44,624 nt of DNA from Bacteroidota bacterium (GTDB lineage: Bacteria; Bacteroidota; Bacteroidia; Sphingobacteriales; Sphingobacteriaceae), in NCBI GenBank assembly GCA_013286985.1, contig JABDEQ010000013.1, positions 109 through 44,732 of the forward strand. Reading direction: 5' to 3'. Made by a program: the position numbers and the translations under genes. Shown piece after piece: positions 1 through 44,624 of this stretch; positions within the stretch are counted from its first letter, which is position 1; every line of letters starts with the position of its first letter. The notes below the pieces were generated by a model that was not told the DNA's origin, searched no databases, and saw nothing but the letters and a program-made list of their open reading frames with translations.

Positions 1-452
1 CCAAGTTCAATATTTATCGACAATAAAAATATTCCCGCACCCAACATAGTAGCAATACTGCCTATAAACTGCATTAACGATTGCGAAAAAAACTGATTAA
101 GTTTATCCGTATCGTTGTTTATCCGGGATATTAAGTCACCTGCTTTATTCTGATTGAAAAATCCAACCGGCAGTAACTGCAATTTATTAAATATTGCGTT
201 TCTTAAGGTAAATAGCATGCGCTGCCCCACTCCACCCATCAATATGGTTTGCAGGTAACTTGACAATAGTGCCACTAGGTACATGCCCATTAATATTGAA
301 CAGTTTACCAATACACCATGATAATTTTTATGCGGTACAAAAATATATTGGTCAATTGTGTGGCCTATTATAAGCGGGCCAAACAGGTTTAATGTTGAGT
401 TTACCAATATGGCTGCCATTGCCATTAATAAGTTCTTTCGTTCGTGCGACAT
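1..452 (-). CDS. ABC exporter half-transporter, N-terminal part (cut by window edge)
   Basis: The gene starts with ATG at 452 and runs leftward out of the window, so only about the first 150 residues are visible. They translate to a type IV ABC exporter transmembrane domain: a short cytoplasmic start, a first hydrophobic helix ending in a conserved GPLIIG-like turn, a second helix, and the cytoplasmic stretch with GDLISRINNDTDKLNQF, typical of the intracellular loop before helix 3. The ATPase domain lies outside. The start codon overlaps the stop of the upstream exporter gene (TGATG, one shared base), so the two are translationally coupled and very likely form a heterodimer. The partner has a degenerate ATP site, so I infer that this subunit carries the catalytic Walker B glutamate. 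The substrate cannot be inferred. Confidence 0.85.
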   Translation of the reverse strand, partial: MSHERKNLLMAMAAILVNSTLNLFGPLIIGHTIDQYIFVPHKNYHGVLVNCSILMGMYLVALLSSYLQTILMGGVGQRMLFTLRNAIFNKLQLLPVGFFNQNKAGDLISRINNDTDKLNQFFSQSLMQFIGSIATMLGAGIFLLSINIEL

Positions 453-2212
453 CAGTTAGATTGTAATTCATAGTTGCTGGTGCTTTGTTGCGAGTTAAAT
501 ATTTGTACGTATTCGGGACTGCTCTTCATTAATTCTTCGTGTTTGCCAGAGGCGATGATTTCTCCTTGCATTAACAAAATAATTTGGTCATAATGTTCCA
601 CAGAGGCTATTTTTTGTGTTACTGATATCAAGGTTAAACCAGGGTAGTTTTTTTGCACGTTGGCCAATATTTTTGCTTCGGTAGTATTATCAACCCGCGC
701 GGTAAAATCATCCAGTAATAAAACTTTGGGATTAATGGCTAATGCCCGTGCCAGCATAATACGCTGTTTTTGACCGCCGGAAAGGCTTGAACCACGCTCT
801 GATACTATCGTGCTCAATTTTTCGGGCAATGAATCAATAAAACCATCCAGTTCGGCAGTTTGTATTGCTTTTTTCAATGATTCGTCGGTAACTGTATCAC
901 TAAAAGCTATATTTTCACGGATACTCATATTAAAAATGATACTATCCTGAAATACAAAGCCTACCTGGCTATGAAATGATTCGTTATTATAAGTGTCAAT
1001 GCCACGGTCATCAAATAATATATCGCCGCTGGTGGGTTTTATTAAGCCGGTAAGTAAATATAATAATTGCGATTTACCAGCCGCAGTTGGGCCAATAATG
1101 GCGATTTTTGATCCGGCATTCACCTTGAACGATACTTGTTTCAGTGCCGGTTTTTGACCGTAAAAAACGGAGATATCTTTTAATTCGATATCGCCATTTA
1201 GTTGGGCCACTGTTTCTCCTGTCTCCGAAGTGTCTGTAGTGTCCAACACAACGTTGATACGTTGAAATGATGCTGTTGCCTGGGCGATGATATTGCTCAT
1301 AAAGCCGATAACCAGTATAGGAAAAATTAACTGTGCCAAATAGCTGTTAAACGCTGCAAAATCGCCCAAAGTCATAGTACCGTTTATTACGAAATGACCA
1401 CCCAGGGCTAATATGCTTAGGGATGCTAAATTCGCCGTAAATGTAATTACGGGAATAAGGCCCGCAAAAAGCCTTAAAATAGAAAGACCAATATCCCGTG
1501 CCTCTGAATTTGCTCTTAAAAATTTATCGAACTCCAACTGTTGCGAGTTGATGACCCGGATTAATGCCGAACCTAAAATACTCTCGTTAATTACTTTATT
1601 TAGCCAGTCTATAACACCGCGGCTTTTAATAAACAACGCCCGCACTTTTTTCAATACATAAAAAAAAGTGCCGCCAATTATAGGAATAATGGCAATAATA
1701 CATAGCCCCAGCTTCCAGTTAATAGTAAGCAGCAATACACTGGCACCAACAATTATAAATACTGACGATATAATTGAAACCAAAGCCTGCGAAACAAAAA
1801 GCTTAATAGAATCTACATCGGCAGTAAGGTTTGTTAGTAGCTTGGAAGGATTTACCTGTTCAATAAACGCACTGCTTTGCCTGGATATCTTGTCAGAAAG
1901 GCGGGTACGCAAATCGCGGGCAACCTTTTCTGATGTATACGTCTGGATGATGGTTTGCAGGTAAGCAAAAATAAAAATGAATACCACAGCCAATGTAAAT
2001 TTAACCAGCGTCGGATTTACATCGTACTTTGTATGGGTGAACAAGCTATGGATATAATCATCTATACCATGCGAAATAATTTTTGGCAGCCACAAGGTAA
2101 CTGAATTGCTAAAAAGCGCAAACAGTATAAGCATGGTCACCAAACCCGAATATGGCTTTAATAAACTAAAAATGCCCGGTGGTTTAGGCGTACTATTATT
2201 GGTAGGCTTCAT
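452..2212 (-). CDS. ABC exporter subunit with degenerate ATPase site
   Basis: 586 aa, the usual length for a half-size exporter. Residues about 20-310 form six transmembrane helices and about 340-580 the nucleotide-binding domain. Visible motifs are Walker A GPTAAGKS (374-381), Q-loop Q422, signature LSGGQKQR (477-484) and Walker B LLLDD (498-502). Two catalytic positions are altered. Aspartate 502 stands where active ATPases carry glutamate, and the switch-loop histidine is glutamine (Q533 in VTQKI). This D/Q pair is the hallmark of the non-hydrolysing site in heterodimeric exporters such as Thermotoga TM287/288. The gene overlaps the next exporter gene by one base, so the two products should form one pump in the inner membrane. 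Substrate unknown; multidrug or lipid-like compounds are possible. Confidence 0.9.
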   Translation of the reverse strand: MKPTNNSTPKPPGIFSLLKPYSGLVTMLILFALFSNSVTLWLPKIISHGIDDYIHSLFTHTKYDVNPTLVKFTLAVVFIFIFAYLQTIIQTYTSEKVARDLRTRLSDKISRQSSAFIEQVNPSKLLTNLTADVDSIKLFVSQALVSIISSVFIIVGASVLLLTINWKLGLCIIAIIPIIGGTFFYVLKKVRALFIKSRGVIDWLNKVINESILGSALIRVINSQQLEFDKFLRANSEARDIGLSILRLFAGLIPVITFTANLASLSILALGGHFVINGTMTLGDFAAFNSYLAQLIFPILVIGFMSNIIAQATASFQRINVVLDTTDTSETGETVAQLNGDIELKDISVFYGQKPALKQVSFKVNAGSKIAIIGPTAAGKSQLLYLLTGLIKPTSGDILFDDRGIDTYNNESFHSQVGFVFQDSIIFNMSIRENIAFSDTVTDESLKKAIQTAELDGFIDSLPEKLSTIVSERGSSLSGGQKQRIMLARALAINPKVLLLDDFTARVDNTTEAKILANVQKNYPGLTLISVTQKIASVEHYDQIILLMQGEIIASGKHEELMKSSPEYVQIFNSQQSTSNYELQSN

Positions 2213-2248
2213 TTAGTGCTTTTTATTTAGACTTAAACAACAGGTAAA

Positions 2249-2269
2249 AATAACAATACAATTGTTATT
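2249..2269. promoter_or_regulatory. Perfect 9-bp inverted repeat upstream of ABC exporter genes
   Basis: AATAACAAT, then ACA, then ATTGTTATT: a perfect 9+9 palindrome with a 3-base centre, 37 bases before the exporter start at 2212. It could be an operator for an unlinked regulator. It is AT-only apart from two bases, and no regulator gene is adjacent, so the function is a guess. Confidence 0.35.
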
Positions 2270-2339
2270 TAATGGTGATGACGATTCAGGACTGGAAAAA
2301 TTTCATCAATACCGTTATTTTATTTTTTATTAATACAAA

Positions 2340-2816
2340 TCAGGATAGTTTATTGGTGCCGGAATGAGCCAACTGAAAAATAGTATAAAGATGATGCGAC
2401 TCATGCAACAGGAAAAATTCCATCCATTCAGGTATGGTTAATTTTCCAAATTTAGGATGGATGCCCGTGCGCTGAAGTTTGTCTGTCGGTAAATGGTGTA
2501 ACAACTGATAAATAACTTCCCTGTCAGCCGAAATTTTCTTCAATAGTTCATAAGTAGTAAACGCACAGTAAATTTCAAATTCGTCATCGTTCTCGGCTTT
2601 ATAAACCTCAAAACCAGGATTATCAAGGGCTATAATTTTACGCAAACGATCAATAAAAACAGGTTGATATTTTGCCAAATGAGCAATATTTTCGTGAATA
2701 CTCCATTTACCAGGAACGGGACGCAATTGTATTTGCCTGTTATTTAAGTCAATAATAAGAGAGGCAATAATTTTATGCTGATTTTTTAAACGTTCAGTTA
2801 ATGAAGAATAGATCAT
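2340..2816 (-). CDS. DinB-family four-helix protein
   Basis: 158 aa, matching the DinB/DUF664-type fold of four helices with a three-histidine metal site. Candidate metal ligands are H46 in NIAHLA and the C-terminal HESHH group (H138, H141/H142). The opening pattern LRPVPGKWSIHENIAHL is characteristic of the Bacteroidota members. Such proteins are induced by stress in Bacillus and include thiol transferases (bacillithiol S-transferase type), but substrates of most members are unknown. No signal peptide, so cytoplasmic. It stands alone between the ABC exporter genes and a divergent acetyltransferase gene, which gives no functional clue. Confidence 0.8.
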   Translation of the reverse strand: MIYSSLTERLKNQHKIIASLIIDLNNRQIQLRPVPGKWSIHENIAHLAKYQPVFIDRLRKIIALDNPGFEVYKAENDDEFEIYCAFTTYELLKKISADREVIYQLLHHLPTDKLQRTGIHPKFGKLTIPEWMEFFLLHESHHLYTIFQLAHSGTNKLS

Positions 2817-3029
2817 AAGCCCTAATAAACGAAAGTTTTTTGAAAATAGCAGGTGTTTTTATTGTATTATTTTCATTATTAAACGATTAATTAAAACTTT
2901 ATTATCAATCAGCAATATCAAGGATATGATTAAAAATTGTTCAAATTTGAAGATGGCACAGAGTTGATATATTGTAACAAGCCCAAAAACTAAAAACAAG
3001 ATAATTTCCATCGATTTAAATAAAACAAA

Positions 3030-3632
3030 ATGACCCTGAACTTTAACCATACTACCGAATACATACTGGAAGATGAACGCGTACTGCTTAGGCCATTAAA
3101 AGAAGCGGACTTTGAATTACTGCTGCCATTTGCCTTAAATGAGCCAGAGACATGGAAATATTCGCACCAAAGTGGCGAAGGCGAACAAGGCATGCGCATC
3201 TATATCGATAATGCGCTTAAAAATAGGGCAACAGGTAGCGAATATCCTTTTATTGTGTACGATAAGCAAACTTCATCGTATGTCGGCAGTACCCGTTTCT
3301 ATGATATCAACCCGCAATGGCAAACGGTTCAGCTAGGTTATACCTGGTATGGCGGTAAGTTTAGGGGAACCGGATTAAATAAGCATTGCAAATTTTTACT
3401 GCTTCAATTTGCTTTTGAAAAGATGGGCGCATTGCGCGTTGAATTCAGAGCCGATGCCAGGAACGAGTTAAGCATAGCAGCCATGAAGAGCATTGGCTGC
3501 AAGCCAGAAGGGATTTTACGTAGTAACATGCCTTTACTAACCGGCGGCAGGCGGGATTCCATCATTTTAAGTATTTTAAAAAGCGAATGGGAAACCGAAG
3601 TGAAGGAAAATCTAAGCAGAAGATTGATATAA
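3030..3632 (+). CDS. GNAT-family N-acetyltransferase (RimJ/RimL-like)
   Basis: 200 aa. The start ERVLLRPLKEADFELL is the typical first strand and helix of the RimJ/RimL-type GNAT fold. The middle has a LGYTWYGGKFRGTGLN segment, which fits the acetyl-CoA pyrophosphate loop (R/Q-x-x-G-x-G/A) in diverged form, followed by the helix and RVEFRADARNELSIAAMKSIG, the usual motif B region. It should transfer an acetyl group to an amine of a protein N-terminus or small molecule; the target cannot be told. ATG at 3030 follows an A-rich leader. Single gene, divergent from the DinB gene, with a 213-bp AT-rich spacer between them in which I see no clear promoter. Confidence 0.85.
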   Translation: MTLNFNHTTEYILEDERVLLRPLKEADFELLLPFALNEPETWKYSHQSGEGEQGMRIYIDNALKNRATGSEYPFIVYDKQTSSYVGSTRFYDINPQWQTVQLGYTWYGGKFRGTGLNKHCKFLLLQFAFEKMGALRVEFRADARNELSIAAMKSIGCKPEGILRSNMPLLTGGRRDSIILSILKSEWETEVKENLSRRLI

Positions 3633-3771
3633 AGACCATACCATCACAAAGTAAAACATAATAATGTCATACTTTAGTTTTTTATAACTGCAATGCTTCA
3701 CAAACAAACATTACGCAGCATATTTAAGTAACAAAAACAAGCTTCTGATATCTATATAAAAAACATTTTAA

Positions 3772-4461
3772 GTGGAAACGATACTAAATATTATAAATCT
3801 GGGTAAAACATATCAAAGCGCTGGGCGAACACTAACCGTGCTTGATCAAATAAATTTTTCAATTGCCGAAGGATCAACAAATGCCATTGTGGGTCCATCA
3901 GGAAGCGGTAAAACAACGCTGCTGGGTCTCTGTGCCGGTTTGGACAGGTCTAGTACCGGAATTGTTGAGTTGAACGGAATTAATCTTGGTAATTTATCAG
4001 AAGATCAGCGGGCACAGGTGCGCAACCAATATATCGGATTTATATTTCAAAATTTCCAACTGTTGCCAACGTTAACCGCATTGGAAAATGTAATGGTTCC
4101 GCTGGAATTAAGAGGCGAAAAAAATATTAGGGCCAGGTCTATGGATTTGTTAGATAAGGTTGGTCTTGCCGATAGAGGACATCATTATCCTGCTCAATTA
4201 TCAGGTGGCGAGCAGCAAAGGGTGTCATTAGCCAGAGCATTTTCCAATGCGCCAAGAATATTATTTGCCGATGAGCCCACCGGGAATCTTGATGCCGAAA
4301 CTAGTGAAAAAGTAGTAAAGCTGATATTCGATTTAAATAAAGAAGCCGGTACTACGCTGGTGCTGGTTACCCATGACCTGGAACTGGCCGCAAAAACACA
4401 GCGCATTCTTCGCATAAAAGGCGGCAAATTAATTGCCGACGAAAAAAACACTAATAGTTAG
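3772..4461 (+). CDS. ybbA: ABC transporter ATP-binding protein, YbbA/LolD type
   Basis: 229 aa with all ATPase motifs intact: Walker A GPSGSGKT (41-48), signature LSGGEQQR (143-150), Walker B ILFADEPT with E168, and H201. The start is GTG: an in-frame TAA lies immediately before it, so no longer start is possible. The sequence resembles the LolD/MacB/YbbA group, which powers FtsX-type permeases that act on periplasmic or lipoprotein substrates rather than moving small molecules through a channel. It is followed 7 bp later by such a permease and then by a TesA-like esterase. E. coli has the same three genes (ybbA, ybbP, tesA), so YbbA is the best name; LolD is the alternative. Confidence 0.85.
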   Translation: METILNIINLGKTYQSAGRTLTVLDQINFSIAEGSTNAIVGPSGSGKTTLLGLCAGLDRSSTGIVELNGINLGNLSEDQRAQVRNQYIGFIFQNFQLLPTLTALENVMVPLELRGEKNIRARSMDLLDKVGLADRGHHYPAQLSGGEQQRVSLARAFSNAPRILFADEPTGNLDAETSEKVVKLIFDLNKEAGTTLVLVTHDLELAAKTQRILRIKGGKLIADEKNTNS

Positions 4462-4468
4462 GCCAAAC

Positions 4469-7009
4469 ATGGAAACCAAACGGAGCATTAATATCCCCTG
4501 GCTTTTTGAAATGGCCTGGCGCGATAGCCGCAAAAACCGTTCGCGGTTATTGCTGTTCATATCAGCTATTATATTTGGCATTGCGGCCCTGGTGGCGATC
4601 TACTCATTCAGGTTTAATCTGGAAAAAGACATTAATACTCAAGCGGCCACGCTAATAGGTGCTGATTTGGCTGTTACCGGCAGCAAACCTGCAGATGCAA
4701 GCATAAAACCGTTACTTGACTCATTGGGCGATAAAAGATCAGAAGAACGGAGTTTTGTGTCCATGATCTATTTCCCAAAAAGTAAAGGCACAAGGCTGGT
4801 ACAGGTGCGCGCGCTGGCAGGCGGCTTCCCTTATTATGGAACTTTGGAAACGACTCCCGTGCAGGCGGGATTTGATTTTAAAAAGGGCAAAATGGCTTTG
4901 GTTGATAAAACGCTGATGCTTCAATTTAACGCCAGCGTAAACGATTCCATCAAAGTTGGTAATGTTACTTTCTTAATTGCCGGAACATTGAATAAAGCGC
5001 CCGGGCAAACCGGTGTATCAACAAGTATTGCCCCTATTGTTTATATTCCGTTGCAATACCTGGAGCAAACGGGTCTCTCAAAAAAAGGCAGTCGTATAAA
5101 TTATAGTTTTTACTATAAATACGATAAACCTACAGATATGAACAAACTTATTAAGGCGATTGATCCCAAACTGGACAAAGCCGAAATGAGTTATGAAACC
5201 ATTGAAACACGTAAAGAAAACACGGGTCGTTCCTTCGGCGATTTAACACGTTTTCTTTCGTTGGTAGGCTTTATTGCGTTATTGCTGGGGTGTGTTGGCG
5301 TTGCAAGTGCTATTCATATTTACATACGCGAAAAAATCGCCTCTATTGCAATTATGCGTTGTCTGGGTGTAAAAGCATCCGAAGCTTTTATAATATACCT
5401 TATTCAAATTGTGGGCATAGGCTTTATCGGTTCGGTAGCAGGTGCATTGCTAGGCACGTTTATCCAGCATATTTTGCCTATGATTTTGAAAGATTTTCTG
5501 CCTTTTACCATTTCTACCGATATGTCATGGATTGCAATTGGTCAGGGAATTTTGTTGGGTGTGGTTATATCGGTACTTTTTGCATTGCTGCCATTAATTT
5601 CTATCAGAAACATTTCGCCATTAAACACACTGCGTATTTCTTATGAAGATATTAACCTGGTTCGTGATCCACTCCGGTGGCTGGTTTATATTTTGATACT
5701 TTTATTTGTTGTTAGCTTTACCTTTTTTCAATTGGACAGCTGGCTGGCCAGTGTGTTTTTTACTATCGGCATCCTCATTGCATTTATGATATTGGCATTT
5801 ACGGCCTGGTTACTAATGAAAGTAATGCGGACTATTATTCAAAATACATGGAGCTATTTAACCCGGCAAGGATTTGCCAATCTGTACAGGCCAAATAACC
5901 AAACAATTATCCTTATTGTATCTATAGGGCTTAGTACGGCTTTTATTTGTACGCTTTTTTTTATTCAAAGTATCCTGATTAACCAGGTTAACCTTTCATC
6001 CAGCGGAAATCAAGCCAATATGATTTTGTTTGATATTCAATCGAGCCAGGAAAAGTCAATAGCTGCATTAACTAAACAACAAGGATTACCTGTTTTACAA
6101 CAAGTGCCAATAGTTACTATCAGGTTAGAAAGTATTAATGGCAAAACTGCTGCGGACCTGAGAAAAGATTCGACTTTAAAAATATCCAAACACGCTTTTT
6201 CAAACGAATACCGGGTCACTTACCGCGACACTTTAACACCTTCAGAAAAAATAATAAAAGGAGAATGGATTGGAAACGCCGATGCGGGTAAAGAAATCCC
6301 GGTATCAATAGAGGATAATTTTGCAAAACGCAATAACATCAAAGTTGGCGATCACCTGGTTTTTGATGTGCAGGGACTTAATATGGCAACTAAGGTTGCG
6401 AGTGTAAGACAGGTCAACTGGAATAAAATTCAAACCAATTTTCAGATTCTATTCCCCAAAGGCACTTTAGAGGATGCGCCTCAGTTTCATGTATTGTTAA
6501 CCCGTGTTTCTGGTGCAAAAGTATCTGCAAAATATCAGCAGATTATTGTAAAACAATATCCAAATGTTTCAATAATTGATTTGGGACAGGTTTTAGTAAC
6601 TGTGGATGATTTGCTGGATAAAATAGGCTATATCATTCGTTTTATGAGTGCATTCAGCATTATTACCGGGATTGTTGTGTTAATTGCCTCTGTAAGGATA
6701 AGCAAATATCAACGCATCCGCGAAAGTGTTCTGCTTCGCACATTGGGTGCCAGTCGTAAACAGATATTTGTTATTACCGCGTTAGAATATTTATTTTTAG
6801 GAGCACTATCGGCATTAACTGGTATTATAATTGCGTTAGCAGGTAGCTCGCTGTTGGCAAAATACAGTTTTGAAATACCTTTCGCCATCAACCTTTGGCC
6901 GGTTGCCATACTTTTTTTAATTATTTCGATATTGACGGTTGTTATTGGTTTATTAAACAGCAGAGGAGTATTAAACAGGCCTCCATTGGAAGTATTAAGA
7001 ACAACGTAA
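4469..7009 (+). CDS. ybbP: FtsX/MacB-type ABC permease, YbbP-like
   Basis: 846 aa from ATG 4469. A longer frame opens at a TTG at 4433 inside the ATPase gene, but the ATG lies 7 bp after that gene's stop and directly precedes conserved sequence, so I prefer it. The layout is that of a large double-FtsX permease: helix at about 27-47, a periplasmic domain of about 210 residues, three helices (about 262-380) with the FtsX core ending in PLISIRNISPLNTLR, further helices at about 402-500, a second periplasmic domain, and a final helix trio near 735-840 ending RPPLEVLR. This matches YbbP (about 800 aa, 10 helices). It works with the adjacent ATPase in the inner membrane. The role in E. coli is unclear; a link to lipid or lysophospholipid handling is inferred from tesA. 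Confidence 0.85.
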   Translation: METKRSINIPWLFEMAWRDSRKNRSRLLLFISAIIFGIAALVAIYSFRFNLEKDINTQAATLIGADLAVTGSKPADASIKPLLDSLGDKRSEERSFVSMIYFPKSKGTRLVQVRALAGGFPYYGTLETTPVQAGFDFKKGKMALVDKTLMLQFNASVNDSIKVGNVTFLIAGTLNKAPGQTGVSTSIAPIVYIPLQYLEQTGLSKKGSRINYSFYYKYDKPTDMNKLIKAIDPKLDKAEMSYETIETRKENTGRSFGDLTRFLSLVGFIALLLGCVGVASAIHIYIREKIASIAIMRCLGVKASEAFIIYLIQIVGIGFIGSVAGALLGTFIQHILPMILKDFLPFTISTDMSWIAIGQGILLGVVISVLFALLPLISIRNISPLNTLRISYEDINLVRDPLRWLVYILILLFVVSFTFFQLDSWLASVFFTIGILIAFMILAFTAWLLMKVMRTIIQNTWSYLTRQGFANLYRPNNQTIILIVSIGLSTAFICTLFFIQSILINQVNLSSSGNQANMILFDIQSSQEKSIAALTKQQGLPVLQQVPIVTIRLESINGKTAADLRKDSTLKISKHAFSNEYRVTYRDTLTPSEKIIKGEWIGNADAGKEIPVSIEDNFAKRNNIKVGDHLVFDVQGLNMATKVASVRQVNWNKIQTNFQILFPKGTLEDAPQFHVLLTRVSGAKVSAKYQQIIVKQYPNVSIIDLGQVLVTVDDLLDKIGYIIRFMSAFSIITGIVVLIASVRISKYQRIRESVLLRTLGASRKQIFVITALEYLFLGALSALTGIIIALAGSSLLAKYSFEIPFAINLWPVAILFLIISILTVVIGLLNSRGVLNRPPLEVLRTT

Positions 7010-7019
7010 AAAAAGAAGA

Positions 7020-7703
7020 ATGCGCTATTTCAAATTTATATACTTTGCTTGTCTGCCGCTTATTTTGGCAGGTTGTGGCGAAAAAAAAACGACTCCGGCA
7101 GAAACAGCTGCAAATACTGAACAAACTGACAGCTCTTCATCAAAAACTATTTTATTTTTTGGCGATAGTTTGACTGCGGGATATGGCCTCGATGATCCAT
7201 CGGAAGCATTCCCAGGTGTGGTGCAAAATAAAATCGACTCGGCAAAGTTGCATTTTAAAGTAATAAATGCAGGTGTTAGCGGCGAAACATCGGCCGGAGG
7301 AAAAGGGCGAATCAACTGGATACTGAAGCAGCACATTGATGTTTTTGTGCTGGAACTTGGTGCAAACGATGGTCTTCGTGGTATACCAGTAAGTGAAACC
7401 ATTGCCAATTTGCAGGCCATTACTGATGCGGTAAAAGCAAAATATCCCAATGCTAAATTGGTATTGTTAGGCATGCAGGTTCCACCTAATATGGGGACAG
7501 CTTACGCATACAGTTTTAAAGCTATTTTTCCTGAACTGGCGGCAAAAAATAAAATGGCGCTGGTGCCGTTCCTTTTAAAGGATGTAGGCGGAGTGCCATC
7601 GTTAAATCAAAAAGATGGTATTCATCCAACAGCTGAAGGTGCCAAAATTGTAGGCAACAACGTTTGGGAGATACTGCAGCAGGTGTTACTCAGCAAAAGT
7701 TAA
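7020..7703 (+). CDS. tesA: TesA-like SGNH/GDSL esterase, lipoprotein
   Basis: 227 aa with a lipoprotein signal peptide (LILAGC, lipidated Cys19) and the four SGNH blocks: GDSL with nucleophile S50, NAGVSGET (G85), GAND (N116) and DGIH (D199, H202). E. coli TesA (thioesterase I / lysophospholipase L1) is a soluble periplasmic enzyme of about 208 aa. Here the enzyme would be membrane-anchored, with a short Ser/Thr linker after the cysteine. It hydrolyses acyl thioesters or lysophospholipids in that family. It starts 10 bp after the permease gene behind an AAGAAGA ribosome-binding stretch, so it is co-transcribed with the ABC genes, whereas E. coli tesA is divergent from ybbAP. Confidence 0.9.
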   Translation: MRYFKFIYFACLPLILAGCGEKKTTPAETAANTEQTDSSSSKTILFFGDSLTAGYGLDDPSEAFPGVVQNKIDSAKLHFKVINAGVSGETSAGGKGRINWILKQHIDVFVLELGANDGLRGIPVSETIANLQAITDAVKAKYPNAKLVLLGMQVPPNMGTAYAYSFKAIFPELAAKNKMALVPFLLKDVGGVPSLNQKDGIHPTAEGAKIVGNNVWEILQQVLLSKS

Positions 7704-7754
7704 AAGTAAGAAATTATTTTTTCCGACTTAATTATAACCTAATATCAGGATGAC

Positions 7755-7762
7755 TATCTTCG
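7755..7762 (+). promoter_or_regulatory. Possible -7 element (TATCTTCG) before CDGSH gene
   Basis: TATCTTCG differs by one base from the Bacteroidota -7 consensus TAnnTTTG and sits 17 bases before the ATG at 7780. No convincing -33 TTG is visible at the right distance, so support is modest. Confidence 0.3.
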
Positions 7763-7779
7763 CCTCAAAATATTAAAAC

Positions 7780-8004
7780 ATGAGTAAAACAAAACTTACC
7801 ATTAACAATAATGGCTCGGTTAAAATTGACGGCGATTTTGAAATTGTAGACATGCAGGGTAACGAATATGGCTTGCAGGGAAGAACAATAGTTTCTATTT
7901 GCCGCTGCGGACTTTCGGCTAACAAACCTTTTTGTGATGGTTCGCATAAAGGACATTTTGAACATGATGCTATCGCTTTTGATCTTCCTCCAAAAAAGGT
8001 TTAA
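7780..8004 (+). CDS. CDGSH-type [2Fe-2S] protein
   Basis: 74 aa, about the minimum for the family. The cluster-binding signature CRCGLSANKPFCDGSH is complete: C41, C43, C52 and H56, the 3-Cys/1-His ligation of mitoNEET-type clusters. The N-terminal half is a short beta segment. There is no membrane helix, so unlike eukaryotic mitoNEET it is soluble. Bacterial CDGSH proteins are thought to act in electron transfer or cluster donation; the partner is not known. The next gene (hydrolase) follows after 44 bp in the same direction and may be co-transcribed. Confidence 0.9.
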   Translation: MSKTKLTINNNGSVKIDGDFEIVDMQGNEYGLQGRTIVSICRCGLSANKPFCDGSHKGHFEHDAIAFDLPPKKV

Positions 8005-8048
8005 GACTAAAAGTTTAATATTATTATACCCAACATTTAAATCCAGCA

Positions 8049-8870
8049 ATGGCTAAGGCAAAAGTTAACGGAATTGAACTTAATTACAAGGTTACCGGCA
8101 ATGGAGTACCTTTGGTTTTAGTACATGGACATCCATTTGACCACACCATGTGGTACCCACAGGTTGTTGACTTTTCTGATAGTTATCAGGTAATTACGCC
8201 CGATTTGAGGGGGTACGGCAATAGTACACTCCCACTTTCGGCAGATACCAAATTTGAGGACTATGCTACAGATGTTTTGCAATTGCTGGATTATTTGAAT
8301 GTTGAACGTTTTCATCTTGCCGGGTTATCCATGGGCGGGCAAATCATTATGGAAATATTCAGGCAGGCTCCGGCACGGATAAAGTCATTAATATTTGCTG
8401 ATACATTTGCCGGCTTGGATACCCCGGAGATAAAACAGGGCCGTTATGATACGGCCAATCGTTTGGAGAAAGAAGGAATGGACGCCTATTCGGACGAGGT
8501 GATTTACAAAATGATTCGCCCGGAACATGTTAGCTCAATGCCCGAAGTTACTGAACATGTTATTAAAATGATGAAAGGCACCTCGCCAGTCGGCGCAGCG
8601 ACCGCTTTAAGGGCAAGAGCCGAAAGAATTGATTATCTGGCTAAAGTGTTACCGCAAATTAATGTACCAACCCTGGTAATTGTTGGCCGCGAAGATGAAT
8701 TTACCCCTGTTGCTAAAGCCGAAGAACTGAAAGAAAATCTTCAAAATTGCAAATTGGTAATTATAGAAGATGCCGGACACATGCCAAATTTGGAACATCC
8801 AGATCATTTTAATGAGGCCGTGACCTATTTCCTGGAAAGTATCAGTAATCCACCCGGAACTTCTCTTTAA
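8049..8870 (+). CDS. Alpha/beta-fold hydrolase
   Basis: 273 aa with a complete catalytic triad: nucleophile S94 in GLSMGG, D216 in VGREDEF and H244 in DAGHMPNLEHP. The oxyanion-hole motif HGHPFDHTMW lies at 26-35. There is no signal peptide, so cytoplasmic. The sequence looks like the broad family containing 3-oxoadipate enol-lactonase (PcaD) and esterases, but no pca genes are nearby, so I would not assign a substrate. It ends 51 bp from the convergent eda gene; I see no strong terminator in that gap. Confidence 0.85.
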   Translation: MAKAKVNGIELNYKVTGNGVPLVLVHGHPFDHTMWYPQVVDFSDSYQVITPDLRGYGNSTLPLSADTKFEDYATDVLQLLDYLNVERFHLAGLSMGGQIIMEIFRQAPARIKSLIFADTFAGLDTPEIKQGRYDTANRLEKEGMDAYSDEVIYKMIRPEHVSSMPEVTEHVIKMMKGTSPVGAATALRARAERIDYLAKVLPQINVPTLVIVGREDEFTPVAKAEELKENLQNCKLVIIEDAGHMPNLEHPDHFNEAVTYFLESISNPPGTSL

Positions 8871-8921
8871 TAATATTGGGTTTTACATTTTATCGGCAAT
8901 GTGCCTGCGGTGCGCTATGTA

Positions 8922-9581
8922 TTACATAGCAGTTTTTACCAATTCCAATGCCTTAATAGTATCGGTATACAACTGTTGATAAAGCTTCTTTTCCAAAACT
9001 TCTGTTGTAATCAGCTTGCTGCCCATTCCTACAGCGCAGGCACCAGCATGGAACCATCCGCTTATATTTTTTGCGGTAAGGTCTACCCCACCTGTTGGTA
9101 TAAAAAGCTGACCGGGAAACAATTCTCTAATCGAACTTATAAACGCGGGCCCTACTATATTAGCCGGAAATATTTTCACTAAGTCTGCTCCGTTTTTTTG
9201 GGCCATATAAATTTCAGTAGGCGTCATGCAGCCGGGTATCCAAAGCAATTTATGTTTATGGGCTACCTTTGCCACTTCGGGGTTAATAATAGGGCAAACT
9301 ATAAAATCGGCCCCTGCATCTATAAATGCTTCTGCTTCTGATACATTTTTAATGGTACCTATGCCCAATAACAACTCAGGCATTTCTTTTTGCTGGGCTT
9401 TTTTGAGCAGCTTAAAGTTCTCCAGTGCCTGTTTTCCCCTGTTGGTATACTCCAATACCCTTACACCAGCCTCATATAGTGTACGGGTTACCTGAAGGCT
9501 TACATCAGCATCCTCATAATAAAACAAGGGCAACATTCCCTGGGTTAATATACTGTTTAATACGGCCTTTTTTATTTTCAT
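8922..9581 (-). CDS. eda: KDPG/KHG aldolase
   Basis: 219 aa. It cleaves 2-keto-3-deoxy-6-phosphogluconate to pyruvate and glyceraldehyde-3-phosphate, the last step of hexuronate breakdown and of the Entner-Doudoroff route. The Schiff-base lysine is K136 in DLVKIFPA, and E44 and R48 in VLEYTNR match the E. coli E45/R49 pair. IPTGGVDLTAKNISGW is the phosphate-binding region. Its start overlaps the kdgK stop by 4 bases. It is the last gene of the uxaC-kdgK-eda operon. Confidence 0.93.
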   Translation of the reverse strand: MKIKKAVLNSILTQGMLPLFYYEDADVSLQVTRTLYEAGVRVLEYTNRGKQALENFKLLKKAQQKEMPELLLGIGTIKNVSEAEAFIDAGADFIVCPIINPEVAKVAHKHKLLWIPGCMTPTEIYMAQKNGADLVKIFPANIVGPAFISSIRELFPGQLFIPTGGVDLTAKNISGWFHAGACAVGMGSKLITTEVLEKKLYQQLYTDTIKALELVKTAM

Positions 9582-10615
9582 TTTATTGCATTTTCTATTT
9601 CCGCTACAGTGCTGGTAGTCGAATCGCCATTAATAAATAACTTCTCAAATGCAGCAGCAGTAGCAAATTCAAGCGTTTGCTGTGGGGCAAGGTTTTTATA
9701 AAATCCGTAAATAAGGCCGGCCATAAAACAATCGCCGCTGCCTACTTTATCTGTTACCTTGTCGGTTTCGTACTGATTGGAAGTATAGAATTTCCCGTTT
9801 GTAAATAGTGATGTATAATAAGTTATATTGCTGGTAGCATCAAACCGGAAAGTATTGGCAACAGCCTCACATTTAGGATAATGTTCAATAATTGCTTCCG
9901 ATGTTTTTAGCGCCTCCTTTAAATAAATACTTTTTTGCCCGCTCTCGTGAATATCCGGAATCACCGGTATACCCAGCATCGCTTCGGCCGCCCAAACATT
10001 ACCCATCACCAGGTTACAATATTTTACCAAACCCGGCATAATATCAATAGGCGATTTCCCGTATTGCCAGAGCTTTGCCCGGTAATTCATATCCACTGAT
10101 ATGGTAATGCCTTTTGCAGATGCCGCTTCAAGGGCTTCTTTACACACATCAGCAACGTTTTGACTTATTGCCGGACAAATTGCGCTGAAGTGAAACCAGC
10201 TCACCCCATCTAATATCAAATCCCAGTCGATAACTCCTGGTTTTAGTGTCGAATAGGAAGAGTTGGCCCGATCATATACCAGCGCGTTATGTTTTAAATC
10301 CTGCCCGCGGGTTAAATAATATAAGCCTATCCTATTACCTGTTTTAATGGTGGATGATGTGTCAATTCCCTTTTTTTGTACAAATTTACTAATTTGTTCT
10401 GCCATACCGTTATCAGGCAACGCAGTAAGATATTTAGAAGACAATCCCCAAAGTGACAAGGCAGTAGCCACATTTAGCTCGGCGCCGCCAACAAAAAATG
10501 GTAACTGATTTTCATTCAGCCATTCACCATCCGCATCGGGGCAAATACGCAGCAGCAATTCGCCAAATGAAAGTATTTTACCAGTGTAAGCTTTATTGAT
10601 GACGTTTAAACTCAT
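9578..10615 (-). CDS. kdgK: 2-dehydro-3-deoxygluconokinase (PfkB family)
   Basis: 345 aa. It phosphorylates 2-keto-3-deoxygluconate with ATP to make KDPG for the next enzyme. PfkB features are visible: the N-terminal FGELLLRI and VGGAELNVATALSLWG sugar-binding region (42-57) and the C-terminal GSGDCFMAG motif with catalytic base D295. It overlaps uxaC upstream and eda downstream by 4 bases each, which shows tight translational coupling. The length is typical of Bacteroidota KdgK. Confidence 0.92.
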   Translation of the reverse strand: MSLNVINKAYTGKILSFGELLLRICPDADGEWLNENQLPFFVGGAELNVATALSLWGLSSKYLTALPDNGMAEQISKFVQKKGIDTSSTIKTGNRIGLYYLTRGQDLKHNALVYDRANSSYSTLKPGVIDWDLILDGVSWFHFSAICPAISQNVADVCKEALEAASAKGITISVDMNYRAKLWQYGKSPIDIMPGLVKYCNLVMGNVWAAEAMLGIPVIPDIHESGQKSIYLKEALKTSEAIIEHYPKCEAVANTFRFDATSNITYYTSLFTNGKFYTSNQYETDKVTDKVGSGDCFMAGLIYGFYKNLAPQQTLEFATAAAFEKLFINGDSTTSTVAEIENAIK

Positions 10616-12024
10616 TTTACTTTGTCAAAATCAAAATACCTTTTGGCGTTATAATAGCAAATATCCTGTATCACTTTTCCGGTCCAGGTAATATCATTGG
10701 GAAGTTCGCCGTTTTCAATGTCATTACCAAAAAGATTACAAAGTATCCTTCTAAAATATTCGTGCCTCGGGAATGACATAAAGCTACGGGAATCGGTAAG
10801 CATTCCTACCATTCTGCTCACCAGCCCCATGTTCGATATGGTATTTAACTGTTTGGTCATTCCGTCCTTTTGATCCAGAAACCACCAGGCCGAACCAAAC
10901 TGCATTTTACCTGCGATAGATCCATTATTAAAATTACCGGCCATTGTAGCCATCATTTCATTGTCCGAAGGGTTTAAATTATAAAGGATGGTCTTAGCCA
11001 GCTTGTTTTCGGCCTGAAGTTTATTTAAAAACTTCGACAAGGCGCGTCCCTGCTGAAAATCACCTATAGAGTCATAACCTGTATCCGGGCCAGCTTCTTT
11101 TAACGCGCGGGTATTATTATTACGTAAGGCACCCAAATGAAATTGTTGCACCCAATCTTTTTCATGATCCCAAACCGAAAAGTAGTACAACATGGCCGAT
11201 TTGAACTTCATTACGTCATCCGAAAATAACACTTGTTCAGTTCTTATTTTTGTAAATATCGACCTGATCTCACTCTCTGTGCAGCTTTCTGCATACAGTT
11301 GCTCCAGTCCATGATCTGATATACTGCAACCGCTTGCTGCAAAAAAATTGTGGCGACGTTTCAATACATCCAGATACATATCAAAACTATTGATCTTTAA
11401 GCCAGCAACTTCTTCCAAACGGTTTATATAGGTATTAAGTGCTTTAGTATTATCAGCTTCCATGGCTTTATCAGGTCTGAATGCTGGCAAAACTTTTACA
11501 TTATAGCCGTCTTTTTTTATTTTGCTGTGATGTAAAAGGTCGTCTGCCGGATCATCGGTGGTACAAATAACCTCCACATTCATTTTTTTGATCAAATTTC
11601 TGACACTGTACTCCGGCGATTGCAATTTTTCTGTGCATTCATCAAATATTTTACGGGCCGTAGCCGGGGATAGCAGTTCATTAATATCAAAATATCGTTG
11701 CAATTCCAAATGCGTCCAATGATATAGCGGGTTGCGAAGCGTATAAGGTACAGTGGTCGCCCATTTCTCAAATTTTTCGAAATCGGTTTTGTTGCCCGTA
11801 ATGTAAGCTTCGCCAATGCCGTTGGCACGCATTGCACGCCATTTGTAATGATCGCCTAAAAGCCAAACGCGGGTAAGGTTTTCAAATTTAACATCATCAG
11901 CTATTTGATCTGGCGGTAAATGGCAGTGATAATCAATTATCGGCAAGCCGGCAGCATATTCGTGGTATAAGCGCTTCGCAGTTTCTGTTTCCAGTAAAAA
12001 ATCCTCGTTTAAAAAACTCTTCAT
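10612..12024 (-). CDS. uxaC: Glucuronate/galacturonate isomerase
   Basis: 470 aa, the normal length of UxaC. It isomerises D-glucuronate to D-fructuronate and D-galacturonate to D-tagaturonate. The metal-binding start DYHCHLPP (H33, H35) and the whole amidohydrolase-like sequence fit, including TTDDPADDL, MVGMLTDSRSF and the C-terminal RRILCNLFG. It is the first gene of the operon. The intermediate steps (fructuronate/tagaturonate reductase and mannonate/altronate dehydratase) are not encoded in this window and must lie elsewhere. Confidence 0.95.
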   Translation of the reverse strand: MKSFLNEDFLLETETAKRLYHEYAAGLPIIDYHCHLPPDQIADDVKFENLTRVWLLGDHYKWRAMRANGIGEAYITGNKTDFEKFEKWATTVPYTLRNPLYHWTHLELQRYFDINELLSPATARKIFDECTEKLQSPEYSVRNLIKKMNVEVICTTDDPADDLLHHSKIKKDGYNVKVLPAFRPDKAMEADNTKALNTYINRLEEVAGLKINSFDMYLDVLKRRHNFFAASGCSISDHGLEQLYAESCTESEIRSIFTKIRTEQVLFSDDVMKFKSAMLYYFSVWDHEKDWVQQFHLGALRNNNTRALKEAGPDTGYDSIGDFQQGRALSKFLNKLQAENKLAKTILYNLNPSDNEMMATMAGNFNNGSIAGKMQFGSAWWFLDQKDGMTKQLNTISNMGLVSRMVGMLTDSRSFMSFPRHEYFRRILCNLFGNDIENGELPNDITWTGKVIQDICYYNAKRYFDFDKVK

Positions 12025-12033
12025 TCTGAACTA

Positions 12034-12053
12034 TTTGCCGGATTTACGGCAAA
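12034..12053. promoter_or_regulatory. Inverted repeat in uxaC leader, possible operator
   Basis: TTTGCCG and CGGCAAA form a perfect 7-bp inverted repeat with a 6-base centre. It begins 10 bases upstream of the uxaC start and lies downstream of the predicted promoter. The position suits a repressor operator responding to hexuronate or KDG, or a small RNA hairpin that affects translation. No regulator gene is linked. Confidence 0.4.
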
Positions 12054-12087
12054 ATATTTTGGTTTATAAGGTTTAACTTTTCTGGCG

Positions 12088-12119
12088 GCAATATACTTTT
12101 TATATAGCAATTGTTCCAA
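12088..12119 (-). promoter_or_regulatory. Likely promoter of uxaC-kdgK-eda
   Basis: On the minus strand TTG (12119-12117) is followed after 21 bases by TATATTGC (12095-12088), close to the Bacteroidota TTTG / TAnnTTTG pair with 19-21 bp spacing. Transcription would start near 12082, leaving a leader of about 58 bases that contains the inverted repeat at 12034-12053. Confidence 0.4.
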
Positions 12120-12274
12120 AATCATTAAGAGTTAAATTGATTAATTTAAAGTTATCTCTGCAAATTTAAAAAAGGAAGCATTTGGTTGAATAAATATTAA
12201 TCAACATTCTAAAACATTTATTACGCGGGTGGCTTTAATACTAAATTCAATGTTACTTTTTGCCAATAAATACT

Positions 12275-12943
12275 ATGGAAAAGCATATTGTTAAAGTTTT
12301 AAAAACAGAAATGGTTACGCATAACGTAAAACGTTTTACACTGGAAAAACCGAAAAACTATTCATTTATATCCGGACAGGCAACAGATGTATCTATCAAT
12401 AAGCCAGGATTAAAAGACGAATTGCGCCCGTTTACGTTTACCTGCCTTAATACTGATCCGTACCTGGAATTTACCATAAAAATTTATAAAAGTCATCATG
12501 GTATTACCGCAAGCCTATTAGATGTTAACAGTGGCGATGAATTGATATTACATGATGTTTTCGGAGCGATCAATTACAAGGGGCCTGGATTGTTTATTGC
12601 CGGAGGTGCCGGGATAACACCTTTCATTTCTATTTTAAGACAGCTGAAGTACGATGATAAACTGATTGGCAACATCTTACTATTTGCCAACCGCACAGAA
12701 GATGATATTATTATTAAAGATGAACTAGATGAGATGCTTGGCGAAAATCACATTGACATCCTCTCAAAGCCAAAATCGCCGGGTAAACAAAGTACCCGGA
12801 TTAATAAAGAGTTATTAAAGCAATTTATTAAAAGCCAGGCGCAATATTACTATATCTGCGGCCCGGACGAATTTGTAACAGAATTAAAAAATGCCCTTAT
12901 TGAACTTGGCGTAGCAAACGAAAAAATTGTAATTGAGGAATAG
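12275..12943 (+). CDS. FNR-type FAD/NAD(P)-binding oxidoreductase
   Basis: 222 aa from ATG 12275; a TTG five codons upstream is in frame, but the ATG starts the conserved domain. The protein is a single ferredoxin-reductase module: FAD-binding RPFTFTC (51-57, a variant of RxYS), NAD(P)-pyrophosphate motif GGAGITPFISIL (110-121) and the C-terminal CGPDEFV (195-201). It has no ferredoxin or oxygenase domain, so it needs a separate electron partner. Bacteroidota annotate such proteins as flavodoxin reductase. It stands divergent from the hexuronate operon and is closed by a strong terminator. Confidence 0.85.
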   Translation: MEKHIVKVLKTEMVTHNVKRFTLEKPKNYSFISGQATDVSINKPGLKDELRPFTFTCLNTDPYLEFTIKIYKSHHGITASLLDVNSGDELILHDVFGAINYKGPGLFIAGGAGITPFISILRQLKYDDKLIGNILLFANRTEDDIIIKDELDEMLGENHIDILSKPKSPGKQSTRINKELLKQFIKSQAQYYYICGPDEFVTELKNALIELGVANEKIVIEE

Positions 12944-12980
12944 ATCAGATTCAAGATCATTCTAATAAATATCTATAAAT

Positions 12981-13016
12981 AAAAAAGAGTTCTTAAACCA
13001 ATAAGAACTCTTTTTT
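12981..13016. terminator. Bidirectional intrinsic terminator
   Basis: A perfect 15-bp stem (12981-12995 with 13002-13016) closes a 6-base loop. The stem is bounded by six A on the left and six T on the right, so it gives a U-tract in both directions. It lies 38 bp after the FNR-type gene (plus) and 23 bp after the mini-gene (minus), and should end both transcripts. Confidence 0.9.
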
Positions 13017-13038
13017 GCATAGGTAGATGATATGATGG

Positions 13039-13188
13039 TCAGGCCGCTTTTCTCATTTGAGCCCGTTTGTTTTCTTGCATCATTTTGTCTTGCATTGCTC
13101 TAAAATGCTGAAGATCTTTTTTTAATAATGCTCTTAATTCTAAGTCTATTGCTTTTAATATTACGAGAGTGTTTGTTGAAGTTTTCAT
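13039..13188 (-). CDS. 49-aa basic small protein, unknown
   Basis: ATG at 13188, TGA at 13039. The 49 residues begin MKTSTNTLVILKAIDLELRA and end KRAQMRKAA. The composition is helical, rich in Lys, Gln and Met, with no membrane segment. I do not recognise a family. Three things support it as a real gene: a downstream terminator at the right distance, a sigma-54-like element (TGGCACG) placed so that transcription would begin about 18 bases before the ATG, and coding-like residue usage. A small regulatory or DNA/RNA-binding role is only a guess. Confidence 0.5.
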   Translation of the reverse strand: MKTSTNTLVILKAIDLELRALLKKDLQHFRAMQDKMMQENKRAQMRKAA

Positions 13189-13217
13189 AAGTTTAATGTT
13201 TTAGCTGTTAGGGTAAA

Positions 13218-13233
13218 TACCAACACCGTGCCA
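13218..13233 (-). promoter_or_regulatory. Sigma-54-like -24/-12 element before the 49-aa gene
   Basis: Minus-strand TGGCACG, four bases, then TGGT. This keeps the -24 TGGCAC block and the G of the -12 element at the standard spacing. Predicted start near 13206, just ahead of the ATG at 13188. A seven-base match occurs by chance two or three times in a window this size, so position is the main support. A similar element precedes the other mini-gene (28354-28369). The remaining spacer 13234-13443 shows nothing else. Confidence 0.4.
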
Positions 13234-13443
13234 TAAACAAGCTATTAGAATAAAATCTCATATCGGCTTTATAAAAAATCAATTATGTAATATAAAAGTT
13301 ACAAACCGGGCATTTGTTATTACCTTCAAGTATTGGACAATTTTTTACATAAAAACGTGTCTACAATAGCAAAAAAGGATAATTTACTTTTAAAAGATTT
13401 ATTAGGTGTGTTGTTTTTGGCTTTTAATAAAAAGTATTAATTA

Positions 13444-13932
13444 TTAGCGGCACAATCTGTTTAATAAATCACTGTGTTGCGGATACGATACAAGTAGTGT
13501 TTGTTTATGAGCCATTTCAAATTCAGTAAATTCAAAACCAGGCGCAACGTTACAGCTTACTAGCGAGAATTCGCGTTTTGCCGATATTTCGGCAGCGAAC
13601 CATGTTCCGGCTTCAACGGCCACAGATAAGTTCCCCGAGGGTTCATCAGACAACTCCATCACCCAATAATTCCCTTGCTGATTTATGCAATGAATAAGCA
13701 AGGGTTGTCCTTTATGGAAATACCATAATTCATCCGACAGAATACGATGAAAGCCCGAGAAATCGGCGCCTTCAAGCAAATAGTAAATAGAGGTGCAGGC
13801 TTGTTTTGGCTCGGCCGAGCCGATCCGGTTTACCTGGTGATTTGAGCGATATACTTCTTTATAATAACCGCCTTCGGGATGAGGCTGAAGATTTAAATGT
13901 TGAATCCAGTGTGGAGCATTTTGAGTGATCAT
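13444..13932 (-). CDS. DUF985 cupin-superfamily protein
   Basis: 162 aa, the standard length for the DUF985 (Cupin_5) family. Hallmarks are HPEGGYYKEVYRS near residue 18, SIYYLLEG, FHRILSDELWYFHKG, GTWFAAE and CNVAPGFEFTEFEMA. The fold is a small beta-barrel. The function is not established; structural relatives bind sugar nucleotides or metal, and no catalytic role is proven. It is a single gene with an ATG at 13932, preceded by an inverted-repeat spacer. Confidence 0.88.
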   Translation of the reverse strand: MITQNAPHWIQHLNLQPHPEGGYYKEVYRSNHQVNRIGSAEPKQACTSIYYLLEGADFSGFHRILSDELWYFHKGQPLLIHCINQQGNYWVMELSDEPSGNLSVAVEAGTWFAAEISAKREFSLVSCNVAPGFEFTEFEMAHKQTLLVSYPQHSDLLNRLCR

Positions 13933-13943
13933 TGTATGAACTA

Positions 13944-14023
13944 AGATTTATAAGATTTAATAATAGGATTTCTTCTATCATTTATTTTTAATGACTCCCG
14001 ACACCATTAAATCTCATAAATCC
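13944..14023. repeat. Imperfect 18-bp inverted repeat in spacer
   Basis: Arms 13944-13961 (AGATTTATAAGATTTAAT) and 14006-14023 match in 16 of 18 positions when one is reversed, with a 44-base centre. It fills the gap between the cupin gene and the secreted DinB gene. The left arm is itself built from two AAGATTT words. It could form a long hairpin that terminates the DinB-distal transcript, or be a dispersed repeat. Confidence 0.55.
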
Positions 14024-14037
14024 CGGCTCAGGTAAAA

Positions 14038-14562
14038 TTAAAACAGCATTTCTCCCGGAGGAGTTACTCCTTTCAATCGTAAATAAATAGTAGTTTGTCC
14101 GCGATGATGCGTTTGGTGCTCAAAAGCTTTACCAAAGCCACCGAACCTGGTAACTGTGTGCCCTTCAAGACTTACATTTTGTTGCAATTGCGCGGCGGTC
14201 ATATTTTTAAGTGCGTTAATTACAAAATCATAGCTATCCATCACTGCTTTAATGGTTGCTTCTTTGGTTGGCGCAACTTCTTTTTCTACGGATTTATCAC
14301 CCATAGGGCTTGTTATGCCTGCCGCTGTAGAAGCCATGAAATAGTTCCCATCAGCCAAATGAAGCATTTGCTGAGCAAATGAACGGATTTCGGGCGTAGG
14401 CTTAAAACCATAGCCATCGGCCGGCATGGCATCAAGATAGGCTTTGGTATAATTTTTGGCCCGTTGCCATTCGGCAACGAATTCCGATTGGGTAAATTGA
14501 GCATGCGCTGCTGTGCACGCGAAAGTCACCATTATGGTGAATAATAAGGCTAATTTTTTCAT
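14038..14562 (-). CDS. Secreted DinB-like protein
   Basis: 174 aa with a clear Sec signal peptide (MKK, hydrophobic core, cleavage after AHA at 21/22), so the mature protein is periplasmic or exported. The four-helix DinB fold with a three-histidine site is visible: H68 in MLHLADGNYF, and H149 with H152/H153 in FEHQTHHRGQTTIYLR. The segment after the last His (RGQTTIYLRLKGVTPP) is the usual DinB C-terminus. Metal-dependent activity is plausible, but the substrate is unknown. It lies 41 bp after the MFS gene and may be co-transcribed with it. Confidence 0.85.
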   Translation of the reverse strand: MKKLALLFTIMVTFACTAAHAQFTQSEFVAEWQRAKNYTKAYLDAMPADGYGFKPTPEIRSFAQQMLHLADGNYFMASTAAGITSPMGDKSVEKEVAPTKEATIKAVMDSYDFVINALKNMTAAQLQQNVSLEGHTVTRFGGFGKAFEHQTHHRGQTTIYLRLKGVTPPGEMLF

Positions 14563-14603
14563 CTGGTTTTATTGGTTGGTTAATTAAATCTAACTAAAAT
14601 AAA

Positions 14604-15959
14604 TTAAGCAACTGCAACTTCAGCCTCGGTTTGCTTTACAGTTTTCTTTTCGGCAAAATAAAGTACTATCATCAAAATTAAGCCAATTGCGAAGAAACAA
14701 TCCAACGCTAAGGCTGAATCACGCATTTCGCCGGTTACTGCTTCAACCCAGCCAAATGTAAACAAGCCGACAACAATAGCAAGTTTTTCGGTTACGTCAT
14801 AAAAACTAAAGAATGAAGCTGTATCAGGAATATTTGGCGGCAAGTATTTTGAATAGGTCGATCTTGATATGGATTGTACCCCTCCCATTACCGCGCCCAC
14901 TACAATTGCTGCTGCAAAAAATTGTGGTGTATTAGCTATAAAAAACACCAGCAGACAAAGTACTGTCCAGATAGAAACAAGCCCGATAAGCGTCCTGACG
15001 TTGCCGTATTTGCCGGATACTTTTGAAGTAAGCCACGCACCAATAACACCAACCACTTGTATAGAAAGTATAATCTCGATCAATACATCATCAGACATAT
15101 GAAGTTCTTTGGAGGCAAAATTTGCAGCCACCAGCATTATTGTTTGTACACCAACCGAATAGAAAAAGAACGATAAAAGAAACCGTTTCAGCAATGGCAT
15201 GGTTTGTACCTTTTTAAAAACTTTACCCAGTTCTTTAAAGCCACCGGTTAACACATTGTAGTTTTGCTTTTTTACACTTGGTTCACCTTTAGGCAAAAGT
15301 CTGAAAGGAATGATAGAAAAGCCCATCCACCAAAAGAAAATTAGCAGAAACGACATGCGCTCGGGTAATGCCTCAAGCACATTCTCTTTTAAACCAAACC
15401 AGGTTGGCTGCTGTATAACTACTAAGCACAAAAGCTGCATAATTAAGCTGCCTGCGTAACCATACATGAAGCCTTTTGCACTTACATTGTCCATTTGATC
15501 TTCAGTAGCAATTTGAGGCAGGTAAGAGTTGTAAAAAACAAAGCCCCCACAATAGCCTATACAAGCCAAGCCGTAAAATATTAAAGGAAGCTCCAGCGCA
15601 GGAGTGCCATGCGCCACAGGTTTAAACCAAAACAGGCCGGCGCACGATAAGGCCCCCAGCCATGTAAAGAATTGTAGATAAAGCTTTTTATTGCCCTTAT
15701 AATCGGCTATGGAGGTTAGTATAGGTAAAAGTATAACGATCAGCATGTACGACAAACCCAACGCATAGGTGAGCAACACTGTATTTACAAACTTGTGTCC
15801 GAAAAAAGTTACGATATCATTATTAGCATTATGATAGGTTGTGTAAAACACATAATAAGCCGGAAATATGGTGGAGGTAATTACCATATTATACGACTGA
15901 TTAGCCCAATCAAACATGCACCAGGCCCAGATAGTTTTTTTATTATTTTTTGCTTCCAT
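14604..15959 (-). CDS. UMF1-family MFS transporter
   Basis: 451 aa with 12 predicted helices. The N-terminus WAWCMFDWANQSYNMVI is the signature of the UMF1 (Atg22-like) MFS family, and the middle segment GAVMGGVQSISRSTYSKYLPP is the matching signature in the second half. Atg22 in yeast exports amino acids from the vacuole; bacterial members have no defined substrate. It has its own promoter-like sequence upstream and is followed by the secreted DinB gene. Confidence 0.9.
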   Translation of the reverse strand: MEAKNNKKTIWAWCMFDWANQSYNMVITSTIFPAYYVFYTTYHNANNDIVTFFGHKFVNTVLLTYALGLSYMLIVILLPILTSIADYKGNKKLYLQFFTWLGALSCAGLFWFKPVAHGTPALELPLIFYGLACIGYCGGFVFYNSYLPQIATEDQMDNVSAKGFMYGYAGSLIMQLLCLVVIQQPTWFGLKENVLEALPERMSFLLIFFWWMGFSIIPFRLLPKGEPSVKKQNYNVLTGGFKELGKVFKKVQTMPLLKRFLLSFFFYSVGVQTIMLVAANFASKELHMSDDVLIEIILSIQVVGVIGAWLTSKVSGKYGNVRTLIGLVSIWTVLCLLVFFIANTPQFFAAAIVVGAVMGGVQSISRSTYSKYLPPNIPDTASFFSFYDVTEKLAIVVGLFTFGWVEAVTGEMRDSALALDCFFAIGLILMIVLYFAEKKTVKQTEAEVAVA

Positions 15960-15967
15960 ACTAACCC

Positions 15968-15997
15968 TAAAAGTATATAAATTTTAGAGTTTACAAA
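15968..15997 (-). promoter_or_regulatory. Likely promoter of UMF1 transporter gene
   Basis: Minus-strand TTTG (15997-15994), 18 bases, then TACTTTTA (15975-15968), one base off TAnnTTTG. The -7 element ends 8 bases before the ATG, so the leader would be very short or absent, which weakens the call. Confidence 0.35.
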
Positions 15998-16028
15998 ATA
16001 CTGAGGCAAAAAACTTAAAGATCATTAA

Positions 16029-16079
16029 TATTCCATAAGATAGCGTAGGGTTTAAAACCCTACGCTATCTTATGGAATA
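16029..16079. repeat. Perfect 51-bp palindrome (25-bp arms, 1-base centre)
   Basis: Arms 16029-16053 and 16055-16079 are exact reverse complements around a single A at 16054; the core reads GTAGGGTTT-A-AAACCCTAC. It sits between the UMF1 gene start and the end of the SDR gene. A transcript would fold into a very stable hairpin, so it may end the tetR-MFS-SDR transcript, although no T-tract follows. Its exactness suggests a mobile or recently copied palindromic element rather than an ordinary terminator. Confidence 0.8.
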
Positions 16080-16097
16080 CCTATGCTACGGAATATA

Positions 16098-16844
16098 TTA
16101 CCTGCCCTGATTTAAGGCATTTAATGCTTCCTGCGGAGATGACAGGAATAATTTATAAATATTAGCCGTGTTGCCGACATGAATTTCATATTCGTCTTTT
16201 TCAAAGCCCTTAATCAAATCATCTGCTACTTCCTGGGGTGGAATACCATTTTCACCACCTATTCCTGCTGAAAATTCAGTATTAACCAATGGCGGCATCA
16301 ATTCAAATACTTTTATATCGGTGCTTTTAGCCAATGTATATCTTAATGCTTGCGAATATGAGTGTAATGCTGCCTTGCTAGCAGCATAAGTAGGAATGTT
16401 AATACCCGGAACAAATGCCACAATAGATGTAACGTTTACTATTGCTCCTTCTTTAGATACCTTCAGCAAAGGCAAAAACATCTCAGTAAGGTTAATTACG
16501 GATATGTAATTGGTTTGCATTTCGTGTGCTGCTTTTTCGGCCGCATTAACATTGCTATCGTCAAGTTTGAAATAATACGCCTGTCCTGCATTATTAATCA
16601 ATATATCCAATGCTCCGAATTCGTTGTTAACCCGCGCAACCAAATTGTTTACGGCAGCCGGGTTGTTGATATCGGTTGCAATTGCAACAACGTTATGAAG
16701 TTTAGCAATTGCTTTTTGAAGCCTTTCTTCGCTCCTGCCGGTAATAATTACCTTGTTACCTTTTTCACTTAATAATTTGGCTATTTCGAAGCCGATACCT
16801 GAACCACCACCGGTGATCAGTATTGTTTTATTAGTTATATTCAT
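16098..16844 (-). CDS. Short-chain dehydrogenase, DltE-like
   Basis: 248 aa classical SDR: cofactor motif TGGGSGIG (11-18), NNAG (84-87) and catalytic S140, Y153, K157 (YAASK). The segment IPTYAASKAALHSYSQALR and the C-terminal FELMPPLVNTEFSAG match the DltE/oxidoreductase subgroup. It should reduce or oxidise a carbonyl/alcohol with NAD(P)H. It follows the efflux gene by 27 bp and probably belongs to the TetR-controlled operon, so it may modify the compound that induces the pump. Confidence 0.85.
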   Translation of the reverse strand: MNITNKTILITGGGSGIGFEIAKLLSEKGNKVIITGRSEERLQKAIAKLHNVVAIATDINNPAAVNNLVARVNNEFGALDILINNAGQAYYFKLDDSNVNAAEKAAHEMQTNYISVINLTEMFLPLLKVSKEGAIVNVTSIVAFVPGINIPTYAASKAALHSYSQALRYTLAKSTDIKVFELMPPLVNTEFSAGIGGENGIPPQEVADDLIKGFEKDEYEIHVGNTANIYKLFLSSPQEALNALNQGR

Positions 16845-16871
16845 TGTTTTGTTTGTTTTAATGTTAATTTA

Positions 16872-18422
16872 TTAGTGATCAGAAATCACCATTTTAGGCA
16901 TTGTTTTTTTAGGGCCGCCTACTACAAAGAGCAATAGCGGCAGCGTTATGGCAAACAGTATTCCGATAAGAAAAAAGGCATCGGTATAGCTCAATAAGGT
17001 AGATTGCTTAACAACGCCCAATTCTATCAGGCCCATTGCTTTTTGCTTGGATTCCAGCAGGTTACTTCCCTTATGTTGAAAGTAAGCTGTATAGTTATTT
17101 ATACGATCTATAGTTAGCGGATTAGAACTTGTAATATGACTGATCAGATCCATCCGGTGTGAAGCAATTCGCCGGGCCGAATAAGTATTGATAATCGATA
17201 TGCCAAATGAACCGCCCAACTGCCGCATCATATTATTTAAAGCTGCGCCCTGTGGAATATCTTTTGGCGCCAGGGTTGATATCGCCAGCATAGTCAATGG
17301 CACGGTTAAAAAGGCCATGCCCAGTGCCCGAAAAATAAGATTACGGGTAATGGTATTGGCTGAAGTATCCAGATCCATCCCGAACATGCTCCAGTTAAAA
17401 TAGATAAAGCAGAAAAAACCTACCGTTATTATTATTAAGGGCGACACACCGTATTGCAATAACTTACCAGATACCATCAAACCTAATATGGCTATTATGG
17501 CGCCCGGTAAAAGCAATAACCCGGTTTGTGTCGGCGTAAAGCCCAACAAGCGTTGCGCGATTACCGGTGTCAAAAAAATGGACGTAAACATACCTATACC
17601 TGTAATAAATGTTAAAAGCGCAGCAATGCTTAATGTTTTACTTTTAAAGACCCGCAGGTTTACTACCGGATTTTCTACATGCAGCTCCCATAAAATAAAA
17701 GCAGTTAATGTTATTACTGATGTAACGGTTAAAAATGTGATATAACCTGTGGCAAACCAGTCTTCTGTTTGGCCGCGCTCTAAAACGGTTTGCAACGAGC
17801 CTATACCAATTGCCAGCAAGACTATCCCCGTCCAGTCAACCCGGTGTACTTTTGATTTGATGAGCGGCTCAGTGAGTAAAAAACAACAAGAGGTTGCCGC
17901 TAAAATGCCTATTGGGATATTGATATAAAATATAAGCGGCCAGGAGTAATTTTCAGTGATAATGCCTCCCATTGTTGGGCCTATAGTTGGGCCTACAAAT
18001 ACACCTATGCCAAAAATGGCACTGGCCACGCCTTGTTTTTCTTTTGGAAATAGCTCAAATATTACCGCCTGTGAAACTGATAGCAGCGCGCCGCCGCCTA
18101 AACCCTGTAAAAATCTAAAAAATACAAGCGTCCAGATATCGGTTGCACTTCCGCACATAAATGAACATACTACGAATAGAATTATTGAGCCGATATAATA
18201 ATTTCTTCGCCCCAGTTTTATAGTCAAAAAACTGGTTAATGGAATGATAATTACATTGGCTATGGCATAAGCGGTAATTACCCAGGTTGTATCTTCAATA
18301 GTGGCTCCCAAATTACCACTCATATGAGATAGCGCAACGTTTACAATGGTGGTATCAATCAACTCCATCACTGCCGCCAGCAGCATCGTTATTATAAGTA
18401 AATTTCGTTTTAAACCTGTCAT
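16872..18422 (-). CDS. DHA2-family drug efflux MFS transporter (EmrB/QacA type)
   Basis: 516 aa with 14 predicted helices, the DHA2 layout. Visible motifs are DTTIVNVAL in helix 1 (motif D1), WVITAYAIANVIIIPL, LGRRNYY in the first loop (motif A) and GPTIGPTMGGIITENYSWPLIFYINIPIG in helix 5 (motif C of drug/H+ antiporters). It should pump hydrophobic compounds out using the proton gradient. A TetR gene lies directly upstream in the same direction, with a perfect palindromic operator in the gap, so substrate-induced expression is expected. No membrane-fusion partner gene is adjacent. Confidence 0.92.
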   Translation of the reverse strand: MTGLKRNLLIITMLLAAVMELIDTTIVNVALSHMSGNLGATIEDTTWVITAYAIANVIIIPLTSFLTIKLGRRNYYIGSIILFVVCSFMCGSATDIWTLVFFRFLQGLGGGALLSVSQAVIFELFPKEKQGVASAIFGIGVFVGPTIGPTMGGIITENYSWPLIFYINIPIGILAATSCCFLLTEPLIKSKVHRVDWTGIVLLAIGIGSLQTVLERGQTEDWFATGYITFLTVTSVITLTAFILWELHVENPVVNLRVFKSKTLSIAALLTFITGIGMFTSIFLTPVIAQRLLGFTPTQTGLLLLPGAIIAILGLMVSGKLLQYGVSPLIIITVGFFCFIYFNWSMFGMDLDTSANTITRNLIFRALGMAFLTVPLTMLAISTLAPKDIPQGAALNNMMRQLGGSFGISIINTYSARRIASHRMDLISHITSSNPLTIDRINNYTAYFQHKGSNLLESKQKAMGLIELGVVKQSTLLSYTDAFFLIGILFAITLPLLLFVVGGPKKTMPKMVISDH

Positions 18423-18435
18423 GTTGCTTCATTAT

Positions 18436-18461
18436 ATTAAAAGACCGATCGGTCTTTTAAT
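18436..18461. promoter_or_regulatory. TetR-type operator, perfect 26-bp palindrome
   Basis: A perfect 13+13 palindrome with the core GACCGATCGGTC, in the 51-bp gap between the tetR stop and the MFS start. It shares the ACCGnnCGGT core with the site in the tetR promoter (19079-19088). It is the likely binding site of the adjacent TetR protein, controlling the pump directly. Confidence 0.8.
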
Positions 18462-18473
18462 TATCAAAAAAAT

Positions 18474-19061
18474 TTATTTTATATTTTGCTCAATTTCAAA
18501 TTTGATCATATCGGTAATCAATTTGATATGTTCATTACTGCCTTGCACACGGCTGATTAAAATTGCACCCTCAATCATCGTAAAAGCTTTCAAAGCAAAT
18601 CGGCGCGCGTCTAATGTTTCTTTAAATTCTCCATTGTCAATGCCTATCTGGGCTATTTTGTAAATTCTGTTTTGCGAATAACTAATTGATTCTTTTACCT
18701 TTTGCTTAATCAATGGATTTGTATCGTCGGCTTCTGTACCAAAATTCAAAATAGGGCATCCGCCTCTATCGTTTTTAATTAATCTTTCGGCATAAAAATC
18801 AAACAATGCAAAAAGCTTATCCTTTGCAGTAATTTTGCCTTCCATGCTTTGATCAATTGCTGCGCTAAGGGTTTGGGTTAAATATTTATAAGCTTCCAGG
18901 CATATTTCTTCCTTATTTTCAAAATTCCCATAAACACCGCCTTTGGCAAGCTTGGTTGCTTCCATTATATCGCTTATAGCAGTGCCAGCCATACCTCTCT
19001 TATTTAAAATAGGTGCTGCCTTTTCTATTATAAACTGACGTGTTCTCTCTGCCTTTGTCAT
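18474..19061 (-). CDS. TetR/AcrR-family repressor
   Basis: 195 aa from ATG 19061. The open frame extends 21 codons further, but that extension would cover the promoter and operator, and MTKAERTRQFI is the usual family start. Helix-turn-helix at about 26-47 (TAISDIMEATKLAKGGVYGNF), then a helical ligand domain with the CPILNFG motif of the YxaF/LmrA-like group (TetR_C). It should repress itself and the MFS-SDR genes until a ligand binds; both predicted operators are present. Confidence 0.9.
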   Translation of the reverse strand: MTKAERTRQFIIEKAAPILNKRGMAGTAISDIMEATKLAKGGVYGNFENKEEICLEAYKYLTQTLSAAIDQSMEGKITAKDKLFALFDFYAERLIKNDRGGCPILNFGTEADDTNPLIKQKVKESISYSQNRIYKIAQIGIDNGEFKETLDARRFALKAFTMIEGAILISRVQGSNEHIKLITDMIKFEIEQNIK

Positions 19062-19069
19062 TATGAGAA

Positions 19070-19100
19070 CAAATATAAACCGAACGGTCTTATTTCGCAA
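19070..19100 (-). promoter_or_regulatory. tetR promoter with overlapping operator
   Basis: Minus-strand TTG (19100-19098), 20 bases, TATATTTG (19077-19070): an exact TAnnTTTG -7 element. The palindrome ACCGAACGGT (19079-19088) sits between the two promoter elements and repeats the core of the 18436-18461 operator. Bound repressor would block the polymerase, so this is autoregulation. Confidence 0.75.
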
Positions 19101-19187
19101 GCAAAAAATCTCCATATAGCCCAATATTTACAATTTGATTACGTTTCTGGTAGATAAGGTATTGATTTAACTTACAGTGAGCTTGTA

Positions 19188-19477
19188 TCACGATCGCAGA
19201 TCGCCTGATATAACAGCAGTTTGACCTGCATTTATTTCTACAGCGGGCGAGGAATGTTCCTGAATGGTCATTATTCCACTTACGACAGTGATTTCAGGAG
19301 AAATTATTGATATATAAATTTGGTATTCTCTGCTACAGCGATGCTTGATTTGGCGCCAGATGCCAGCGACAAAAAATGTGCGGCAGTTGCAAACTTTGAA
19401 TTTGAAGTCGATTCAAAAATTACAACCTGAGAATTATTTTGATCGGTTGAATTGTTTATAATAGTGATCTGGGACAT
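19188..19477 (-). pseudogene. Frameshifted small gene, about 96 aa if repaired
   Basis: From ATG 19477 a 57-codon frame (MSQITIINNSTDQNNSQVVI...) stops at 19304. The sequence continues in another frame with a coherent protein tail (SPEITVVSGIMTIQEHSS... INAGQTAVISGDLRS) to a stop at 19188. Adding one T in the TTT run near 19316-19318 joins the two into one beta-rich protein of 96 aa. The N-terminal QITIINNS...SQVVIF pattern resembles small hypothetical proteins of Sphingobacteriaceae. Either the gene is broken, or there is a sequencing error, or the reads slip; an intact-looking -7 element precedes it. No signal peptide. Function unknown. Confidence 0.55.
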
Positions 19478-19508
19478 TTGATGTTGGTTTAGATTTATTT
19501 TTGTACCT

Positions 19509-19516
19509 CAAATATA
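19509..19516 (-). promoter_or_regulatory. -7 element (TATATTTG) of the frameshifted gene
   Basis: Minus-strand TATATTTG fits TAnnTTTG exactly, about 32 bases ahead of the ATG at 19477. I cannot see a TTG at the -33 position. It suggests that the frameshifted gene is, or recently was, expressed. Confidence 0.4.
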
Positions 19517-19537
19517 ACCTAACCGTTGCGCATGATC

Positions 19538-20299
19538 CTAAATTTCTTTTACGTCGGATGCTTTTATCCAGCCTTCATTACCATTGGTTAATTTGATTTT
19601 AATCCAATCATTATTATTGTCCTCAACGTTTACTTTGGTACCGTCGTGTATCACAAATAATGTTGTTGATTTATCAACTGGCCCACTTTTTACGGTTACC
19701 GAGCTACTGAAAACTATAGCCTGATGATGATTATCAAAATAGTTCAATTGCCTGTTGCCCGCAAAAATCGTTAATATCCCTATAAAGAATATAGCCAGCG
19801 CAGCATAGAAGGCATATTTTTTTACCGGGAAGCTGTTTGCAAAAAAGTAAAGAATCAATAGTCCCGACCCAATTAAAAAAAAGATAACACTCATGACAGA
19901 CAATGTTTCTACCGGAAAAAGAAGAATGGAAGATTTCCACCACCTTGTCAGAAAGAACTCGGGGATTTCTTCAATTTTATCTGTGGTCTTCAGGTTCGTT
20001 AAACGAATATTGAAATTAATATCCTCGTCTGTGGGAGCCAGTTTGTGCGCCTTTTCAAAATAAAGTATGGCCGATGGCATATCGTCCATTTTATAACTGG
20101 CATTACCCATGTTATAATAAACAACGGCCGACTCGTAACCTTTATCTAAAAGCTGTTTATAGCAATCCATTGCTTCCTTATATTGGCCTTTGGCATAAAG
20201 GCTATTGCCTTTTTCAAAAACGCCTGTTGCATCATTGTTACCAAAAGACATTATCGGTAACATAAGCCATAAAAGAAGATATAACACCCGCTTTTGCAT
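19538..20299 (-). CDS. batE: BatE: TPR plus SH3-like membrane protein
   Basis: 253 aa. Order: signal peptide (1-20), TPR repeats at about 22-95 (NSLYAKGQYKEAMDCYKQLLDKG and YYNMGNASYKMDDMPSAILYFEKAHKLAPTDEDIN regions), two membrane helices at about 130-180, and a C-terminal bacterial SH3 domain (VTVKSGP ... WIKIKLTNGNEGWIKASDV). This is the BatE arrangement. It is the last gene of the Bat operon, one base after batD. Bat proteins were linked to aerotolerance in Bacteroides fragilis and to stress resistance elsewhere; the biochemical role is not settled. The protein should sit in the inner membrane with TPR and SH3 domains on opposite sides of, or flanking, the membrane. Confidence 0.85.
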   Translation of the reverse strand: MQKRVLYLLLWLMLPIMSFGNNDATGVFEKGNSLYAKGQYKEAMDCYKQLLDKGYESAVVYYNMGNASYKMDDMPSAILYFEKAHKLAPTDEDINFNIRLTNLKTTDKIEEIPEFFLTRWWKSSILLFPVETLSVMSVIFFLIGSGLLILYFFANSFPVKKYAFYAALAIFFIGILTIFAGNRQLNYFDNHHQAIVFSSSVTVKSGPVDKSTTLFVIHDGTKVNVEDNNNDWIKIKLTNGNEGWIKASDVKEI

Positions 20300-20300
20300 A

Positions 20301-22106
20301 TCAAATTTTATTTTCTATATCGTTTATAATCCCTTTTGCTTTATCAAACACCTCTTGTTCTGAAATATGGTTCACCGGTGCATACCGGGCCATTTCGCAC
20401 AAATCAAGCGTATCAAGTAACCTGCTGATCAATTGTTCATCAACAGATCTGGCCTTTAAAGCCGAGACAATTGTTTCTCTATCTAAATTGGCATACAAAA
20501 TATTCAGCTTATCGCTTAAATATCCGTACAAGCCCTTAAATATCGCTTCATAAAAGGCTTTTGTATTTTTTGCCGATAGCTGCTGTTGAGCAATTGCTAA
20601 ATGTTTTGCTGCTAGTTTGCCGGCCCGTTTGCTTTTCACCTTAACAACATCGCTATTATCTTTTCTTACCTTATTGCGATAGTTAAAAGCCGCAATACAT
20701 GCAATAGGTCCAGCTAAAATAAGCAGCCAATACCCTATCGATCCAAAAAACATGTCGGCGGCATTAGTTAGGCCACTATTATTTGTTTTAATGTATCTTA
20801 TATCTTTACTTAGGATTTTGACGTCTTCCTTTTCGGCATCTGGCAAAGAAGTAACATTGCTTTCAGTAGCACCTTTATCAACTTTAACATGCAGTGGCTT
20901 AGTGGTAAGCGTGATATATTTACCCGTATTGGGATTAAAATAGGAGAATTTTAAGGTATCGATAATATAGTCGCCCTGATGCCTTGGTATTAACAGGAAA
21001 TTGTAAATCCGACTGCCGGATACACCGTTTAAATCCTCGGTTATGGTGTCGGTGACCTTGGGATCGTACTTTTCAAAATCAGGCGGAAAATTAACGGCTA
21101 GAGGTTTAAATAATTTGATATTCCCGGTGCCTGTAATTTTAACCTTATAGTTTAAAGCATCATTTGCTTTTACTTCTGTTTTATCAATACCGGCATCTAT
21201 TTTGAAACTGCCCACCGCCCCCGCGAACCCGGCCGGTTTACCTTGTTGAGGCAATGGCTTTACGTGAATAGTTACCGGAGCACTTTTTGCGGTATACTTA
21301 ACCTGCCGGTATGAGCCAAAAAACTGATCCATAATATCTCTCGACGCAACCGGCTGCCGCACAATAAATATCATTGAAAGCGGGTCGATTATTAAATTAC
21401 CATCGTGTTCGGGAAATAAAATGGTTTGTTTAATATCTGCTACGTTATATTTCTGGCCCTTGTATGTTTCTACATTCCACTGCACGTGCTGAGGGCGCTT
21501 GACATCTTCGCTCCAAAAGCCGTTTAAATCAGGCAATTTTTCGGGCTGACTTTGTTCTATACCAACACGCGTGTATAAACGATAACTAACCGTTAATTGC
21601 TGGCCATCGTAAACATTGTTTTTATCAACAACGGCCCTTATAAATAATAATTTGGATAAATCACCGGTAGCTGCTTCGGCAACGTTGTTGTCAGGCGCGT
21701 TTTGTTGCTGGGTATTGTTTTGCGGCACAGGTCTGCCTTTTACTACTTTTATTTTAATAGGCTGGGTGCTTAAGCGCTTACCATTAACTATTATTGTGGC
21801 GGGCCCGATAGTAAATTCGCCTTCTTTAACCGGCATCAAAACATAACTGAACGATGTGCTTACCGTAGTATTTCCATTAATGGATTCCATACTGGTAGAT
21901 TCATTTGGCCCCGATAATACCTGAAAATCGTTAATATTGGGCGGCCTGAAATCGTCGCCGTTGCCATTTAATGAAAAAGTAATTTCAAACTGCTCGCCGG
22001 TGCCCACTTCTGTTTTAGATACTGATGCCGTAAATTTTATTCCATCGGCAAACAACAGGTTTGCGCAAAGTAGCAGTATTGATAATATGTAATACCTAAT
22101 CTTCAT
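20301..22106 (-). CDS. batD: BatD: periplasmic Ig-like membrane protein
   Basis: 601 aa with a signal peptide ending near residue 20, a long periplasmic part of Ig-like beta repeats (TASVSKTEVGTGEQFEITFSLNG, FIRAVVDKNNVYDGQQLTVSYRLY, GIDKTEVKANDALNYKVKITGTGNIKL), one membrane helix at about 455-480, and a cytoplasmic helical tail. The repeated 'K-x-x-V-x-x-x-x-Q-L-x-V-x-Y' pattern is the BatD (oxygen tolerance) signature. It probably acts as a scaffold next to the VWA proteins BatA and BatB. A 6-bp hairpin lies between it and the TPR gene upstream. Confidence 0.88.
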   Translation of the reverse strand: MKIRYYILSILLLCANLLFADGIKFTASVSKTEVGTGEQFEITFSLNGNGDDFRPPNINDFQVLSGPNESTSMESINGNTTVSTSFSYVLMPVKEGEFTIGPATIIVNGKRLSTQPIKIKVVKGRPVPQNNTQQQNAPDNNVAEAATGDLSKLLFIRAVVDKNNVYDGQQLTVSYRLYTRVGIEQSQPEKLPDLNGFWSEDVKRPQHVQWNVETYKGQKYNVADIKQTILFPEHDGNLIIDPLSMIFIVRQPVASRDIMDQFFGSYRQVKYTAKSAPVTIHVKPLPQQGKPAGFAGAVGSFKIDAGIDKTEVKANDALNYKVKITGTGNIKLFKPLAVNFPPDFEKYDPKVTDTITEDLNGVSGSRIYNFLLIPRHQGDYIIDTLKFSYFNPNTGKYITLTTKPLHVKVDKGATESNVTSLPDAEKEDVKILSKDIRYIKTNNSGLTNAADMFFGSIGYWLLILAGPIACIAAFNYRNKVRKDNSDVVKVKSKRAGKLAAKHLAIAQQQLSAKNTKAFYEAIFKGLYGYLSDKLNILYANLDRETIVSALKARSVDEQLISRLLDTLDLCEMARYAPVNHISEQEVFDKAKGIINDIENKI

Positions 22107-22123
22107 TTGTTATATTAAGTTGA

Positions 22124-22142
22124 TCGGGGAACGTGACCCCGA
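22124..22142 (-). other. Intercistronic hairpin between batC and batD
   Basis: TCGGGG and CCCCGA (6 bp, 7-base loop) in the 44-bp gap. There is no T-tract, so it is not a terminator. It may modulate RNA processing or relative expression of the genes beyond it. Confidence 0.35.
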
Positions 22143-22150
22143 ACTTTCAC

Positions 22151-22861
22151 CTACCAGTCTTTTGAAATATTGAGCTTGGTACCCTTCAGTTTTTTATTTT
22201 TCAGCTTCTCCTGAGTTGCTTTTTCATCATTATTACTAGCGTCCAGCATTCTTTCAGCATCTTCTTTCGACACCTGGTTTGGCTGCTGGCCGTTTTGCTG
22301 GTTCTTATCCTGATTGTTTTGGTTTTGTTTATCTTGATTTTTCTGATCCTTTTTATCCTGGTTTTGTTTGTTCTGATTATTTTGATTTTGGTTATTCTTA
22401 TTATCCTGATTTTTATTGTTTTTATTTTGCTGTTGCTGCTGCTTTAGCCTTTCCTGGGCATATGCCAGATTATATCGGGTCCGATCGTCGTTAGGATTAT
22501 TAAGCAACGATTTTTTGTAGGCCTCAATACTTTCTTCCAGCTTTTTATTTTCCAGCAATGAATTGCCTAAATTATGATAAGCATCGGCAACAACTTTTTT
22601 ATTACTGTTTGTAGCGGCAATTTTATTAAACTGTTCGCCAGCATCGGTAAACTTTTTTTGTTTGTACAAAGCATCGCCTAAGTTAAAATTAGCGGGTAAA
22701 TTCTGATCTTTTTTTTGAACCGATTTACGGTAAGCTGCTTCAGCTTCTTTAAATTTTTGCTGTTGGTACAAGTCGTTGCCTTTTTTAACGAGTGCTTTTT
22801 CCTGGGCAAAAAGCATTTGCACAGCAAGCAGCAAGATTAAGATGGTTAATATCTGTTTCAT
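22151..22861 (-). CDS. batC: BatC-like TPR protein with Asn/Gln-rich tail
   Basis: 236 aa: signal peptide (ending near LFAQE), three TPR units over about 25-145 (KKGNDLYQQQKFKEAEAAYRK, NFNLGDALYKQKKFTDAGEQF, YHNLGNSLLENKKLEESIEAYKKS), then a roughly 55-residue tract made almost only of Q, N, K and D (about 145-200) and a short C-terminal KEDAERMLDASNNDEKATQEKLK segment. That last segment is a conserved feature of the Bat TPR protein. The polar tract is probably a disordered linker, and its nucleotide sequence is a degenerate CAA/AAT-type repeat that may vary in length. The gene overlaps batB by one base (TAATG). Confidence 0.85.
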   Translation of the reverse strand: MKQILTILILLLAVQMLFAQEKALVKKGNDLYQQQKFKEAEAAYRKSVQKKDQNLPANFNLGDALYKQKKFTDAGEQFNKIAATNSNKKVVADAYHNLGNSLLENKKLEESIEAYKKSLLNNPNDDRTRYNLAYAQERLKQQQQQNKNNKNQDNKNNQNQNNQNKQNQDKKDQKNQDKQNQNNQDKNQQNGQQPNQVSKEDAERMLDASNNDEKATQEKLKNKKLKGTKLNISKDW

Positions 22862-23898
22862 TACTTTTTAACCTCAAATAGTTTTAAACCACTCAATCGC
22901 AGACTTTTGCGGTTCGAAATAAAAAACTCAACAATCAGCACCACAAAAGTGATGGCCAGGAAAAACTGAAACCGATCTTCGTAATCTTTAAATGATTTGC
23001 TGTCGATAGTTTTACGCTGCACTTTATTGATCTGATCCATCACTATATTTAAACCACTATTGGCGTTGGTGGCCCGTACGTAAGTGCCCTGACCGGCAGC
23101 GGCTATTTCTTTACCCATCGTTTCGTCCAGCTTACTTATAACCGTTTTTCCGGTACTGTCTATATGGAAGCCAACCTGTTTACCATTTTCATAAATTGGT
23201 ATCGGGGCACCTTGCTCTGAGCCGATACCTATGACATTTACCATCACATCCTTTTCTCTGGCATTTTTTGCTGCCGCGATGGCATCATCCTCATGATTTT
23301 CAGCATCAGTAATTATGATCATGGATTTGCCAGTGCCATCTTTAAAGTCAAAAGATCTCATGCCCATATCAATTGCCGCTCCGATTGCGGTGCCCTGCGT
23401 TGGTACCATGTTGGTATTAATAGTATTCAAAAAAAGCTTTGCCGCAGAATAATCAGTAGTCATTGGCAATTGCACGTAGGCTTCTCCCGCAAAAACAATT
23501 ATCCCGATACGGTCGCTATGTAAATTATCAATCAACTGTGCAATAGCTTGCTTGGCATTTTCCAACCGGCTTGGCGGAATATCCTGCGAAAGCATACTGT
23601 TTGAAACATCAAGTAGTATCATTAAATCAGCACCCTTGCGTTTTTCTTCTTCTATTTTTGAACCGATTTGAGGATCAGCTGCGGCAATGATTAAGAATCC
23701 ATAAGCAATCGTAAATAAAATAAATTTAAGCCATGGGCGGGAAAAGGACACCTCGGGGATCATCAGGTTAACTACCTTTTTATCGCCCAAGGCAGTCATA
23801 GCCTTTTTCTTCCACCTGCTTACCATTATAAAAAGCAGAACGAATACAGGGATAATGATCAATCCCCACAAATATTCACTATTTTCAAAACGCAGCAT
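22861..23898 (-). CDS. batB: BatB: von Willebrand A-domain membrane protein
   Basis: 345 aa. Two N-terminal membrane helices (about 10-27 and 57-75), a periplasm- or cytoplasm-facing VWA domain with a complete metal-ion site (DVSNS 97-101, a Thr near 177 in TQGTAIG, and TDAENHED), and a C-terminal helix at about 312-330. An intact MIDAS implies divalent-metal-dependent protein binding. It pairs with BatA, two bases upstream, which has the same layout; they probably form a heteromeric VWA complex in the inner membrane that is remodelled by the MoxR ATPase. Confidence 0.9.
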   Translation of the reverse strand: MLRFENSEYLWGLIIIPVFVLLFIMVSRWKKKAMTALGDKKVVNLMIPEVSFSRPWLKFILFTIAYGFLIIAAADPQIGSKIEEEKRKGADLMILLDVSNSMLSQDIPPSRLENAKQAIAQLIDNLHSDRIGIIVFAGEAYVQLPMTTDYSAAKLFLNTINTNMVPTQGTAIGAAIDMGMRSFDFKDGTGKSMIIITDAENHEDDAIAAAKNAREKDVMVNVIGIGSEQGAPIPIYENGKQVGFHIDSTGKTVISKLDETMGKEIAAAGQGTYVRATNANSGLNIVMDQINKVQRKTIDSKSFKDYEDRFQFFLAITFVVLIVEFFISNRKSLRLSGLKLFEVKK

Positions 23899-23899
23899 A

Positions 23900-24898
23900 T
23901 TAAGTCAAGGCCCCTTTCAGCAAAGTATTTTTAAAAACAAACTCCAACGACAGAAACAACAATGCTATCAAAGCAAATGGTAAAAACAATTCTGTTTTTT
24001 TATGATATTGAGTCACATCAATTTTTGCCTTTTCCAATTTATCAATCTGGTCGTAAATATTCTTCAGCGTTTCATTATCAGTGGCTCTAAAGTATTTACC
24101 ACCGGTAATTGTTGCAATTTTACTAAGGGTGCCTTCATCAACATCAACCGGGATACGCTGATATTGAATACCCATAGGCGTTTGTACCGGATATGGCGCA
24201 TAACCATGTGTACCAATACCTACGGTATAAACCCGCACATTAAACTGTTTGGCAATTTCAGCAGCGGTTATAGGCGGTATTGAGCCCATATTGTTTGATC
24301 CATCTGTCAGCAAAATCACCACTTTACTTTTGGCTTCGCTGTCTTTAAGGCGATTTACAGCCGTAGCCAACCCCATCCCTATTGCTGTGCCATCATCAAT
24401 CATTCCGTTTTTAACATCTTTAAAAAGGTTAATTAAAACATCGTGATCAATAGTTAAAGGGCATTGCGTAAAACTTTCGCCGCTGAAGATCACCAGGCCG
24501 ATACGATCATCCGGGCGGTTTTTTATAAAATCTATGGCGATGTTCTTTCCGGCTTCCAATCGGTTAGGCTGAAAATCCTCGGCCAGCATGCTGCCCGAAA
24601 TATCAGATGCTATAATAATATCAATACCTTCTGTTGTTGTGTTTTGCCAACTCAAAGATGATTGCGGACGAGCCAAAGCAATAATCAATGCAAGTAAGGC
24701 CAATGAACGAAATACAATAACCAAATGACGCAACCGCGGAACGATAGTTTTAGCTGGCAGTGAGAACCCCTTAACCGCTGATACACTTAAAGTTCCATGA
24801 AGTAAACGTTCCCTCCAAATATACCACGCCACTGTAAGCGGAATAATTAACAAGAGCCAGAAAAAACCCGGATGAGCAAATTCAATTCCGTTAAACAT
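23900..24898 (-). CDS. batA: BatA: von Willebrand A-domain membrane protein
   Basis: 332 aa from ATG 24898, chosen because GGAGGTGA lies 5 bases before it; a GTG three codons upstream is in frame but inside that ribosome-binding site. Helices at about 10-28 and 60-78, then a VWA domain with intact MIDAS (DISGS 99-103, DDGTAIG, TDGSNN), and a final helix near 305-325. The family binds partner proteins through a metal ion and has no enzymatic activity of its own. Its start overlaps the end of the preceding membrane-protein gene by 8 bases. Confidence 0.9.
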   Translation of the reverse strand: MFNGIEFAHPGFFWLLLIIPLTVAWYIWRERLLHGTLSVSAVKGFSLPAKTIVPRLRHLVIVFRSLALLALIIALARPQSSLSWQNTTTEGIDIIIASDISGSMLAEDFQPNRLEAGKNIAIDFIKNRPDDRIGLVIFSGESFTQCPLTIDHDVLINLFKDVKNGMIDDGTAIGMGLATAVNRLKDSEAKSKVVILLTDGSNNMGSIPPITAAEIAKQFNVRVYTVGIGTHGYAPYPVQTPMGIQYQRIPVDVDEGTLSKIATITGGKYFRATDNETLKNIYDQIDKLEKAKIDVTQYHKKTELFLPFALIALLFLSLEFVFKNTLLKGALT

Positions 24899-25859
24899 TG
24901 GCCTCACCTCCTTCAGTAACTGATTTACTTGCCACTTGCTGTGTTTCTTTTACAAAATTGATGGCATGATCCATACATTGCTCATTTTCAACAGGAAGCG
25001 GCTTTTCTTTTGCAAACTTCACCAAATCTGCCAATGTTAAAAGCTCCTTAAGTACTTGCTTATTATTGTCTGTCATTTCCACCCGCCTTAGTTCAATCAA
25101 AATTTCGTCGGTGGTTTTTTCTTGAGTTTTTATGGAATACCTGTTTTCGAGGTATTCGCGCAGCACATCGCTCAATTCAATATAATATTGCTTGGTTTGT
25201 TCCTGCTGCCAAAGTTTTTTGCTCTGTATTTCATTCAGTTTGCCTAAAGCAATAATATGTGGTGGCACCAACGGTTGCACAAATTTCACAACTGGTTGTA
25301 GTTTAGGGCGCGTTTTAAAATAAACAATTAAGCCGGCTATTGCAAAAACAACAAGAAATGGGATTAAAACCCAATACCAGTTGTCTTTTGCCCAATCAAC
25401 GAAGGTATAGGATACATATATGGGCTGTCTGATATCGTAAATACCTTTAGTTGTATCAACCTTTACAGACTGCACCTGCAACATCAGGTCATCTGACTTT
25501 AAAACACCTTCTGACGAGCCAAACGAATATGACGGAATAGTATAAGTCCCCGCGTCAAAGCTGGTTATAATATAACTTTGTGTTATGGTTGCTTTGCTTT
25601 TATCGTTTGGATCAAACGCGGTATCAGGCTTGTTAGCATTTACAACCTGAACTTTTCCTGTAAGCGTATCAGCTATTTTAGGAAAGTTTACATGTTCTTT
25701 TACCGGTTGATGTACACTGAGAAAAAATCTGGTTTGATCTCCAATTCTGATACTGTATTGCTGTAATTTAGCCTCTACCTGTATGTTTTGGGCCTTTACA
25801 TTTACAGAAACACAGATAAAAAATAATAACAGGGTATAATTAAAAAACTTTTTCTTCAT
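24891..25859 (-). CDS. Bat-operon membrane protein, uncharacterised
   Basis: 322 aa from ATG 25859, four bases after the DUF58 stop with AAAGGTGA upstream; a GTG at 25880 lies within the DUF58 gene and is less likely. Order: signal peptide (to about residue 22), an extracytoplasmic beta domain starting NIQVEAKLQQYSIRIGDQTRF that resembles the first repeat of BatD, one membrane helix near 158-180 (WVLIPFLVVFAIAGLIVYF), and a cytoplasmic helical part (YYIELSDVLREYLENRYSIKTQEKTTDEILIELR). It looks like a short BatD-like protein. Such a gene is standard between the DUF58 and batA genes in Bacteroidota, but I know of no defined role. Confidence 0.75.
   Translation of the reverse strand: MKKKFFNYTLLLFFICVSVNVKAQNIQVEAKLQQYSIRIGDQTRFFLSVHQPVKEHVNFPKIADTLTGKVQVVNANKPDTAFDPNDKSKATITQSYIITSFDAGTYTIPSYSFGSSEGVLKSDDLMLQVQSVKVDTTKGIYDIRQPIYVSYTFVDWAKDNWYWVLIPFLVVFAIAGLIVYFKTRPKLQPVVKFVQPLVPPHIIALGKLNEIQSKKLWQQEQTKQYYIELSDVLREYLENRYSIKTQEKTTDEILIELRRVEMTDNNKQVLKELLTLADLVKFAKEKPLPVENEQCMDHAINFVKETQQVASKSVTEGGEANV
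24904..24911 (-). promoter_or_regulatory. Strong Shine-Dalgarno (GGAGGTGA) for batA
   Basis: Minus-strand GGAGGTGA, 5 bases before ATG 24898, and located inside the coding end of the preceding gene. A full-length Shine-Dalgarno is uncommon in Bacteroidota, where A-rich leaders dominate, and it fixes the batA start. Confidence 0.75.
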
Positions 25860-25863
25860 TTTA

Positions 25864-26745
25864 TCACCTTTTTCTTTCACGCTTTTTAAACAACGTCATT
25901 AAAGGTTTAACATACGATTCATGGGTACCAATATCGGCAGTATCAACTCCTGATTTGCTAAAAACATCTTTTAAGTTTGCATTTCTTCGCAGCGCATCTA
26001 TCTTAAAAGCGTCGCGCACCTTTTTATCACCGGTATTTACCCAAATAACCTCACCCGATTCTTCGTCTTTTACAGGGATAAGACCTAGGTCCGGAAATTC
26101 CTCTTCATGCTTATCAAAAAGCCGCAATGCTATAATATCATGCTTTTTATTGGCTATTTTAAGTTCGGCTTCAAAAGCGGGACTCATAAAATCAGAAATT
26201 ATAAAAGCCGTGCATTTCTTTTTAATGGCGCTTGTAAAATATCGTAATGCTTCCGCCACATCGGTTCCTTTGTTTTGCGGTTTAAAATCAATCAGCTCTC
26301 TTATGATCATCAGGATATGACTACGACCCTTTTTGGGTGGAATAAATTTTTCAATTTTATCACTAAAAAATATCACACCAACCTTATCATTATTTTGAAT
26401 GGCCGAAAAAGCAAGCACTGCACACAATTCCGTCGCCAAATCTTGCTTTTGCTGATTGATGGTGCCGAAATTTTCGGACGCGCTAACATCCATTAGTAGC
26501 ATAACCGTTAATTCGCGTTCCTCGTCAAAAACCTTCACATAAGGATGATTAAAACGGGCCGTTACGTTCCAATCTATCGTCCTGATCTCATCCCCCAACT
26601 GATATTCGCGCACCTCACTAAAGGCCATACCTCTGCCTTTAAAAGCAGAATGGTATTCGCCCGAAAAAAGGTGATTACTTAACCCGCGGGTTTTAATCTC
26701 TATTTTTCTTACTTTTTTTAACAGTTCTTTAGTATCTCTTGCCAT
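25864..26745 (-). CDS. DUF58 protein with VWA-like domain
   Basis: 293 aa. The DUF58 signature GDEIRTIDWNVTAR (51-64) is followed by a VWA-like domain with DVSAS (86-90) as the metal-site start. No membrane helix, so it is the cytoplasmic member of the Bat set. In the MoxR/Bat systems the DUF58 protein is encoded next to the AAA+ ATPase and is thought to link ATPase and membrane-bound VWA proteins; this is inferred from conserved gene order, not proven. It lies 85 bp after moxR, a gap that carries an inverted heptamer-repeat element. Confidence 0.88.
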   Translation of the reverse strand: MARDTKELLKKVRKIEIKTRGLSNHLFSGEYHSAFKGRGMAFSEVREYQLGDEIRTIDWNVTARFNHPYVKVFDEERELTVMLLMDVSASENFGTINQQKQDLATELCAVLAFSAIQNNDKVGVIFFSDKIEKFIPPKKGRSHILMIIRELIDFKPQNKGTDVAEALRYFTSAIKKKCTAFIISDFMSPAFEAELKIANKKHDIIALRLFDKHEEEFPDLGLIPVKDEESGEVIWVNTGDKKVRDAFKIDALRRNANLKDVFSKSGVDTADIGTHESYVKPLMTLFKKRERKR

Positions 26746-26758
26746 TTTTCTGAGCGAT

Positions 26759-26830
26759 AAGAATCAATAGCCGGGACAGAATATCACTCTTTCCGATCTA
26801 TTGATTCTTTGATCTTGATTCCTGATTCTA
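26759..26830. repeat. Heptamer-repeat inverted element between moxR and DUF58 gene
   Basis: The 12-bp arms 26759-26770 and 26798-26809 (AAGAATCAATAG / CTATTGATTCTT) are exact inverted copies with a 27-base centre. The right side continues as four consecutive 7-mers: GATTCTT, TGATCTT, GATTCCT, GATTCTA (26803-26830), ending next to the moxR stop codon. The same 7-base period is seen at 33693-33844. Confidence 0.7.
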
Positions 26831-27886
26831 TTAAGGTACTTCAACCGCGTTTAATATTCCTGTAATAATATCCTCTGTGGTCATATTTTCGGCTTCGGCT
26901 TCGTAAGTTAAGCCTATACGGTGTCTTAAAACATCATGACAAATAGCTCTCACATCTTCAGGGATAACATAACCGCGGCGTTTTATAAATGCATAAGCCT
27001 TTGATGCAAGCGCCAAATTGATACTTGCCCTCGGTGAAGCGCCAAAACTGATTAAGTTTTTGTAGTTGGCTAATTTATATTGATCAGGATAACGGGTAGC
27101 AAACACAATATCAATAATGTATTGCTCAATTTTTTCGTCCATGTACACTTCCCTAACAACTTTGCGGGCGCGTATAATATCATCCGGATGGATAATAGCG
27201 TTAGGCTTAAGCATTCCCTGCGGAGCGATATTTGCTCTTACAATTCTTTTTTCATCCTCTTTATTTGGATAGCCAATTACCACTTTTAGCATAAAGCGGT
27301 CAACCTGTGCTTCCGGCAGCGGGTACGTACCTTCCTGCTCTATCGGGTTTTGGGTTGCCAGTACCAGGAATGGGGTTGGCAAAGCAAATGTATTATCACC
27401 AATGGTTACCTGTCTTTCCTGCATAGCTTCCAGTAAGGCACTTTGCACCTTTGCAGGGGCACGGTTAATTTCATCGGCCAAAACAAAGTTTGAAAAAACA
27501 GGGCCTTTTCTAACAATAAACTCTTCTTTCTTTTGGTTATAGATCATCGTTCCAACCAAATCGGCAGGTAACAGATCGGGCGTAAACTGAATACGACTAA
27601 AATCGGCTTGTATAGCTTTTGACAGGGTGTTAATTGCAAGCGTTTTTGCCAAACCGGGTACGCCTTCCAATAAAATGTGCCCATCAGCCAATAAACCTAT
27701 CAGCAAACGTTCAACCATGTACTTTTGGCCTACTATAACTTTATCCATCTCCATTTTTAAAAGATCGACAAAGGCGCTTTCGCGTTGTATCATTTCATTA
27801 ATAGCCCTTATATCGGTTGAGTAGGATGAATTACCCGCTACTGTATCCGATGAAGGATAACCTGTGTTACTTTTTATATCTTCCAT
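26831..27886 (-). CDS. MoxR-family AAA+ ATPase
   Basis: 351 aa. Walker A GVPGLAKT (75-82), Walker B LADEI (136-140), sensor-1 N180 in ATQNPIEQEGTYPLPEAQVDRF, and the sensor-2 region GASPRAS. This is the MRP/MoxR subfamily ATPase that heads the Bat operon. MoxR ATPases act as chaperones that mature or remodel VWA-domain partners, which here are the DUF58, BatA and BatB proteins. A well-formed promoter lies just upstream, so this is the first gene of an operon of eight. Confidence 0.95.
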   Translation of the reverse strand: MEDIKSNTGYPSSDTVAGNSSYSTDIRAINEMIQRESAFVDLLKMEMDKVIVGQKYMVERLLIGLLADGHILLEGVPGLAKTLAINTLSKAIQADFSRIQFTPDLLPADLVGTMIYNQKKEEFIVRKGPVFSNFVLADEINRAPAKVQSALLEAMQERQVTIGDNTFALPTPFLVLATQNPIEQEGTYPLPEAQVDRFMLKVVIGYPNKEDEKRIVRANIAPQGMLKPNAIIHPDDIIRARKVVREVYMDEKIEQYIIDIVFATRYPDQYKLANYKNLISFGASPRASINLALASKAYAFIKRRGYVIPEDVRAICHDVLRHRIGLTYEAEAENMTTEDIITGILNAVEVP

Positions 27887-27909
27887 GAAGTCTTTTTAAT
27901 TTGGAATGG

Positions 27910-27941
27910 CAAACTTAAACAGATAGACATTTTTTTGCCAA
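27910..27941 (-). promoter_or_regulatory. Promoter of the Bat operon
   Basis: Minus-strand TTG (27941-27939), 21 bases, then TAAGTTTG (27917-27910), an exact TAnnTTTG. Predicted start near 27903, about 17 bases before the moxR ATG at 27886. Confidence 0.65.
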
Positions 27942-28073
27942 TAAAATGCGGGGTGTAAATGTTAAAATTTGTTAAAAATAATAATTAATCAATGGCTTTG
28001 ATATTTTTTGTGGCTCAAAACATATATTCTCAACCATATCCCCATAAAAAAGAAGTGTTCAAAAAAGAACAGC

Positions 28074-28109
28074 ATGAACTCGATGAACGCCGTGAACACC
28101 ATGAACACC
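28074..28109. repeat. Four tandem 9-bp units
   Basis: ATGAACTCG, ATGAACGCC, GTGAACACC, ATGAACACC in direct succession. It lies just beyond the terminator of the 25-aa mini-gene. Too short to be more than a simple repeat; no CRISPR-like spacing. Confidence 0.6.
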
Positions 28110-28121
28110 TACTTTTTGCCA

Positions 28122-28148
28122 ACAAAAAAGGGCCGCCAAAGGCAGCCC
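28122..28148 (-). terminator. Intrinsic terminator of the 25-aa mini-gene
   Basis: On the minus strand GGGCTGCC, loop TTT, GGCGGCCC (8 bp with one G-U pair), then six T. It lies about 30 bases after the stop at 28179. Confidence 0.85.
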
Positions 28149-28178
28149 GTATATTCTTAGTCAAACGTAAAACTTAAA

Positions 28179-28256
28179 TTATTTTACAGTTTTTTGTGGA
28201 ATAAGAGGTAATACAATTACAGCGATTAATGCAGCAACTTCTAATACAACTAACAT
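28179..28256 (-). CDS. 25-aa hydrophobic mini-protein, unknown
   Basis: ATG at 28256, TAA at 28179. The peptide runs MLVVLEVAALIAVIVLPL then IPQKTVK: one hydrophobic helix with an acidic residue near the start and a basic tail, the shape of a single-span inner-membrane peptide. No family recognised. Support comes from context: a strong terminator 30 bases downstream, and a hairpin plus sigma-54-like element upstream, which define a transcript of about 220 bases. It could be a membrane stress peptide, a toxin-like peptide, or an unimportant frame in a small regulatory RNA. Confidence 0.5.
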   Translation of the reverse strand: MLVVLEVAALIAVIVLPLIPQKTVK

Positions 28257-28298
28257 GATTTTTGTGTTTTAATTTTTAAATACTTAACTATTAACTAT

Positions 28299-28342
28299 GG
28301 ATAAGTAATCGGCAATTTTCAAGGATGCTTGCATACTTATCC
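28299..28342 (-). ncRNA. 5' hairpin of the mini-gene transcript
   Basis: Minus-strand GGATAAGTA (28342-28334) pairs exactly with TACTTATCC (28307-28299), 9 bp, enclosing 26 bases that contain a smaller ATGC/GCAT stem. The predicted transcription start from the sigma-54-like element is near 28343, so the RNA would begin with this hairpin. This fits a stabilising 5' structure or a small RNA domain. Confidence 0.5.
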
Positions 28343-28353
28343 GCATAGGGTTG

Positions 28354-28369
28354 CACTAAAAGCGTGCCA
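28354..28369 (-). promoter_or_regulatory. Sigma-54-like -24/-12 element before the 25-aa gene
   Basis: Minus-strand TGGCACG (28369-28363), four bases, then TAGT: -24 block complete, -12 G kept at standard spacing. A start near 28343 coincides with the base of the 5' hairpin. The element resembles the one at 13218-13233. The -12 match is imperfect, and the stretch 28370-28728 holds nothing else I recognise beyond AT-rich sequence. Confidence 0.4.
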
Positions 28370-28728
28370 TGGGCCAAAATCACGTTCTTTTGAATTCCAT
28401 GAGAGAAAAAGGCAAAAAATAAAAATTATGGAAATCAGGAAACCGTAAAAAATAAAGAACCGTTTCAAAAAAAAATTACCGGGTTTTAAATAATCACTAA
28501 AAAAATCAATCTGAAAAAATTAATAATTCCCGCTTTAAGGAAAAAATCAAATAAATGACATTAAAACTACTCTCAACCGAAATAATATCAAAATTTCTGC
28601 TGAAAAACCTTAAAAACCATGAAATAGGTGATTTCTAAAGATGGAAAAGTGAAAAAATAAGCCAATTTGCAAAAAGATCGAGCAATATTTGACAATATTT
28701 CGACAACTAGATCTTGAAAAATATTTTT

Positions 28729-28814
28729 TGCCATATTGTCATACATACTGCCAAATGCAAAATATCGGCAAAAAACACATAAAAAAAGCCTGACAAAATA
28801 CTGCCATTATGGCA
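28729..28814. promoter_or_regulatory. Paired TGNCA motifs (TGNCA-N3-TGNCA), possible activator sites
   Basis: TGCCA-TAT-TGTCA at 28729-28741 and the perfect palindrome TGCCA-TTA-TGGCA at 28802-28814, with further single TGNCA words around them (for example 28750, 28791). They lie about 390-470 bp upstream of the predicted mini-gene start and downstream of the fatty-acid cluster. Their shape fits a dimeric DNA-binding protein. Which gene they serve is unknown. Confidence 0.4.
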
Positions 28815-28944
28815 AAATAGTAATTTCACCCTAAAATATACTTCAAAACAACCTATGCCAATTTTTAAAGGCAATATTGGTAAATACAGAATAAATAGGA
28901 ATAGAATGGCAGAAAAGCCAATCTAAAAGAAGGATTAATGAGCT

Positions 28945-29838
28945 TTATGCAGAACGGGTAGCTTTTTCAATGCTATCCCACATTTCGGAGGGTATCATTT
29001 CCAATGCGTTAAACTGGCCTGCACCTTGTAACCATTCGCCGCCATCAATAGTAACTACCTCTCCGTTGATATAACCAGAGAAGCCTGATACCAGGAATGC
29101 CGCCAGATTAGCTAATTCCTGATGCTCGCCCATACGTTTAAGTGGAACCCTGTTTTTGAAATCGAACTTTTTACCCATATCGCCGGGCAGCAGACGTTCC
29201 CAGGCCCCTTTGGTTGGGAATGGCCCCGGAGCAATTGCATTACACCTGATTCCATGCCGGCCCCATTCAGCTGCCAGCGACCGGGTTAAAGCCAGCACAC
29301 CGCCTTTGGCGCAAGCAGACGGAACCACATAAGCCGACCCGGTGAACGCATAAGTAGTAACTATATTGAGTATATTACCTTGTAGCTTTTCATTTATCCA
29401 GTATTTGCCCAAAGCCAGCGAGCAATTTACCGAGCCTTTTAAAACAATATCAATTATCGCCGAAAAAGCATTGGCAGAGAGACGTTCCGTTGGCGAAATA
29501 AAGTTACCTGCAGCATTATTTACCAGTACATCGACAGAGCCGAAAGTGCTAATGGCCTGGCCAAGCATATTTTCAACCTCTTCATACTCCCTTACGTCAC
29601 AAGCAACCGCTAATACCTTACCACCTGTTTCAGTCTCCATTTCTGCGGCTGTTTGTTTCAGTACATCCAGCTTTCTGCTGGTAATTACCAAATTGGCTCC
29701 TAATTTTAAGAAATAAGTGCCCATTGCCCTGCCCAAACCTGTACCACCGCCGGTAATAACTATGGTTTTGCCTTTTAAAGCATCCTCTTTTAACATTCCT
29801 TCGGTAATTGCCTGGTTTTGCGGGCTGTTATCGCTCAT
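28945..29838 (-). CDS. 2,4-dienoyl-CoA reductase, mitochondrial SDR type
   Basis: 297 aa SDR with cofactor motif TGGGTGLG (29-36) and NNAAGNF (107-113). The classical YxxxK is absent: the region reads Y163 ... S174 xxx K178. That Y-11-S-4-K spacing is the active site of animal DECR1 (Y199, S210, K214), and the following AEWGRHGIRCNAIAPGPF and ELANLAAFLVS segments also match DECR1, as does the C-terminal INGEVVTIDGGEWL. The enzyme reduces 2,4-dienoyl-CoA with NADPH to 3-enoyl-CoA, needed to degrade polyunsaturated chains. It is the last gene of the cluster, 7 bp after the isomerase that uses its product. E. coli FadH is an unrelated flavoprotein. Confidence 0.85.
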   Translation of the reverse strand: MSDNSPQNQAITEGMLKEDALKGKTIVITGGGTGLGRAMGTYFLKLGANLVITSRKLDVLKQTAAEMETETGGKVLAVACDVREYEEVENMLGQAISTFGSVDVLVNNAAGNFISPTERLSANAFSAIIDIVLKGSVNCSLALGKYWINEKLQGNILNIVTTYAFTGSAYVVPSACAKGGVLALTRSLAAEWGRHGIRCNAIAPGPFPTKGAWERLLPGDMGKKFDFKNRVPLKRMGEHQELANLAAFLVSGFSGYINGEVVTIDGGEWLQGAGQFNALEMIPSEMWDSIEKATRSA

Positions 29839-29845
29839 AACAAGT

Positions 29846-30622
29846 TTATTTAGCAGTACTTTTTGATTTTAAATTCTCAACCATCATTTGCAAGCCTTTG
29901 CGGGTTGCGGGCGCCCACCACTGGCTAAGCATTTTATTTAAAGTGTCAGATTGATCACTATTCAGTTTAGTTATCAATTCTTTACGCAGGTTTAATTTAC
30001 TTTGGCTCCAGGTGGCTGCGCTAAACTGCATGTAGGTTCTTATCTTTCTTTCGGCGTTGCTTAACAAACTATCAGCTGCACTTAGCTCGTCTATTAATCC
30101 GGCATCAAGAGCTTCACTACCGTTTAAAAGTTTGCCTTCCATTAAATACTGATAAGCTTTGCGTTTGCCAAGCCAAAAGGCATATAAATCAAAAATACCA
30201 TCGGGCACAATAATACCCACCGGAATTTCATTTAAACCGATTACAAACTTACCCTCGGCCATTACTCTATAGTCGCAGCAAATAGCCATAACACATCCAC
30301 CTGCCGGGCTATGGCCGCTTATAGCAGCAACCATTGGTTTTTTGAAAGATGCCATTACTCTTTGCAGCTCCAAAAAATCAACCCAAAACTCCCTGCTTTG
30401 CGCCTCGTCATATTCATAAGCCTCTATCAGGTCAATACCCGAAGAAAAAAAGCCTTCTTTACCGGTCAGCAATAACCCGCCCACATTGGTATCGTCGGCA
30501 TCTAAATTGCGGATGCAGCTGGTTAATTCCTTAACCATTTGATGATTGATAGGATTTGAACGCCCTCTGTCGAGCGCTATCATAGCCAGCCTGTCCCTAA
30601 TTTTTAATTGAAATGTTTCCAT
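29846..30622 (-). CDS. Delta3,delta2-enoyl-CoA isomerase (ECI1-like crotonase)
   Basis: 258 aa crotonase-fold protein. The oxyanion-hole region SSGIDL (60-65) and PAGGC (106-110) are present. Hydratases need two glutamates; here the first is replaced (V111 in GGCVMAICCDYR) and only E132 in LNEIPVGI remains. Single-Glu use with PAGGC, CDYRVMA and GLNE...GIIVP is the pattern of mitochondrial ECI1, which shifts cis/trans-3-enoyl-CoA to trans-2-enoyl-CoA. Generic annotation would call it enoyl-CoA hydratase, which I think is wrong. It lies between acyl-CoA ligase and dienoyl-CoA reductase genes, a context that fits unsaturated fatty-acid breakdown. Confidence 0.8.
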   Translation of the reverse strand: METFQLKIRDRLAMIALDRGRSNPINHQMVKELTSCIRNLDADDTNVGGLLLTGKEGFFSSGIDLIEAYEYDEAQSREFWVDFLELQRVMASFKKPMVAAISGHSPAGGCVMAICCDYRVMAEGKFVIGLNEIPVGIIVPDGIFDLYAFWLGKRKAYQYLMEGKLLNGSEALDAGLIDELSAADSLLSNAERKIRTYMQFSAATWSQSKLNLRKELITKLNSDQSDTLNKMLSQWWAPATRKGLQMMVENLKSKSTAK

Positions 30623-30632
30623 TGTTCTCTTA

Positions 30633-32447
30633 TTAGTTTACCAGGGCCGGATTTTCGCTTACTTCGCCTGCATACATTTTATCAATCTCTGCTTTATACT
30701 TTTCTGTAATGATCTTTCGCTTCATTTTCCCCGTTGGGGTGAGCTCGCCGGTATCAACCGACCACTCATCTGCCAGCAAGGTAATTTTCTTTACCTGCTC
30801 CACATGGTTAAATTCGGGATTATAGGTATCTATAATAGATTGATACATATCAATTACCCTTTTATCTTTTAAAAGTTCCCTGTGCGAACTAAACTCAATA
30901 TCATTCTTTTTGCACCATGGTTTCAGGTTGGTATATGATGGCACTATAAGCGCTGCTGCAAATTTCCGTTCCGAGCCAACCACCATCATCTGTTCAATGA
31001 AATAGTTTTCTTTCATCTTATTTTCAATCGGCAGTGGAGCCACATATTTACCGCCCGAAGTTTTAAATATTTCTTTTTTACGATCTGTTATTTTCAAGAA
31101 ATTATCTTCATCCAATACACCGATATCTCCGGTGTGGAACCATCCGCCTTCTAATACCTCGGCGGTTAATTCGGGGTTTTTATAGTAGCCAGGCATAATA
31201 TTAGGACCTTTACACAATATTTCGCCGTCTTCGGCTATCTTAACCTGTACGCCGCTTAGCAATGGCCCAACGGTGCCAAATCTCCTACCGCTTTCTGCAT
31301 AATGATTAACTGCAATAACCGGCGAGGTTTCTGTTAAGCCATAACCTTCTATCACCACCATATCTGCCGCAGTAAATATCTTTTCGAGTCTTATAGGAGT
31401 TGATGAGCTTCCCACTACAATAGCTTTTATATTCCCCCCCACGGCAGCGCGCCATTTACTAAATACCAGTTTATCGGCTATGGCCAATTTAAGTTTATAT
31501 CCCGCACTCTGATTGCCAATTTCGTACTGATCAGCCACGCTCACTGCCCAAAAAAATATCTTCCTTTTTATACCTGTCAGTTTCTGGCCTTCAACCATTA
31601 TTCGTTCAAACACTTTCTCCAGCACCCTCGGAACCGCGGTAAATAGGTAAGGTTTAACCTCGCGCATGTTAGGGCCTATAGTATCCATATTCTCCGCGTA
31701 AGAAACCGAAAAGCCGTAAAAAAGATAAATATAGGTTACCATTTTCTCGAAAATATGATTCAATGGCAAAAAGCTTAGTGAACGCTTCTCTTTTATGGGT
31801 ATTTGCGCCAATATATCGCCGGATGCTGTAACATTACTTAAAATATTTTTATGGGTAAGCATTACCCCTTTTGGCCTGCCTGTAGTACCCGATGTATATA
31901 TTATTGTAGTAACATCATCCTCTTTAACTTTGCTGCTAATTTCACCAATCCTTTGTTCGTAACCTGGTTTTAATGGTTTAAGCAATTCGGTCCAGTTAGG
32001 ACAATTATCCAGCTCATCAAAAGAAAAAATAGTTCTTAACGATGGTACATTGGCATGTATCTGTTTGGCTTTTTCAAATAACTCTTTGGTACTTACAAAA
32101 AGGTATTTTACATCTGCTTCAATTAATATCTGTTCAATTTCTTTAGTATTGGTATTGGGGTATAGAGGCACCAATACGGCTCCGGTAAGCTGTACAGCCA
32201 AATCGGCCACTACCCACTCAGGCCGACCGGCACTTATTAAACCTATTTTATCACGCCCTTCAACCGTACCGTCACCTGTGGAAATACCCAAATCAAGCAG
32301 CGCCTGGGTTAGTTGATAAACCAGTCCATGCACTTCTGTTGTACTGTAAGCTTTCCAGCTTCCATTTACTTTTGCGTTTAACAAGTCAGCCTGGGGTTCT
32401 TTCGCCTGAACTGCCATGCAATCAAACAATCTTGTTGCTTTTTCCAT
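30633..32447 (-). CDS. fadD: Long-chain fatty-acid-CoA ligase
   Basis: 604 aa AMP-forming synthetase. P-loop YTSGTTGRPKG (184-194), A5 motif GYGLTETSP (368-376), TGD (439-441) and the hinge DRKKEIFKTSGGKYVAP (455-471). The GGKYVAP form and overall length match the FAA/FadD15-type long-chain ligases rather than acetyl-CoA synthetase. It activates fatty acids to acyl-CoA using ATP at the inner face of the membrane. The isomerase gene follows after 10 bp, the thiolase gene lies 39 bp upstream. Confidence 0.92.
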   Translation of the reverse strand: MEKATRLFDCMAVQAKEPQADLLNAKVNGSWKAYSTTEVHGLVYQLTQALLDLGISTGDGTVEGRDKIGLISAGRPEWVVADLAVQLTGAVLVPLYPNTNTKEIEQILIEADVKYLFVSTKELFEKAKQIHANVPSLRTIFSFDELDNCPNWTELLKPLKPGYEQRIGEISSKVKEDDVTTIIYTSGTTGRPKGVMLTHKNILSNVTASGDILAQIPIKEKRSLSFLPLNHIFEKMVTYIYLFYGFSVSYAENMDTIGPNMREVKPYLFTAVPRVLEKVFERIMVEGQKLTGIKRKIFFWAVSVADQYEIGNQSAGYKLKLAIADKLVFSKWRAAVGGNIKAIVVGSSSTPIRLEKIFTAADMVVIEGYGLTETSPVIAVNHYAESGRRFGTVGPLLSGVQVKIAEDGEILCKGPNIMPGYYKNPELTAEVLEGGWFHTGDIGVLDEDNFLKITDRKKEIFKTSGGKYVAPLPIENKMKENYFIEQMMVVGSERKFAAALIVPSYTNLKPWCKKNDIEFSSHRELLKDKRVIDMYQSIIDTYNPEFNHVEQVKKITLLADEWSVDTGELTPTGKMKRKIITEKYKAEIDKMYAGEVSENPALVN

Positions 32448-32486
32448 TCGTAAAACAGTTATTAGTTAAAATGACCTGATAAAATA

Positions 32487-33662
32487 CTATAACAATTCAA
32501 ATATGCCTGCTGCTCCCTGCCCTGTTCCAACACACATGGTAACCATACCATACTTTTTATCACGTCTTTTCAATTCGTTAAACAGCTGTACCGAAAGCTT
32601 TGCCCCCGTACAACCCAGCGGATGCCCTAATGCTATAGCACCTCCGTTTACATTTACAATATCCGGATTTAATTCCAATCCTTTTATAATGGCCAATGAT
32701 TGGGAAGCAAAGGCTTCATTTAATTCAATCAGGTCAATATCTTGTTGTTTCATGCCTGCCAGTTTCAACACTTTTGGAATAGCTACCAGCGGGCCTATCC
32801 CCATAATACGTGGAGGAACGCCCGCAACAGCATAATTTACCATGCGTGCAATGGGTGTAAGGTTATTTTGTTTCATAAACTTTTCGCTCACCACCATTAC
32901 AAATGCGGCACCATCACTGGTTTGTGATGAATTGCCTGCTGTAACAACGCCTTCTGCATTAAATACCGGCTTCAATTTGGCTAAAGCATCCAATGACGTA
33001 TCGGCACGAGGGCCTTCATCTGTATCCACTTTAAATTCTCTTTTTTTCTTTTTTCCGCTTTCATCAACATAAGTTTCTACAATGTTTACCGGAACAATCT
33101 CATCTTTAAACCTACCTTCTTTAATAGCGGCTATAGCTTTTTGATGAGAGTTATAGGCAAACTGATCCTGTTCTTCCCTGCTCACTTTATATTCGCTGGC
33201 AACAGCTTCGGCAGTAAGTCCCATCCCCCAGTAATAATCGGGGTGCGCCAAAGCAACGTCTGCATTTGGTACAACCCGCCAGCCGCCCATTGGCAGCAGG
33301 CTCATGCTCTCAACACCACCAGCTATAATACAATCAGAAATACCGCTATGTATTTTTGCTGCCGCGATAGCAATAGTTTCCAGGCCCGACGCACAGTAAC
33401 GGTTTACAGTCATCCCCGGAACTTTATCAGTATCCAAAGCAATTAATGATATTAAACGGGCAACATTTAAACCTTGTTCGGCTTCGGGAGTTGCGTTACC
33501 AACAATTACATCATCAATCTGCTCCTTGTCTACATTAGGAACAGAAGCTACCAAATGTTTAATAACATCGGCAGCAAGCGTATCAGGTCGTGTAAACCTT
33601 AATCCTCCTCTTGTTGCTTTTCCAACAGCGCTCCGGCTTGCAGCTACTATGTATGCGTTCAT
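32487..33662 (-). CDS. fadA: Acetyl-CoA C-acyltransferase (thiolase)
   Basis: 391 aa. Catalytic C90 in VNRYCASG, H347 in GHPLGCTG and C377 in CVGTGQG are all present. It cleaves 3-ketoacyl-CoA with CoA to acetyl-CoA and the shortened acyl-CoA. The KKKK-rich loop around residue 200 (DESGKKKKREF) is characteristic of Bacteroidota and FadA-type enzymes. It lies between the FadN gene and the ligase gene; together with FadN it completes each oxidation cycle. Confidence 0.95.
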   Translation of the reverse strand: MNAYIVAASRSAVGKATRGGLRFTRPDTLAADVIKHLVASVPNVDKEQIDDVIVGNATPEAEQGLNVARLISLIALDTDKVPGMTVNRYCASGLETIAIAAAKIHSGISDCIIAGGVESMSLLPMGGWRVVPNADVALAHPDYYWGMGLTAEAVASEYKVSREEQDQFAYNSHQKAIAAIKEGRFKDEIVPVNIVETYVDESGKKKKREFKVDTDEGPRADTSLDALAKLKPVFNAEGVVTAGNSSQTSDGAAFVMVVSEKFMKQNNLTPIARMVNYAVAGVPPRIMGIGPLVAIPKVLKLAGMKQQDIDLIELNEAFASQSLAIIKGLELNPDIVNVNGGAIALGHPLGCTGAKLSVQLFNELKRRDKKYGMVTMCVGTGQGAAGIFELL

Positions 33663-33692
33663 TTTATTTTTATTTTGTTAGAACCTGTAGCG

Positions 33693-33844
33693 AAGAACCA
33701 AGAAGAAAGAGTCAAGAATCAAGACCAGAAGTATTTCCAGCTGACTGTTCACTATGCTTTTCTATTTCTCTACTTTTGATCCTAGATTTTTAACTTTTAT
33801 TTATTTCTCAATTCTTGGTTCTTGAATCATGGTTCTTGATTCTC
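33693..33844. repeat. Heptamer-repeat spacer with inverted arms
   Basis: Left arm: five consecutive 7-mers AAGAACC, AAGAAGA, AAGAGTC, AAGAATC, AAGACCA (33693-33727). Right arm: AATTCTT, GGTTCTT, GAATCAT, GGTTCTT, GATTCTC (33810-33844), the same pattern on the other strand. The whole 197-bp gap between thiolase and fadN genes is occupied by this element, which could fold into a long imperfect hairpin. Shared period and consensus with 26759-26830. Confidence 0.75.
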
Positions 33845-33859
33845 AAATCCTCCCAACGA

Positions 33860-36241
33860 TCAATTTCTCAGCACTTTTCCGCCTGTTAAAATGGATTGTA
33901 TCCTTTCCAAAGTTTTCTTTTCCATACACAGGGATACAAAAGCTTCCCGCTCCAACCCCAGCAAATACTCTTCGTTTACAAGAGATGGCTGCGATAAATC
34001 CCCACCCGAGATTACATAAGCCAGTTTTTGAGATATTTTCACATCGTGTTCGCTAATGTAATTACCACTATACATGGTATTGGCACCCACATAACCCAGG
34101 CCAAGTGCCTGTTTACCCAGTACCCTGATGTCGCTTCGCGGTATGGGTTGTACGTAGCCTTCATCAGCAAGTTGTAAACACTGTTGTTTAGCTTCAGCTA
34201 ATAGCCTGTTTTGCGAAACAACTACTACATCGCGGCCCTTTTTCAGATAACCCAATTCAAAAGCCTCATAAGCGGAAGTGGATACCTTTGCCTGTCCAAT
34301 GGTTAAAAACCTGTCGCGGAAATTATTAAGCTCGATATCTCCATCCTGTAATTCGTCGGATAATCTTAAAGCAAACTCTTTTGTACCGCCGCCGCCGGGT
34401 ATTAAGCCGACACCAAATTCAACAAGGCCCATATACAATTCGGCATGGGCAACTACTTTATCGGCATGCAGGCATAACTCACACCCTCCGCCCAAAGCCA
34501 TTTGATGCGGGGCAGCCACCACCGGAATGGAGGAATACCTGATCCGCATCATCGTATTTTGGAAAGCTTTGATAACCATATTCAGCTCGTCAAACTCCTG
34601 TTCAACGGCCATCATAAATATCATTCCTACGTTGGCGCCAGCGCTAAAGTTGGCTCCTTCGTTTGATATTACCAATCCTTTATAACTTTTCTCGGCCAGC
34701 GCTATGGCTTTATTAATGCCTTCTATCACATCGCCACCTATGGTATTCATTTTGGTGTGAAACTCCAGGTTAAGTATACCATCGCCAATATCAGTAATGG
34801 TAGTACCGCTGTTTTTCCATATGGTATGTGTTGGGCGGATATTATCCAGCAATATAAAGCTCTCCGTTCCCGGGATTATCTTGTAGGTTTTAGATGGAAT
34901 ATCATAGAACAAACGTTTGCCACCCTCAACCTTGTAGAAACTTTTTGCACCGGAAGCAAGCATATCATAAACCCATTGCGCCGGTTTATTGTCGGCAGCC
35001 TCCATTAACTTCAAGGTATCTTCGGCACCAAGAGCATCCCATTTTTCAAAAGGGCCCATTTCCCAGCCAAAACCGGCGCTGGTAGCCGCATCTATCTTGT
35101 ATAATTCATCAGCAATTTCTGGTATGCGATTACTTGCATAGGCAAAAAGCTCGTAAAACGTAGCACGATAAAAATCACCCGCCTTATCTTTCGCTGCAAC
35201 GAGTATTTTAAGCCTGTCCTTTAAATTATCAACCGTTTTGGTAGTTTCAAGTGATGGAAATTTCACCTTTTGCGATGGCTTATATTCCAAAGTTTTTAAA
35301 TCAAGCGCAAAAAACTGGTTTACGCCATCTACCTTTTCCTTTTTATAAAAGCCCTGGTTGGTTTTGCTACCTAACCAGTTGTTTTTTGCCATCCCGGTAA
35401 CAAAATCAGGGATTTTAAATATTTCCCTTGCTTCGTCATTCGGTGCGTTTTCATAAAGACCATTGGCAACGTGGATCATGGTATCCAAACCTACCACATC
35501 GCTTGTACGAAAAGTAGCCGATTTTGGGTGACCGATAACCGGTCCCGTAAGTTTATCAACCTCCTCTACCGTCATCCCGGTTTTACTCACGTAGTTCAGC
35601 ACGCTCATTATGCTGAACACACCTACCCTGTTACCGATAAATGCCGGTGTATCTTTGGCTAACACCGTAGTTTTGCCTAGAAATTTTTCGCCAAACTCCA
35701 TCAGGAAATTGGTTACCTCGGACAAAGTATCTTTTGTTGGGATGACCTCGAGTAGTTTTAAATATCGTGGCGGATTAAAGAAATGACTTCCGCAGAAATG
35801 TTTCTTAAAATCATCGCTCCTGCCCTCAGCCATTAAATGAATTGGGATACCCGAAGTATTTGAGGTGATCAGCGTGCCTGCCTTACGGAATTTCTCCACA
35901 CTTTCGAATACTTTTTGTTTAATGTCGAGGCGTTCAACCACCACTTCTATTACCCAATCGCACTCGGCTATTTTGGGCATATCGTCGTCAAAATTACCCG
36001 TTGTTATGCGCTTAGCGAATGACTTGAGATAAATTGGCGATGGATTTGATTTCAAGGCAAAATCCAAGGCATCATTCACTATTTTGTTTCTGACTTTTTT
36101 ATCGTTTTCAGGTGCTTCTTTGGGTACAATATCCAATAGCAATACCTGCACCCCAATGTTTGCAAAATGGCAGGCAATACGGCTGCCCATTACACCTGAA
36201 CCCAGTACAGCTACCTTTTTTATTATTCGTTTGGCATCCAT
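33860..36241 (-). CDS. fadN: FadN-type 3-hydroxyacyl-CoA dehydrogenase / enoyl-CoA hydratase
   Basis: 793 aa bifunctional enzyme. N-terminal dehydrogenase first: NAD motif GSGVMG (14-19), S129, H153 in GSHFFNP, E165 and N204, followed by the C-terminal dehydrogenase domain up to about 440. The crotonase domain comes last (about 480-680), with both hydratase glutamates, E588 in GGGCEL and E608 in GLVEFGVG. This order is the reverse of E. coli FadB and equals Bacillus subtilis FadN (789 aa). It hydrates 2-enoyl-CoA and oxidises the 3-hydroxy product. fadN-fadA adjacency also matches the Bacillus fadNAE operon. Confidence 0.93.
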   Translation of the reverse strand: MDAKRIIKKVAVLGSGVMGSRIACHFANIGVQVLLLDIVPKEAPENDKKVRNKIVNDALDFALKSNPSPIYLKSFAKRITTGNFDDDMPKIAECDWVIEVVVERLDIKQKVFESVEKFRKAGTLITSNTSGIPIHLMAEGRSDDFKKHFCGSHFFNPPRYLKLLEVIPTKDTLSEVTNFLMEFGEKFLGKTTVLAKDTPAFIGNRVGVFSIMSVLNYVSKTGMTVEEVDKLTGPVIGHPKSATFRTSDVVGLDTMIHVANGLYENAPNDEAREIFKIPDFVTGMAKNNWLGSKTNQGFYKKEKVDGVNQFFALDLKTLEYKPSQKVKFPSLETTKTVDNLKDRLKILVAAKDKAGDFYRATFYELFAYASNRIPEIADELYKIDAATSAGFGWEMGPFEKWDALGAEDTLKLMEAADNKPAQWVYDMLASGAKSFYKVEGGKRLFYDIPSKTYKIIPGTESFILLDNIRPTHTIWKNSGTTITDIGDGILNLEFHTKMNTIGGDVIEGINKAIALAEKSYKGLVISNEGANFSAGANVGMIFMMAVEQEFDELNMVIKAFQNTMMRIRYSSIPVVAAPHQMALGGGCELCLHADKVVAHAELYMGLVEFGVGLIPGGGGTKEFALRLSDELQDGDIELNNFRDRFLTIGQAKVSTSAYEAFELGYLKKGRDVVVVSQNRLLAEAKQQCLQLADEGYVQPIPRSDIRVLGKQALGLGYVGANTMYSGNYISEHDVKISQKLAYVISGGDLSQPSLVNEEYLLGLEREAFVSLCMEKKTLERIQSILTGGKVLRN

Positions 36242-36463
36242 GCAAATACGTTATTTTAAATGGTTATAATATTCATTCCGCAAACAGACCTTAAAGTATT
36301 TAATGCCTTGTTGTTTATTCTGCCATCTTTGTAAAAAGCAGTTAGCCCCGAAATGATTTAATAATTGGTATTGGTTTATATTATAGCAAATATCCTTTTA
36401 AGGATGATTATATAAAGGTCCAAATGACGGAAACATTTGTCAATATTTCGGAACTTTGTTTTG

Positions 36464-36730
36464 TTATTTGTTTCCCGATAGCTCTGCAATCAAATTAATA
36501 TATTGCCTCATCGCATCTTCGGCAGTAACGCCTTTTAACTTTAACCAGGCATCATATTTTGCTTTGGCCACAAAGTCGAACATTCCCGGTGGATTATCGG
36601 TATTAACATCACCCTCCGTTGCTTGTTTATATAAACTGTAAATCTGTAGTAATATTTCGTTATCCGGACGTGAAGGCAGTTCTTTACTGTCTTTAACAGC
36701 CGCTTCAAAAACATCTTTTAGTTGAATCAT
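36464..36730 (-). CDS. Acyl-CoA-binding protein (ACBP)
   Basis: 88 aa, exactly the size of eukaryotic ACBP. Key family positions are visible: the YSLYKQATEGD segment (Y31/K35-type ligand residues), NPPGMFDFVAKAKYDAWLKLKG with the basic K before YDAW, and AMRQYINLIAEL at the end. It binds long-chain acyl-CoA in the cytoplasm, protecting and delivering it. ACBP is common in eukaryotes and sporadic in bacteria; placing it next to thioesterase and etf genes supports a role in oxidation. A 222-bp AT-rich gap precedes fadN (36242-36463), in which I see no clear promoter or terminator. Confidence 0.9.
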   Translation of the reverse strand: MIQLKDVFEAAVKDSKELPSRPDNEILLQIYSLYKQATEGDVNTDNPPGMFDFVAKAKYDAWLKLKGVTAEDAMRQYINLIAELSGNK

Positions 36731-36748
36731 TATTGTTTTATGTTGATA

Positions 36749-37192
36749 TTATAATTTAGGTGCTTCTTCAACAAAATCGCTGGTTTTATTGGCGCTCATA
36801 AAAAGTTCGCTCACATCTACCGGCAGCAGGCATAACTTGCGTTTCTCCATATCAATCCAGGCGCCATCTACATTAATAATAGCTGCCTTAACCCCATCGC
36901 TCCGATACATTTCGTGTTTTATCGACCAGCGCGAACCATCGACACGGGCCTTTGAAAGCTCGCAAGTGATTTTAATGGTATCATTTAAAATCACTTCGCG
37001 CAGGTAAAAAAGCTCTTCTCTGAACAATACAGGGCCAATTTTCTGTTCAAGCAGTAAAGCTGGTTTTAAACCTAATTGCTGCAGCATATTTAATCTGGCC
37101 TGGGCAGCAAAATCAGCATAAGCTGAATGGCGCAAGTGCTGGTTAGCATCAATTTGCGACCATAAAACCTGTCCTTCGTAATAGACGTTCAT
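36749..37192 (-). CDS. Hot-dog-fold acyl-CoA thioesterase (4HBT)
   Basis: 147 aa single hot-dog domain. The N-terminal VLWSQIDANQHLRHSAYADFAAQARLN carries the D-x3-H-x-N/R/H motif of 4HBT thioesterases (D17 region), though the usual HVNN is HLRH. It would hydrolyse acyl-CoA to free fatty acid and CoA, probably relieving CoA shortage during oxidation. It lies 8 bp after etfA and 18 bp before the ACBP gene, so it is co-transcribed with both. Confidence 0.82.
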   Translation of the reverse strand: MNVYYEGQVLWSQIDANQHLRHSAYADFAAQARLNMLQQLGLKPALLLEQKIGPVLFREELFYLREVILNDTIKITCELSKARVDGSRWSIKHEMYRSDGVKAAIINVDGAWIDMEKRKLCLLPVDVSELFMSANKTSDFVEEAPKL

Positions 37193-37200
37193 AATCCGAA

Positions 37201-38178
37201 CTATTTATGAGTTTCTTTGTACTTTTTTACCGCGGCTGTTAATTTGGGTAAAACTTCCATAGCATCACCGACCACGCCGTAATTGGCCGCCTTGAAAAAT
37301 GGAGCTTCCGGATCTTTATTAATTACAACAATAGTTTTTGATCCGTTAACCCCGGCCAAATGTTGAATAGCCCCCGAAATACCTACAGCGATATATAAAT
37401 TAGGCCGAATAGTTCCGCCTGTTTGCCCTACATGTTCGTGGTGCGGACGCCAATGCGAATCGGCAACCGGGCGTGAACAGGCAGTGGCAGCACCCAGTTC
37501 TTTAGCTAAATCTTCAATCAGTCCCCAGTTTTCGGGGCCTTTCATGCCGCGTCCGCCAGAAACAACCAGTTCAGCATCAGCAAGTGATACTTCGCCACTT
37601 ACTTTATTCACCTGTTTTACTTTTACGCCAAAATCTTTTTCATCAAAACTAACATCCAGCTTTTCAACTGTTGCCTTTCCCTCTCCCTTATTTAACTGAA
37701 ATGAGTTTGGCATTAATGTAATTACTTTTACATCACTCAAAATATTTACAAAAGCAAAGGCTTTCCCCGAGAATACAGCCTTTTTTATCACAAACCCTTT
37801 TTCAGTGTCAGGATACGATAATGCGCCTGCTACCAGGCCTGCTTTCAATTTAACCGCAACGCGCGGTGCAACGGCCCTGCCGTTAATATCGTGTAGTGCA
37901 ATAATAATCTTACTGCCTTCTTTTTCGGCGGCATTTATTAAAGCTTTAGCGTAAGCCCGGGCGTGCAATTCATCTAAGCGGGCATCGGCAACATGTAATA
38001 CTTTTTGCGCGCCATATTCACCTAAACTTTCCATTTCCGAATTTTGAGCATTACCCAAAATAACTGCTGTTACAGCGGTACCGCTTTGTTTGGCTATGTG
38101 CGAAGCATATTGAACGGCTTCAAAACTTTTCTTTTTTATAATTCCTTCGGTATGTTCTACCAATACTAATACAGACAT
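37201..38178 (-). CDS. etfA: Electron transfer flavoprotein alpha subunit
   Basis: 325 aa. The C-terminal FAD domain shows GRGMKGPENW, ACSRPVADSHWRPHHEHVGQTGG and YIAVGISGAIQHLAGV, the ETF-alpha signature, then INKDPEAPFF. It carries FAD and passes electrons from acyl-CoA dehydrogenase toward ETF-quinone oxidoreductase, which is not in this window. It pairs with EtfB 25 bp upstream. Confidence 0.95.
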   Translation of the reverse strand: MSVLVLVEHTEGIIKKKSFEAVQYASHIAKQSGTAVTAVILGNAQNSEMESLGEYGAQKVLHVADARLDELHARAYAKALINAAEKEGSKIIIALHDINGRAVAPRVAVKLKAGLVAGALSYPDTEKGFVIKKAVFSGKAFAFVNILSDVKVITLMPNSFQLNKGEGKATVEKLDVSFDEKDFGVKVKQVNKVSGEVSLADAELVVSGGRGMKGPENWGLIEDLAKELGAATACSRPVADSHWRPHHEHVGQTGGTIRPNLYIAVGISGAIQHLAGVNGSKTIVVINKDPEAPFFKAANYGVVGDAMEVLPKLTAAVKKYKETHK

Positions 38179-38203
38179 TTTTCGTTTTGATTTTTAGGGT
38201 AGA

Positions 38204-38947
38204 TTAAATAACTTTTGCTTCTGAATGCAGCAGTTCAACCAGCTCATCCATATTATCAGGATCAACCAGTTTAATACCCGCCTTAGCCGGAGGCATTTCG
38301 TAAGATAAAATTGCTGCCACAGCCGTAACCGCCGAAGGCGTAACCACTTTTAACGGACGGGTACGCGCTGCCATAATACCGCGCATATTAGGTATACGGG
38401 CTTCGGCCACACCTTTTTGGCATGCGATCACTACTGGCAAATTACAAGTATCTGTTTCTTCGCCACCCTCAATTTCACGGTTAACGGTAGCTACATTACC
38501 TTCAACCTGAATACCGGTAGCAAAGCCGATGTAATCCATATCGAGCAGTTCAGCAAGCATTACGCCGGTAGTACCGTTATTGTAATCGATAGATTCTTTA
38601 CCGCATAATATCAAATCATAACCTGTAGTTTTTACATATTCGGCAATGTAACTGGCAGTCTCATAGGCATCATTTGGCGCAGCATCTATGCGGATAGCTT
38701 CATCACCGCCCAGCGCCAGGCCTTTTCTGATAATGGGCTCTACGTCAGCTTTTCCTACAGTTATTAAATGCACATCGCTGGCCACGCCTGTTTCTTTTAA
38801 TTCTAAGGCGCGGATCAAAGCATACCATTCATCGTAAGGATTAATTATATAGGTTACACCATCGCCGCTAATGGCTGTGTTGTTATCTTTTAGTATAATT
38901 TTAGTACTGGTGTCGGGCACCTGGCTTATACACACTAATATTTTCAT
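38204..38947 (-). CDS. etfB: Electron transfer flavoprotein beta subunit
   Basis: 247 aa. ETF-beta markers: ISQVPDTSTKI, INPYDEWYALIRALELKE, GKESIDYNNGTTGVMLAELL and the C-terminal MRGIMAARTRPLKVV. It binds AMP and docks to acyl-CoA dehydrogenase. The upstream gap to the dehydrogenase gene is 78 bp and contains a GC hairpin. Confidence 0.95.
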   Translation of the reverse strand: MKILVCISQVPDTSTKIILKDNNTAISGDGVTYIINPYDEWYALIRALELKETGVASDVHLITVGKADVEPIIRKGLALGGDEAIRIDAAPNDAYETASYIAEYVKTTGYDLILCGKESIDYNNGTTGVMLAELLDMDYIGFATGIQVEGNVATVNREIEGGEETDTCNLPVVIACQKGVAEARIPNMRGIMAARTRPLKVVTPSAVTAVAAILSYEMPPAKAGIKLVDPDNMDELVELLHSEAKVI

Positions 38948-38977
38948 AAGGTATTTTTGTTTAACAAAGAAGAACTA

Positions 38978-38997
38978 CCCCGGCAAAAAAAGCCGGG
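38978..38997 (-). other. Intercistronic hairpin between fadE and etfB
   Basis: CCCGGC and GCCGGG with an eight-base A-rich (T-rich on the transcript) loop. There is no T-tract after the stem, so it is unlikely to terminate; it may tune the ratio of dehydrogenase to ETF. Confidence 0.4.
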
Positions 38998-39025
38998 ATA
39001 ATCCGAGGTCAGTATTAATGTCTGT

Positions 39026-40822
39026 TTAAAAACAATATTTATTTTCGGCAATTAGTTTAGCGGCAATATTTCTACGGGCCTGCGTAGTATTAAAGTCTTC
39101 GGTTTTGGTAAAGCGCCTTAATCCCATCAGCATCATTCGTAGTTCGTCGCCCTCGGCAAATGAATTTAATGCCTCTTTGCCTGATTTTAAAATGCGTTCG
39201 GCAGCTTCGCTAATATACACCCGCATGATATCCAATTGCTCTTTACAAGCCTCTTCACCTTTTATGCCAACCAGTTTTTCAACCCTTAGCTGTAATGATT
39301 CGCTCACATAAAGTTCAATCAGCATATCCGCCACGTTCATCAACACTTCCTGTTCTTTACCTAATTGGGCCATTAATTTTTGAACCGCCCCACCGGCAAC
39401 CATTAAAATTGCTTTTTTAAACCCGGTTATATATTTTTTCTCTTTAGTGAACAAGCCATCTTCTTCGCTAGCGTTAAAATCAGGAATGCTCATCAATTCA
39501 CCCGCAACTTTTTGCGCAGGGCCCATTAAGTCAAGTTCCCCTTTCATAGCACGCTTCAGCATCATGTCAACCGTTAGCATCCGGTTGATCTCATTGGTTC
39601 CTTCAAAAATCCGGTTGATCCTTGAATCGCGGTAAGCCCTATCCATCGGTGCTTCGGCGCTGAACCCCATACCTCCATAAATCTGCACGCCTTCGTCAAC
39701 AACATAATCCAGTGTTTCGGAAGCATGTACCTTAATAATAGCGGCCTCAATGGCATATTGTTCGGTACCTTTAAGCTTGGCTTTAATTGGATCCATGCCC
39801 CCTTCAATCAGCATATCGGTAGCTTCTTCCATATTCTGGCTGGCGCGATATATCGCAGCCTCCGAAGCATAGGTACGGATAGCCTGTTGAGCTAATTTAT
39901 AACGGATAGCACCATATTTGGAAATAGGTCTACCAAATTGCTCACGTTCATTTGCATATTTTACAGCTAAAGAAATAACATCCTTACTCGCCCCTACCGT
40001 GCCACCACCTAATTTAATACGGCCCAGATTTAAAATATTTACCGCTATCTTGAATCCGTTTTGACGTTCGGAAAGCAAATTTTCAACTGGTACTTTACAA
40101 TCATTAAAAAATACCTGGCGGGTTGAACTTCCCTTGATGCCCATTTTATGTTCTTCGGTATTCAATGAAAGTCCTTCAAAATCCTTTTCAACAATAAAGG
40201 CACTCAGGTTTTCATCGTTATCTATCTTGGCAAAAACAGTAAATATATCCGCAAACCCCGCGTTGGTGATCCACATTTTTTGACCAGTGATCAGATAATG
40301 TTTGCCATCTTCAGATAGTTTTGCCCGCGCCTTACCGGAATTTGCATCTGATCCGGCTCCCGGTTCGGTAAGACAGTACGCGCCTTTCCACTCGCCGCTT
40401 GCCAGTTTTGGAATATATTTTTGCTTTTGAGCATCATTACCATAATACAGAATAGGCAACGTACCTATCCCGGTATGAGCCGAAAAAGCCACAGAAAACG
40501 AGTGACCTGCACCCAATTTTTCGGTAACCAGCATTGACGTTTTAAAATCCTTACCAAAACCACCATACTCTTCCGGCACCGAAATACCTAATAAGCCAAG
40601 GTTCCCTGCTTCTTCCATTAAATGAGCCATCAGTCCTTCTTCCTGCTCGTCAATACGATTTAAGTTAGGCGTAACGTGTTGGGCTAAAAAATTTGTACAT
40701 GTTTCAGCTATCATCAACTGTTCTTCATTCCATTCTTCCGGAATGAAAATACTTTCAGCAGCTGTTTCCCTGATCAGAAACTCGCCCCCCTTTATAGCTT
40801 TTATAGATTCTGTGGTATTCAT
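39026..40822 (-). CDS. fadE: Acyl-CoA dehydrogenase, FadE/VLCAD type
   Basis: 598 aa, about 200 longer than short- and medium-chain enzymes because of a C-terminal helical extension like that of VLCAD and Bacillus FadE (594 aa). Motifs: AYCLTEPGAGSDA (148-160), WITNAG for FAD, IYGGMGFSAEAPMDRAYRD and catalytic E407 in FEGTNEINR. It introduces the trans-2 double bond and gives electrons to EtfAB encoded next. It heads the leftward fatty-acid operon, with a promoter and an AraC-type operator upstream and a leader of about 150 bases. Confidence 0.94.
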   Translation of the reverse strand: MNTTESIKAIKGGEFLIRETAAESIFIPEEWNEEQLMIAETCTNFLAQHVTPNLNRIDEQEEGLMAHLMEEAGNLGLLGISVPEEYGGFGKDFKTSMLVTEKLGAGHSFSVAFSAHTGIGTLPILYYGNDAQKQKYIPKLASGEWKGAYCLTEPGAGSDANSGKARAKLSEDGKHYLITGQKMWITNAGFADIFTVFAKIDNDENLSAFIVEKDFEGLSLNTEEHKMGIKGSSTRQVFFNDCKVPVENLLSERQNGFKIAVNILNLGRIKLGGGTVGASKDVISLAVKYANEREQFGRPISKYGAIRYKLAQQAIRTYASEAAIYRASQNMEEATDMLIEGGMDPIKAKLKGTEQYAIEAAIIKVHASETLDYVVDEGVQIYGGMGFSAEAPMDRAYRDSRINRIFEGTNEINRMLTVDMMLKRAMKGELDLMGPAQKVAGELMSIPDFNASEEDGLFTKEKKYITGFKKAILMVAGGAVQKLMAQLGKEQEVLMNVADMLIELYVSESLQLRVEKLVGIKGEEACKEQLDIMRVYISEAAERILKSGKEALNSFAEGDELRMMLMGLRRFTKTEDFNTTQARRNIAAKLIAENKYCF

Positions 40823-40974
40823 GATTATATTTAATTATGTTGGTCTTTTAATTTCATATTTAATAAACTCCAATGCACACAATTTAGTTATAGCATCATC
40901 AATTTATTTCTTTAGTATTTGTTAAGCGAAACCTGTTCAGATAGGAGGCTTAATTTTAAGTTTTATAATCAGGG

Positions 40975-41041
40975 TAAAATTAGATGCCTTTACGAGCCAA
41001 TAAAAGGGCTGCAATGCGGAGATATTAGTCAAAAAGTCGGA
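40975..41041 (-). promoter_or_regulatory. fadE promoter with AraC-type operator (copy 1)
   Basis: The 36-bp element at 41006-41041, read on the minus strand, begins TCCGACTT and includes TCTCCGCATT; its two TCCG words are 21 bp apart, two helical turns, as for AraC-family monomer sites. It is 34/36 identical to the copy at 42045-42080. The -7 element TAATTTTA (40982-40975) follows 23 bases after the operator. The spacing places the regulator just upstream of the polymerase, as for a class II activator. Confidence 0.8.
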
Positions 41042-41049
41042 AATAGAAT

Positions 41050-41937
41050 TTAATTTGCGGAAACAGTACGATAGTCGGACGGCGACATACCTGCATGCTT
41101 TTTAAAATACTTGCCAAATGAGGATTGATCCGGGAAGTGTATAGCCTCAGCTACGCGCGCGATGTTTATATCATGATTTCTTAGCAAAACTTTTGCTTCC
41201 AGCACTACAGCATCATCAATCCATTCACCGGCGGTTCTCCCGGTTACTTCTTTAATGGTTTCTGTCAAATGTTTAGGCGATACAAATAACGAATCGGCAT
41301 AATACTGCACGCTCCGGTGTTCTTTATAATGTTTAAAAACCATTTCCTGAAAAAGCATATTCAACTCCTGCTTGCGGGTCTGTTTGCCTTTTATAATTAA
41401 ATGCTGCTTCTCATAAACCGCCTGAACTTCATATAGTAACGACATCAAAATACTTCTCGAAATCTCAACGTGATATGGATGACCTTCTCTTTCAAGCTTT
41501 TGTTGTATAAGCAGATAGATCTCCAAAATCATTTTGGCATCTGCACTATCCAGGTATATCACCGGGATCGATGTATTCTTAAAATAACCGAATGACTCCA
41601 AAAAATGACTGTTAACATTATTTTCTGTTAAAAATGCCTTACTAAAAACTATAAAACGGCATAAAAAGTCGTCGCTGCTATTGTAAATTCTTAAAACGTG
41701 GAAAGGAGTTGCCAATAGCATAGCATCGGGCCGGGCCTCATAAACCTGCAAATTCACCTCCACCTGTGCGGTGCCACGGGTGCATATGCCAACAATATAA
41801 CCATCTGAACGGTAAGGGTATTCACTTAAGCTTAATAATTGTTTTTCATCAGCTACAAAAAAATCAGCCCCTGCGAGTTTATCGGCATACAGATAAGCAA
41901 ATTTCGAAAGGCTTAATTGTCCTATTTTTCTATTCAT
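41050..41937 (-). CDS. AraC-family transcription regulator
   Basis: 295 aa. N-terminal cupin-like sensing domain (GICTRGTAQVEVNLQVYEARPDAML, about 45-75) and C-terminal double helix-turn-helix: SVQYYADSLFVSPKHLTETIKEVTGRT (about 204-230) and NIARVAEAIHFPDQSSFGKYFKKHAGMSPSDYR (about 257-290). It is bracketed by two near-identical 36-bp elements, each upstream of a fatty-acid gene (fadE and fadL), so it is the likely regulator of both. The right-hand element lies 108 bp from its own start, so autoregulation is possible. The ligand is probably a fatty acid or acyl-CoA, by inference from targets only. Confidence 0.9.
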   Translation of the reverse strand: MNRKIGQLSLSKFAYLYADKLAGADFFVADEKQLLSLSEYPYRSDGYIVGICTRGTAQVEVNLQVYEARPDAMLLATPFHVLRIYNSSDDFLCRFIVFSKAFLTENNVNSHFLESFGYFKNTSIPVIYLDSADAKMILEIYLLIQQKLEREGHPYHVEISRSILMSLLYEVQAVYEKQHLIIKGKQTRKQELNMLFQEMVFKHYKEHRSVQYYADSLFVSPKHLTETIKEVTGRTAGEWIDDAVVLEAKVLLRNHDINIARVAEAIHFPDQSSFGKYFKKHAGMSPSDYRTVSAN

Positions 41938-42044
41938 AGCATTCCAATATATAATTTTTAACTGGCTTTTTTTGTTTGAATTTTAAAAAAACAGATACAC
42001 CTTGATTTCCTGTAGTTCAAAAATTGTCGCTTCACGAAAGATTA

Positions 42045-42110
42045 TCCGACTTTTTGACTAATATCTCCGCATTATAGCCCTTTTTTTCATTTCAAACCAA
42101 ACTACTTTTA
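42045..42110 (+). promoter_or_regulatory. fadL promoter with AraC-type operator (copy 2)
   Basis: The 36-bp element at 42045-42080 reads TCCGACTT ... TCTCCGCATT on the plus strand, toward fadL, matching copy 1 except for two bases (TTATAG in place of TTGCAG). TACTTTTA (42103-42110) follows after 22 bases, so operator-to-promoter geometry equals that of fadE. Predicted start near 42115, giving a 65-base leader. Confidence 0.8.
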
Positions 42111-42179
42111 TATCTTAATAGTTATGTAGAGGTATCCTAATACCCCAGACTGTTAATATTATAAACCAATTATTATTTT

Positions 42180-43403
42180 ATGAGAAAACTATTACTCCTA
42201 CTATGGTTGGCATTGCCAGTATGTGCATTTTCGCAAGGCTTCCAGGTTAATCTTGAAGGCGAAAAGCAAATTGGCATGGGCCATACCGGCACCGGCCTTG
42301 CAACCGATGGTGCTTCAGTATTTTTTAACCCGGGTGCAGTTGCCATGCTTCCTGAAAATTATGTTCAGGCTGGAATTAGCCCATTGGTATTTCAGTCGGT
42401 TTTCAATCCATCTGGTACTGATATTCAATATCACACCGCCAATAAAATTGCTCCGCCGTTTACCTTTTATGGTGTATGGGGCCCAAAAGCATCCTGGTGG
42501 AAATTTGGATTGGGTATTTACACACCTTATGGTGGTTTAACCGATTGGGGGAATAACTGGCAGGGAAAATATGTATTGGAAAGCCTTAATTTAAAAGCCA
42601 TTTATTTTCAACCTACCATCAGTATTAAATTGGCCGACTTTGTAAGCATCGGTGGTGGCTTTGTTTATAACAAAGGCAGCGTTGACCTTACACAAGCCAT
42701 ACCACTTTCAAATAGTGCAGGTCAGGACGGACAAGCCGAATTGAAAGGCACCGGACATGGTTATGGTTGGAATGCGGGTATTTATTTTAAAACAGAAGCT
42801 AACTTTACGGTAGGTATTACCCACCGTAGTGGTGTTTCTACTACTATCAATAACGGCAATGCTATATTCTCTGTCCCGGCTTCGCTCCAAAGTGCGTTCC
42901 CTCAACCCAACACCTTCTCTTCTACTATTCCGCTACCGGCTGTTAACTCGGTGGGTATAGGTTTTTACCCAACGTCAAAATGGACGTTAGCCCTGGATAT
43001 AAATATTACCAGCTGGAGTACTTATAAAACTTTAGAGTTTGATTATAAGACTACTACGCCCGATTTACAAAACTCTGTATCACCCCGCGATTATCAGGAT
43101 GCTTTCACATTCAGAGCCGGTGCACAATACAAGTCATCTCCCAGAACAGCCTGGCGCTTTGGTGGCGGCTTTGCAACTACAGCTGTATTGGATGGTTATG
43201 TTACACCGGAAGCGCCCGATGCTAACAGAATGTATTTTACCGGTGGTTTTGGTTACATGTTAACCAAACATTTTGACCTCGATGCGTCGTTTGAATATGA
43301 GCATTTGTTAAGCCGCACGCAAACTAATATTCAATATCAGTTGTCAGGTACATACGATACAAATGTTTATATACCTGGTATCTCACTTTCTTATCACTGG
43401 TAA
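42180..43403 (+). CDS. fadL: FadL/OmpP1-family outer-membrane fatty-acid channel
   Basis: 407 aa with a signal peptide cleaved after AFS (18/19). The mature start GFQVNLEGEKQIGMGHTGTGLATDGASVFFNPGAVAML holds the NPG motif of the FadL hatch region, and the rest is an amphipathic beta-barrel ending LSYHW, with the terminal aromatic required for outer-membrane insertion. It lets long-chain fatty acids or other hydrophobic compounds cross the outer membrane. It is the first gene of a rightward unit with the GDSL-like lipoprotein, 18 bp downstream. Confidence 0.92.
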   Translation: MRKLLLLLWLALPVCAFSQGFQVNLEGEKQIGMGHTGTGLATDGASVFFNPGAVAMLPENYVQAGISPLVFQSVFNPSGTDIQYHTANKIAPPFTFYGVWGPKASWWKFGLGIYTPYGGLTDWGNNWQGKYVLESLNLKAIYFQPTISIKLADFVSIGGGFVYNKGSVDLTQAIPLSNSAGQDGQAELKGTGHGYGWNAGIYFKTEANFTVGITHRSGVSTTINNGNAIFSVPASLQSAFPQPNTFSSTIPLPAVNSVGIGFYPTSKWTLALDINITSWSTYKTLEFDYKTTTPDLQNSVSPRDYQDAFTFRAGAQYKSSPRTAWRFGGGFATTAVLDGYVTPEAPDANRMYFTGGFGYMLTKHFDLDASFEYEHLLSRTQTNIQYQLSGTYDTNVYIPGISLSYHW

Positions 43404-43421
43404 AACTTAATACTTAAGCAG

Positions 43422-44624
43422 ATGAAATTTCTAAAAAAACATATATATATAATTGCCGGCCTATTTTTCCTTGCAGCCTGCAAACCGGAAGTTAAAACCG
43501 CACCGCTTACACACGGCTCCGCAAATTTTTCTCGATTCATAGCAGTAGGAAACTCATTAACAGCAGGCTATGCTGATGGCGGCCTTTACCTGGAAGGGCA
43601 ACTAAACTCGTATCCTTCCATTATGGCCAACCAAATGCAATCAGTAGGCGGCGGCGCATTTAATCAGCCATTATTTACCGCAGCACAGGCAAATGGTTCC
43701 GGCTATTTGCAGCTAACTGGTTTTAATGCCGATGGCACTCCGATTACTACACCAGTTACTACTGATTTGGCTATAAGAGGAATATTACCCGTTCCCGGTT
43801 TTGGAAACGTAACTTTATATACCAAATATACCGGCGATATTGAAAACTACGGTGTACCCGGAATTAAATTGCTTAATATTACCTACGCTCCTTATGGAGA
43901 TTTAAATGGATATTTTGAACGTTTATTACCTAACGATGCGCCCAATAACACAACAGATTATCTGGATTTTGTAACCGCAAAACCATTTACTTTCTTTTCA
44001 GATTGGCTGGGAAATAATGATGCTCTTTTATATGCTACATCAGGCGGTGCAGGCGATGTATTGACAGACGAAACCACTTTTGCACAATTGTATGCTTTAT
44101 CTATAGGTACTTTAACAGCAAGCGGTGCAAAAGGTGTGGTTGCAACTATTCCTGATGTAACTTCCATACCATATTTCAATACCGTAACCGTTAATGCTAT
44201 ACTTGCGGGCGTACAAAAAGTAAATCCTGCAGTACAGGGTCTTTATATTAATGCATTGGTTTCAGGTACTACCTATGCGCCGAGGCTTGCTACTGCCAGT
44301 GACTTAATTGTTTTAACATTCCCTACAAGTATGATCGGTCAGCCCGTTTCAACACCATATGGCGAATTACCTTACGGCTTAACACCGTACACGCCAATTG
44401 ATAACCAATATGTGTTGGATGCAAATGAAATTGCATTAACGCAAGAGCATGTGCTTTCATATAATAGCACTATCACATCAATTGCCGCATCAAAGGGTTT
44501 GGCTGTATTTGATGCTTATACGTTCTTAAATAATATCAAGCAAAGCGGTTTAGTTATTGATGGTTTAAATTTAAATTCAAATTATATCAGCGGCGGATTA
44601 TTTTCTCTTGATGGCGTACACTTA
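43422..44624 (+). CDS. GDSL-like lipoprotein, SGNH family (3' end outside window)
   Basis: The first 401 codons are visible and the frame stays open at the window edge. Lipoprotein signal peptide with LAAC (Cys20). SGNH blocks: AVGNSLTAGY (S45; the canonical Asp of GDS is Asn), NYGVPG, WLGNND (the N of block III) and DGVH just before the edge. Nucleophile, block-III Asn and the DxxH dyad are kept, so activity as an esterase or lipase is plausible. Bacteroidota often carry this lipoprotein directly after a FadL-type channel, which suggests that it releases or processes lipids for import. Confidence 0.85.
   Translation, partial: MKFLKKHIYIIAGLFFLAACKPEVKTAPLTHGSANFSRFIAVGNSLTAGYADGGLYLEGQLNSYPSIMANQMQSVGGGAFNQPLFTAAQANGSGYLQLTGFNADGTPITTPVTTDLAIRGILPVPGFGNVTLYTKYTGDIENYGVPGIKLLNITYAPYGDLNGYFERLLPNDAPNNTTDYLDFVTAKPFTFFSDWLGNNDALLYATSGGAGDVLTDETTFAQLYALSIGTLTASGAKGVVATIPDVTSIPYFNTVTVNAILAGVQKVNPAVQGLYINALVSGTTYAPRLATASDLIVLTFPTSMIGQPVSTPYGELPYGLTPYTPIDNQYVLDANEIALTQEHVLSYNSTITSIAASKGLAVFDAYTFLNNIKQSGLVIDGLNLNSNYISGGLFSLDGVHL

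Follow-up and report, generated by a model that had tools for sequence, protein, structure and literature searches.

The window, by which we mean the whole 44,624-nucleotide stretch of DNA that was analysed, carries a gene cluster that covers fatty-acid uptake, activation and the full beta-oxidation cycle (Table 1). The minus strand bears fadE-etfB-etfA-thioesterase-ACBP and then fadB-fadA-fadD-enoyl-CoA hydratase-SDR, while the plus strand bears fadL followed by a lipoprotein-like gene; the operons and transcription start sites referred to below are predicted. From its place in the cluster, the SDR is possibly a 2,4-dienoyl-CoA reductase. The presumed fadE operon includes a bacterial acyl-CoA-binding protein, for which the Pfam match scores 106 bits. 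The lipoprotein-like gene, whose sequence runs off the window, has no match in Pfam or NCBIfam and is on the same strand as fadL in all 48 stretches that have fadL.

Table 1. Genes and putative regulatory elements of the cluster, in coordinates of the window.
Feature	Position	Strand	Remarks
Short-chain dehydrogenase (SDR)	28945..29838	-	PF13561
Enoyl-CoA hydratase/isomerase	29846..30622	-	PF00378
fadD, acyl-CoA synthetase	30633..32447	-	PF00501
fadA, thiolase	32487..33662	-	PF00108, PF02803
fadB, 3-hydroxyacyl-CoA dehydrogenase/enoyl-CoA hydratase	33860..36241	-	PF02737, PF00725, PF00378
-7-like box GATATTTG, fadB promoter	36387..36394	-	
CCTTT element, promoter C	36414..36418	-	
Operator C, TCCGAAATATTGACAAATGTTTCCG, facing fadB operon	36428..36452	-	between ACBP gene and fadB
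Acyl-CoA-binding protein (ACBP), 88 aa	36464..36730	-	PF00887
Acyl-CoA thioesterase-like	36749..37192	-	PF13279
etfA, electron transfer flavoprotein	37201..38178	-	PF01012, PF00766
etfB, electron transfer flavoprotein	38204..38947	-	PF01012
fadE, acyl-CoA dehydrogenase	39026..40822	-	NF058590 above cut-off
-7-like box TAATTTTA, fadE promoter	40975..40982	-	
CCTTT element, promoter B	41003..41007	-	
Operator B, 36-mer facing fadE operon	41006..41041	-	core 41017-41041
AraC-family regulator (araC)	41050..41937	-	295 aa; PF12833/PF00165; predicted two-domain AraC fold; proposed to bind operators A, B and C
Operator A, 36-mer facing fadL	42045..42080	+	25-bp core 42045-42069, TCCG-N17-TCCG; TGAC at 42055-42058
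CCTTT element, promoter A	42079..42083	+	14th to 18th base from second TCCG
-7-like box TACTTTTA, fadL promoter	42103..42110	+	
fadL-type outer-membrane transporter (OMPP1/FadL/TodX)	42180..43403	+	PF03349
Lipoprotein-like gene 3' of fadL	43422..44624	+	extends past window end

As the initial annotation had described, araC is flanked by two 36-bp elements in inverse orientation, each pointing away from it, A toward fadL and B toward fadE. They agree at 34 of 36 bases, both contain the reported TCCG direct repeat with a 21-bp period (TCCG-N17-TCCG), and the reported TAnTTTTA sequences are found as TACTTTTA after 22 bp and TAATTTTA after 23 bp. In gene orientation A reads TCCGACTTTTTGACTAATATCTCCGCATTATAGCCC...TACTTTTA before fadL and B reads TCCGACTTTTTGACTAATATCTCCGCATTGCAGCCC...TAATTTTA before fadE; their first 28 bases are identical, for which dinucleotide shuffles of the window give an expectation of 0, and in an inverted-repeat search the match grows to 43 nt at 93%. 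The annotation was right about these two elements and wrong about the total, as the window has a third, overlooked site (C) before fadB, the first base of which is 211 bp from the fadB ATG and which is likewise trailed by CCTTT and a -7-like box at the same distance as in A and B. Three TCCG-N17-TCCG pairs in the 44.6-kb window compare with 0.40 expected, and none of 100 shuffles reaches three. Given site C, all three presumed transcription units of the beta-oxidation cluster bear one operator. An operator directed at araC itself was not found in 52 loci (best 5-8 mismatches), so that autoregulation is unsupported.

In the window, the promoter-specific bases of A and B start at the fifth base past the second TCCG. 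The 17-base spacers of A and B are identical within one genome in 33 of 40 stretches versus 17.7 by shuffling, a figure reached in none of 5000 shuffles, which ignore kinship, while site C has letters of its own. Possible readings of the identical A/B spacers are co-evolution with the protein and very short gene conversion. Inversion of the araC segment via the flanking inverted copies was rejected, as fadE, etfB and fadB share the araC strand in 140 of 140 gene matches.

To follow these sites elsewhere, close AraC homologs were aligned (A1) and the alignment was used for a profile search of the contigs of 84,980 species genomes, which gave 80 loci. Among them, L001-L055 contain an AraC ortholog or part thereof (69-95% identity) and are assigned to Mucilaginibacter, Bacteroidetes, Sphingobacteriaceae, Flavipsychrobacter and Chitinophagaceae, while L056-L080 contain distant AraCs (22-47% identity in the best segment). 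In the window and the 55 ortholog loci (1.03 Mb), the motif TCCGANNTWTTGACNAANNNNTCCG has 101 exact, 32 one-mismatch, 2 two-mismatch and 5 three-mismatch matches, counts that are not independent and overstate the evidence because many of the loci are close relatives; the controls at 0, 1, 2 and 3 mismatches give 0, 0, 0 and 5 matches for the reversed motif and 0, 0, 0 and 1 for the shuffled one. The distant homologs were discarded as site carriers, the 25 loci L056-L080 having no motif matches.

The 135 sites with at most two mismatches are distributed over fadL (44), fadE (39), the fadB unit (44), etfB (6) and the thioesterase gene (1), and the remaining site, in L034, is without a cluster gene on the short side of its contig. 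The check proposed with the initial annotation, whether the element precedes fadE and fadL orthologs in related genomes, thus has a positive outcome. A site at this threshold lies before the divergent fadL in 44 of 45 loci, the exception L051 having a three-mismatch site (36 of 37 if the eight loci whose fadL match starts after residue 3 are omitted), and the 44 fadL sites of the window and the loci lie at a distance of 125-143 bp to the ATG. In 50 of 54 loci a site is present between araC and the cluster gene that comes first after it; L037 and L039 have none, and L024 and L041 have one at three mismatches. Split per locus, the 50 comprise 38 fadE, 6 etfB, 4 fadB and 2 thioesterase cases, where L036 is counted under thioesterase because its fadE match starts at residue 7. 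Where a gene other than fadE is next after araC (etfB in six cases, thioesterase in one, fadB in four), a site precedes it; the four fadB-unit sites directly behind araC, out of 44, are those of L044, L047, L048 and L054.

The fadB unit is preceded by a site in 39 of 44 loci, the gap before fadB being 222-1444 bp where site C is present. Site C is missing from L003, L025 and L036, where fadB starts 115-167 bp past the preceding gene, as if it continued the upstream operon, and also from L004 (315 bp) and L024 (1096 bp), to which this does not apply. In L047 and L048, fadB, fadA, fadE, fadL-like and lipoprotein genes stand in a row behind araC with a single site ahead of the row. The operator thus tracks the transcription unit and not a given gene. 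Of the 44 stretches in which fadB is preceded by a site, 36 have a DUF2147 gene (Pfam: L020) between the two; it is absent there from the window, L001, L002, L039, L044, L047, L048 and L054. This may point to a function of DUF2147 close to fatty-acid metabolism.

In the promoters attached to these sites, 134 in number, CCTT starts at the 14th base counted from the second TCCG in 132 cases, 123 of which read CCTTT. A box of the form nAnnTTT[GA] occupies position 38 or 39 in 133 of 134, while the stricter TAnnTTT is found in 96 of 134 because most fadB promoters read GATATTTG. The position of this -7 box depends on the promoter: it is 38 in 44 of 44 fadL promoters, 39 in 38 of 39 fadE promoters, and 38 in 37 and 39 in 7 of the fadB promoters. 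Information content is 1.66-1.86 bits per column in the core versus 0.23-0.38 bits in the 30 bases upstream. A TAnnTTTG consensus at -12 to -5 is given for Flavobacterium psychrophilum in an excerpt of PMC9723704, and TTTG is given for B. fragilis in an excerpt of PMC7366714 at the place that CCTTT occupies here, about -36 to -32. If the -7 box is taken as -12 to -5, the putative operator spans approximately -70 to -45 and CCTTT approximately -36 to -32; with the start sites predicted in this way, the repeat stops 9 bp before CCTT (~-36) in 132 of 134 promoters. CCTTT is not the ordinary -33 box of these loci, as only one of 102 other intergenic TAnnTTTG boxes (L001-L053, L142-L151) has CCTT at the regulon spacing.

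The protein encoded between A and B has a C-terminal DNA-binding domain with two helix-turn-helix (HTH) motifs (PF12833, 72.4 bits; PF00165, 43.5 bits, both above cut-off), and the A1 profile matches the DNA-binding domain of E. coli AraC (2k9s) with an E value of 2e-10. An N-terminal jelly-roll regulatory/dimerisation domain is also present, and the predicted model has the two-domain AraC fold. The Foldseek list obtained with this model is headed by ToxT and Rns, partly because they are full-length chains, while in a domain-by-domain structure comparison RhaR fits better than either. A Pfam scan of the linked regulator gives an AraC-type HTH alone and no GntR or TetR domain such as those of FadR and PsrA. 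The putative operators fit such a protein, being composed in A, B, C and the loci of two direct-repeat half-sites with a 21-bp period: TGAC-N7-TCCG lies near the promoter, and a second TCCG(A) lies 21 bp further out, the distal half-site consisting of TCCG(A) alone with no TGAC box 11 bp ahead.

The distribution of sites and regulator was also determined in whole genomes, i.e., 251 genomes of the family, 120 of the genus Mucilaginibacter and 294 of the family of Flavipsychrobacter, and genome-wide scans were made in relatives of the window's genome. Matches with at most one mismatch are confined to the cluster in seven of seven genomes (4.2-8.1 Mb). At up to three mismatches, six genomes have no more matches than the reversed-pattern control, so that weak extra targets are neither detectable nor excludable at that level.

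In the 251 family genomes, the AraC ortholog is found in 21, near full length in 20 and as a fragment in G254, and four further genomes pass the search threshold with AraCs that are only 35-40% identical. The motif with at most one mismatch is found in 25 genomes, 20 with the ortholog and 5 without; 20 of the 21 AraC-positive genomes thus have such a site, and the 21st, G197, has a two-mismatch site before fadE. The five matches in the 230 AraC-negative genomes were rejected as extra targets, as all are inside a large coding ORF whose start resembles an NAD-dependent DNA ligase, presumably ligA. A recurring three-mismatch match, TCCTAC...TTCCT in four genomes, was likewise rejected as the operator of a paralog; it falls within the first part of a gene that begins MSGIIGKKVGMTSIFDE and that we take to encode ribosomal protein L3.

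Among the 120 Mucilaginibacter genomes, 54 pass the threshold, 51 with an ortholog and three with AraCs of 40-42% identity, and all 51 have a site with at most two mismatches. In the genomes with a single match (G197, G254, G579 and G608), the match adjoins araC in all four, each of which was checked. Of the 69 genomes without an ortholog, 23 have a match at up to two mismatches, a threshold at which matches to the control are also frequent, and among the matches listed two have fewer than two mismatches. G571 has one one-mismatch site and no fad gene on the stretch examined; G587 has two exact sites, one ahead of fadE and one ahead of the fadB unit; the fadE site is 164 bp from the contig end, so that araC may simply be absent from the assembly. 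In the family of Flavipsychrobacter, two of 294 genomes have the ortholog, both with a one-mismatch site, and a third match, G415, has an AraC of 40% identity. The motif therefore tracks this AraC through the 251 and 120 genomes, which speaks for the earlier reading of a fatty-acid regulon under its putative control. The scope given to that reading, Bacteroidota, was too wide: this AraC is missing from 230 of the 251 family genomes and present in 2 of the 294, and the regulon is not phylum-wide but confined to Mucilaginibacter, where 51 of the 120 genomes sampled have it, and to a few Chitinophagaceae.

Based on these results, we propose, with considerable confidence, that the AraC-family protein is a local activator of fatty-acid uptake and oxidation genes that binds operators A, B and C. 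In the proposed mechanism, a dimer of the protein encoded between A and B would sit on the 21-bp direct repeat at approximately -70 to -45, directly upstream of CCTTT and the -7 box (mostly nAnnTTTR), and would recruit or activate RNA polymerase as AraC does at araI. Such binding would jointly switch on fadL, fadE-etfB-etfA-thioesterase-ACBP and fadB-fadA-fadD-ech-SDR. The inducing signal would most likely be a fatty acid or an acyl-CoA; binding, activation, ligand and dimer are all inferred.

The site is placed ahead of the promoter elements and does not cover them, which is why activation is preferred over repression. Repressors account for most of the other regulators known for fatty-acid catabolism and for the best-known examples in bacteria. 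The same AraC could bind the same sites and keep the cluster repressed until it senses a fatty acid or acyl-CoA, in the manner of E. coli FadR, which represses fad genes (PMC3460868; PMC9329746). We regard this as unlikely on two indirect grounds. The repeat stops short of the -33 region and is clear of the -7 box, and CCTTT occupies the -33 place, in contrast to the remaining promoters of these loci, as would be expected if the regulon promoters depended on help.

It is also conceivable that the sites belong to another, unlinked regulator and that the araC gene is a bystander or a co-target. With B directly behind araC and A before it, linkage alone could explain why the gene co-occurs with the cluster, but several observations make this quite improbable. 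Among the matches listed, low-mismatch sites accompany this AraC in the 251 and 120 genomes, except for those that fall within coding sequence, for G571 and for G587 with its site at a contig edge, and the pairing holds in Chitinophagaceae-type loci with other gene order (L044, L047, L048 and L054; L134 and L135). Moreover, the half-site spacing is AraC-like, and in L142 an AraC of 40% identity is accompanied by a related site, located before a non-fad operon. That the conserved block is instead the core promoter of an alternative sigma factor and not an activator site appears highly implausible. The block from TCCG to the box is indeed conserved at fixed spacing, but a 21-bp direct repeat so far upstream is not known as a signature of a sigma factor. 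Moreover, a -7 box of the Bacteroidota type (TAnnTTTG in the excerpt of PMC9723704) is at its expected place.

The activator proposed here resembles E. coli AraC at araBAD (araI1-I2) in several respects. Both have the two-domain AraC fold, here predicted, and in both the direct repeat lies next to the promoter, a predicted one in the present case, with the TCC end of the half-site toward the gene. The half-site is in both cases 4 bp-N7-TCC.., TAGC-N7-TCCATA for E. coli AraC (PMC4514859, in part) and TGAC-N7-TCCG here. E. coli AraC, in contrast, controls arabinose genes and not fatty-acid genes, and here the distal half-site is without a clear first box and the promoter belongs to the -33/-7 type of Bacteroidota. 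Local activators of the AraC type that use 21-bp repeats are well known and have also been predicted in Bacteroides, where the predicted sites of AraC-type rhamnose regulators are direct repeats with a 21-bp period and the motifs of AraC-type sugar regulators are termed unique in the portion of PMC3870299 consulted. RhaR and the other AraC-type sugar regulators of Bacteroides serve a different pathway. As is proposed here, one regulator coordinates the breakdown genes in the case of FadR (GntR family) of E. coli, FadR (TetR family) of Bacillus and PsrA (TetR family) of Pseudomonas, which however are of other protein families, have palindromic operators and are mainly repressors. E. coli FadR is treated as a regulator of fatty-acid breakdown in a review (PMC9329746, in part). 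Fatty acids are reported as effectors of the AraC-family proteins Rns (PMC8329261, in part), ToxT and HilD; there they inhibit virulence genes, and the likeness to ToxT and Rns is a fold match to the predicted model.

The literature matches listed include neither an AraC-type fatty-acid regulon in Bacteroidota, in a search outside which most subscription journals fell, nor any regulator of fatty-acid breakdown in Bacteroidota. What the analysis provides is a candidate regulator together with three putative operators at base resolution, a map of the promoters and natural variants from across the genus, through which beta-oxidation control in this group becomes testable by gel shift and reporter assay, and a worked example of how AraC-type sites are placed on the unusual -33/-7 promoters of Bacteroidota. 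Tentatively, a broader reading may be considered, in which beta-oxidation control is lineage-specific, an AraC-type sensor of fatty acid or acyl-CoA activates CCTT(T) promoters, and operator and protein co-evolve. The generic -33 element would then have been replaced in the regulon promoters by the near-invariant CCTT(T). As the operator-promoter syntax recurs in L142, it may represent a readable code for a whole AraC subfamily of Bacteroidota.

In L142, which belongs to another family, the sequence TCCGACTTTTTAACGAATCATTCCT (9813-9837, minus strand) lies immediately behind the 40%-identical AraC and is followed by CCTTTT and AATTTG at unchanged register, and the target is a non-fad operon with a small membrane-protein-like gene first, as judged by eye. 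In L143, tandem 21-bp repeats, ACCGCCTTTT(A/G)CACA... at approximately 8048-8093 on the minus strand, follow a 42%-identical AraC and precede a small gene and an apparent RND efflux operon, roles that were also judged by eye.
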